Source: Burkholderiales bacterium (GTDB taxonomy: Bacteria; Pseudomonadota; Gammaproteobacteria; Burkholderiales; Casimicrobiaceae). Taken from it: a DNA stretch of 38,578 nucleotides. The notes below the pieces were generated by a model. It worked only from the letters and a program-made list of their open reading frames with translations, ran no database searches and was not told the DNA's origin. This document shows positions 1 through 38,578 of the stretch, piece by piece (position 1 is the first letter of the stretch; every line of letters starts with the position of its first letter). Location: NCBI GenBank assembly GCA_025354165.1, contig JANXNI010000018.1, positions 1 through 38,578 of the forward strand, given 5' to 3'. Position numbers and translations under genes: made by a program.

Positions 1-1
1 G

Positions 2-922
2 CTGCGCAAGCGGTTCCCCGAACCAGCCGAGGTATCCATGCCGTCGCTCATGGCGTATCGGGCCTACACCCTGTCGTTGGCGGGCCGCTATCGCGAAGCC
101 GAACAGACGGCGGCCGAAGGCGCGCGCCTCGTACGTGAAGACCCGTCGGGTATCAAGTTGGAAGGCATCGGACTAGAAAAAGTGCTCGGTGCGGCGCTGG
201 AGGAGCGTTTGAGCGTCGAGGCGGCTGAAGCTGCCTATGAGCGCGCACGCGTGCTGGGTGAGCAGGTCGGTGGCGAGGGCTTTCCCCAGGCGTTGTCTGC
301 GCGATGCCATCGTGCGCGTTTGCTTTCAGCTGCGAGCGCCGATCCTCTTGCCCTCGAAATCGCGCTCGGCGCTAAGCAAATTGCCGACAAAGGGCGTGCG
401 GCAAACGACGTCCATTCCGCGCCCGAGATGTTGCGCTGCGTGACAGATGTGCAATTGGATCTGGGCGATATAAAAGCCGCACAACAGAGCCTCGACCAAT
501 TACTGATCGTCGACACACAAGCGTTCGGCGCGCCCGCGAGGTTTCGCCATATGCTCGATGCGCGCGTTGCCGCCGCAGCGGGCGATGGCAACCGGCTCAG
601 TGCAGCGCTGGCGAGGTACGACAATTTGCGAATACGGAGACGCCCCGAAAGCGACATCGCGATTACCCTCTTGCGGGCTCGCGAGGCGCAGCTTCGCAAC
701 GACGCGCCCACCGCGAGGGCGCTGCTCGCCACCGTGCGGATCGACCCAGCCAAGTTCTCAGGGCTGCGAGCCAGCGTCGAATCGGGCGCGCTGTGGCTCG
801 CGCTCGGTGAACCCCGCCGTGCCGCCGACATCGCTGACGCAGCGCTCGCCGCCATCGAGCAAAGCCCCGACCCAAAGCGGCTCACGGCGTTGCGCGACAA
901 ATTGTTGAAACTGAAGGGGTAA
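2..922 (+). CDS. TPR-like helical protein, C-terminal part (5' end outside window)
   Basis: The reading frame is open to the left edge, so this is the tail of a longer protein; an internal ATG at 38 exists but nothing marks it as the real start. The 306 visible residues are almost wholly alpha-helical and rich in Ala, Leu, Arg and Glu, with repeated helix pairs such as AYTLSLAGRYREAEQ and SGALWLALGEPRRAADIADA. That pattern suits tetratricopeptide repeats, which serve as protein-binding scaffolds. Similar C-terminal TPR blocks follow protein kinase or winged-helix domains in proteobacterial regulators, but the missing N-terminus prevents a choice. No catalytic motif, membrane segment or signal is visible in this part. 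Confidence 0.6.
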   Translation: MRKRFPEPAEVSMPSLMAYRAYTLSLAGRYREAEQTAAEGARLVREDPSGIKLEGIGLEKVLGAALEERLSVEAAEAAYERARVLGEQVGGEGFPQALSARCHRARLLSAASADPLALEIALGAKQIADKGRAANDVHSAPEMLRCVTDVQLDLGDIKAAQQSLDQLLIVDTQAFGAPARFRHMLDARVAAAAGDGNRLSAALARYDNLRIRRRPESDIAITLLRAREAQLRNDAPTARALLATVRIDPAKFSGLRASVESGALWLALGEPRRAADIADAALAAIEQSPDPKRLTALRDKLLKLKG

Positions 923-1249
923 AACGCGGCACGGCTGCGCGCACCACCCCGCTTTCGGGTGCCGGGCTGGAGGGGCGCAAAACCCGGTCAACGCGAGTCA
1001 TTGCATTGAGAACGATCGCGTCAATATTCGTCCAAGTTTGAATACGGCTTTTGCGCGAATCCCTCTATTACGTATGGGATAGAACGACATATTTCAATTA
1101 GTCGACTTTTCAAATAATGACGCTCTAGCCCTCGTTGATGAAGGGTTCTGTACGATTGCTGTGTTGTCGCTGCCACGGTCAAATCGGTACGTTTCAACAC
1201 ATAACCCGTGCTACGCTTGTTATGTGTTCATTCTTTTGACGACAGAACC
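923..1249. other. Intergenic stretch ahead of the toxin-antitoxin pair
   Basis: These 327 bases have no convincing reading frame. A weak GC hairpin around 941-962 (ACCC against GGGT) lies just after the preceding stop, but no T run follows, so a Rho-independent terminator is doubtful. From about 1015 the composition is more A/T-rich than the flanking genes. The last part holds the operator-like inverted repeat listed separately. Confidence 0.4.
1196..1228. promoter_or_regulatory. Operator-like inverted repeat upstream of the antitoxin gene
   Basis: AACACATAAC at 1196-1205 is the exact reverse complement of GTTATGTGTT at 1219-1228, with a 13-base spacer. It ends 21 bases before the antitoxin ATG at 1250. 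Ribbon-helix-helix antitoxins usually repress their own operon by binding such palindromes alone or with the toxin, so this is the probable autoregulatory site. The binding itself is inferred. Confidence 0.6.
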
Positions 1250-1594
1250 ATGACCAACCTCACCCTCAACATCGACGAAAACCTGCTGCGCAAAGCGCGC
1301 ATATTGGCGCTCGAACAGGGGACGAGCGTGAACGCATTGGTGCGAACTTTCATCGAAAGCATGGTCGACGAATCATCCCGTCGTGCTGATCGCGCTGCGA
1401 AATGGAGCGAGAACTTAGCCCAGTGCACGTTTCACTCAACCGAGCCAACGCCACGCATGACGCGCCAGGAGATGTACGACAGCGACCCGCGCATGCAGCG
1501 GCTGATGCGCATCGGACAATTGCCTGACGCGCCGTCGGCGGCGAACGTGGCGTTCGCAACCGGAGAAGGCGATGCTTCCTCCGCAGCACGCTAA
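1250..1594 (+). CDS. vapB: VapB-type ribbon-helix-helix antitoxin
   Basis: This 114-residue protein begins with a short beta strand (NLTLNIDENLLRKAR) followed by two helices ending near residue 38, the ribbon-helix-helix fold used by many type II antitoxins to bind operator DNA. The charged, flexible remainder would wrap and inhibit the toxin. A longer frame starts at 1208, but that start lies inside the operator palindrome, so the ATG at 1250 is preferred. The toxin gene follows 14 bases after the stop, which implies co-transcription. The vapB name rests on the PIN-domain partner; the C-terminal half is not one I can assign to a subfamily. Confidence 0.75.
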   Translation: MTNLTLNIDENLLRKARILALEQGTSVNALVRTFIESMVDESSRRADRAAKWSENLAQCTFHSTEPTPRMTRQEMYDSDPRMQRLMRIGQLPDAPSAANVAFATGEGDASSAAR

Positions 1595-1608
1595 CCGGCC
1601 AATCGCGC

Positions 1609-2016
1609 GTGCGCGTTTTTCTAGACACAAACATCCTCGTCTACGCGTACGACAGTGCCGAGGCCAAGCGCCATCCAATCGCGGTGCAATTGATTGAGAC
1701 GCTTCTGAAGGAAAGCGACGACGTAATCATTTCTCCGCAGGTCGCGGGCGAATTCGTCAACACCATGAGACGCAAAAACACGCCTCACGCGATGCTTCAC
1801 CAGCAACTTGGCGGCTTATCTGCGTTTACGATGACTGCGCCAACGCTCGAGACGATGGGCGCTGCGTGGACGCTCTGCGCGGCGCACAGCGTCGCGTGGT
1901 ACGACGCCATCATCGTGCAAACCGCCATCGAAGCTCGCTGCGAAAAGTTGTACAGCGAGGATATGCAGCACGGGCGCACGTTTGGCGGACTTGAGGTGGT
2001 TAATGCGTTTGTTTAG
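1609..2016 (+). CDS. vapC: VapC-type PIN-domain ribonuclease toxin
   Basis: This is a 135-residue PIN domain. The N-terminal strand carries Asp6 in RVFLDTNILVYAYD; further conserved acids are Glu48 (VAGEF), Asp99 (AWYDAIIV) and Asp118 (YSEDMQHG), the set that holds Mg2+ or Mn2+ for single-strand RNA cleavage. Typical VapC targets are tRNAs or rRNA, but the target here cannot be read from sequence. The start is the GTG at 1609; no in-frame ATG lies upstream. All four acidic residues are present, so the toxin looks active. It is paired with the upstream antitoxin and probably co-repressed with it. Confidence 0.85.
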   Translation: MRVFLDTNILVYAYDSAEAKRHPIAVQLIETLLKESDDVIISPQVAGEFVNTMRRKNTPHAMLHQQLGGLSAFTMTAPTLETMGAAWTLCAAHSVAWYDAIIVQTAIEARCEKLYSEDMQHGRTFGGLEVVNAFV

Positions 2017-2028
2017 GCTCGTAGCTCG

Positions 2029-2092
2029 TAGGCTGGGTTGAAACCCAGAGAGCCACGTCAACCGAAATTGCTGGGGTTGCCAACCCAGCCTA
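2029..2092. repeat. 12-bp perfect inverted repeat, REP-like hairpin
   Basis: TAGGCTGGGTTG at 2029-2040 is the exact reverse complement of CAACCCAGCCTA at 2081-2092, with a 40-base interior holding further partial pairing (AAACCCAG, GGGGTTGCC). It lies between the toxin stop and the 3' end of the convergent nadE operon. No T run follows, so it reads as a dispersed REP-like element that may also slow transcription from both sides. Confidence 0.55.
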
Positions 2093-2143
2093 GGCGCTCA
2101 GTGCCATGAAGATCGGAGCCGCGCGCGACGCCGCCTGCTCCGA

Positions 2144-2448
2144 TCATAGGACTTGCAGCACGACACCTGAGCCAATGTCTCTTCCCTCCCAAACGGAGAA
2201 TGACGCGCCGACTGGAAAGTTTGGTAAAGCTGCTTCAGGAAAAAGGAATTGAACACCGAAAGTACCGCTGCGACCGCCAGGCATTAACGATGTCGAAGTT
2301 GGAACAAACAGCGAACGGAGAACCACCCTACCGCAACGGACAGTACGCCACGATACGCGCCGGACGCGATGGAGTTCAACCGTCCGCCCTCTTCCGTTGG
2401 CGACAACGTAATTTCCACGATGATTTCAGGCTTGATAGGCACAGACAC
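2144..2448 (-). pseudogene. EF-Tu domain III-like small protein, broken by a frameshift
   Basis: On the minus strand a frame opens with GTG at 2448, three bases after the nadE stop, and reads PIKPEIIVEITLSPTEEGGR, matching the start of the third beta-barrel of elongation factor Tu (E. coli: [20 protein letters not shown]). That frame stops at 2284. The remainder continues in another frame from about 2330 to the stop at 2144: SLMPGGRSGTFGVQFLFPEA and FSVWEGRDIGSGVVLQVL, matching MPGDNIKMVVTLIHP and FAIREGGRTVGAGVVAKVL of EF-Tu. Joining the two parts needs one frame change between about 2310 and 2354. Full length would be about 100 residues. There is no GTP-binding domain, so this is not EF-Tu. 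It could be a real pseudogene or a one-base sequencing error. Confidence 0.6.
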
Positions 2449-2451
2449 GCC

Positions 2452-4053
2452 CTACTCCCGCCACCCACTAGTAATCGGATACCGCCAATCCCGCCCATAC
2501 GCACGCGGCGTGACGCGCGGGCCGACGGGTGCTTGCCGCCGTTTGTATTCGTTGATGCGCAGCAGTCGCACCACCTTATCGACATCGGCCGCAGGCAGGC
2601 CTTTGGCCTTGATGTCGGCGGCCGAGAGGTTGTGCTCCATGTAGAGCGACATGATTTCATCGAGGATCGGGTATTCGGGTAGCGAGTCCTGATCGGTCTG
2701 GTCGTTCCTCAGCTCTGCGGACGGAGCGCGCGTGATGACGCGTTCGGGGATTACGCGGCCCAGCGTGTTGCGGTAGTTGGCGAGTTCGTACACCAGCTCC
2801 TTGTCGCAATCCTTGAGCACACCGAAGCCGCCCGCCATATCGCCGTAGAGTGTGGCGTAGCCGGTGGTCATCTCGCTCTTGTTGCCCGTGGTCAGCACGA
2901 GGTTGCCTGTCTTGTTCGAAATGCCCATGAGGATGGTGCCGCGAATGCGCGACTGCAGGTTCTCCTCGCTGGCGTCCTCCGGGTAGCCCTTGAACTGGTC
3001 GGCGAGCGCGGCGGCGAACGCCTCGTACACCGGCTCAATCGGAATTTCGTCGTAGCGAATGCCCTGAATGCCGGCCATCCAGCGCGCGTCCTCCAAGCTG
3101 ATGCTGGCGTTGAATTTCGACGGCAACATGACGCAGCGCACACGGTCGCGACCGAGCGCGTCCACCGCAATGGCGAGCACTACGGCGGAGTCGATGCCGC
3201 CTGACAAGCCCAGCACGATGCCGGGGAAACGGTTCTTGTTGATGTAATCCTTCACCGCGAGCACCAGCGCGGCGTAGACGTCGGCGGCGGTGGACGGCAG
3301 CGTGTTGTAGCGAACGGGACGTGGCGCAGTTCCCTCAAACTCTACGACCGCCGTCGCCTCAACAAATCCCGGCAAACGCTGCGTGACTTCGCCCTTGCCG
3401 TTCATCACGAACGACTGCCCATCGTAAACAATTTCGTCCTGCCCGCCTACCAGATTGCAGAAGATCATCGGCAAGCCCTGCTCTTCCGCGCGCTCGCGAC
3501 ACGCCGCTTCACGCGCAGCGAGATGCTCGGAGTCGTAAGGCGAGCCATTGATCACAGCCAGCACTTGCGCGCCCGCCTCACGCGCGAGCGCCGCCGCACG
3601 CGACAGCCACACGTCTTCGCAGATCAGCAAGCCGATACGAACTCCGCCTGCCTCAAACACCGTCGCAGCGTTGCCGTGCCCGAAGTAGCGCTTGTCGTCA
3701 AACACCGAGTAGTTCGGCAAATCCATCTTGCGATAAATCGCCTCGATCTTGCCGCCGCGCAGTACGGCAGCAGCGTTGTAAAGGCCTGTCTCGTCTCGCC
3801 ACGGCGTGCCAACGATGGCCGCGAGTTTTGGCGGGAGCTTTGCTGCCAGCGCTTCAACTTCGGCTTTGCAGGCTGCGATGAACGCGGGTCGCAATAGCAG
3901 GTCTTCTGGCTGGTACGAGCAGATGGACAGCTCTGGCGTGAGCAGCAGGTCTGCATTTACGGCAGCAGCTGACTCTGCGGCAGCAAGAATTTTGGCGGCG
4001 TTGCCTTTAAGGTCGCCGACGAGGAGATTTAGCTGGGCTATGACTGCTTTCAT
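2452..4053 (-). CDS. nadE: Glutamine-dependent NAD+ synthetase
   Basis: The enzyme completes NAD+ synthesis by amidating nicotinic acid adenine dinucleotide with ATP, using ammonia from glutamine. It has 533 residues. The N-terminal nitrilase-type glutaminase domain (about 1-250) carries the Glu41-Lys109-Cys145 triad in LLLTPELS, YRKMDLPNY and LLICEDVW. The C-terminal synthetase domain (about 270-533) shows the PP-loop SGGIDSAVV and LTTGNKSEMTTGYATLYGD. The ATG at 4053 is preferred because the protein then begins MKAVIAQLNLLVGDL as usual for the family; the frame extends 18 residues further, through the repeat at 4063-4072. A small broken EF-Tu-like gene follows after three bases. Confidence 0.95.
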   Translation of the reverse strand: MKAVIAQLNLLVGDLKGNAAKILAAAESAAAVNADLLLTPELSICSYQPEDLLLRPAFIAACKAEVEALAAKLPPKLAAIVGTPWRDETGLYNAAAVLRGGKIEAIYRKMDLPNYSVFDDKRYFGHGNAATVFEAGGVRIGLLICEDVWLSRAAALAREAGAQVLAVINGSPYDSEHLAAREAACRERAEEQGLPMIFCNLVGGQDEIVYDGQSFVMNGKGEVTQRLPGFVEATAVVEFEGTAPRPVRYNTLPSTAADVYAALVLAVKDYINKNRFPGIVLGLSGGIDSAVVLAIAVDALGRDRVRCVMLPSKFNASISLEDARWMAGIQGIRYDEIPIEPVYEAFAAALADQFKGYPEDASEENLQSRIRGTILMGISNKTGNLVLTTGNKSEMTTGYATLYGDMAGGFGVLKDCDKELVYELANYRNTLGRVIPERVITRAPSAELRNDQTDQDSLPEYPILDEIMSLYMEHNLSAADIKAKGLPAADVDKVVRLLRINEYKRRQAPVGPRVTPRAYGRDWRYPITSGWRE

Positions 4054-4062
4054 GGGTGAATT

Positions 4063-4203
4063 GTAGGGTGGGTAACGAGTCGCGCACTCCATCACCAATG
4101 GCGTCATCCTTGGCGCTAGCCGGGGACCCAGAAAGGAGCCATGAACGACAAGGGTTCACTCCGCCACCCTTCTGGATTCCCGCGTCTGCGACGCGAGAAT
4201 GAC
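4063..4203. repeat. Composite dispersed repeat between nadE and the acyltransferase
   Basis: GTAGGGTGGG at 4063-4072 is repeated at 17993 and 19074. At 4172-4203 lies an element starting CTGGATTCCCGCG and ending GAGAATGAC, with an internal CGCGTC/GACGCG hairpin. This is the inverse orientation of the element at 16059-16086. Within the region AGGGTGG (4066-4072) pairs with CCACCCT (4165-4171), so the block could fold as one long stem. Such GTCATTCCCGC-type elements are very common intergenic repeats in proteobacteria. Confidence 0.55.
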
Positions 4204-4251
4204 GGCATATAAGCTGACTGACGTCGCGCCTGCTCGGCCCATTACGGCAGA

Positions 4252-5424
4252 ATGCAGGCAATGCAAATCGAAGTTGTTGATTCGCTTGCGACCATCGCGG
4301 CGCAAGAGTGGGATGCCCTGGTGGCGCTGGCCGGTGGCAATGTGTTTCTCTCGCACGCTTATCTGAACAGCCTGCATGCGACGGGTTGCGCTACGGCGCG
4401 AGCGGGGTGGCAGCCGTGCTACCTGATTGCTCGCAATGGCAAGAAACTCGTCGGAGCGCTGCCGCTCTACCTTAAGGCCCATTCGTACGGTGAGTACGTG
4501 TTCGATTGGGCGTGGGCGGACGCGTACAAACGCTCCGGCGGCAACTACTATCCAAAGCTGTTGTCGGCAGTGCCGTTCACTCCCTGCGGCGGACCACGCG
4601 CGCTCGCGGCGAATACCGAAATTCGCGACACCCTTTTGCGAGCCGCTGTGACCTATGCGAAGGATCTCGGCGTGTCGAGCCTGCATGTGCTCTTCCCGCC
4701 GCAGGACGAAGCAAAAGCATGGCAGGACGCAGGATTGATGTTGCGTCAGGGCGTGCAATTTCATTGGGAAAATCGGGCGTTCGCGGATTTCGATGCCATG
4801 CTCGCGAGCATGACGCACGACAAGCGTAAGCGCATCAAACAGGATCGTCGCTACGTGGCTGAGGCTGGTGTGACATGGCGAGTTTCGCGCGGCGCGGAAA
4901 TCAGTGATAGCGACTGGGAGTTCTTCTATCGCTGCTACGACTCGACCTATCGTGCACATATGTCGACGCCGTATTTGTCGCTGGAATTTTTTCAACGATT
5001 GGGACTTGATTGTGAAGGCGCTGCGGTGCTGTTTGTCGGAGAGCGCGATGGCGAGCCACTTTGCACGTCGTTGTGCATCGCGAGCGGTGACACGGTTTAC
5101 GGTCGCTACTGGGGCACGCTGGAGCCGCTCAAATCATTGCACTTTGAGGCCTGTTATTACCAGCCGATTGAGTGGTGCATCGCCAATCGTTTCCAGCACT
5201 TTGAAGGCGGCGCGCAAGGCGCACACAAGCTTGCGCGCGGCTTGCTTCCGACCGCCACCTACTCAGTTCATTGGCTGGCGGATCAACGCTTCGCGGCTGC
5301 CGTGGACGACTATCTGGCGCGGGAGACCATTGGCGTTGCGCACACGCTAGAAGAGCTGAATGAGTCTTCGCCGTTTAAGGAATCCGAACAACTCAAGTCC
5401 CTCCCCTTTCAAGGGGGAGGTTAG
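4252..5424 (+). CDS. COG3146-type GNAT acyltransferase (peptidogalycan biosynthesis-like)
   Basis: This 390-residue protein has the hallmarks of COG3146: an N-terminal start around WDALVALAGGNVFLSHAYL, the segment GALPLYLKAHSYGEYVFDWAWADAY, PFTPCGGPR, and the central DFDAMLASMTHDKRKRIKQDRR. The family is a double-GNAT fold related to FemAB-type aminoacyl transferases; the substrate is unknown. Two ATGs (4252 and 4261) compete and neither has a strong ribosome binding site. The last residues (about 378-390, SLPFQGGG) are encoded by the start of a dispersed repeat, so the gene's 3' end was probably redefined by repeat insertion. The gene is followed by a deacetylase-like gene 116 bases later. 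Confidence 0.8.
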   Translation: MQAMQIEVVDSLATIAAQEWDALVALAGGNVFLSHAYLNSLHATGCATARAGWQPCYLIARNGKKLVGALPLYLKAHSYGEYVFDWAWADAYKRSGGNYYPKLLSAVPFTPCGGPRALAANTEIRDTLLRAAVTYAKDLGVSSLHVLFPPQDEAKAWQDAGLMLRQGVQFHWENRAFADFDAMLASMTHDKRKRIKQDRRYVAEAGVTWRVSRGAEISDSDWEFFYRCYDSTYRAHMSTPYLSLEFFQRLGLDCEGAAVLFVGERDGEPLCTSLCIASGDTVYGRYWGTLEPLKSLHFEACYYQPIEWCIANRFQHFEGGAQGAHKLARGLLPTATYSVHWLADQRFAAAVDDYLARETIGVAHTLEELNESSPFKESEQLKSLPFQGGG

Positions 5425-5494
5425 GAGGGGGATGGTGTTCGCTCATTCGACCCAAAACCATCCCCACCCTGGCCCTCCCCTTGAAGGGGAGGGA
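5399..5494. repeat. Imperfect inverted repeat overlapping the 3' end of the acyltransferase gene
   Basis: The left arm at about 5399-5436 (TCCCTCCCCTTTCAAGGGGG...GGGGATGG) matches the reverse complement of the right arm at about 5458-5494 with few mismatches; each arm also contains its own CCCTCCCCTT / AAGGGGAGG hairpin. The arms flank 21 bases. This is a known style of beta- and gammaproteobacterial intergenic repeat. Here it supplies the stop codon of the preceding gene at 5422-5424. Confidence 0.65.
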
Positions 5495-5540
5495 ATCGAA
5501 CCGCCGAGCGCCGAGCTCACACAAGATAACCGGCGCTGGC

Positions 5541-6431
5541 ATGAAAATCTTCTACACCGACCATTTCGTCCTGCCGCTACCGGAAGGCCACCGTTTTCCG
5601 ATGCAGAAGTATTCGCTGCTGCGCGAGGCAGTTCAAGCCTTCGCTCCTGATTTGCCGGAGGTCGCGCCCGCAGCAACAGATGATGAATTGCTGCTAGCTC
5701 ACGATGCTGCCTACGTCGACCGCATGTCGAATGGCACGCTCACGGCAACGGAGATTCGCCAGATTGGTTTTCCGTGGAGCCCGCTCATGGCTGAGCGTGC
5801 GCGACGCTCGGCAGGCGCGACGCTCGCTGCGGCCAAAGCGTCACTCACCGAGCGCTGCGCAATCAATCTGGCAGGCGGCACGCACCATGCGTTTCGTGAT
5901 CATGGTGAAGGCTTTTGTTGCTACAACGACGCAGCCGTTGCAGCCCGCGCTTTGCAGCGTGACTTCGGGGTGAAACGCGTGTTGATCTGCGATCTGGATG
6001 TGCATCAGGGCAACGGTACCGCGAGCATTTTCTCGGGCGATCCATCGGTGTTCACGTTCTCAATACACGGCGCACGCAACTATCCTGTCCGCAAGGAAAT
6101 CAGTACGCTTGATGTTGAACTCGACGACGGTTGCGCGGACGAAAACTATCTGCAAAAACTGCACGCCCATCTGCCAAACATCATCACCGAATTTCAGCCT
6201 GACGCCATGATTTACCTCGCCGGTGCCGACCCCTATGAAGGTGACCGGCTGGGTCGTTTGAAACTCACCAAAGCGGGCTTACAGGCGCGCGACCGCTTTG
6301 TCATGACGAGCGCGAGAGACGCCGGCATTCCGATCACCGTCACCATGGCCGGTGGTTACGCACATAACGTGACCGACATCGTCGACATACACTTCACGAC
6401 TGTTCGTACCGCCTTTGAGGTTTTTTCATGA
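5541..6431 (+). CDS. Histone deacetylase-superfamily zinc hydrolase
   Basis: This 296-residue protein belongs to the arginase/deacetylase fold that removes acyl groups from acetyl-lysine, acetylpolyamines or related amides. The active site is complete: the His115-His116 charge relay in NLAGGTHHAF, zinc ligands Asp153 and His155 in DLDVHQGNGT and Asp230 in LAGADPYEGDRLG, and the transition-state Tyr273 in MAGGYAHN. The ATG at 5541 is chosen because the fold begins with KIFYTDHFVLPLP; the upstream extension is repeat-derived. Its stop overlaps the next gene's start (ATGA at 6428-6431), so the two are translationally coupled and presumably act in one route. The true substrate cannot be named; bacterial members are often acetoin-utilisation-like proteins. 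Confidence 0.85.
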   Translation: MKIFYTDHFVLPLPEGHRFPMQKYSLLREAVQAFAPDLPEVAPAATDDELLLAHDAAYVDRMSNGTLTATEIRQIGFPWSPLMAERARRSAGATLAAAKASLTERCAINLAGGTHHAFRDHGEGFCCYNDAAVAARALQRDFGVKRVLICDLDVHQGNGTASIFSGDPSVFTFSIHGARNYPVRKEISTLDVELDDGCADENYLQKLHAHLPNIITEFQPDAMIYLAGADPYEGDRLGRLKLTKAGLQARDRFVMTSARDAGIPITVTMAGGYAHNVTDIVDIHFTTVRTAFEVFS

Positions 6432-7234
6432 GTTCTGACGCCCCCATCATCGTCGCCGCACACCCCACGCTCGCTGGCGTTGCGACGTTCACCCTCAACC
6501 GCCCGAAAGCGCTCAATTCGCTCGATGAAGCGATGACCAAAGCCTTCGTTCCCGCGATCCAGCAGATTGCTGCGGACGCGTCGATTCGCGTCGTCATCGT
6601 TCAAGGCGCGGGGGAACATTTCATGGCGGGCGGTGATATCAAGGGCTTCGCCGCAACGCTCGAAACGTCCGGCCCGGACCGGCAAACTCATTTCCGCGAC
6701 ATGATTCATTATCTGCACGGTGGTATCGAATTGATGCAGCGCATGCCGATCATCACCGTCGCAAAAGTACGCGGAGCCTGCGCTGGTTTCGGTATGAGCC
6801 TGGCCATCGGATGCGATCTCACGATTGCAGGTGATGATGCTTATTTCGCCACGGCCTACAAAGCCATCGGCCTCACACCTGACGGTGGGCAATCGTACTT
6901 CTTGCCACGCCTCGTTGGCGTTAAAAAGGCAATGGAACTGACGCTACTTTCTGAGCGCATCAAAGCCGACGAAGCGGAACGTTTAGGGTTCGTCAACAAG
7001 GTCGTTCCGATGGCTGATCTCGATGCTGTCGTCGACAAAATCGCGCAACAAATTGCCCGTAGCGCGCGAGGCTCGATGACAGGGGCCAAGCGTCTCATCG
7101 GCACCTCATTGTCAAACACCATGAGCGAGCAATTGAATGCCGAAGCGGACAGCTTTTCCTCCTGCGCCGCCAAGGACGATTTCGCCGAAGGGATTCGCGC
7201 GTTTATCGAAAAGCGGCACGCGAAATTTAGCTAA
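6428..7234 (+). CDS. Enoyl-CoA hydratase/isomerase family protein (crotonase fold)
   Basis: The 268-residue protein has the crotonase core: FTLNRPKALNSLDEAM, the oxyanion-hole pieces GEHFMAGGDIKGF and GACAGFGMSLAIGCDL, and YKAIGLTPDGGQSYFLPRLVG. At the position where classical hydratases carry a catalytic Glu in an AGGTQRLPR context there is PDGGQSYFLPR, with Asp, as in several isomerases such as PaaG-type enzymes. The protein may therefore be an isomerase or act on an unusual acyl-CoA, which is inference. Its start overlaps the upstream deacetylase-like gene by four bases. It converges on the sugar kinase gene with an 18-base gap. Confidence 0.85.
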   Translation: MSSDAPIIVAAHPTLAGVATFTLNRPKALNSLDEAMTKAFVPAIQQIAADASIRVVIVQGAGEHFMAGGDIKGFAATLETSGPDRQTHFRDMIHYLHGGIELMQRMPIITVAKVRGACAGFGMSLAIGCDLTIAGDDAYFATAYKAIGLTPDGGQSYFLPRLVGVKKAMELTLLSERIKADEAERLGFVNKVVPMADLDAVVDKIAQQIARSARGSMTGAKRLIGTSLSNTMSEQLNAEADSFSSCAAKDDFAEGIRAFIEKRHAKFS

Positions 7235-7252
7235 ATCGCACCCTGTAAAAAC

Positions 7253-8179
7253 TCAAACGCGCGACAGCAAAAAAGCCTTCACCACCTCGCGGCGAGGTAT
7301 CGCTGCGATTGCGCCAAACGCCGTCGTCGTTATCGCCGCTGCCGCGTTAGCGTAGCGCACCGCATCGAGCGTCAAGTCCCCCATCGCCATCCGCGAAATC
7401 ACCGCACCCGCGAAACAGTCTCCTGCGCCTGTTGCATCCACGCTGTCGACGGGGAACGATGCCATTTGCATCACATCCGCGCCCTCGCCCTGACTGATTT
7501 TCACGCCCTCGGAACCGAGCTTTAGCACCACGACCTGCGCCCCGGAACGATGTGCCCAGCGCAGTATTTCGTCATGGTCCGTACTGCCCGAAAGCGCAAC
7601 CGCATCTTCGAATGACGGAAAAAAATAGTCGGTCAATGGCAGTATCTCGGCGAGCGCTGCTTGCGCTTCGCTTACCGTCCACAATCGCGGCCGAAAATTC
7701 GCATCAAATGCGGTGGTCACGCCCATTTTTCGGGCCTCCTGAAACATCGCAAGGGTCGCGGAACGAGCAGTCGCCGAAATCGCCTGCGTGATTCCGCTGG
7801 CATGGACAAATTGTGCGTTCGCCACCGCCTCCAGATCGACGTCACCCGGTGCCAGTTTGCTCGCAGCAGACCCGGTTCGGGCATAGCTGAATTGATGCCC
7901 GTCGGGCCCGTGATGCACGAAATACCCGCCGGTACTGGCGTGCTCATCGACAGTCACTTGCGAGCAGTCGATGCCTTCAGCTTTCCACATGTCGCGCAGA
8001 TGGTTGCCAAAAGGATCATCACCCACACGCGTGATGTATCCCACGCTCGCGCCCTGTCGCGCTGCCGCGACACAAAAATTTGCGGTGTCACCACCGAAAC
8101 CCAGCGTGTACTTTCCGGGTTCGGATGGAATGGCACTCATCTCCCACATGGGTTCGCCAAGGCTCAAGATATCAGGCAT
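7253..8179 (-). CDS. kdgK: PfkB-family sugar kinase, 2-keto-3-deoxygluconate kinase type
   Basis: The 308-residue ribokinase-fold protein has the N-terminal GEPMWEMSAIP and the substrate loop GGDTANFCVAAARQGASVGYITRVGDD, plus the C-terminal signature DATGAGDCFAG with catalytic base Asp254 and its anion hole. The GGDTAN and YARTGSAASKL segments resemble KDG kinases, which phosphorylate 2-keto-3-deoxygluconate to KDPG for cleavage in the Entner-Doudoroff route. Other PfkB substrates such as fructose cannot be excluded. The gene is monocistronic or follows the HipA-like gene (45-base gap, same strand). No KDPG aldolase lies beside it. Confidence 0.75.
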   Translation of the reverse strand: MPDILSLGEPMWEMSAIPSEPGKYTLGFGGDTANFCVAAARQGASVGYITRVGDDPFGNHLRDMWKAEGIDCSQVTVDEHASTGGYFVHHGPDGHQFSYARTGSAASKLAPGDVDLEAVANAQFVHASGITQAISATARSATLAMFQEARKMGVTTAFDANFRPRLWTVSEAQAALAEILPLTDYFFPSFEDAVALSGSTDHDEILRWAHRSGAQVVVLKLGSEGVKISQGEGADVMQMASFPVDSVDATGAGDCFAGAVISRMAMGDLTLDAVRYANAAAAITTTAFGAIAAIPRREVVKAFLLSRV

Positions 8180-8224
8180 GGTTTTCTCGCTGAGGTTTCC
8201 GAAAAGGCAGAAAACTGGGTTCTA

Positions 8225-9595
8225 TCACTTTGCGGTCGCACCGCGAAGAGAGACTGTCACCGTTTCAAGATTTGCACTTGCTACAGCCCGCATCCCGGCG
8301 CTCACGGCGGGCAAGTCTGCCAAGAATGTCCAAAATTCCTGAGCCATTTGCAGCGCCCGCATCCACTCGCCCGTATCCCCGAGCGACGGGCGCTGAGCGG
8401 GCAGTGCTGTGTAACCCAAATCATCACGAAACTCTCCCGGCTTGTAGGCCATGCTCAGCATGTCGTAAACCGGCGCAAGCTGAAATCGCGGCGACGAGAG
8501 TTTTTGCAGATCGTCCACCAGCAAACTCAAGTTGCCGAAATGCATGTCGGTGTTACCGATGAGTCGGCCAAACTCGCGAATCGTGGCAATCTTTACAACG
8601 TCATCGGCAGCCAGATAGCCGCGAGCGCCAAGTGAATTGGCGGTCGCGGCCCAATGTTGTTGCGGCCCGCCGACCCAAGCTCGGTGGATCGCTCCGAGCG
8701 ACACAACGTGGCGCTTGCCGAACGCGCTCACTCGGTCGAAGCGCACAGATTCGAGATAAGTGTGTCGCTCACTTTGCAAAATGCGTGTTGCTGCTGCCGG
8801 TAATCCGTGGGCTCGCAAAACGGCACCTGCCAGATGTTCGGTATGCAGCAGATCATGCCAGCGCTCGCCAAATGGTGTACCGCGCGGCGGACTGAATTTG
8901 ACAATCAGACGCTCGTAACCGGAAGGCACATCAACATTCGCCAGAAACTTGGGTTGTTCCCCACCGGCCGATGAACCAGCGCGCGGTGCTTTGGTAATGT
9001 CGCGCGCAATTTCGTCGTAGTTGCGTGCGCGCGTCGATGGATTGGCCGATGCTTCCGGCAACAGCTCGCCGCGCTCGTCCCCCAATGTAAACGCGCCCGG
9101 GCTATCCTGCCCATGCGCTAGAAGCGTGTAGAGCACCTGATCCAGCGTCCATGAGTCGGGATTGCTGTCACCGAAACCCATGCTGAGACCACGCAGACGA
9201 CCGAGAAATCCTTGGGGTCGCAGCGGCTCAAGAAACCACGGCAATTCGCCAAGCGCTGTGAGCTGATAGCTGTTGTCGAGTGACGCGATGTGTACTCGCT
9301 GTCCGTCAAGATGAAACAGCGTGCCCCATCGCGTGGAATGCCCCGATCCGTCCGTCACGAACAGAGCTTGCTCGCCCGATTGCCCGAGGATGGGTTGCGG
9401 CAAGACGTAGCGCGTTGCGCGGGCTCGACCAATGGCCGCGACATGAGGCGCGAGATCGGCTAGCGCGCGAGAAATGCTCGCCTGGCTTTTTCCCGTAGCG
9501 CGCTGAAGCTCGGCGCTAGTCGCGACGCCAAGGCGCAATAACTCCGAGCGCACGGATTGCGCGCTCGCATTCTTGTCATGCATCAGCCGATTCAT
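8225..9595 (-). CDS. yjjJ: HipA-family kinase toxin with fused N-terminal winged helix (YjjJ/HipH type)
   Basis: HipA kinases phosphorylate translation factors (HipA itself targets GltX) and cause growth arrest. This 456-residue protein has the kinase elements: the Gly-rich loop SSAGGEQPKF, the ATP lysine in RLIVKFSPP, the catalytic loop IGNTDMHFGN with Asp350 and Asn355, and the metal-binding Asp378 in VYDMLSM. The first ~70 residues (SVRSELLRLGVATSAELQRA, GKSQASISRALADL) form a winged helix-turn-helix. Canonical hipBA operons carry a separate HipB antitoxin; here no separate gene is present, and the fused domain probably takes the DNA-binding role, as in E. coli YjjJ/HipH. ATG at 9595 and another at 9583 are both possible starts. 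The AT-rich region at 9594-9677 is its likely operator. Confidence 0.85.
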   Translation of the reverse strand: MNRLMHDKNASAQSVRSELLRLGVATSAELQRATGKSQASISRALADLAPHVAAIGRARATRYVLPQPILGQSGEQALFVTDGSGHSTRWGTLFHLDGQRVHIASLDNSYQLTALGELPWFLEPLRPQGFLGRLRGLSMGFGDSNPDSWTLDQVLYTLLAHGQDSPGAFTLGDERGELLPEASANPSTRARNYDEIARDITKAPRAGSSAGGEQPKFLANVDVPSGYERLIVKFSPPRGTPFGERWHDLLHTEHLAGAVLRAHGLPAAATRILQSERHTYLESVRFDRVSAFGKRHVVSLGAIHRAWVGGPQQHWAATANSLGARGYLAADDVVKIATIREFGRLIGNTDMHFGNLSLLVDDLQKLSSPRFQLAPVYDMLSMAYKPGEFRDDLGYTALPAQRPSLGDTGEWMRALQMAQEFWTFLADLPAVSAGMRAVASANLETVTVSLRGATAK

Positions 9596-9677
9596 GCATA
9601 GATTTTATTATAGAAAAACTATTCTAATTCAATAGTTTATGAATTATTATGACTAGCAAATGAATAGATTTTATTCA
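9594..9677. promoter_or_regulatory. AT-rich control region of the HipA-like gene
   Basis: This segment is strikingly A/T-rich against its GC-rich surroundings. ATAGATTTTATT occurs twice, at 9598-9609 and 9664-9675. TGAATA at 9661-9666 pairs with TATTCA at 9672-9677, ATAG at 9610-9613 pairs with CTAT at 9619-9622, and ATGCAT at 9594-9599 overlaps the start codon. The arrangement suits repeated binding by the winged helix at the protein's N-terminus, giving autorepression. It probably also contains the promoter, but several -10-like sequences are possible. Confidence 0.55.
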
Positions 9678-9688
9678 CAAATGACCGG

Positions 9689-11086
9689 CTAGCACAGCGG
9701 CGCAATCCGCGTCCATGGACGCGCCGACTCCAGCGCCCTTGCGGCGCGTAACACCAGCGCGTCACCGTGCATCGGACCGACGATTTGCGTCGACAGCGGC
9801 AAACCTTCCATATCAAAGCCGCAGGGGCAAACGCAGGCCGGCTGTTGCGTCAAATTGAATGGATACGAAAACGGAGTCCAGTCCAGAAAGTTGGCAATCG
9901 GCGTGTCCCATTCGTGCGACGCTTTTGCCTTAAATGCGGGCACGGAAACGCCGGGGGTGACGAGCAAGTCGAAACGTTCGTGAAACTTCCGCATCAACGT
10001 GCCCAGTTCGCCGCGACGCTTGATCAGCGCCTGCATTTCAGGCACGGTGACGCGGCTGCCCTGCTCTGCTTGCGCCGCTAGCGCAGGGTCGGCGAGCGCT
10101 TGTTGCGCGGGGGTCATGGCATTGAAAAGCGTGGCAGAACCAACGAACCAGAGTTTCAGCGTGATCTCCAGCGGGCACTCGAAGCCGGGGTCGATTTCTT
10201 CAACGTGCGCGCCCATTTCGGCGAGCGCTTCGACCGATTTGCGAACAGCGGCGGCGACTTCGGGATGCACGTCTTTCACGTAACCAAGCGTTGGGCTGAA
10301 GGCGATACGCAGGCCACGAACACCGTCGTTCAACCCAACGGTGTAATCGCGCGGATCAAACGGCAACGATGTCCAGTCGCGCGCATCGGGACGGGAGATG
10401 ACATTCATCAACATGGCTGCGTCGGTCACGTGACGCGTGTGTGGCCCTAAATGCGCGACGGTGCCGAACGGCGACAGCGGCCACGCCGGCACGCGCCCGA
10501 ACGAGGGCTTTAGTCCGAAGCCACCCGTAAACGCAGCCGGGATGCGCACGCTGCCAGCCCCGTCCGTGCCAACCGAGAGCGGCCCGATGCCCGCCGCCAC
10601 CGCCGCCGCGCTGCCGCCGGACGAGCCTCCGGGCGTGCGATCGGTGTTCCATGGGTTCCGCGTGACCCCCGTCAACGTGTTGTCGGTCGTGCCCTTGATT
10701 CCAAATTCCGGTGTCGTCGTTTTGCCGAACATCACAAGGCCCGCGTCGCGAATTCGCGCAACGCTTGGCGCATCGTCAACCCAGGCTTGCGTGGCATCCA
10801 CCGTGCGCGAGCCGCGAAGCGTCGGCCAGCCTTTCGTCAGGATCAAATCCTTGATCGAAATCGGCACGCCATCGAGCGGTGACAGCGGTACGCCAGCCTG
10901 CCAACGCGCCTCGGAAGCCTTGGCGTCGGTAAATGTTCTTTCGCGATCCTCGAAGCAGAACGCATTGAGCTTTGGCTGCCACGCATCGAGACGAGTGAAC
11001 ACGGAGGTGACGACCTCCACCGGCGAGGCTTCCTTGCGGCGGAAGCAGCGGGACAATTCTTCAGCGGAGAGGTCGGCGAGGTTCAC
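9689..11086 (-). CDS. Amidase signature family hydrolase
   Basis: The protein shows the full Ser-cisSer-Lys catalytic set. Counted from the GTG at 11086 these are Lys79 in VPISIKDLI, Ser155 in PGGSSGGSAAA and nucleophile Ser179 in GTDGAGSVRIPA. The length of 465 residues is normal for amidases such as AtzF- or GatA-related members, but adjoining genes do not make a tRNA amidotransferase, so a stand-alone amidase is likely; the substrate is unknown. The frame extends 38 residues upstream to 11200, but GTG 11086 has AGGA eight bases upstream and the added residues are not typical of the family. Confidence 0.85.
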   Translation of the reverse strand: MNLADLSAEELSRCFRRKEASPVEVVTSVFTRLDAWQPKLNAFCFEDRERTFTDAKASEARWQAGVPLSPLDGVPISIKDLILTKGWPTLRGSRTVDATQAWVDDAPSVARIRDAGLVMFGKTTTPEFGIKGTTDNTLTGVTRNPWNTDRTPGGSSGGSAAAVAAGIGPLSVGTDGAGSVRIPAAFTGGFGLKPSFGRVPAWPLSPFGTVAHLGPHTRHVTDAAMLMNVISRPDARDWTSLPFDPRDYTVGLNDGVRGLRIAFSPTLGYVKDVHPEVAAAVRKSVEALAEMGAHVEEIDPGFECPLEITLKLWFVGSATLFNAMTPAQQALADPALAAQAEQGSRVTVPEMQALIKRRGELGTLMRKFHERFDLLVTPGVSVPAFKAKASHEWDTPIANFLDWTPFSYPFNLTQQPACVCPCGFDMEGLPLSTQIVGPMHGDALVLRAARALESARPWTRIAPLC

Positions 11087-11284
11087 TTTGATGTTCCTGA
11101 GTTCGATGAGACGCGGCGCACGGAGATACTTGTTGAGCGTACGACAAACATAGGCTAGCGCACGATCCGCCGGAGCAGTCAGCTTCGGTTCACGCGGCAA
11201 TACGGCTTTAGGCTGAAACGCCTATTTCATTAGGGCTAGGATGCGTAAATTGCTAATGTCGATTATTCATATAAATCGTGTTTA

Positions 11285-11321
11285 GCCCATTATCAGCAGG
11301 GATTTCATCAAAAAGCTGTTG
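11285..11321. repeat. Short repeat shared with 20851-20887
   Basis: The 37 bases here and at 20851-20887 are alike at 28 positions, with 20 of the last 22 identical (GGATTTCATCAAAAAGCTGT against GGACTTCATCCAAAAGCTGT). GCCCAT occurs at the same distance in both. Here it covers the stop codon of the alpha/beta hydrolase gene; there it lies upstream of an OmpA-like remnant. The origin is unknown. Confidence 0.35.
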
Positions 11322-12156
11322 AATTCAGCGAGCCGCCTGCAACCCACGTTTCAATCGCCAAACGCACCTCCTCCGGTCGCTCGGTCACCGGCCAGTGATG
11401 ACAGTCAATCGCGGCGAATGAGACGTTCACGAGCGCAGAAAACTCGCGCCGGGTTTCGACTTCGCTGGCGAACGTCGCGCCGGTGGAAAGCAGCACACGA
11501 ACGGGACAGCCGATCTTCGCAAAGTCCGGCGCGGGTCGCAGCAGTTCAACGACATCCTGCAAATACTGCGCGCTGTGAATGTGCTTCAGGTCGGCGCGGG
11601 TCGAGCTGTATTGCTTGATGAAGGCTTCGGTGTTCTCGGGCGACTTCAGCGCAATGCGCGCCGCGCGATCCAGTTCGCGCAAATCGAGCGGCTCAATGTG
11701 GCGACGATACAGGCCCAGCCTGTTGGCGAAGCGAATCAACGCAGCTGCTACGGAAAAAACAGGTGACGCCGTGAGAATCCACTGATTTTTCGGCAAAAGC
11801 GCCGTGCGCAATACCGGATCAATGAGGAAAAGCGAAGTCATGCGCTCGGGATACGTCGCGGCGAAATGCAGGGCGACTTGCGCGCCGAGACTGTGACCGA
11901 CGATGACGGCGCGTTCCTGCCCGGTCTCGTTCAGCGACGTCAAGAGATCACCGACCCAAGTGTCAAGATCGCCACGATCTCTGACCATTGCATCCGCGCC
12001 GTGCCCGCGCAAATCAGGCGTCAGCAGATCATGCGTCCCCGCGAGCGAAGTCTGCTCGACAAACTCGCTCCAGCGCGTGTGATTGCTCGCGAGGCCGTGC
12101 AGCAGCGCGACCGCGTTACGCGCGATGACTGGCTCCGAAAGTGGTGGCCAGAAAAT
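11308..12156 (-). CDS. Alpha/beta hydrolase lacking an ordinary start codon
   Basis: The sequence shows a complete alpha/beta hydrolase: the oxyanion region VALLHGLASNHTRW, DLRGHG, nucleophile elbow VIVGHSLGAQ, the acid region after VRVLLSTG and His in DCHHWPVTE. The conserved N-terminal part lies in frame only upstream of the first usual start (TTG at 12012), which would remove the first strand and the oxyanion loop. The frame begins immediately after the TAG (12157-12159) of the preceding gene with ATT at 12154-12156; no ATG, GTG or TTG occurs before 12012. AAGGG sits just upstream of the ATT. A rare ATT start or TAG readthrough could give 282 residues; decay of the original start is also possible. 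Confidence 0.7.
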   Translation of the reverse strand: MFWPPLSEPVIARNAVALLHGLASNHTRWSEFVEQTSLAGTHDLLTPDLRGHGADAMVRDRGDLDTWVGDLLTSLNETGQERAVIVGHSLGAQVALHFAATYPERMTSLFLIDPVLRTALLPKNQWILTASPVFSVAAALIRFANRLGLYRRHIEPLDLRELDRAARIALKSPENTEAFIKQYSSTRADLKHIHSAQYLQDVVELLRPAPDFAKIGCPVRVLLSTGATFASEVETRREFSALVNVSFAAIDCHHWPVTERPEEVRLAIETWVAGGSLNSTAF

Positions 12157-12846
12157 CTAGCCCTTACTCACGCGCCCAATGCCACTGACGTTCGTCGAAA
12201 CGTCTGTCGCCGCGCCCTTCCAGCTCAAGCTGCCAACACCGCTGACATTCGCCCGCAGCGATTTCTCAGCGCGCACATGAGCGCTGCCGACGCCGGACAG
12301 ACTGGTGTCCACGCGATCTGCCGCGAGCGCGTCCGCCTCCAGACTCCCGACGCCAGAGAGCTCTGCTTTGAACGAATCAACGCGCCCATTCAACGTGATG
12401 CTGCCAACGCCGGAGGTCTCAACTGCAAGCTCGCCACCATTAAATCCGCTTGCGTCAATTGACACCGTTCCAGAGTTTTCAAGGCGCTTGATGCGGCGCG
12501 CGGTGACTTCAAAAACGATATCAGTTTTCGACAACGTTGCGCCTTTGGTGGACAGTGTCAGCACGCCGTCTTTCACTTCGGTTTTGATGAGCGGCAGGAT
12601 GTTGTCATCAGCCTTGACGATAAGTGTGTCGTTGTCACCGATGCGCAGTTTGAGCTTGCCAATTCCGGTTGCATCGATGCTGTCAAAGCTTGCAACAGCG
12701 CGAGTCTCGCTCGCAGCAACGCCACTACCCTTCACCTTGGAGTCGCCGTCGTTAAAGGTGATGCTGATGCCGTCGCATGCGGTCAGACAGAGCGCAACCA
12801 CGCCAACCAAAGCAGCCTGAACGCCGCGTGTTGAGAAAATATTCAT
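12157..12846 (-). CDS. DUF2807 (GIN-domain) lipoprotein
   Basis: The first 24 residues form a lipoprotein signal peptide ending LCLTAC, with Cys24 as the lipidated residue. Asp25 follows, which in enteric bacteria favours retention in the inner membrane. The mature 205 residues contain repeated beta-helix turns (FDSIDATGIGKLKL, SGVGSITLNG, LSGVGSLEADAL, VSGVGSLSWKG) characteristic of the auto-transporter-adhesin-like GIN domain. Function in this family is not established; a structural or anti-stress envelope role is plausible. The gene starts two bases after the SPFH stop, and its own TAG is followed directly by the hydrolase frame, so all three are likely one transcript. Confidence 0.85.
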   Translation of the reverse strand: MNIFSTRGVQAALVGVVALCLTACDGISITFNDGDSKVKGSGVAASETRAVASFDSIDATGIGKLKLRIGDNDTLIVKADDNILPLIKTEVKDGVLTLSTKGATLSKTDIVFEVTARRIKRLENSGTVSIDASGFNGGELAVETSGVGSITLNGRVDSFKAELSGVGSLEADALAADRVDTSLSGVGSAHVRAEKSLRANVSGVGSLSWKGAATDVSTNVSGIGRVSKG

Positions 12847-12848
12847 GA

Positions 12849-14246
12849 CTAGGCGATCGCTTTCTGCGACTTGAGCACGCTCGTCGCCGTCGTCACAAGG
12901 CTCGCGATATCGGTCAAATTCTGCGGCACCACAATTGTGTTACCCGTCTTCGCGATATTGCCGAGCGCGGCAATGTATTGCTCCGCTACTTTCAGGTTCA
13001 CGGCCTGCAAGCCGCCTTGCGATTCAATGGCCATGGCGATCTTTCGGATGGCTTCCGCGTTGGCGTCAGCCTTTGCCAGAATCGCCGCAGCTTCGCCCTG
13101 TGCCTGATTGATGTCGGAGATTTTGTTGCCTTCAGATTTGGCAATCGCGGCTTCTTTCTGACCCATCGCGATGTTGATCTGCTCCTGCTTGCGACCTTCC
13201 GACGCGGCGATCAATGCGCGCTTCTCACGCTCAGCCGTAATCTGCGCCTGCATGGCGTGCAGAATTTCCTTCGGCGGCGTCAAATCCTTGATCTCGTAGC
13301 GCAGCACTTTCACGCCCCAGTTGCCTGCGGCCAGATCAAGCGCGCTCACGACCGCGTGGTTGATCATGTCGCGCTCTTCGAACGTTTTGTCGAGTTCCAG
13401 TTTGCCCACGATGCTGCGCAGTGTCGTCTGGGCGAGCTGCGTGATGGCCAGCATGAAATTCGAAGAACCGTAGGTCGCGAGCTTCGGATCGGTCACCTGA
13501 AAATACAGAATACCGTCCACCTGCAACTGCGTGTTATCACGCGTGATGCACACCTGCGGCGGCACATCAAGCGGCACTTCGCGAAGATCGTGTTTGGCAG
13601 AAATGCGATCCACAAACGGAATGGTGAAGCGCAAACCGGGTTCCAGCACGCGGTCAAAGCGACCGAGCCGCTCGACGACCAACGCGCGCTGCTGCGGCAC
13701 GACGCGGATTGCCTTGATGACAAAAATAATGCCGACAATAAATATTGCAGGCAAAACGAGCGAACTAAATAAACCACTCATGGTGATCTCCCCTAAAAAA
13801 CCGTTGATGACGGAACTGAAAACGTCGTTAATGTTGTTGAATTCTTTGAAGTCGGTGTTCGACTTCCACTTGCCTGACCAGAGAAATTTGCCAACCCCAA
13901 GCGCCGGCAGCACGAAAAAGACCAGGCGAAAAATGAGCTTCCCACTGTCAAAATGCTTTTCGGGAATCTCACCGCCGTCGTACTTCGGCATCGCAATCGA
14001 TGTTGGCTGCGGCGTGATTGTTTTTGCCGGATCGGCAGCGCGAACGCCTTGACCAGTTGGCTGTTGAGACGAGCCCGGACGAGTGTCAGTCATCTCGGTC
14101 TTCGGTTTGCCAGCGACGTTACCGGTCGTTTTGCCGCCCGAGTTCTTCGCTACCCAGTCTTTCAGACGCGACTCGATCTGCTTGCCCACGTCGGCGAGCA
14201 ACCGCGACAACGGATCTTCGCCAGGGGGTTTGTTTGGAGTCGCCAT
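12849..14246 (-). CDS. SPFH/stomatin-like membrane protein (QmcA/paraslipin type) with long N-terminal extension
   Basis: SPFH proteins form oligomeric cages in the inner membrane and help control membrane proteases and lipid domains. From about residue 156 the protein is a typical paraslipin: membrane segment LVLPAIFIVGIIFVIKAI, VPQQRALVVERLGRF, PGLRFTIPFVD, band-7 core, then a coiled coil of Ala, Glu, Lys and Gln and a C-terminal tail. The first 155 residues are unusual: a charged, Pro/Thr-rich stretch plus a second hydrophobic segment IFRLVFFVLPALGVGKF. A GGGGAG ribosome binding site stands close before the internal ATG at about 13781, which would yield the usual 310-residue form. Both products may be made, or the upstream part may be a separate gene fused in frame. 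It follows nfeD by 22 bases. Confidence 0.85.
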   Translation of the reverse strand: MATPNKPPGEDPLSRLLADVGKQIESRLKDWVAKNSGGKTTGNVAGKPKTEMTDTRPGSSQQPTGQGVRAADPAKTITPQPTSIAMPKYDGGEIPEKHFDSGKLIFRLVFFVLPALGVGKFLWSGKWKSNTDFKEFNNINDVFSSVINGFLGEITMSGLFSSLVLPAIFIVGIIFVIKAIRVVPQQRALVVERLGRFDRVLEPGLRFTIPFVDRISAKHDLREVPLDVPPQVCITRDNTQLQVDGILYFQVTDPKLATYGSSNFMLAITQLAQTTLRSIVGKLELDKTFEERDMINHAVVSALDLAAGNWGVKVLRYEIKDLTPPKEILHAMQAQITAEREKRALIAASEGRKQEQINIAMGQKEAAIAKSEGNKISDINQAQGEAAAILAKADANAEAIRKIAMAIESQGGLQAVNLKVAEQYIAALGNIAKTGNTIVVPQNLTDIASLVTTATSVLKSQKAIA

Positions 14247-14268
14247 TAGCGCACGGTTGCCGTTGCGA

Positions 14269-14688
14269 TCACGCGGGCACCGGCCCGAGCACTAATTGCG
14301 AGCCGCGCATCTCGACAATCACCATCTGCTCGCGCTTGGGGGTCGCCGCCGAATCGAGCAGCCCATCCCACTGCGTGCCGCGATACTGCACTCGGGCGGT
14401 GCCGTCGTCGTGCCACTCAATCACGCTGACGCGCTGACCCACATCAAGGTTGTTGGAAAGTTTGGGTTGCTTCATGAAGCGCGCTTTCCAGCGATTGACG
14501 GCGAGCGTACCCGCGACCTCAATCGCCGCGGCGATACCCCATTGCCAGCCTGTTTCGAGCCCGAACATCGCGACCACGCCGCCCGCCACGCAGGCGAGGG
14601 CAACGATCAACAGGTAGAAAGTACCCGTCATCATTTCGACGCCGACCAGGATGGCGGCGGCGATCCACCAAAGGTATTGCAGTGCCAT
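14269..14688 (-). CDS. NfeD-like membrane protein
   Basis: NfeD proteins partner SPFH proteins and are encoded next to them; this gene is directly upstream of the SPFH gene in the same operon. The 139-residue short form has two to three transmembrane helices at the N-terminus (YLWWIAAAILVGVEMMTGTFYLLIVALACVAGGVVAMF) and a C-terminal OB-fold-like beta domain containing VGQRVSVIEWHDDGTARVQYRGTQWD. The ATG at 14688 has GGAGA about eight bases upstream and gives MALQYLWW, so it is preferred to the frame's earlier start at 14760. The serine protease domain of long NfeD is absent. Confidence 0.85.
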   Translation of the reverse strand: MALQYLWWIAAAILVGVEMMTGTFYLLIVALACVAGGVVAMFGLETGWQWGIAAAIEVAGTLAVNRWKARFMKQPKLSNNLDVGQRVSVIEWHDDGTARVQYRGTQWDGLLDSAATPKREQMVIVEMRGSQLVLGPVPA

Positions 14689-14874
14689 ATCGCTTTCTCC
14701 GATTCGCTTTGCGCTTTGTTGTGAGGATGATACGGACGAAAGCGCCCCGCGCAAAGGCAATTACCCGCAAGTCAGCCCCGTGCACCCGCAGCTGGTCGCA
14801 TGCAGCGGAAAACAGGCCTTCGCGCAAGCGAAAAGGCCACATGTCGCAGCGCACAAAAACCGCACCGCACCCCG

Positions 14875-14880
14875 TATAAT
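14875..14880 (+). promoter_or_regulatory. Candidate sigma-70 -10 box for the fmdB operon
   Basis: A perfect TATAAT lies 74 bases upstream of the fmdB-like ATG in the 265-base divergent region between nfeD and fmdB. No good TTGACA match occurs 16-18 bases upstream, so the promoter may be weak or depend on an activator. It is a reasonable promoter for fmdB, DUF502 and aspS together. Confidence 0.4.
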
Positions 14881-14953
14881 CAAAGGTTTAGCGCACTTTG
14901 CGCACGCATTTCGCCATCGCGGCAACTGCGTCATTGACGAAACCTTCTGCACC

Positions 14954-15292
14954 ATGCCCATTTACGAATACGCCTGCCCCGACTGTGGTTACACCTACGA
15001 CCACATGCAAAAGCTCGCCGACGCGCCAATCGCCGCCTGCCCAAAGTGCGGCAGCGCCAAATATTTCAAGAAGCTTTCCGCTGCGGGCTTCGCGCTGAAG
15101 GGCACAGGCTGGTACGTGACCGATTTCCGCGACGGCGGCAAAAAACCAGCGGAAACCAAAGAAGGCACCGCCGCTCCCGCGACCGCTCCCGCATCCGCCC
15201 CGGCGGCAGCCGGAACGCCCGCCGCCGCGCCCTCGCCTGCCCCTGCTCCCGCACCCGCGCCAGCCCCCGCAAGTTCGGGCAAAAGCGAATAG
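14954..15292 (+). CDS. FmdB-family zinc-ribbon protein
   Basis: The 112-residue protein opens MPIYEYACPDCGYTYDHMQK and continues AACPKCGS, giving the CxxC...CxxC zinc ribbon of the FmdB/CxxC_CxxC_SSSS family. The aromatic stretch FALKGTGWYVTDF follows. The second half is a low-complexity Ala/Pro tail (APAPAPAPAPA), typical for proteobacterial members. Members were first linked to formamidase and amide regulation, but most are of unknown role. ATG 14954 is chosen by family alignment; an upstream extension has no support. In betaproteobacteria this gene commonly heads fmdB / DUF502 / aspS, as here. Confidence 0.9.
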   Translation: MPIYEYACPDCGYTYDHMQKLADAPIAACPKCGSAKYFKKLSAAGFALKGTGWYVTDFRDGGKKPAETKEGTAAPATAPASAPAAAGTPAAAPSPAPAPAPAPAPASSGKSE

Positions 15293-15305
15293 GCGAGACG
15301 GCATC

Positions 15306-15950
15306 GTGAAACTCATCCGCAAATATCTGCTCGCGGGCCTGTTGGTGCTGGTGCCAATTGGCATCACGATCTGGGTGCTGCATTTTTTGATCACCTCACT
15401 CGATCAAACTATTCTGTTGCTTCCGATGCAGTGGCGTCCCACGTGGCAGGGCGAACTCATCCCCGGTTTCGGAATCATCCTCGCGTTTGCGCTGCTGCTG
15501 GTGACTGGCATCATTGCCAGCAATGTGTTCGGCAAGCAGTTTGTCAAGGCGTGGGACAACCTGGTGCAACGCATTCCCGTGGTCGGCGGCATCTACAAAA
15601 GCGTCAAGCAACTCACCGATCCCGTGCTCTCGGAGAACGGCCAGGCGTTCAGCAAAGCCGTACTCATCGAGTTCCCGCATCCGGGGTTGCACTCGATTGC
15701 GTTCCTGACCAACAAAGTCGAGGGCGAGCTGCGTACCAAACTCGGTGAAGATCATGTGGCGGTGTACATCCCCACCACGCCAAACCCAACGGGTGGCTAC
15801 ATGCTGCTGGTGCCGAAGGCGCGCCTCGTGCCGCTCGACATGAGCGTCGATCAGGCGCTCAAATACATCATCTCGATGGGTGTCGCCGCGCCGCCATCAC
15901 CCGGCACCATCCTGCCCGCGACCTTCGGCTTGCCAGACAATCGAAATTGA
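15306..15950 (+). CDS. DUF502-family inner-membrane protein
   Basis: This 214-residue protein carries two transmembrane segments: YLLAGLLVLVPIGITIWVL near the N-terminus and FGIIILAFALLLVTGIIAS-like sequence around residue 55. It has the DUF502 core PVVGGIYKSVKQLTDPV, FPHPGLHSIAFLTN and VYIPTTPNPTGGYMLLVP. The start is a GTG at 15306, thirteen bases after fmdB. The family function is unknown; conserved linkage to aspS suggests a housekeeping envelope role. Confidence 0.9.
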   Translation: MKLIRKYLLAGLLVLVPIGITIWVLHFLITSLDQTILLLPMQWRPTWQGELIPGFGIILAFALLLVTGIIASNVFGKQFVKAWDNLVQRIPVVGGIYKSVKQLTDPVLSENGQAFSKAVLIEFPHPGLHSIAFLTNKVEGELRTKLGEDHVAVYIPTTPNPTGGYMLLVPKARLVPLDMSVDQALKYIISMGVAAPPSPGTILPATFGLPDNRN

Positions 15951-16197
15951 TTGGGTGGGTGGCGCTCCTGCATAAACACGGTAGCGAGCGCGACTCTCCC
16001 GAACCAAACAAATTTAGCGAGCGGCGCTTCTCCCAAAGGAGGCGACTCATCCCAAGTCGTCATGCTCGCCACAAGCGGGAATCCAGTTTGTGAACCGGGC
16101 GAGAGCCCCAATCAAAAAGTGGTTCACATGCTTACCGCCTGAATGCCCGCTAGCGCGAGCATGACGACAAAAAATTCAGTTTCAATCGAGTATCAAA
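15951..16197. repeat. Repeat-filled gap with 14-bp inverted repeat before aspS
   Basis: GTCGTCATGCTCGC at 16056-16069 is the exact reverse complement of GCGAGCATGACGAC at 16155-16168. The left arm continues CACAAGCGGGAATCCAG, the element seen in inverse orientation at 4172-4203. GGGTGGGTGG at 15954-15963 echoes the GTAGGGTGGG motif elsewhere. No protein of note is encoded. The repeat sits between DUF502 and aspS, so transcription of aspS must pass through it or start after it. Confidence 0.6.
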
Positions 16198-17988
16198 ATG
16201 AGAACAACTTACACAGGCCTGGTCGACACCAAATACATCGACCAAATCGTTACCGTTACTGGCTGGGTGCATCGTCGCCGCGACCACGGCGGCGTAATCT
16301 TCGTCGACCTGCGTGATCGCGAAGGCATCAGTCAGGTCGTCATCGATCCAGACCGTCCTGACGCGTTCAAACTCGCCGAAACGCTGAGGAACGAGTTCTG
16401 CATCCGTGTGACAGGCAAAGTCCGCGCACGCCCCGAAGGCACAACGAATAAGGACATGGTCTCTGGCGGCATCGAAATCTTCGCCCACGAAATCGAGATT
16501 TACAACGCGTCGCTCACGCCACCGTTCATGATCGACGAGGACGTTGTCAACGAAGAGCTTCGTTTCAAATATCGCTACCTCGACCTGCGTCGCCCGCAAA
16601 TGGCGAAGAACCTCATGCTGCGCGCCAAGGTGGCGCGCGCTGCGCGTGAATACTTGGACGAGCGCGGTTTCGTCGACATCGAAACGCCGGTGCTCTACAA
16701 GAGCACGCCGGAAGGCGCGCGCGAGTTCCTCGTACCGTCGCGCATGCACGACGGCCAGTTCTACGCACTGCCGCAAAGCCCACAGCTGTTCAAGCAACTC
16801 TTGATGGTCGCGGGCTTTGACCGTTACTACCAAATCGTCAAATGCTTCCGCGACGAAGACCTGCGCGCTGATCGTCAGCCCGAGTTCACGCAGATCGATA
16901 TCGAGACCTCATTCCTGACCGAGCACGATGTGCAGGACATGATGGAAGGCCTGATCAAACACTTGTGGAAAAAGGGCCTCGGTGTTGATCTGCCAACCTT
17001 CCCGCGCCTGCCGTATTCGGAGGCGATGAGCAAGTACGGCAGCGATAAGCCCGATCTGCGTGTCAAGCTTGAGCTCACCGAACTCACCGACGTGATGAAG
17101 ACCGTGGACTTCAAGGTCTTCCGTGGTGCGGCCGATTTGAAAGACGGTCGCGTGGTGTGCTTGCGCGTTCCGGGTGGCGCCAAGATTTCACGCAAGGAAA
17201 TCGACGACTACACCACCTTCGTCGCGATTTACGGCGCGAAAGGGTTGGCCTGGATTAAGGTGAACGACGTCACCAAACTGAACGAAGAAGGCCTGCAAAG
17301 CCCAGTCGTCAAGTTCCTCACGCCGGACTCCATCGCGCAAATCATCGCTCGCAGCGGCGCACAAAGCGGCGACATCATCTTCTTCGGCGCGGATCGCAAG
17401 AAGGTCGTCAACGACGCGATGGGCGCACTGCGCGCGAAGATCGGTGTGCAACACGGCCAAGAACTCGGCTTCTTCGAAAAAGGCTTCAAGCCATGCTGGG
17501 TCGTCGACTTCCCGTGCTACGAGTACGACGAAGAGAACAAGCGCTACGTCGCCGCGCACCACCCATTCACCAGCCCGAAAGACGACCACTGGCCCCTGCT
17601 CGACACCGACCCAAGTCAGGTGCTCGCCAAGGCCTACGACGTCGCCATGAACGGCTGGGAACTCGGCGGCGGTTCAGTGCGTATCCATCGCCCCGAACTG
17701 CAAGCCAAACAATTCGCCACGCTGGGCATCAGTGAAGAAGATCAACGCGCCAAGTTCGGCTTCCTTCTCGACGCGCTGCAATACGGCGCACCGCCGCACG
17801 CAGGCATCGCGTTTGGGCTGGATCGGATTGTCACCATGATGTGCGAAGCCGAATCGATCCGCGACGTGATTGCCTTCCCGAAGACGCAGCGAGGGCAGGA
17901 CTTGATGGTGGATGCGCCTACGCCGGTGACGGAGAAACAGTTGCGCGAGTTGCATATTCGGTTGCGGAATACGCAAGTGGCAGGGTAA
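16198..17988 (+). CDS. aspS: Aspartyl-tRNA synthetase, probably non-discriminating (Asp/Asn)
   Basis: This class II synthetase of 596 residues charges tRNA-Asp. It has the N-terminal OB-fold anticodon domain (about 1-105), motif 2 with [18 protein letters not shown], the bacterial GAD insertion (about 290-415), and motif 3 [13 protein letters not shown]. His30 in RRRDHGG and Gly81 in RARPEGTT correspond to the His31 and Gly83 that mark non-discriminating AspRS in Pseudomonas aeruginosa, whereas the E. coli discriminating enzyme has Leu and Lys. Such an enzyme also misacylates tRNA-Asn, with GatCAB finishing Asn-tRNA. That predicts gatCAB elsewhere in this genome. The upstream ribosome binding site is weak. 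Confidence 0.97.
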
Positions 17989-17992
17989 CGAC

Positions 17993-18002
17993 GTAGGGTG
18001 GG
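17993..18002. repeat. GTAGGGTGGG repeat copy before the HEPN-type gene
   Basis: The ten bases match copies at 4063-4072 and 19074-19083. This copy lies five bases after the aspS stop and is followed by GATGCTCCAATTCCGCCC. Together with the copy at 19074 it brackets the HEPN-type gene. Confidence 0.5.
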
Positions 18003-18046
18003 ATGCTCCAATTCCGCCCAACACTTGCCAATGAGAAAGAAACTGA

Positions 18047-19042
18047 ATGAGCGCTTCTGTCGAACCGTCGAATCTCTCGGTTTGTTTTAACTCAAATACG
18101 CTTGAGAAAGATGAACCTGTTGAGTTATCGCCCACGGCAAAACTCCGCTACTCAAACGACACCGAAAGCAACGCTCTCGACGACTATCTGGAAAAACTTG
18201 TCGCAAGTGATTTGTTTGGGAGTAGTTTTCCGCTTCTGACGAATATCAGTCCAAAACTAGACGGAAGCGGCTCTTCGTCGACACAGTCAAGCCGCCCACG
18301 TCGATATGTTGTGCTTGAGAGTAGCGAAGCAGAAGTTCAACGTAGACATCTAGCGCTTCAACGGCAGTTAGCACTCTTAAGGGTTGCGCCATTTCCGCTA
18401 AGGTTTGGATTCAACTTTCGTCTCTACGATGATGGCAGGCGTCATCGCAACTACCACGTCGAAGAGTTGCATAGCCTAGTCAAAGCGCCGTTGACGAACA
18501 CGGAGGGTGGGTTAATAGAAATCAGCAAAGCGAACGTAATGCAGTACGCGGCTCTCTTTGGTGTAACGCGAAACTGGCGTGATTCCGATTGGGAAAGACC
18601 AATGCGATTGCTCAACATGTATCGAGACATCTGCTCTTTACCTGCAAACTCACAGTTTCACTACGTTGGGCTTTTCGCATTGCTGGAAGGAATCCTTGCA
18701 CATAAGCCAAAACCGACCGACCCCACTGAGTCAATCGGTCGGCAGATGCGTAGAAAAACGAGTTTAGTGATGAACAGGAGCGAGGAAAGTCCAAACGCGG
18801 CCACGCACTTTTCACAATTGCCGACGGACAAGCGCGACGAACTGCTATGGAGCGCCCTTTACGATCTTCGGAGCGAAATAGCCCACGGCAATACTCCAAC
18901 TTTTGAAAAAGGTGAAGGCAAAAAGCAGGTGAAACTCGATGATCTTGCATCATGCGTCCGCTATGTCGATGACGTTGCCCGCTTGCTGCTACGACAACTT
19001 TGTGCCGAGCCACAACTGATGAGTGATCTTCGAGAGGTTTAA
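18047..19042 (+). CDS. Putative ApeA-like HEPN-domain protein
   Basis: This 331-residue protein is not one I recognise as a whole. Its C-terminal half (about 195-331) is helical and resembles the HEPN domain of ApeA-type proteins: YVGLFALLEGILAHKP, a polar stretch, then LYDLRSEIAHGN carrying the R-x4-H motif (Arg275, His280) that is the RNase active site in HEPN toxins and CRISPR-associated nucleases. A final helix pair (CVRYVDDVARLLLRQL) closes the domain. The N-terminal half has no motif I can name. The gene is visibly less GC-rich than its neighbours, and GTAGGGTGGG repeats lie on both sides, suggesting transfer. A defence role is possible but not shown. Confidence 0.6.
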   Translation: MSASVEPSNLSVCFNSNTLEKDEPVELSPTAKLRYSNDTESNALDDYLEKLVASDLFGSSFPLLTNISPKLDGSGSSSTQSSRPRRYVVLESSEAEVQRRHLALQRQLALLRVAPFPLRFGFNFRLYDDGRRHRNYHVEELHSLVKAPLTNTEGGLIEISKANVMQYAALFGVTRNWRDSDWERPMRLLNMYRDICSLPANSQFHYVGLFALLEGILAHKPKPTDPTESIGRQMRRKTSLVMNRSEESPNAATHFSQLPTDKRDELLWSALYDLRSEIAHGNTPTFEKGEGKKQVKLDDLASCVRYVDDVARLLLRQLCAEPQLMSDLREV

Positions 19043-19073
19043 TACATAAGGTGCGCATCGACATTCGAGCGAG

Positions 19074-19149
19074 GTAGGGTGGGCACCCCGTGCCCACGCG
19101 TCACTCCACTTGCGAATTGAAGCCCGTGGGCAACAAGTTGCCCCCCTAC
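19074..19149. repeat. GTAGGGTGGG-type inverted-repeat element
   Basis: GTAGGGTGGGCA at 19074-19085 pairs, with one mismatch, with TGCCCCCCTAC at 19139-19149. Inner segments CCGTGCCCAC (19089-19098) and GCCCGTGGGC also pair, so the whole element can form a branched stem. It is the most complete copy of the family in the window and ends 40 bases before the next gene. Confidence 0.6.
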
Positions 19150-19189
19150 GATTTGGCCATGAGCGCATCTCGGCGCTACCATCACATTC

Positions 19190-19807
19190 ATGAAGACTCC
19201 AATAAAACGCGATGCAACGGGCATGCGAGCGAGCTACAAGCGCTCTGATTTCGGCGAAATGGAACGTGGCAAATATGTCGCACTCGCGCGGGCCGCATTG
19301 ACACAAAACACCGCGACCGAACCCCTCACCATCCGCCCCGCCGTTGACGCCGACGTCGAAGGCATGCGCACGCTGCTCAACGACATCATTCGCATCGGCG
19401 GAACGACGGCGATCACGAATGAGTTGTCGCCCGACGAAATGCGCGAGTGGTTTATCTCCGGCGAGGCCGTGGTTTCCTGTTTCGTGGCGTTCGATTCCGA
19501 CGGGACCATAGTGGGTTTTCAGTCGCTGAGCAAGTACGACAGCCTGCCCGCCGGGTGGGTGGATATCGCGACCTTTGCCAGCCGCTCGCGTCACAAATCG
19601 GGCGTGGGCAGCGCGCTGTTTGCCCGCACGCGCGAAGCGGCCTCAAAGCTCGGCTTTTCGGCAATTAACGCCTCAATCCGCGTAGTGAACGAAGGCGGTC
19701 TGGCGTACTACAGCCGCATGGGATTTACGACCTATCTCGTCGAAGACGGCGATCCGCAGGCGCAAGGCCGCGTGTTCAACCGCGTCCACAAGCTGTTCAC
19801 ACTGTAG
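19190..19807 (+). CDS. GNAT-family N-acetyltransferase with an odd N-terminal segment
   Basis: From about residue 46 the 205-residue protein is a GNAT domain: LTIRPAVDADVEGM, IVGFQSLSKYDSL, and the acetyl-CoA loop region ASRSRHKSGVGSALFARTREAASKLGF, ending NEGGLAYYSRMGFTTYL. It resembles MnaT-like acyltransferases acting on amino acids or similar small amines. The first 45 residues contain RASYKRSDFGEMERGKYV, which looks like the leader of small stand-alone proteins of the xDFGxxxRGKY kind, some of which are antitoxin-like. The GNAT may therefore be fused to such a piece. Starts at 19190 or 19223 are both possible. Confidence 0.75.
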   Translation: MKTPIKRDATGMRASYKRSDFGEMERGKYVALARAALTQNTATEPLTIRPAVDADVEGMRTLLNDIIRIGGTTAITNELSPDEMREWFISGEAVVSCFVAFDSDGTIVGFQSLSKYDSLPAGWVDIATFASRSRHKSGVGSALFARTREAASKLGFSAINASIRVVNEGGLAYYSRMGFTTYLVEDGDPQAQGRVFNRVHKLFTL

Positions 19808-19947
19808 CGGGTGGAGGCGCGCATCGGGACGCGCACCTCGGCCTGTACCAAACCAACTTCATCGCAACAACGCGGCACTTGCCCCGCAGCTTTACCCGAC
19901 ATTGTTGCTTGCGGGTGACAGCAGGCAGACCCGCGTTCCTGGTTTAA

Positions 19948-20439
19948 TCAGTACACCGGAATGTATTCAACAGCTCCCGTGTCGCCGTCATAAATCATTT
20001 CATACGGGTACCAATAGATCTCCTCGTTACCGTAATCGTCGTAGTACGCGTAACCGATGTACACAATGCCCATGTCTTGCAACTGCACGTGCTGCATTGA
20101 CGCGTATTGGAGCACGTCTGCTGACGCCATCTTTGTTTTGGTCTTGTACTTGGTGACGGGCAATTCACCCTTCTTGCTGTGCTTGACGTGCATGCCTGCA
20201 ATCTTGCCGTCCTTCACCTCCACGGAGACGGTTTGCGGGCCGTTTGTTTCGAGCACGTGTTTGCCATTGGCCTTGATCTTGTCGCCAAGCAATTGCTTTC
20301 CATTTTTATGGTTCGCTTTGCCTTTGCCCTTACCCTTGCCTTTTTCATCGTCCTTGCCTGCTGCCGCAGCGTGGCCAGCGAAAGCCGACATGCCGAGGAC
20401 AGCAACACCCGCGGTAAATAATCTTCGATTAGGGTTCAT
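19948..20439 (-). CDS. Small exported protein with Lys/Gly-rich linker, unknown function
   Basis: This 163-residue protein is not a family I can name. The N-terminus NRRLFTAGVAVLGMSAFAGHAAAA is a signal peptide with a twin-arginine look, cleaved near residue 26. A basic run DDEKGKGKGKGKANHKNGKQ follows, then a beta-rich domain (TVSVEVKDGKIAGMHVKHSKKG) and a Tyr/acid-rich C-terminus (IYWYPYEMIYDGDTGAVEYIPVY). The internal repeat of YD/YG residues suggests a periplasmic binding or structural protein. ATG 20439 is chosen because GGAG lies about eight bases upstream; the frame extends further without support. Confidence 0.65.
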   Translation of the reverse strand: MNPNRRLFTAGVAVLGMSAFAGHAAAAGKDDEKGKGKGKGKANHKNGKQLLGDKIKANGKHVLETNGPQTVSVEVKDGKIAGMHVKHSKKGELPVTKYKTKTKMASADVLQYASMQHVQLQDMGIVYIGYAYYDDYGNEEIYWYPYEMIYDGDTGAVEYIPVY

Positions 20440-20565
20440 AGTTTCATCTCCATTAAATGACGTTGCCTGGTTGGGTGTTGTGAGCGGTTCCATCCCGGAT
20501 AAAGCTTGCGTGATTCCGAACGCGCCGATACGGGCGGTTCCACCGATCAAGTCCAGCTAGTGCAA

Positions 20566-20880
20566 TCATCTACAAACAACAGACCGGTTGCCGTAGGAGA
20601 GCGCCTTAGATTTGCGTCGGATCAAGCGTGGTGCCAACGAAGCTGCGCAAAATCGAGCACCCGTGATTGAAACCATCCGCGATTCCACGACGTGACTTCG
20701 AGACAACGACTCTGCGCCTTTTCGGCAGCGTTGAACTGCAGCGCCGGCTGGTAGACAAATGGCCAACAACTTTAACGTGAGACGCTAGTTTAATATGGGC
20801 TAAGCGTCGCTTTACGCACAAAATCAACTTTCGGATAAAAACATCGCCAGGCCCATATGAAATAAGGACTTCATCCAAAA
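20566..20880 (-). pseudogene. Decayed OmpA-like C-terminal fragment
   Basis: On the minus strand the frame reading GDVFIRKL...SHVKVVGHLSTS...LPKRRRVVVSKSRRGIADG resembles the peptidoglycan-binding OmpA C-domain, whose conserved core runs VxVVGHTxSTG...LSxRRAxSV...SRGIA. Neighbouring frames add GAAVQR, KGAESLSRSHVVES and a terminal YGNRSVVC that fit the same alignment (xAAYNxxLSERRAESVVxYL and NRRVEV). No one frame holds all pieces, so several small indels must have occurred. No N-terminal barrel is present. Confidence is limited because the similarity is short and judged by eye. Confidence 0.4.
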
Positions 20881-20887
20881 GCTGTTG
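20851..20887. repeat. Second copy of the 37-base repeat
   Basis: This is the partner of 11285-11321, with 28 of 37 positions identical and the same spacing from GCCCAT to the conserved right half. Here the copy lies at the 5' side of the OmpA-like remnant on the minus strand. Confidence 0.35.
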
Positions 20888-20977
20888 TTTTAGAATGAGT
20901 CTTGGCGGGTCACTCGCGCACCGTACACAATGAATTCGTCTTTCGCGTTGTCCATGTTTTCAATTTAGAAAACCCTC

Positions 20978-21520
20978 TTGAACGCGCTGCAATCCATCGC
21001 CAACGGCAACCGCCCAACTCGCCGCCGAACCCGGTCGTACTGCGTGACGCTGCTCGCGGTCGTCGCACTCAGCACCTCAGGCGCAGCAGGGGCCGAGCCC
21101 GCCAAGGGCACGCTTACGGGCACAGGCAAAATCCCAGCTGCCGTAAACGTCAGACACGCGTATCTGATCAAAGGCCCCAACGCGTTTGGCGACAAAGCGG
21201 TTCGCTTGTTGATCCTGTCCGAAGTGGATCAAGGCGCGCACATCAAGTCGTGCGTCACGATGTCTTGCGCCACCGAAAAACTTGAAAGCGGCATGACCGT
21301 TGAATTCGACTCGGGCCCGCGCCTGTTGTACTGGTTTGTGGCGAACGGGCAGCGCGTGCAGGCGTCCGGCACAGCAGATCCGGACACCGTGTCGCTTACC
21401 GTCAATACGCCGCAACGGCTGACCGGCACATGGACGCACGACGCGTCCGGCCAGGGCGGCCCGAAGATCGCCGTGGAGTTCGACGCGCCAATGCTCAAGG
21501 AATTTACGAATACGCCGTAG
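20978..21520 (+). CDS. Exported beta-rich protein of unknown function
   Basis: The 180-residue protein has a signal peptide: basic RRRTRSYC then VTLLAVVALSTSGAAGA, with a likely cleavage before EPAKGTL. The mature part is beta-rich with the motifs GTLTGTGKIPAAVNVRHAYLI and LTGTWTHDASGQGGPKIAVEFD, and a single cysteine pair (SCVTMSC). I do not recognise the family. The only available start is TTG at 20978, since an in-frame stop precedes it closely, and no good ribosome binding site is visible, so the true start is uncertain. It may lie downstream at an internal GTG. Confidence 0.6.
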   Translation: MNALQSIANGNRPTRRRTRSYCVTLLAVVALSTSGAAGAEPAKGTLTGTGKIPAAVNVRHAYLIKGPNAFGDKAVRLLILSEVDQGAHIKSCVTMSCATEKLESGMTVEFDSGPRLLYWFVANGQRVQASGTADPDTVSLTVNTPQRLTGTWTHDASGQGGPKIAVEFDAPMLKEFTNTP

Positions 21521-21615
21521 TCCGTAGCCCTTCGAGCCGCAGCGCGTCCGGGTTGTGTGGATTTACGCAGTTTGCAAGGTTCGATGAATAATTGCCCTGA
21601 CGCGCTTCGCTTCTC

Positions 21616-22485
21616 ATGGCCACATTTCTACACATCATGCAAATACCGACGACACCTTTCTGCAACGGCGCTACCCTGCCCCGCTTCGGCATCGGCACTT
21701 GGCGCATGGGCGAGCGCACGTCTGCTGCGCAGGAGGAAATCGCTGTTATCAAAGCTGCGATTGAGCGTGGTGTGACGCTGATTGATACGGCAGAAATGTA
21801 TGGCGACGGGGGCGCAGAAATCATCATCGGTCGCGCGATAGCCGACGCGCCATCCACACGCGAAAAACTCTACATCGTAAGCAAGGTGTACCCACACAAT
21901 GCGTCACGCAAAGGTACCCTCGCCGCCTGCGAGCGCAGTCTGAAACGGCTGGGCACTGACTACCTAGATTGCTATCTGCTGCACTGGCCCGGTGAGCATC
22001 CGATTGCCGAGACGGTGGAGGCATTTGAGGCGCTCAAAGCGCAGGGAAAAATTCGCGCGTGGGGTGTGTCGAATTTTGATGTGGACGACATGGAAGAACT
22101 GGCCTCGGTCGCGAACGGCAACAACGTCGCCACCAACCAAGTGCTCTACAACTTGTTGCGTCGTGGCGTTGAGTTTTCGTTGTTGCCGTGGCACCGCGAA
22201 CGGGGCATTTCCACGATGGCGTATTCGCCGATTGAGCAGGCGCAATTGCTGGCCTCAGCCAAGCTGCAAACCATCGCCAGCGACATCGGCGCGACGCCCG
22301 CGCAGCTAGCGATTGCGTGGTTGCTCATTCAGCCGGACGTAATCGTGATCCCGAAAACCACGCACATCGCACGCGTGGATGAAAACCTTGGCGCACTTGA
22401 TTTGAAGCTTGATGCATCAACGTTCGCTGCGCTGGACGCAGCGTTTCCACCGCCGCATAAACGCACGCCGTTGGCGATGTTGTAG
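21616..22485 (+). CDS. Aldo/keto reductase
   Basis: The 289-residue TIM-barrel oxidoreductase uses NADPH to reduce aldehydes or ketones. The catalytic tetrad is complete: Asp57 and Tyr62 in TLIDTAEMYG, Lys90 in YIVSKVYP and His123 in LLHWPGE. The cofactor region shows GVSNFDVDDMEEL and VIVIPKTTHIARVDEN. It resembles the diketogulonate-reductase branch rather than the voltage-channel-like branch. Two ATGs (21616 and 21637) are possible, neither with a strong ribosome binding site. The substrate is unknown. Confidence 0.88.
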   Translation: MATFLHIMQIPTTPFCNGATLPRFGIGTWRMGERTSAAQEEIAVIKAAIERGVTLIDTAEMYGDGGAEIIIGRAIADAPSTREKLYIVSKVYPHNASRKGTLAACERSLKRLGTDYLDCYLLHWPGEHPIAETVEAFEALKAQGKIRAWGVSNFDVDDMEELASVANGNNVATNQVLYNLLRRGVEFSLLPWHRERGISTMAYSPIEQAQLLASAKLQTIASDIGATPAQLAIAWLLIQPDVIVIPKTTHIARVDENLGALDLKLDASTFAALDAAFPPPHKRTPLAML

Positions 22486-22675
22486 CTGCGCTCAGCGTGT
22501 CTCCACTGAATTTTCAAATGCGACGGCGATACTTGAAAACTGTGCAACTTCGCAACAATCTCGCGCCGCTAGTGCTGGATAAACCCCATCCAGCAACGAT
22601 TCCACATGCGATAATAGCGTTATACCTTTATGCGGACAGCAGGTCGCACGCGACCCACTATCCTGGAAAAACTGT
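22486..22675. promoter_or_regulatory. Upstream region of the PpsR-type gene
   Basis: TGT-N11-ACA at 22540-22556 comes close to the TGT-N12-ACA site bound by PpsR/CrtJ but has one base too few. GCTGGAT at 22574-22580 pairs with ATCCAGC at 22588-22594 to form a 7-bp hairpin. A purine patch GGA lies eight bases before the TTG start. Autoregulation is possible and would use a non-canonical site; nothing shows it directly. Confidence 0.3.
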
Positions 22676-24139
22676 TTGACACACGTTCCCAAAGATCCGC
22701 TTGACGCCCCAGACTTGGGTGCGTTGTCCGATCTTGCGCCGCAACTGGCGCAGACCTTTGTGTCCATCGCCAGCGACATTGCGCTGGTAATCGATGCCGA
22801 CGGTGTGATTCGTCATATGGCAACGGGGGCCGCTCCCATCGCAGGATCAAATGCCAACTGGATCGGTCGTCCTTGGGCTGAAACGGTCAGCGGTGACACC
22901 CGACGCAAGATTGAGCAACTGCTGAGCGAGGCGCAGACCTCGGGCGTCACTCGGCGGCGTGAGGTCAATCACCCCACCGTTGGAGGGCAGGATATTCCGG
23001 TGGCGTACACCGCCATTCGTTTGGGGCGCGATGGCCCGGTGCTTGCGGTTGGCCGCGATCTGCGCGCTGTAATGGCGATCCAGGAGCGTTTTGTTGTCGC
23101 ACAGCAGGATATGGAGCGTCATTACTGGCAGCAGCGCCAGTCCGAATCGCGTTATCGGCTGCTGTTTCAGGTGGCTACCGACGCCGTGATGGTGGTCGAT
23201 GCACATACGCTCTTGATCGTCGAGGCAAACGCTGCGGCAGGGGCATTGTTCGCCCGCACAGGCCTAAATTTGCTGGGTAAAAGCGTGCTTGATGGCGTTG
23301 CCCGCACGAGTCGACCGGGCGTAGAAGAGCTTCTGATCACGGCGCGGGCCAGCGGTCGACCTGCCGAAATTCGGGCGCGTGCAGCGAGCGCGCCCGGCAC
23401 CCTTGTTTTCACGCAACTGGCGGCCATCGACATTTCCGCGACACCGTTTCGCGCGGGCGAGACGATGTTGTTGCTGGTTCGCGCGCGCGCGGTCAGCGCG
23501 GCGACCGAAAAGCAGTCGGGCAGCGAGCTTGCCGAATTTGTGGAGCGCACCACTGACGCAGTCACCATCACCGATTCCAGTGGTCGTGTGCTGATGGCAA
23601 ACCCGGCGTTTGCCACGCTTTGCGGATTGCCGAGCGAGGCTCAGGCAATGGGTCGGGGTCTGGCTGAGGTATTGGGCGACCCGCAGCATGCGCTGATCTC
23701 CATCCTGGCAGAAGCGCGGCGTCACGGCATTGCCGAAAAACGGATAGCTGTGGTTGGGCAGGCAGACGGGCACCGTTGCGAGGTAGAAATCTCGGCGGCG
23801 ATTTTGGCTGAGGGCGATCAGGAACGGATTGGTTTGACGCTGCGACGCTGCGACACAGTGACCTGCTCGACGCCGTTGCAACTCGGCGAACTGGCCCGGG
23901 CCATTGATAGTTTAGCGAATCAAATTGGCCAGGTACCCCTGTCCGAACTTTTGCAAGAGGCGAGCGACATCGCCGAGCGCCACTTGATCGAGGCAGCCTT
24001 GCAGCGTACGCAAGGCGACAGCGAACGCGCCGCTGAACTGCTTGGCATCAACTCCGATAATTTTGACCGCCGCTCGCGCTATCTCGGCGTCGGCTCGTCT
24101 TTACCGACTGCCGCCGTCGACCCCAAGCTGATTCATTAG
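22676..24139 (+). CDS. ppsR: PpsR/CrtJ-type PAS-domain transcription regulator
   Basis: PpsR proteins repress photosynthesis and pigment genes in purple bacteria and are relieved by redox or by a light-sensing partner. The 487-residue protein has the family layout: an N-terminal PAS (about 25-125, SDIALVIDADGVIRHMA), a coiled linker (FVVAQQDMERHYWQQRQSESRYR), PAS1 (about 160-270, ATDAVMVVDAHTLLIVEANAAA), PAS2 (about 285-395, TTDAVTITDSSGRVLMANPAF) and a C-terminal Fis-type helix-turn-helix (about 425-472, LIEAALQRTQGDSERAAELLGI). The recognition helix NSDNFDRRSRYLG departs from the usual SRQSLYxKLRRYG, so DNA specificity may differ or be lost. The only usable start is TTG 22676. A bacteriophytochrome starts seven bases after the stop, so the pair is co-expressed. 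Confidence 0.85.
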   Translation: MTHVPKDPLDAPDLGALSDLAPQLAQTFVSIASDIALVIDADGVIRHMATGAAPIAGSNANWIGRPWAETVSGDTRRKIEQLLSEAQTSGVTRRREVNHPTVGGQDIPVAYTAIRLGRDGPVLAVGRDLRAVMAIQERFVVAQQDMERHYWQQRQSESRYRLLFQVATDAVMVVDAHTLLIVEANAAAGALFARTGLNLLGKSVLDGVARTSRPGVEELLITARASGRPAEIRARAASAPGTLVFTQLAAIDISATPFRAGETMLLLVRARAVSAATEKQSGSELAEFVERTTDAVTITDSSGRVLMANPAFATLCGLPSEAQAMGRGLAEVLGDPQHALISILAEARRHGIAEKRIAVVGQADGHRCEVEISAAILAEGDQERIGLTLRRCDTVTCSTPLQLGELARAIDSLANQIGQVPLSELLQEASDIAERHLIEAALQRTQGDSERAAELLGINSDNFDRRSRYLGVGSSLPTAAVDPKLIH

Positions 24140-24146
24140 CTCGCGC

Positions 24147-26345
24147 GTGATTTACAGTCCGCCCTTCGGCCAGGCCGATCTCACCAATTGTGAGCGTGAG
24201 TTGATCCAGCTCGCCGGCTCAATACAGCCTCACGGCCTGCTGCTGGTGCTTGATCAACCAGACGGCGTAATCGTGCAAGCGTCATCGAACGCCGCAAACT
24301 GCTTGGGCGTGGCCAGCGGCAGTTTGATCGGCACGTCACTCACCGCGCTGCTGGGCGACATCGCGCAACGGGTGCTTGAATGCGCTACGGTCGCCGATCT
24401 GGCAGAGCCGCTACCGTTGCAATGTTCGACCGTTACGTGCGACGTTGTCAAATATTGGGAGGGCGCCCTGCATCGTATTGAGCCAGGCCGCTTGATCGTT
24501 GAGCTGGAGACGACTGCTGACGCGCCGACCTTCACGGTTGCGCATGATCAGCATCGCTTGCTGCAACTGGTCGGGGACTCGGTGCAGCGCTTGAGCAACG
24601 CGGCAAACATCGGCGTACTCGCCGACACCGCTGCGCTCCGTGTGCGTGAATTGATTGGCTACGACCGCGTGATGGTCTACAAGTTCGATGCCGATGGCCA
24701 CGGCAAAATCATCGCCGAGGCTCGCGACCCGCGACTGGAATCGCTGCTCGGCCATCACTATCCCGCCACCGACATACCGCAGCGCGCGCGTGAGCTGTAT
24801 CTCCGCAATCGCGTTCGCGTCCTGGTGGATGTACACTACGAGCCGTCCGTGCTGGAGACGGCGGCTGAAAGCGCAGACAACAGTCCACTCGACATGTCGA
24901 TGTCGTTCTTGCGCAGCATGTCGCCGCTGCATTTGCAGTATCTGAAAAACATGGGCGTCACCGCGACGCTGGTGGTGTCTCTGGTGCGCGAAGGCAAGCT
25001 CTGGGGCCTGATTGCTGCGCACCATTATTCACCGCGCAACGTGCGCTTTGCGGTGCGCGCCGCCTGCGATCTGCTCGCCGAGGTCATGTCCACCCGAATC
25101 GCTGCGATTGAAAATTACGCCCACGCGCAGGTGGCGGTGATGGTGCGGAGGCTGGAGCAACGGTTGATCGAAGCGACGTCCACCGAGGGCGATTGGCGGC
25201 TCGCCCTGTTCCGCAACCCGCGCACGCTGCTGCAACCGCTGGAGGCGACCGGAGCCGCGTTGTTCACCGACGGCGAAGTGTTGACTTCGGGTGAAGTACC
25301 GTCCACGCCGGAGCTGCGTGAGCTGCTGCAATGGATTGACACACAGTCGAAGGAGACGCTGTTTAGCTGCTCCTCGGTTGCCAAAGCGAACCCAATGCTC
25401 GACTCGTTGACGCCGACGGCTAGCGGCGTGCTCGCGGTCAAGCTGTCAACCAAGCGGCCCGATTATTTGATGTGGTTCCGCAAGGAGCAGCTCTTAACCG
25501 TGACGTGGGGCGGCGATCCGTCCAAGCCCATGTTCGGCAACGATCCCAGGGAGCTCTCGCCACGGCGCTCGTTTGCGGCATGGTCGGAAATTGTGCGCAG
25601 CACGGCGCTGCCCTGGACGAGCGCCGAACTCGCGCTGGGTCGCGCGATTGGTGCGGCACTCGTCGATATCATCGTGCAGGTACACGCCGTACGCTTGTTG
25701 GTTGCCGAACATCAGTTAGCTGGCATTCGCGCCACCGTGGAAAGCTCGGGCGAGTCCGTGGCAATTGCTGATGCGGACGGGCGCTTGTTGTTTTGCAATC
25801 ATGCCTTTGCCGCGCTGACTGGGCGCAGCGGAGACGAAATTCCCGACTTGCAGCAGGTGGCGCGGCTGTTCACCGATCCGCACGCCATGCGCCGGACGCT
25901 GGCCGCGCTTAATGGTGGCCAGCCGCCGTGGCGTGGCGAGATGGCCCTGCGCCTTGAGGACAAATCAGCGCTGCCAGTCGCAGTGCGTGCTGAGGTGGTG
26001 CCAGGACGCGATGGCAAGATGCTGGGATTTATCCTCACCCTGTTTGATCTGCGCGACAGTAAGCGCGCTGCCGCAGCCCGCCGCCATCTCGAAGAATCGA
26101 TGCAGTTGGCCGCGCATGGACGCAGCCTCAACGCCGCGATGGACGACGCCCCGCGCGGTGCCGACGAGGTGATCGGCGCAATTCTCACTAACGCGAGCCT
26201 CGCCGCGATGGACATTGCCGACGGCTCGATCGGTACACCCGTTGCAGCGCTTCTGGAGGAGCTGGAAACATCCACCCAGCGCGCCGCATCGTTATACGAG
26301 CAGATTCGCGCGTTCACAGGCAAAGCGGTGGAGTCGGCCCGCTAG
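24147..26345 (+). CDS. bphP: Bacteriophytochrome, PAS-GAF-PHY with PAS and kinase-like helical output lacking the catalytic domain
   Basis: This 732-residue red/far-red photoreceptor binds biliverdin through Cys15 (DLTNCERELIQLAGSIQPHGLLL) in the N-terminal PAS. The GAF domain has the chromophore-contact motif ATDIPQRARELYL with Asp209, His262 in MSPLHLQYLKNMGV and GLIAAHHYSPR. A PHY domain follows to about 510. The output is a PAS (about 520-640, VAIADADGRLLFCNHAFAALTGR) and two helices (EVIGAILTNASLAAMDIADG, LLEELETSTQRAASLYEQIRAF). These resemble dimerisation helices of HDFNN-type histidine kinases, but the phospho-His is missing and there is no ATPase domain. It probably signals by binding PpsR, as reported for BphP1 and PpsR of Rhodopseudomonas and Bradyrhizobium. 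The start is GTG 24147. Confidence 0.92.
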   Translation: MIYSPPFGQADLTNCERELIQLAGSIQPHGLLLVLDQPDGVIVQASSNAANCLGVASGSLIGTSLTALLGDIAQRVLECATVADLAEPLPLQCSTVTCDVVKYWEGALHRIEPGRLIVELETTADAPTFTVAHDQHRLLQLVGDSVQRLSNAANIGVLADTAALRVRELIGYDRVMVYKFDADGHGKIIAEARDPRLESLLGHHYPATDIPQRARELYLRNRVRVLVDVHYEPSVLETAAESADNSPLDMSMSFLRSMSPLHLQYLKNMGVTATLVVSLVREGKLWGLIAAHHYSPRNVRFAVRAACDLLAEVMSTRIAAIENYAHAQVAVMVRRLEQRLIEATSTEGDWRLALFRNPRTLLQPLEATGAALFTDGEVLTSGEVPSTPELRELLQWIDTQSKETLFSCSSVAKANPMLDSLTPTASGVLAVKLSTKRPDYLMWFRKEQLLTVTWGGDPSKPMFGNDPRELSPRRSFAAWSEIVRSTALPWTSAELALGRAIGAALVDIIVQVHAVRLLVAEHQLAGIRATVESSGESVAIADADGRLLFCNHAFAALTGRSGDEIPDLQQVARLFTDPHAMRRTLAALNGGQPPWRGEMALRLEDKSALPVAVRAEVVPGRDGKMLGFILTLFDLRDSKRAAAARRHLEESMQLAAHGRSLNAAMDDAPRGADEVIGAILTNASLAAMDIADGSIGTPVAALLEELETSTQRAASLYEQIRAFTGKAVESAR

Positions 26346-26357
26346 CAGACGCGTCTG
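26346..26357. other. 12-bp perfect palindrome between bphP and bphO
   Basis: CAGACGCGTCTG immediately follows the bphP stop in the 41-base gap between convergent genes. It has no loop and no T run, so it is not a typical terminator; it may bind protein or be chance. Confidence 0.35.
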
Positions 26358-26386
26358 GGTGCCGCCCCTGTCCCCATGCTGCGAAG

Positions 26387-27031
26387 CTACGAAGGCAGCG
26401 TCGGTGCGAGTTGCTCAAACAAATCGCGATGTCGGACGAACGCGGCTCGCGCCTCGTCCACAACGGCCTGTCCGCTTTCACCTTCGCCTTCGACCAGTAA
26501 ATCGAGTCCGGCACGAAACTCCTGCGCCAGGCGCTTGACAGTGTCCTCCGATCCAAAATCGTAAAAACAAACCCCTTCGTTGGGAGCGAGCTGCAAACTT
26601 TTCACGACGACACGTGCGAGCATCTGGCCTCCGCTCAGATCGCCCAGGTAGCGCACGTACGCGTGCGCGGCCAGCAACAGTGGCACCGTCGTTGCCTTCA
26701 AATGTTGAACGTAGGCGACCGCAGCCGGGACGAGCGCGATATCGATGGCCCAGTTCTGCCCGTGCAGGCGTGCCAGATCGTCGGCGAGCGGCGCTGCGCG
26801 AAACATCGTTTCGCAGTGCAAGCGCCGCAAACCCATGTGCTCGTTGTGCTGCTGGATACGCGCTTCAAGCGCTGCGTAAATGGCGTGCAGGTTACGCAGT
26901 AGCGCGCAATAACCAGCACGGTTCAGTTGTCCGCGCAGCAGCAAGCGCATCACGCCAGCGCGCTCGACCTCGGCGTGAAGCGATTTTGTGCTCTCGCGCA
27001 GGCGAGTGGTCAACAGGGGTTCGACGGGCAT
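26387..27031 (-). CDS. bphO: Heme oxygenase supplying biliverdin
   Basis: Heme oxygenase opens heme to biliverdin with release of iron and CO. The 214-residue protein has proximal ligand His19 in ESTKSLHAEVE and the distal-helix motif YLGDLSGGQML, with the usual all-helical composition. Its position beside and convergent to the bacteriophytochrome indicates the job of making the chromophore (BphO type) rather than iron recovery, since no heme-uptake gene is near. The start ATG at 27031 lies in an ordinary context; it would be separately promoted from the plus-strand pair. Confidence 0.9.
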   Translation of the reverse strand: MPVEPLLTTRLRESTKSLHAEVERAGVMRLLLRGQLNRAGYCALLRNLHAIYAALEARIQQHNEHMGLRRLHCETMFRAAPLADDLARLHGQNWAIDIALVPAAVAYVQHLKATTVPLLLAAHAYVRYLGDLSGGQMLARVVVKSLQLAPNEGVCFYDFGSEDTVKRLAQEFRAGLDLLVEGEGESGQAVVDEARAAFVRHRDLFEQLAPTLPS

Positions 27032-27185
27032 GCTTCGGTACGTTGCGAATTAAGCGTTGATCATAGCGAGCGGTGCGGATTCGCTATGCTTCTCGTCGCA
27101 TCTCGGGTCGTCGGCTAACGAAAAATATCACTCAATGTCATATTCGCCGCGGCAAAACGTCTATGTATCAAACAGGGAGCTCCTA

Positions 27186-27560
27186 ATGAAAAATCATCGC
27201 CTCGCCTTCGCCGCCTTTGCTGCGACCGCATTTCTCGCAACGCCTAGTCTGGCCGCCGACATTCGCTGGTCGTCCGGTGATACGTTTCAGCACACCGAAA
27301 CTATTGCCCCCGGCAAGGCCACAGAACTTTGCGGTGCAATCGAGTCGCGCCTGCCGGTCGAATGGCGCTACGTAGCCGATGGACCGCTTAGTTTCGACAT
27401 TCACCGTCACTCCGGTGCCGATGTGGTGTATGCCACGCGCAGCTATCTGACGCGCGAGCAGAACGGCAAATTGAGCCCGACCTTTAATTTTGACTGGTGC
27501 TGGATGTGGATCAACGAATCGACTGAGGCCGTGACTGTGCGAGTCGATCTCAAACGGTAA
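27186..27560 (+). CDS. Small exported protein, unknown function
   Basis: The 124-residue protein has a clear signal peptide (MKNHRLAFAAFAATAFLATPSLA, cleaved before ADIRW). The mature 101 residues include GDTFQHTETIAPGKATELCGAI, RYVADGPLSFDIHRHSG and FNFDWCWMWINESTEAVTVRVDL, giving two Cys that may pair and a beta-sandwich look. The sequence suggests a small periplasmic sensor or binding domain, but I do not recognise the family. ATG 27186 has AGGGAG about seven bases upstream, which fixes the start. Confidence 0.75.
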   Translation: MKNHRLAFAAFAATAFLATPSLAADIRWSSGDTFQHTETIAPGKATELCGAIESRLPVEWRYVADGPLSFDIHRHSGADVVYATRSYLTREQNGKLSPTFNFDWCWMWINESTEAVTVRVDLKR

Positions 27561-27758
27561 TGCGCGGCTCGCCCGATTTTTGCAGTAGATCACCAACAGC
27601 TTCCTGCTGGAATGTACATCCCACTTGGGCTGAGCGGCATTAATCGCTGCTTATCGACTACTCGCTTAATTCGGCACCAAGCCCTCTTTAAACGGCGCTT
27701 TCACTCTGAAGTTGTACCCTGAACTTCTAAGCAGGATGAGAATCGGCGTGAACGCACA
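27561..27758. other. Intergenic stretch between convergent genes
   Basis: These 198 bases show no gene. AGCG-GCATTAAT-CGCT and a few weak hairpins are present, but no strong terminator with a T run. Confidence 0.4.
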
Positions 27759-28289
27759 TCAGGGCGCAGCGATAACCTTGGCAACGGCCGTAGCTTGCGC
27801 ACGGCTGAGGTTGGCCAACACGACTCGCGCCACGCCGTCGGATCGCTGTACCACCACCAGTACTTGCGGACTGACTTGAATCAGTGATGCTCGCGGCACG
27901 CCGGCGACGGGTTCGCGCTTTTTGTCCGCCGCCTCCTCACCCGCCTTGACGAGCATTTCGTAATAGCCATCGAGCGTGCGCGCCACGGGATTTGACCCAA
28001 TCGCCTGCCGATCAAAATACCGCACCGAGAGCGACGCCGCCGTCGGTCCGTTGCCACGGCGCCACACGCATTCGCTCTCGCCCGCCTCGTGCTGCCTGGG
28101 CGCAGCAGCAGCCATGCCCGCGCCAAGCATTTGTTTCACCTGATCCGCGCTGAGCAATTGCGCACATTTGAGCGAAGCCGCATCCTGCGCAAAGCCAGTC
28201 GAGCACCACCCGAATGTAAAAAAAACGGCTGCCATGAGCCGCGCTACCTGAGCCAAAAAAATAGCGATGATGGGCGTGTTGTGAGTCAT
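27759..28289 (-). CDS. Exported DUF3558-like protein, tentative
   Basis: The 176-residue protein has an N-terminal hydrophobic signal (IIAIFLAQVARLMAAVFFTFGWCSTGFAQDA) and a mature domain with KCAQLLSADQVKQMLG and ESECVWRRGNGPTAASLSVRYF. The pattern of Cys, a helix before an LG turn, and a C-W pair resembles DUF3558-type periplasmic or lipoprotein domains. Cys in FGWCS might be a lipidation site but the context is a poor lipobox. The start at 28289 (ATG giving MTHNTP) is one of two close candidates. It is divergent from the methionine synthase gene and shares its 157-base upstream region. Confidence 0.65.
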   Translation of the reverse strand: MTHNTPIIAIFLAQVARLMAAVFFTFGWCSTGFAQDAASLKCAQLLSADQVKQMLGAGMAAAAPRQHEAGESECVWRRGNGPTAASLSVRYFDRQAIGSNPVARTLDGYYEMLVKAGEEAADKKREPVAGVPRASLIQVSPQVLVVVQRSDGVARVVLANLSRAQATAVAKVIAAP

Positions 28290-28403
28290 GAGCAAGGTAT
28301 CGGCGAGCTTCGTGCGGTCAAAGCGGAAGGTTTAAATCCTTTCAGACATATCCTAACCGAAAGCGCTGTCAATCAAAACGTTCGCTGATTCGTAAAATCA
28401 ATA

Positions 28404-28435
28404 CGGGCGCGCCGTTGCACTTTCGCCCGGCAACG
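28404..28435 (+). promoter_or_regulatory. Potential H-type RNA pseudoknot before the methionine synthase ribosome binding site
   Basis: In the leader of the mesD gene CGGGCG (28404-28409) can pair with CGCCCG (28424-28429), and CGTTGC (28413-28418) with GCAACG (28430-28435). The two six-pair stems interleave as an H-type pseudoknot with loops of 3 and 5 bases. Five bases later AAGGA (28440-28444) is the ribosome binding site and ATG follows at 28453. The arrangement is that of a translational riboswitch, but the sequence does not match the SAM-II, SAM/SAH, SAH or preQ1 consensus known to me. GGCGCGCC (28406-28413) is self-complementary and competes. A ligand is not identified. Confidence 0.45.
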
Positions 28436-28452
28436 CAGTAAGGACGGAAACC

Positions 28453-29487
28453 ATGTCGAACGCACTCTTCCCCACCTCTATCGCAGGCAGTTTGCCCAAA
28501 CCGGCCTGGCTGTCGGAAACCAATGTGTTGTGGCCGCAGTGGCGCGCCGAGGGCGACGAGCTCGCCAGCGCCAAACGCGACGCCACGCTGCTCTGGATCA
28601 AGGAGCAGGAAGACGCGGGCGTCGATATCCTGACTGACGGCGAGCAATCTCGGCAGCACTTCGTTCACGGCTTTCTGGCGTTCGTTGAGGGCATCGATTT
28701 CGATCACAAAGTAAAGATGGGCATCCGCAACAATCGCTACGACGCGATGGTGCCGGTGGTCACCGGACCGCTCAAACTGAAGGGCCGCGTGCACCAGACC
28801 GAAGCGCGGCTGATGCGCGCGCACACCGACCGCAAAGTGAAAATCACGATGCCGGGCCCGATGACGATCATTGACACCCTGTCGGACAATTATTACGGCG
28901 ACAAACAAAAGCTTGCCATGGCATTTGCCGCACTGCTTAACCAGGAGGCACGCGCCCTGCAGGCCGACGGCGTGGACATCATTCAGTTCGATGAACCTGC
29001 GTTTAACGTGTACATGGACGACGTAAAACGGTGGGGTATCGACGCGCTGCATCGCTGCATTGAAGGGCTGGTATGCAAGACCGCGGTTCACATTTGTTAC
29101 GGCTACGGCATCAAGGCCAACCTCGACTGGAAAGCAACGCTCGGCGGCGAATGGCGGCAATACGAGGAAATTTTCCCGGCGCTCGCTGCCAGCAAAATTG
29201 ATCAGATTTCGCTTGAATGCATGAACGCGAAGGTACCGATGCATCTGATGGCGCTACTCAAAGGCAAGACCGTCATGGTCGGCGTCATTGACGTGGCCAG
29301 CGACGTGGTTGAAACCGCAGAGCAAGTCGCCGCCACCATTGGCAAAGCACTCGAATTTGTGCCACGCGACAAGCTGATTCCGTGCACCAATTGCGGCATG
29401 GCCCCAATGGATCGCGACATAGCGCGCGCCAAACTATGCGCGCTGGGAGCCGGGGCCAGGCTGGCGCGGGCGCTCTATGCAGCGTAG
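28453..29487 (+). CDS. mesD: Folate-independent core methionine synthase, MesD type
   Basis: MetE-like enzymes make methionine from homocysteine. This 344-residue form corresponds to the C-terminal barrel of MetE only, without the folate-binding N-terminal domain. The zinc site is intact: His213 and Cys215 in AVHICYGYGI, Glu255 in SLECMN and Cys314 in CTNCGMAP. The close pattern FPTSIAGSLPKPAWL, DGEQSRQHFV and IIQFDEPAFNVY matches the MesD family, first described in aerobic bacteria such as Acinetobacter; those require a partner, MesX (DUF1852), and oxygen. No DUF1852 gene is in this window. AAGGA lies eight bases before the ATG, directly behind a potential pseudoknot. Confidence 0.85.
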   Translation: MSNALFPTSIAGSLPKPAWLSETNVLWPQWRAEGDELASAKRDATLLWIKEQEDAGVDILTDGEQSRQHFVHGFLAFVEGIDFDHKVKMGIRNNRYDAMVPVVTGPLKLKGRVHQTEARLMRAHTDRKVKITMPGPMTIIDTLSDNYYGDKQKLAMAFAALLNQEARALQADGVDIIQFDEPAFNVYMDDVKRWGIDALHRCIEGLVCKTAVHICYGYGIKANLDWKATLGGEWRQYEEIFPALAASKIDQISLECMNAKVPMHLMALLKGKTVMVGVIDVASDVVETAEQVAATIGKALEFVPRDKLIPCTNCGMAPMDRDIARAKLCALGAGARLARALYAA

Positions 29488-29657
29488 GCGGTCGATTTGT
29501 GGCGAAGATCAATAGCTTGGCTCTGCTAAAGTCCAATCTGATCGACATCAAACGCGTTGCGCAGACTTTGGCCACCAGGCATCACCACGTTAGAGCGGGT
29601 GTCACGTCCCCGCCACTGACCGGTGCGCAGTCGGCTGATTTCCAGGAAAGAAGATAG

Positions 29658-30884
29658 ATGGCAAAACGCACCTCAGACTCAAGCGCCGACGACTTGCGCG
29701 GCGTGAGCCAGCTCGTCATTGATGCCACCACCGGCATCACCGACCTGGTCGAGGCAATGCATCGCAATATCGCCCGGGTGCCGGTACTGACACCATCGGT
29801 CGAAGGCGGACGAACGACCGGGATCACGGGCCTCGTGTATCGCGCCATACGCGGCGTGACTGGCGTGGTCGGCGGTGGCATCGAAGGCGCACTTGCCCTC
29901 GCGGGGCCTGCGCTCGGCAAGCTCACCGACGTGCCGGTGCGCGACGCAATTGTTGCAGCGCTCAATGGCGTGCTCGGCGATCACCTGGTTGCCACCAAAA
30001 ATCCGCTTGCGCTGCCCATGAAGTTCCGGCAAAACGGCGTCTCACTCACCGACGGCTACGACGCGCTGGCCACACTCCCCACCGACGTGACCGGCAAGGT
30101 TGTGCTGCTGATTCACGGACTTTGCATGAACGACTTGCAGTGGCGCACGGTGCGTACCGACGGCAGCAAACATGACCACGGGGCAGCGCTGCAACGCGAC
30201 CTCGGATTCACGCCGGTTTATCTTCGCTACAACTCGGGACTCCACATCTCCACCAATGGACGCACGTTGTCCGAGATGCTTGAAGCGTTTGTTGCGGCGT
30301 GGCCCTCGCCCATTACGCAACTGGTGATCATCGCGCACAGCATGGGCGGACTCGTCACGCGAAGCGCCTACCAATACGCGAACGAGGCGGGGCACGGGTG
30401 GACGCGCCGGGTGAAGAAAATAGTCTTTCTTGGCACCCCGCACCAGGGCGCACCGCTAGAGCGAGGCGGCCATTGGATCGATGTCATTCTCGGGGCGACG
30501 CCGTACGCGTCCCCGTTTGCAAAGCTCGGAAAAATCCGCAGCAGCGGCATCACTGACTTGCGACACGGCAGCCTCTGCGATGAAGATTGGCAGGACAAGG
30601 ATCGCTTCGCCCGGGGAGCGATGCAGCGCCGTGCCGTACCGCTCCCGCCAGGCGTCAAGTGTTTGACTATCGCTGCGACGACAGGGTCAGGCGCCGGCGA
30701 TCTCAAGGATATCTTGCTCGGCGATGGACTGGTGCCTCTTGCAAGCGCGCTCGGACAACATGCCGATCCAACGTTCGCGCTTCAGTTCCCCTTGCAAAAT
30801 CAGGTCACGCTGTACCAAACCAATCACATGCAATTGCTGAGTGTGGCACCGGCGTATGAGGCAATGAAGGCTTTTCTGACCTGA
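29658..30884 (+). CDS. Lipase-like alpha/beta hydrolase (PGAP1-like)
   Basis: The 408-residue protein has an N-terminal helical or glycine-rich region of about 130 residues (GITGLVYRAIRGVTGVVGGGIEG), then an alpha/beta hydrolase: KVVLLIHGLCMNDLQW, nucleophile elbow IIAHSMGGLVTRSAYQYA, VFLGTPHQGAPLERGG, the acid in LGDGLVPLASAL and the catalytic His in QTNHMQLL. The GTPHQGAPLE motif resembles PGAP1-like and triacylglycerol lipases. No signal peptide is visible, so a cytosolic or membrane-associated role, possibly in lipid or polyester turnover, is inferred. It follows mesD by 170 bases and starts with ATG 29658 after AGGAAAG. Confidence 0.8.
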   Translation: MAKRTSDSSADDLRGVSQLVIDATTGITDLVEAMHRNIARVPVLTPSVEGGRTTGITGLVYRAIRGVTGVVGGGIEGALALAGPALGKLTDVPVRDAIVAALNGVLGDHLVATKNPLALPMKFRQNGVSLTDGYDALATLPTDVTGKVVLLIHGLCMNDLQWRTVRTDGSKHDHGAALQRDLGFTPVYLRYNSGLHISTNGRTLSEMLEAFVAAWPSPITQLVIIAHSMGGLVTRSAYQYANEAGHGWTRRVKKIVFLGTPHQGAPLERGGHWIDVILGATPYASPFAKLGKIRSSGITDLRHGSLCDEDWQDKDRFARGAMQRRAVPLPPGVKCLTIAATTGSGAGDLKDILLGDGLVPLASALGQHADPTFALQFPLQNQVTLYQTNHMQLLSVAPAYEAMKAFLT

Positions 30885-30967
30885 ATCGCGACGGTTGCCA
30901 GCGCTTTGGTGGGAACGAACGGGCAAAAGCGTATGCTCCAACCATCAAATAGAACTGGAGTGGTGTT

Positions 30968-31108
30968 ATGACGTTGTGCCCCATTGCGCTGGCCGTTGGC
31001 TGCAAGAAATGCGCGCTGTTTTCGGTCTGCCCCGTGAAAGGGGTGATCGGAGACTACAAGCCCGAATCGAAAACCCCTGCGAAAAAAACTGCGTCCGAAA
31101 AAAAATAG
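30968..31108 (+). CDS. Small cysteine-rich protein, 46 residues
   Basis: This frame encodes MTLCPIALAVGCKKCALFSV followed by CPVKGVIGDYKPE and a Lys-rich tail (TPAKKTASEKK). Cysteines at 4, 12, 15 and 21 form C-x7-C-x2-C-x5-C, suited to binding an iron-sulfur cluster or zinc. GGAG lies eight bases before the ATG. Proteins with the CPIALAVGCKKCxxxxxCPxKxxIGDY pattern recur as small hypothetical proteins in proteobacteria. Function unknown. Confidence 0.7.
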   Translation: MTLCPIALAVGCKKCALFSVCPVKGVIGDYKPESKTPAKKTASEKK

Positions 31109-31208
31109 CAATAACCGTGACGGGTCGTCCGTTGCGCGCCACCCAACGGGTCGTGCAAAAGCTGTAAATATTTCATAGCATAGGGCTTGATTAACTGTGG
31201 AGCTTGCC

Positions 31209-32048
31209 ATGCGCCGCACGACGTTCTTTTCCACCTTCCGCTGTCTGCTGCTGACTGCGATCACAATCGGCGCCCTTGCAGCGCCTTCAGCACAGGCTGC
31301 CAGGACGACCGAGTGCACGAAGCTTAAGCTCTGCTACTGCGTGAATGATGACTTCAAGCCGCTGATTGAAGAAAAGGTCAAGTTCTTCCGCGCTGCAATT
31401 GCCGAACAAAAGGCCAAGGGCAAAGCGGTCGGCTACATCAGCGTGCCGTTGTCGACGCTCGGCGGCGGCTATTTTGATGTCAATGCCGAGGTTTCTCTGG
31501 TCGCAAAAAAGCGCGTGGAAACGCGATTTGGCGAGGGCAACGCATGGGCATTAAGTCCCAGCTCCAACGAATCTGATCTGACGTTGCCGTCGGGCGTCCG
31601 CGGCAGCAATGATGACTATATGTTGATGTGGACAAAAATTCTTGAGGGGCCTTCCGGTATGGGCGACGATTTCGATTTTGTCTACTTCGTGGGCCCTACG
31701 GATTTCGGTGCGCTGTTCGGCCTCACGGGGACGGGAGATATGGACACGATTGCGAGTTACTTCGATGATCGTCTCGGCAAAGATGCAGGCTTAAAACGCG
31801 AAGTGGATCGCGGCCGCGTCACACGCTCCACATTTCGCAATTACTACGCGTTGAAAGCCTCGGTCACCTTCAGCAATGGCGCGCACGACGAATGGAACAT
31901 CTTCCGCCAGCTCAATGATCGCCGTCGTGCCGACTCCAAATACGGTGTTGCCAATCAGATTCCGATGCTGTTTGACGGTAAGAGTGTGGCACCCGCAGCG
32001 ACCGAACAAGCGGTCACCCCAGGCGTTAGCGGCGCCTGCAAAATATAG
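31209..32048 (+). CDS. Exported protein of unknown function
   Basis: The 279-residue protein starts MRRTTFFSTFRCLLLTAITI and has a signal peptide cleaved near SAQAA-RT (about residue 31). The mature part begins ECTKLKLCYCVNDDFKPLI with three Cys in ten residues, then YISVPLSTLGGGYFDVNAEV, DDFDFVYFVGPTDFGALFGL and RNYYALKASVTFSNGAHDEW. It looks like a periplasmic alpha/beta domain but I do not recognise it. ATG 31209 has GGAG six to seven bases upstream, so it is preferred to GTG 31197. Confidence 0.65.
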   Translation: MRRTTFFSTFRCLLLTAITIGALAAPSAQAARTTECTKLKLCYCVNDDFKPLIEEKVKFFRAAIAEQKAKGKAVGYISVPLSTLGGGYFDVNAEVSLVAKKRVETRFGEGNAWALSPSSNESDLTLPSGVRGSNDDYMLMWTKILEGPSGMGDDFDFVYFVGPTDFGALFGLTGTGDMDTIASYFDDRLGKDAGLKREVDRGRVTRSTFRNYYALKASVTFSNGAHDEWNIFRQLNDRRRADSKYGVANQIPMLFDGKSVAPAATEQAVTPGVSGACKI

Positions 32049-32063
32049 GCGGATCCCGATCTT

Positions 32064-32963
32064 TTAGCCAGGCGCTTGAGTGCGCTTTGCGGGCACGCTG
32101 ACGACCAGGTAAATGCCGAGTAGCGTCACCGACATCCCAGCGAGCACTGACCACGGCAGCGACTCGCTAAAGAGCAGCCACGCAAAGATGGCGGTAAGCC
32201 CCGGCACCAGGTACATGGCGCTGGTGAGACGGGTGACTGATCCCGTGCGCAGAAGATAAAACATGATCGAGATGCCAGCGCCCGAGAGGACAAAAACACT
32301 CCACAACATCGCAAAGATGACCTCAGGCGTCCAGCGAATTGCAAAGCTTTCGAAAGCAAGCGCGAAGGGCAATGTCGCCAACGTTGCCGCAGAAAATTGA
32401 ATGACCTGTCCGGTACGCAAATCAAAATGCGGCACAAATCGCTTTTGATAGAGCACGCCCAAGGTGGTGCCAAGCAAAGCAGCGAAACAGAGCAGTGTGG
32501 GCACGCCCAGCGTTGCCGAAAGCGCGGTATCGCCCAGCTTTGCTGCCAACACGATCAGCACGCCCGCAAACCCCACGCCAACCCCAATGGCCTGGCGCAG
32601 GCTCACACGCTCGCCCGTCCAGCGCGCAAAACATACTGTGAGCACCGGTTGCAAATTCACAATGAGCGCGGCAACCCCTGCCGACAATCCCATACGGATG
32701 GCCACCCAGACGCCGCCCAGATACAACGCCTGTATCAACACCCCGGCGAACGCAATGTGCAGCGCATCGCGCCGGTTCGGCCATTTGGCGCGGCTCGCGA
32801 GCGCAAGCAGCACCATCAGAATCACCACACCGATATAGCGAAGAACCAGAAACGAGAGTGGTTCTGCATCTGTTGCCGCAAGTTTGGCAACGATGTAACC
32901 GGAAGACCAGACGATGATGAAGGCAGGAACGGCTGCGCGTGCAGCAAGTGAAGATTGAAGCAT
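32064..32963 (-). CDS. EamA/DMT-family transporter
   Basis: The 299-residue integral membrane protein has ten hydrophobic helices arranged as two EamA repeats: WSSGYIVAKLAATDAEPLSFLVLRYIGVVILM in the first and LSGAGISIMFYLLRTGSVTRLTSAMYLVPGLTAIFAWLLFSESL in the second. DMT carriers export amino acids, nucleobases and other metabolites; the cargo here is unknown. It ends 15 bases from the preceding convergent gene and stands alone on this strand. Confidence 0.88.
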   Translation of the reverse strand: MLQSSLAARAAVPAFIIVWSSGYIVAKLAATDAEPLSFLVLRYIGVVILMVLLALASRAKWPNRRDALHIAFAGVLIQALYLGGVWVAIRMGLSAGVAALIVNLQPVLTVCFARWTGERVSLRQAIGVGVGFAGVLIVLAAKLGDTALSATLGVPTLLCFAALLGTTLGVLYQKRFVPHFDLRTGQVIQFSAATLATLPFALAFESFAIRWTPEVIFAMLWSVFVLSGAGISIMFYLLRTGSVTRLTSAMYLVPGLTAIFAWLLFSESLPWSVLAGMSVTLLGIYLVVSVPAKRTQAPG

Positions 32964-33018
32964 GGCGAGATGCTAGCGGGAACGCGCAACACCGCTGCGA
33001 TCACCGTCGTGCGAATCG

Positions 33019-34383
33019 TTAGAAAACGGACAACGGCCCCGCTGGAAAACGGTTCAGCGTCGGGAACGCTAGCGAGAGTTCGGTCGACGTCAAACCAAAA
33101 CTGCCAGCGAGTGCGGCTGCATACTGTTCTGTTGCCGTGGTCGGAATCCATCGACCCCCACTGGTATCGTCAGGCCCATTCACCCGCAGGGTAGGAAACG
33201 TGCCGAAGAGCTGCTTGCCTTTGACCGCGCCACCCAACATCACATGATGGCTGCCCCAGCCGTGATCCGATCCACCGCTTCCATTGGCGGGAAAGTCACG
33301 ACCGAAATCGCTCATGGTAAACGACGTGACCTGGGCGGCGACACCCAGCTCAACAGTGGCCCGATAAAACGCCGCCATAGCGTCGCTGACGATGCCCAGC
33401 AACTCGCCCTGATCCGGCAATTGATCGATGCCATGGGTGTCAAAACCGCCAATAGAGCAGAAGAACACCTGCCGCTTCACACCAAACGAAGCTCGCGCAG
33501 CGATCAGCCGCGCCACGGTTCGTAACTGGTCACCGAGCCCTGATCCGGGAAACGTTGTCACCAATGGAGAGGCGCGACTCAGCGCCTCCTGAAACACGGC
33601 CTGTGTGGTGATACCGCGCTTGATGGTGTCGTTCCATGCCGCCTCAAACAAATGGCCACGTGCCGTGTTGATCATCTCACCGAAACCCAGTGAGAGTGCG
33701 TCGCGACTGGTTGAGTCGTAGCTGTCAAAGCCAAAGTTGCCGTTGGATGCAACCAGAAAGGGCGACACGGTTGCGCCCTGTTGAAATCCACTACGGCCGT
33801 TCACCGCAACAGCGGTCGCCACGTTTTGCACACCGTTTAGGGAGGCCACCCTGTCCGCCACCCGCCCGCCCCAACCGAGCTTGATTGAGCTGTCGGACGT
33901 GCCTGCTTGCCACTGACTCTGTTGATCGCTGTGAGAGAAAAGATTGGGCGGTATTTGCGCAGCGTTTGCCTGCCATTGCGCACGCGTCAGCGGCTGCATA
34001 AGTGGGCCAACGTTAGCGACGGCTGCACATTGCCCCGTCTCAAACAGGCTCGCCAGGGCACCCATCTGCGGATGCAATGCAAAGGGTCGACCCTGCGTGT
34101 TGGTTGGGTTGATCGCGTGCAAATCGCCGCGCGGCAACGCGAGTCGACCGCGACCGCTTTGATAATCTGAATAGCCCGCCACATCAAGCGGAATCAGCAG
34201 ATTGTTGCCGTCGTTACCACCGAACATGAAGATCGCCACCAGCGCCCGATAGTCGCTGGCGGTAGCGTTCTGTGCGAATGCTGCGCGAGTCAGCCCGCCC
34301 ATGAGGCCGCCCCCCAGCATTACAGGGGCCAAGGCAGTTATTTTTAGCGCGCTGCGGCGGGACAAATCAAATGACTTTTGCAT
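33019..34383 (-). CDS. DUF1501-family exported protein
   Basis: The 454-residue protein has a twin-arginine signal (LSRRSALKITALAPVMLGGG) and the DUF1501 core: RALVAIFMFGGNDGNNLLIPLD, YQSGRGRLALP, NPTNTQGRPFALHPQMG, GFDTHG and TMSDFGRDFPANGSGGSDHGWG. The family belongs to the alkaline-phosphatase/sulfatase-like fold; substrate unknown. It is encoded right after the DUF1800 gene (9-base gap), a pair conserved in many bacteria and presumed to act together in the periplasm. Confidence 0.92.
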   Translation of the reverse strand: MQKSFDLSRRSALKITALAPVMLGGGLMGGLTRAAFAQNATASDYRALVAIFMFGGNDGNNLLIPLDVAGYSDYQSGRGRLALPRGDLHAINPTNTQGRPFALHPQMGALASLFETGQCAAVANVGPLMQPLTRAQWQANAAQIPPNLFSHSDQQSQWQAGTSDSSIKLGWGGRVADRVASLNGVQNVATAVAVNGRSGFQQGATVSPFLVASNGNFGFDSYDSTSRDALSLGFGEMINTARGHLFEAAWNDTIKRGITTQAVFQEALSRASPLVTTFPGSGLGDQLRTVARLIAARASFGVKRQVFFCSIGGFDTHGIDQLPDQGELLGIVSDAMAAFYRATVELGVAAQVTSFTMSDFGRDFPANGSGGSDHGWGSHHVMLGGAVKGKQLFGTFPTLRVNGPDDTSGGRWIPTTATEQYAAALAGSFGLTSTELSLAFPTLNRFPAGPLSVF

Positions 34384-34392
34384 GACTGTCGC

Positions 34393-36342
34393 CTATCGTT
34401 GGATGACAAATTCGGGGGCAATGACCGCCAGATTCAGCGCTGCCTGCAAGCGATTGTCACGTTCGCTGACCGGGTAGGCATTGATCGCCTTTTCGAGAAT
34501 GGCTTGGGTGTTGGCAGATATGCCGCCGGCGAACAGCACCCAGTTCATGCGCTCGATCAATTTTGTGGTGGTGCCCGCATCGGAAAGCCATGTTGTCATG
34601 TCGAAGTCGACGCGATTGGCCTCCTCAGAACCGAGGCCACCGTCGCGGATCAAGCGCGAGAAAAAATTGGTGCTACCCACGACCTGGGTGTCCGTTGCAT
34701 TCTGAAACTCAGGCGCGACAAGGCCCGCCTGCGCGATGGCACCCGCGCGGGTATAGAACGGCGAGAAAAAATTGAATACGGACGCCGCCAGCAACGGGGT
34801 CTGTCCAATGGCGTCATCCGGCGAATCAAGCCACCAGATAGAGTTGCGACCGCCGTTTGATTTAGCCCCCATCGCGTTAGCAAAGTGAACGAAGCGAATC
34901 ATCGGCTCCCTCAGTTTTCCGTAAGAACTACTGGCGACGGCCGCAGTCGCGGGACTACGCGCCTCATCATCCAGCAATATCGCACGCACCACCGCTTTAA
35001 GGTCGCCACGCACGCCAGAACCGTTGTTGTTCCACACAGCGACCACGCGTGTCATGTACGCCGGGGAAGGATTGCTGGTCACCAAAAACTGGATCAGCCG
35101 CTTGCTCATGAACGGTCCCACATTCGGGTGATTAGCGATGTTGTCAAGTGCATCGTCGAGGTCGCGCTCGGGCGTCTGCCCAGCGGGTAGTGCGACTCCG
35201 CCAAGCAGCATTTTGGTGCCGGTCGAATGATGACTGGGCCAGGCCTGCATCTCAACGGTCCAATTCTTTTTGGGCGGATTGAAGCCGTCAGAAAATGTTG
35301 TGTCGTTGCCGCCGAAGCTCCATCCGGTAAACACCTTCGCAAAGCCCTGAACCACGTTTTGATCGTAGGTGGCAATCGTCTTGCCTGCGGCATCGCGCTT
35401 CGGCGTGCCATCAACATTTAACTCAACCAGCCCAATCGAAAATAGCTGCAACACCTCGCGTGCGTAGTTTTCGCTCGGCATACGCCCGCTGACCAGGTCT
35501 TCCTTGTCGTTGCCGAGCATGTTCAGGTAGTAGCCCATGGCGGGCTGCAACGTCACGTCACGCAGCAGCGTGCGATAGTTGCCAAACGCGTTCTCATAAA
35601 GCGTATCCATCCATCCGGCCAGCGCGTCGGTATCCTGATCCGGCGCAATGTTGGACACCACCATGATTTCCGAGAGCGCAAGGGCTACGCGTGCGCGCAG
35701 ACGAGCATCGGAAAACATCATGTTCTGCCAGATCGCTTCAAATATATGCTGCTCTTCGACTTTGAGGCTCTGGCTGCGCAAAGCGGCGAGATAGCCCGCG
35801 TGCGGATCCCAGGGACGAGCGAACTCAGACTCAATCCACGCCGCAGGCGTGCGATTGGCAACGTCGTCAATATCGGCCAAAGAGCGCGGCCCGAAGCTGG
35901 CCTGCAGCAACAGTCGCGCGGCGTTGATTCGCTTCGGATCGGTCGCGACAGGCACGCTACCAATACGCAGAATTACCTCGTTCGACCACTGCGGCAGCGC
36001 GCCACCCACGTTGGCGGTGAATTTATGGTTACCAACCGGCAAATCAGGAATCTGCCAACTGCCCGACGCGAGATCGCTGCTGCCCCAGCGTTTGCCATTG
36101 AGGTACAGCCTCACCATAGCGTCACCATGGCCAACACTGGTGAACGAGACCGTAGCAGTCGCCCGATTGTTGGTGATGGCTCCAGCGCTTGCGCTCAGCA
36201 CCAATTCTGCAGCTGCTGCGCTCCACGACGCGAAAAGCCAGATGAGAATGATCAGCGTCGCCGCAATGATCGTCAAACGATCTGACCACTGTTTCTTGAA
36301 CTGTGTTGCGTACAACTTCACACGGCCACCGCTTTGCTGCAT
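34393..36342 (-). CDS. DUF1800-family exported protein
   Basis: The 649-residue protein starts at ATG 36342, where AGGAG lies seven bases upstream; a longer frame to 36420 has no support. An N-terminal transmembrane or signal segment (IIAATLIILIWLFASWSAAAA) precedes an immunoglobulin-like domain (about 45-130) and then the DUF1800 core: AARLLLQASFGPRSLADID, FGNYRTLLRDVTLQPAMGYYLNML, YAREVLQLFSIGLVELN, VVQGFAKVFTGWSF and VGPFMSKRLIQFLVTSNPSP. The family always accompanies DUF1501; the role is unknown. Confidence 0.92.
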   Translation of the reverse strand: MQQSGGRVKLYATQFKKQWSDRLTIIAATLIILIWLFASWSAAAAELVLSASAGAITNNRATATVSFTSVGHGDAMVRLYLNGKRWGSSDLASGSWQIPDLPVGNHKFTANVGGALPQWSNEVILRIGSVPVATDPKRINAARLLLQASFGPRSLADIDDVANRTPAAWIESEFARPWDPHAGYLAALRSQSLKVEEQHIFEAIWQNMMFSDARLRARVALALSEIMVVSNIAPDQDTDALAGWMDTLYENAFGNYRTLLRDVTLQPAMGYYLNMLGNDKEDLVSGRMPSENYAREVLQLFSIGLVELNVDGTPKRDAAGKTIATYDQNVVQGFAKVFTGWSFGGNDTTFSDGFNPPKKNWTVEMQAWPSHHSTGTKMLLGGVALPAGQTPERDLDDALDNIANHPNVGPFMSKRLIQFLVTSNPSPAYMTRVVAVWNNNGSGVRGDLKAVVRAILLDDEARSPATAAVASSSYGKLREPMIRFVHFANAMGAKSNGGRNSIWWLDSPDDAIGQTPLLAASVFNFFSPFYTRAGAIAQAGLVAPEFQNATDTQVVGSTNFFSRLIRDGGLGSEEANRVDFDMTTWLSDAGTTTKLIERMNWVLFAGGISANTQAILEKAINAYPVSERDNRLQAALNLAVIAPEFVIQR

Positions 36343-36471
36343 GGATAACTCCTGGTGCGCAAGTCCCCCGGTGCTGTGTCTACCCTGATGACGCGGTGGT
36401 TTGCGGCTCGCGGACGACAATTCGAAGTCTATGACGTCGTCATCAAAAATGCAAGCAGATGGACATGTAGG

Positions 36472-37614
36472 TCAATGTGCGAAGGCAATCGCCTCATGAC
36501 TATCTGGATCAAAAAGCACCGCTGCGGTCACGTCAATCGCAAGCTCTACCTCGTCCTGCCCGAGTGCTGCATCGGGATGCAGCCGACACACGCATCGCAC
36601 GCCGCCGAGGGTGGTGAACACCAGCGTGTCAGCGCCTGTGGACTCGGCCAGATCAACCGGCACGGTTATCGGCGAACCGGGCCCCTGCATGCGGCCCGCA
36701 TCGGTCATGTGCTCCGGACGTAGGCCCAGCAAGACTGATGTACCTGTCTCTGGAATCGTTTCCAAATCCGACAAATTGAAGCCGACCAGAGGCAAACGGG
36801 CGACGCGATCCGGGGCACAGTCGGCCGCGACACCGACAGAAAACTCCGCACACATCACGCCGTCGTTCACGGCGAGCGTAACCGGGATCAAATTCATGGG
36901 CGGCGAGCCCATGAAGCTCGCGACAAACGTGTTGACGGGTCGACTGTAAATCTCGTTCGGCGTGCCGAACTGTTGCACCACGCCGTCTTTCATGACGGCG
37001 ATTTTGTCGCCCAGTGTCATCGCCTCGACCTGGTCATGCGTGACATACACCGTGGTGATGCCGAGGCGTTTGTGCAGCAGCTTGATTTCGCTGCGCATCT
37101 CTACACGCAGCTTGGCATCGAGGTTCGACAGCGGCTCATCAAATAGAAAAATTTGTGGCTCGCGCGCGAGGGCACGGCCCATCGCCACACGCTGACGTTG
37201 CCCGCCAGAGAGTTGTGCCGGCTTGCGGTGCAGAAGCGGCTCGATTTGCAGCAACTTCGCGACGCGCGCAATCGTTGCGTCCTGTTCGGCCTGCGACACT
37301 TTGCGCAGCGACAATCCGAACGCAATATTTTGGCGAACACTCATCGACGGGTAAAGCGCATAGCTCTGAAACACCATGGCGATGTCGCGATCCTTGGGCG
37401 GCAAATCGTTGACGCGTTTACCGCCAATCGTGATGTCACCCTCAGTCACGGTTTCGAGTCCAGCGATCATGTTGAGCAGCGTGCTTTTGCCGCAACCAGA
37501 GCCGCCGACCAGAATCAGAAATTCGCCGTCGGCGATGTCGAGATTAATGCCCTTTAGAACTTCGACGTTCTTGCCGTAAGTCTTGCGGATGTTGTGAATG
37601 CCGAGACTTGCCAT
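36472..37614 (-). CDS. Carbohydrate ABC transporter ATPase (MalK/UgpC/GtsD family)
   Basis: The 380-residue ATPase powers sugar import. It shows Walker A GGSGCGKST, the Q-loop MVFQSYALYPSMSV, signature LSGGQRQRVAMGRAL, Walker B IFLFDEPLSNLD and switch His in VTHDQ. The C-terminal TOBE region (about 240-380) contains LLGLRPEH, the regulatory domain of MalK-like proteins. ATG 37614 has a purine-rich GGTGGGG upstream and is preferred to GTG 37623. It starts ten bases after the permease stop, so the two genes are one operon. GtsD of the pseudomonad glucose system is the nearest likeness in context. Confidence 0.93.
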   Translation of the reverse strand: MASLGIHNIRKTYGKNVEVLKGINLDIADGEFLILVGGSGCGKSTLLNMIAGLETVTEGDITIGGKRVNDLPPKDRDIAMVFQSYALYPSMSVRQNIAFGLSLRKVSQAEQDATIARVAKLLQIEPLLHRKPAQLSGGQRQRVAMGRALAREPQIFLFDEPLSNLDAKLRVEMRSEIKLLHKRLGITTVYVTHDQVEAMTLGDKIAVMKDGVVQQFGTPNEIYSRPVNTFVASFMGSPPMNLIPVTLAVNDGVMCAEFSVGVAADCAPDRVARLPLVGFNLSDLETIPETGTSVLLGLRPEHMTDAGRMQGPGSPITVPVDLAESTGADTLVFTTLGGVRCVCRLHPDAALGQDEVELAIDVTAAVLFDPDSHEAIAFAH

Positions 37615-37623
37615 GAACCCCAC

Positions 37624-38472
37624 CTAACCCTTGACTGCGCCAGCGGTCAACCCGCGCACAAAATATTTGCCAGCCACGATGTACACAAACAGCGTCGGCA
37701 ATCCGGCAATGATGGCCGCGGCCATGTCGACGTTGTATTCCTTGACGCCGGTTGAGGTACGCACGAGATTATTCAGTGCCACAGTAACGGGTTGTGAGTC
37801 TGCGCCTGCGAACACCACACCAAATAGAAAATCATTCCATATCTGCGTGAATTGCCAGATCACGCACACCATGAAAATGGGTCCACTGATGGGCATCAGA
37901 ATACGCCGGAAAATCACGAAGAATCCTGCGCCATCGACGCGCGCAGCCTTGATCAATTCACCGGGAACGCCGAGGTAATAGTTGCGAAAAAACAGCGTAG
38001 TGAACGCAAGGCCGTAGACCACGTGAACGAAGATCAAACCGAACACCGAGTCCGACAGGCCGATAGCCCCAAGCGTCCTCGCCATAGGCAGCAGCACCAC
38101 CTGAAACGGAATAAAGCAACCCACCAGCAGCATCGTGAACAACGCATCCGATCCGCGAAACCGCCAATGGGTAAGCGCGTAACCGTTCAGCGCGCCGACC
38201 AGCGTTGAGATCAACACCGAAGGAATCGTCATCACCAGTGAGTTCAAAAAAAACGGCTTCAAACCATCGCAGCGCACACCCGAACACGCTGTCCCCCAGG
38301 CCTTGAGCCAGGGGGCGAATGTAGGCGCATGCGGTGCCGCAATCAAGCTGCCTTCGCGGATTTCGTCCAGCGTCTTGAATGATGTGGACAACATCACCCA
38401 CATGGGTGCGAGCGCGTAGAACGCTGCGAGAAGCAGAACGAAGTACAAGAACAGTCGGGATAGTAAAGTCAT
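37624..38472 (-). CDS. Carbohydrate ABC transporter permease (MalG-like, GtsC-related)
   Basis: The 282-residue permease has six transmembrane helices and the cytoplasmic EAA loop (ELIKAARVDGAGFFVIFRRILMPISGP) that docks on the ATPase. The segment ACSGVRCDGLKPFFLNSLVM, VGALNGYALTHWRFRG and the ending NVDMAAAIIAGLPTLFVYIVAGKYFVRGLTAGAVKG are like GtsC of the glucose ABC importer. ATG 38472 is preferred: the frame continues upstream to 38535 only because it runs through a dispersed repeat (PHPSPLPRGERG). The partner permease and binding protein should lie just beyond the right edge. Confidence 0.92.
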   Translation of the reverse strand: MTLLSRLFLYFVLLLAAFYALAPMWVMLSTSFKTLDEIREGSLIAAPHAPTFAPWLKAWGTACSGVRCDGLKPFFLNSLVMTIPSVLISTLVGALNGYALTHWRFRGSDALFTMLLVGCFIPFQVVLLPMARTLGAIGLSDSVFGLIFVHVVYGLAFTTLFFRNYYLGVPGELIKAARVDGAGFFVIFRRILMPISGPIFMVCVIWQFTQIWNDFLFGVVFAGADSQPVTVALNNLVRTSTGVKEYNVDMAAAIIAGLPTLFVYIVAGKYFVRGLTAGAVKG

Positions 38473-38494
38473 GTTGGAGTACCAGCCAAGCTGT

Positions 38495-38532
38495 CCCCTC
38501 TCCCCTCGCGGGAGAGGGCTAGGGTGAGGGGG
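38495..38532. repeat. CCCTCTCCC/GGGAGAGGG dispersed repeat
   Basis: CCCTCTCCC (38496-38504) pairs with GGGAGAGGG (38510-38518), followed by CTAGGGTGAGGGGG. This is a very common intergenic repeat of beta- and gammaproteobacteria. It extends the permease frame artificially. Confidence 0.75.
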
Positions 38533-38578
38533 CACGTGGATCGGAGAGCAAACATCGTTTGCAGCGTCAACCCGCCCC

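Follow-up and report, generated by a model that had tools for sequence, protein, structure and literature searches.

The window analysed here, a stretch of 38,578 nucleotides, is the complete contig C26 of the Burkholderiales assembly G000 (97 contigs, 4.72 Mb, 95% complete) and carries a compact module of genes for a PpsR-like regulator, a bacteriophytochrome and a heme oxygenase. The ppsR-like gene (22676..24139, + strand) encodes 487 residues when read from a TTG codon, as judged from the open reading frame list and profile matches; its start is uncertain because the frame stays open for 31 codons upstream of the TTG. Pfam PAS stretches and alignment of the Q-linker reveal a three-PAS architecture of N-PAS, Q-linker, PAS1 and PAS2, followed by a degenerate helix-turn-helix (HTH) tail. 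The protein scores 299.6 bits against the TIGR02040 PpsR-CrtJ profile (curated cut-off 275.4) in a match that ends at profile position 429 of 442, and its best solved match is 4hh2, the Rhodobacter PpsR without HTH, aligned over residues 15-379. The Q-linker helix region is retained (residues 126-170; 23051..23185, + strand, coordinates derived from residue numbers) and shares 62% identity with a consensus of the 31 Burkholderiales PpsRs of canonical type. A preliminary description of this locus had presented the product as a PAS-PAS-PAS-HTH regulator; the PAS part and the PpsR identity are upheld by the profiles, but the HTH is present only by half, the HTH_8 match covering model positions 5-31 of 42. 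AlphaFold2 still places a third tail helix at residues 460-470, although the model is poor (pTM 0.30).

After a gap of 7 bp follows bphP (24147..26345, + strand; 732 residues, GTG start), which by profile matches encodes a type 3, RpBphP1-like phytochrome of PAS-GAF-PHY-PAS9 arrangement (Pfam PAS_2, GAF, PHY and PAS_9, the last at residues 536-636) with a C-terminal helical region and no kinase domain; neither HisKA nor HATPase was detected in the protein with Pfam at E 0.001. Its best solved match is 4gw9, RpBphP1 of Rhodopseudomonas (573.8 bits). Sequence motifs include NCERE with the expected Cys15, predicted to bind biliverdin (24186..24200, + strand), PATDIP of the chromophore pocket (24762..24779, + strand) and PRRSF of the PHY-domain tongue (25560..25574, + strand). 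The C-terminal region is conserved, with AILTNASLAAMDIADG (26178..26225, + strand) as the core of a candidate for the two-helix HOS output domain of RpBphP1-type phytochromes, in a protein for which the AlphaFold2 model is poor (pLDDT 43.6). Convergent with bphP is a heme oxygenase gene (26387..27031, − strand; 214 residues), assigned by profile and motifs and predicted to supply biliverdin. It matches the HO-1 type profile Heme_oxygenase (PF01126) at E 8.6e-46 and carries LHAEVE and GDLSGGQ, which we take to be functional motifs of heme oxygenase, including the proximal His. The biliverdin-type phytochrome seven bases after the regulator and the convergent heme oxygenase had both been recognized in the preliminary description, and both identifications hold.

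The regulator departs from canonical PpsR at the recognition helix, where residues 456-471 (24041..24088, + strand) align as LGINSDNFDRRSRYLG with LGLSRQSLYVKMRRYG in the canonical PpsR of the same assembly, encoded on contig C17. The canonical SRQSLYVK is missing, and in a test for a Fis-type HTH the recognition helix SRQSLYVKLRRYG was absent. The remnant has a net charge of +1 over 13 columns and Leu at the column of the HTH (redox) cysteine.

This divergence recurs in PpsRs encoded beside phytochrome genes in other Burkholderiales. A search of 399 Burkholderiales genomes returned 49 with PpsR (E 1e-40), at least 10 of which (G000 plus nine) encode two or more; here and in the Rhizobiales and phylum surveys below, the best four candidates per genome were considered, and PpsR copy numbers are lower bounds. 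Loci were read in 34 of the 49 genomes (30 from the survey, three with second-copy loci, and G000), the other 15 being represented by profile matches, all of which reach position 442. The genomes surveyed are mostly drafts, and the 14 BphP-linked PpsRs comprise the nine second copies, the copies in the window, on C17 and in genome G012 of the same genus, and those of Ideonella sp. A 288 and Rubrivivax sp. MAG Ww161, each represented by one locus. PpsR reading frames with identical last 60 residues were counted once, and the copy of the window PpsR in another genome of the genus (G013) and several near-identical canonical PpsRs were removed as identical. All 14 loci show the linked ppsR as an open frame, followed on the same strand by the phytochrome gene and accompanied by a convergent heme oxygenase.

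All 31 canonical Burkholderiales PpsRs carry the motif SRQ.[LF][YH].K[LM], and none of the 14 linked ones does (Fisher p 6e-12, for rows that are not independent). The HTH is wholly absent from four linked PpsRs (G179, G217, G396 and G311) and cut short in two (G377 and G320), and eight have a full-length, diverged third helix region; the window copy and five other members of its clade retain the third tail helix. In the 10 linked PpsRs with enough aligned columns, the net charge of the recognition helix ranges from -2 to +2, against +3 to +4 in the 31 canonical proteins, and the HTH cysteine is found at its own column in two, against 31 of 31. The Q-linker is kept in all 14, with 51-69% identity to the canonical consensus, and a canonical PpsR is also present in each of the 12 searchable genomes with a linked PpsR. 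From these alignments we infer that the BphP-linked Burkholderiales PpsRs have lost DNA binding and cannot read the PpsR operator.

The Rhizobiales present a different picture. PpsR is encoded in 75 of 397 genomes searched, at least 12 of them with two or three copies, and the matches listed all run to TIGR02040 position 441 or 442. In the loci fetched from these 75 genomes and read as sequence, the motif is present in all three BphP-linked PpsRs (two genomes, BphP directly downstream) and in 43 of 43 other PpsRs, five of which have a phytochrome gene 410-915 bp away in divergent orientation. The HTH cysteine is present in one of the three linked proteins; it is described as missing from PpsR2 of most strains in a passage of PMC6899989. 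In a phylum sample of 398 genomes, those matches ending before position 442 were, among the matches listed, Burkholderiales second copies only. Motif counts were taken from sequences because the point at which a TIGR02040 match stops does not reliably indicate HTH loss: matches in G131, G248 and G278 stop at 367/368 yet the full reading frames have a canonical HTH, and the linked PpsR of G440 reaches 442 yet lacks the motif. Annotation as PpsR above the TIGR02040 cut-off need not, then, mean that a protein would bind the operator. Among plasmid records, 104 match RpBphP1-type phytochromes, none with at least 80% query coverage or at least 60% identity.

In a tree of the PAS part with the HTH excluded (91 rows, bootstrap not fully settled), six Burkholderiales linked PpsRs group with the three HTH-intact Rhizobiales linked PpsRs (100/100), and the other eight, including that of the window, are sister to another, HTH-intact Rhizobiales clade (95/98; 91/97 in a 39-row tree). 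A single clade of all 14, a group defined by gene linkage, was rejected on the 39-row subset (p-AU 6.4e-6) in a test run after the first tree had been seen. Because the linked PpsRs fall into two clades and one clade is rejected, the recognition helix has, on the evidence of these trees, been lost at least twice, independently. The PAS part of the linked proteins is under purifying selection, with dN/dS of 0.03-0.48 over eight pairs, several of which have dS near saturation. The HTH is the best-kept part of canonical PpsRs, with identities in six pairs of 62/62 (four pairs), 60/62 and 51/62, that is 97-100% in five and 82% in the sixth. Among six linked pairs that have an HTH tail, four have an HTH less conserved than the PAS part (52% versus 74% identity for C17 and G012) and two have one that is more conserved by only 1-2 points; dN/dS for these remnants is 0.05-0.52, below 1.

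The preliminary description had remarked that no bch, crt or puf gene is present over 38 kb, so that either the photosynthesis cluster is elsewhere or the module controls something else. None of the 39 reading frames of at least 200 residues in the window resembles these genes (judged by eye, with nine profile-scanned), and the 38 kb are a single contig. The search for pufLM, bch and crt genes suggested there locates the cluster on C17, and the first alternative holds because G000 has both a photosynthesis cluster and a canonical PpsR on that contig. The two PF00124 genes (pufL/M) of G000 are both on C17, with none on C26, and NCBIfam names acsF, puhA, bchL, bchH, bchN, bchG, bchI, a crtI-family gene and bchC among 10 C17 proteins scanned. 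A 5-aminolevulinate synthase gene adjoins this cluster, and the canonical ppsR lies within it (C17:65263-66771). C17 also holds a second ppsR-bphP-heme oxygenase triple (C17:43574-47977), starting about 2 kb from acsF, whose PpsR and BphP are 58% and 77% identical to those of the window; an in-frame TAG in this bphP proved to be its own terminal stop, and the frame is intact. G013 has photosynthesis genes on contigs C367 and C438 (bchD, a crtI-family gene, pufC and a partial pufM) together with a canonical PpsR, and those of G012 are on contig C132. Only these three of the 17 genomes surveyed in the genus have puf genes, and a phytochrome and a PpsR above the cut-off are likewise confined to them; a fourth genome listed in the genus search, G007, gave a partial match of 24 bits only. 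PpsR at E 1e-30 was found in three of 64 genomes of the family, again G000, G012 and G013. Co-occurrence within the genus thus supports a link between the module and photosynthesis.

The window has six TGT-N12-ACA sites against 6.07 expected from shuffles, which rules the motif out as evidence of local control, and none of the six forms a tandem pair or lies before ppsR or the heme oxygenase gene. A search for such sites had been proposed as a check; the C17 cluster has two tandem pairs, at 80746/80770 and 82919/82945, the latter just upstream of bchC (gene at 83029), and G012 has tandem pairs as well. The C17 cluster is not enriched overall (six sites against 7.1 expected), and the tandem pairs alone stand out. 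The cluster contigs of G013 that were examined, 26 kb in all, contain no tandem operator.

Contig C26 is probably misbinned and appears to come from another species of the genus, that of G013. In a comparison covering the window from 16447 on, positions 16447-26066 match C504 of G013 at 98.7% DNA identity, positions 26085-36636 match C486 at 99.9%, and 36674-38578 is 100% identical to C667, whereas C17 and G013 are 69% identical in the ppsR region and 75% in the puf region. The aspS gene of the window (16198..17988, + strand) marks the contig as foreign to its bin, since the same assembly has an 88% identical second copy on C79, which shares the gene order of the window flanks (aspS, an aldo/keto reductase, a methionine synthase-like gene and others); C93 carries a 74% identical copy of window 33119-38424. 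Where G012 carries the module at this same locus, C79 retains only a 96-bp, 32-codon bphP scar (residues 330-361, 66% identical). That C26 is native to G000, having gained a second module by transfer or duplication, would be in keeping with the related triple on C17, and the comparison with G013 starts only at 16447; nevertheless the near-identity to G013 from there on, and the duplicates that C79 and C93 carry of aspS and most other flanking genes, make a native origin very improbable. Whichever genome owns C26, photosynthesis genes are present there too.

The same helix decay in related bacteria suggests that the partner of the phytochrome touches the true repressor rather than DNA. The module may serve an anoxygenic phototroph of the Burkholderiales as its red/far-red light input, placed on a contig separate from the photosynthesis cluster. 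The heme oxygenase would make biliverdin, through which the kinase-less BphP would sense light, and the dedicated partner of BphP would be a PpsR paralog that keeps the oligomerizing N-PAS, Q-linker, PAS1 and PAS2 without operator reading. In one light state of BphP this DNA-blind PpsR would be free to form mixed oligomers with canonical PpsR, which would poison binding of the latter at tandem TGT-N12-ACA operators in the manner of a dominant-negative antirepressor; in the other light state BphP would hold it. The mixed oligomers and the light gating are steps that we infer. Published passages describe Q-PAS1 as the minimal BphP1-binding part of PpsR2 (PMC7555876), the formation of dimers to octamers by PpsR without its HTH and the Q-linker as also the binding place of AppA (PMC3949515), and binding of RpBphP1 to PpsR2 in far-red light that antagonizes DNA binding by PpsR2 (PMC6899989). 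An antirepressor is the economical reading because the BphP-binding and oligomerizing parts are kept, the DNA-reading part is lost, and canonical PpsR is also present. That the phytochrome partner is a DNA-blind PpsR paralog which acts by protein contact, countering canonical PpsR as an antirepressor under light control, has in our estimate a little less than an even chance. We suggest more tentatively that in Burkholderiales phototrophs a partner repressor has, at least two times and independently, become a DNA-blind subunit that would relay red light to canonical PpsR through mixed oligomers, so that a paralog of the repressor would act as a naturally occurring, light-gated dominant-negative. 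Several observations count against an antirepressor. One published model, described in a passage of PMC6899989, places the HTH of PpsR2 itself in contact with BphP, which would be impossible for HTH-less partners. The third tail helix of the window protein and five clade members, together with dN/dS below 1 in the HTH remnants of linked pairs, points the same way, as do the small Rhizobiales linked set (three rows, two of which also lack the HTH cysteine) and the missing tandem operator in 26 kb of cluster contigs from the likely owner, G013.

The constraint left on the tail, evident from dN/dS below 1 and the third helix in the window model, makes DNA binding of another specificity a live rival, in which the paralog would bind other sites and place non-photosynthetic genes under light control. 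Eight of the 14 linked proteins do have a full-length third helix region, yet the helix is poorly conserved between the sisters on C17 and in G012 and wholly or partly lost in six of 14, and within the genus the module is confined to the three genomes with puf, so that we regard changed specificity as unlikely, if far from negligible. The linked PpsR could instead be a classical repressor of the PpsR2 type that binds TGT-N12-ACA and is removed by BphP in far-red light, as in Rhodopseudomonas. Such a role would agree with a gene order and BphP type like those of RpBphP1/PpsR2, with a score above the TIGR02040 equivalog cut-off and with HTH helices that are still predicted, at low overall confidence, but it is improbable given the absence of the recognition-helix motif from all 14 linked proteins and of the entire HTH from four, and a window without tandem operators.

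The retained Q-linker and PAS domains would suffice for BphP binding, judging from a passage of PMC7555876, and the paralog might serve BphP only, as a folding partner, a sponge or an adaptor to another output, without ever meeting canonical PpsR. The placement of the module between crtC and bchD in Ideonella and Rubrivivax, and its distance of 2.9-4.9 kb to the match for canonical ppsR in nine Burkholderiales genomes with two PpsRs, leave this distinctly unlikely. Repeated HTH loss and the bphP scar on C79, at the locus that holds the module in G012 and in the window, would also be expected of a vestigial, decaying module; with open ppsR frames and a heme oxygenase at all 14 loci and purifying selection on the linked PAS part, we give decay very little credence. 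The closest known counterparts of the module, RpBphP1-PpsR2 of Rhodopseudomonas palustris and BrBphP-PpsR2 of Bradyrhizobium, likewise pair a kinase-less PAS-GAF-PHY-PAS9 phytochrome with a PpsR, in genomes with a second, canonical PpsR. They differ in that PpsR2 has an HTH and is described as binding promoters (PMC6899989, in part), whereas the 14 Burkholderiales linked PpsRs lack the motif, and in that Bradyrhizobium bphP and ppsR2 are placed inside the cluster (PMC10569730, in part), whereas the window module is on a separate contig of a draft assembly. The preliminary description had noted for these two genera that BphP and PpsR control photosynthesis genes by direct binding; the tie to photosynthesis survives through co-occurrence, but the picture of PpsR on its operator is not transferable as such, because the window PpsR has lost the helix that three Rhizobiales linked PpsRs keep.

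Light-sensing proteins that act on PpsR or CrtJ by contact are described in passages on AppA-PpsR of Rhodobacter sphaeroides (PMC3949515) and on the antirepressors AerR of R. capsulatus, which contacts CrtJ (PMC4452267), and LdaP of Dinoroseobacter, which contacts PpsR (PMC12654162). In those accounts a blue-light sensor binds PpsR or CrtJ directly, whereas here the proposed go-between is a PpsR paralog that would not read DNA. Bradyrhizobium PpsR1, an activator, and PpsR2, a repressor, similarly form a pair of opposite effect in one genome; in the passages of PMC10569730 both are described as transcription factors and HTH loss is unmentioned. An HTH-less PpsR was not encountered among PMC titles, abstract openings and passages, subscription papers being outside this scope. 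The PpsR-BphP-heme oxygenase module is known; neither a DNA-blind form of it nor the recurrence of such a form was found in the literature searched. As a red-light switch of photosynthesis genes, the BphP-PpsR pair has been studied in depth, and near-infrared optogenetic tools are built on it. If the recognition helix has indeed been lost repeatedly, under selection, beside a phytochrome, then a light signal to PpsR would need no DNA-bound partner, which would provide a simple, testable model of antirepression and a source of naturally HTH-less partners for use in BphP tools.

Contig C17 of the source assembly (G000) carries both the photosynthesis gene cluster and a second module copy. Next to the cluster is a gene for 5-aminolevulinate synthase (TIGR01821; C17:41591-42850, L015:5591-6850), with a single TGT-N12-ACA site in front of it at position 42936. 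ORFs that by eye resemble this synthase are found close to pufC in two other genomes of the genus, G013 and G012 (L054, L055). About 3 kb from the C17 module copy, at C17:39408-40270 (L015), are ORFs resembling, again by eye, an IS3-type transposase, possibly a trace of the module's movement. In Ideonella sp. A 288 and Rubrivivax sp. MAG Ww161 the module is flanked by crtC and bchD (L062, L064), and thus lies within the photosynthesis cluster.

A short extragenic repeat (core CTCCCCTCGCGGGAGAGGG) occupies window positions 38491-38548, with at least dozens of similar copies in G000, G012 and G013 (83-100% identity among the matches listed). On G000 contig C79, which holds second copies of genes flanking the module in the window, a 32-codon bphP scar (C79:150688-150783; L051:13001-13096) directly follows the aldo/keto reductase gene; relatives have the whole module at this position. 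The module has been lost from the C79 locus of G000, and another copy adjoins the photosynthesis cluster.
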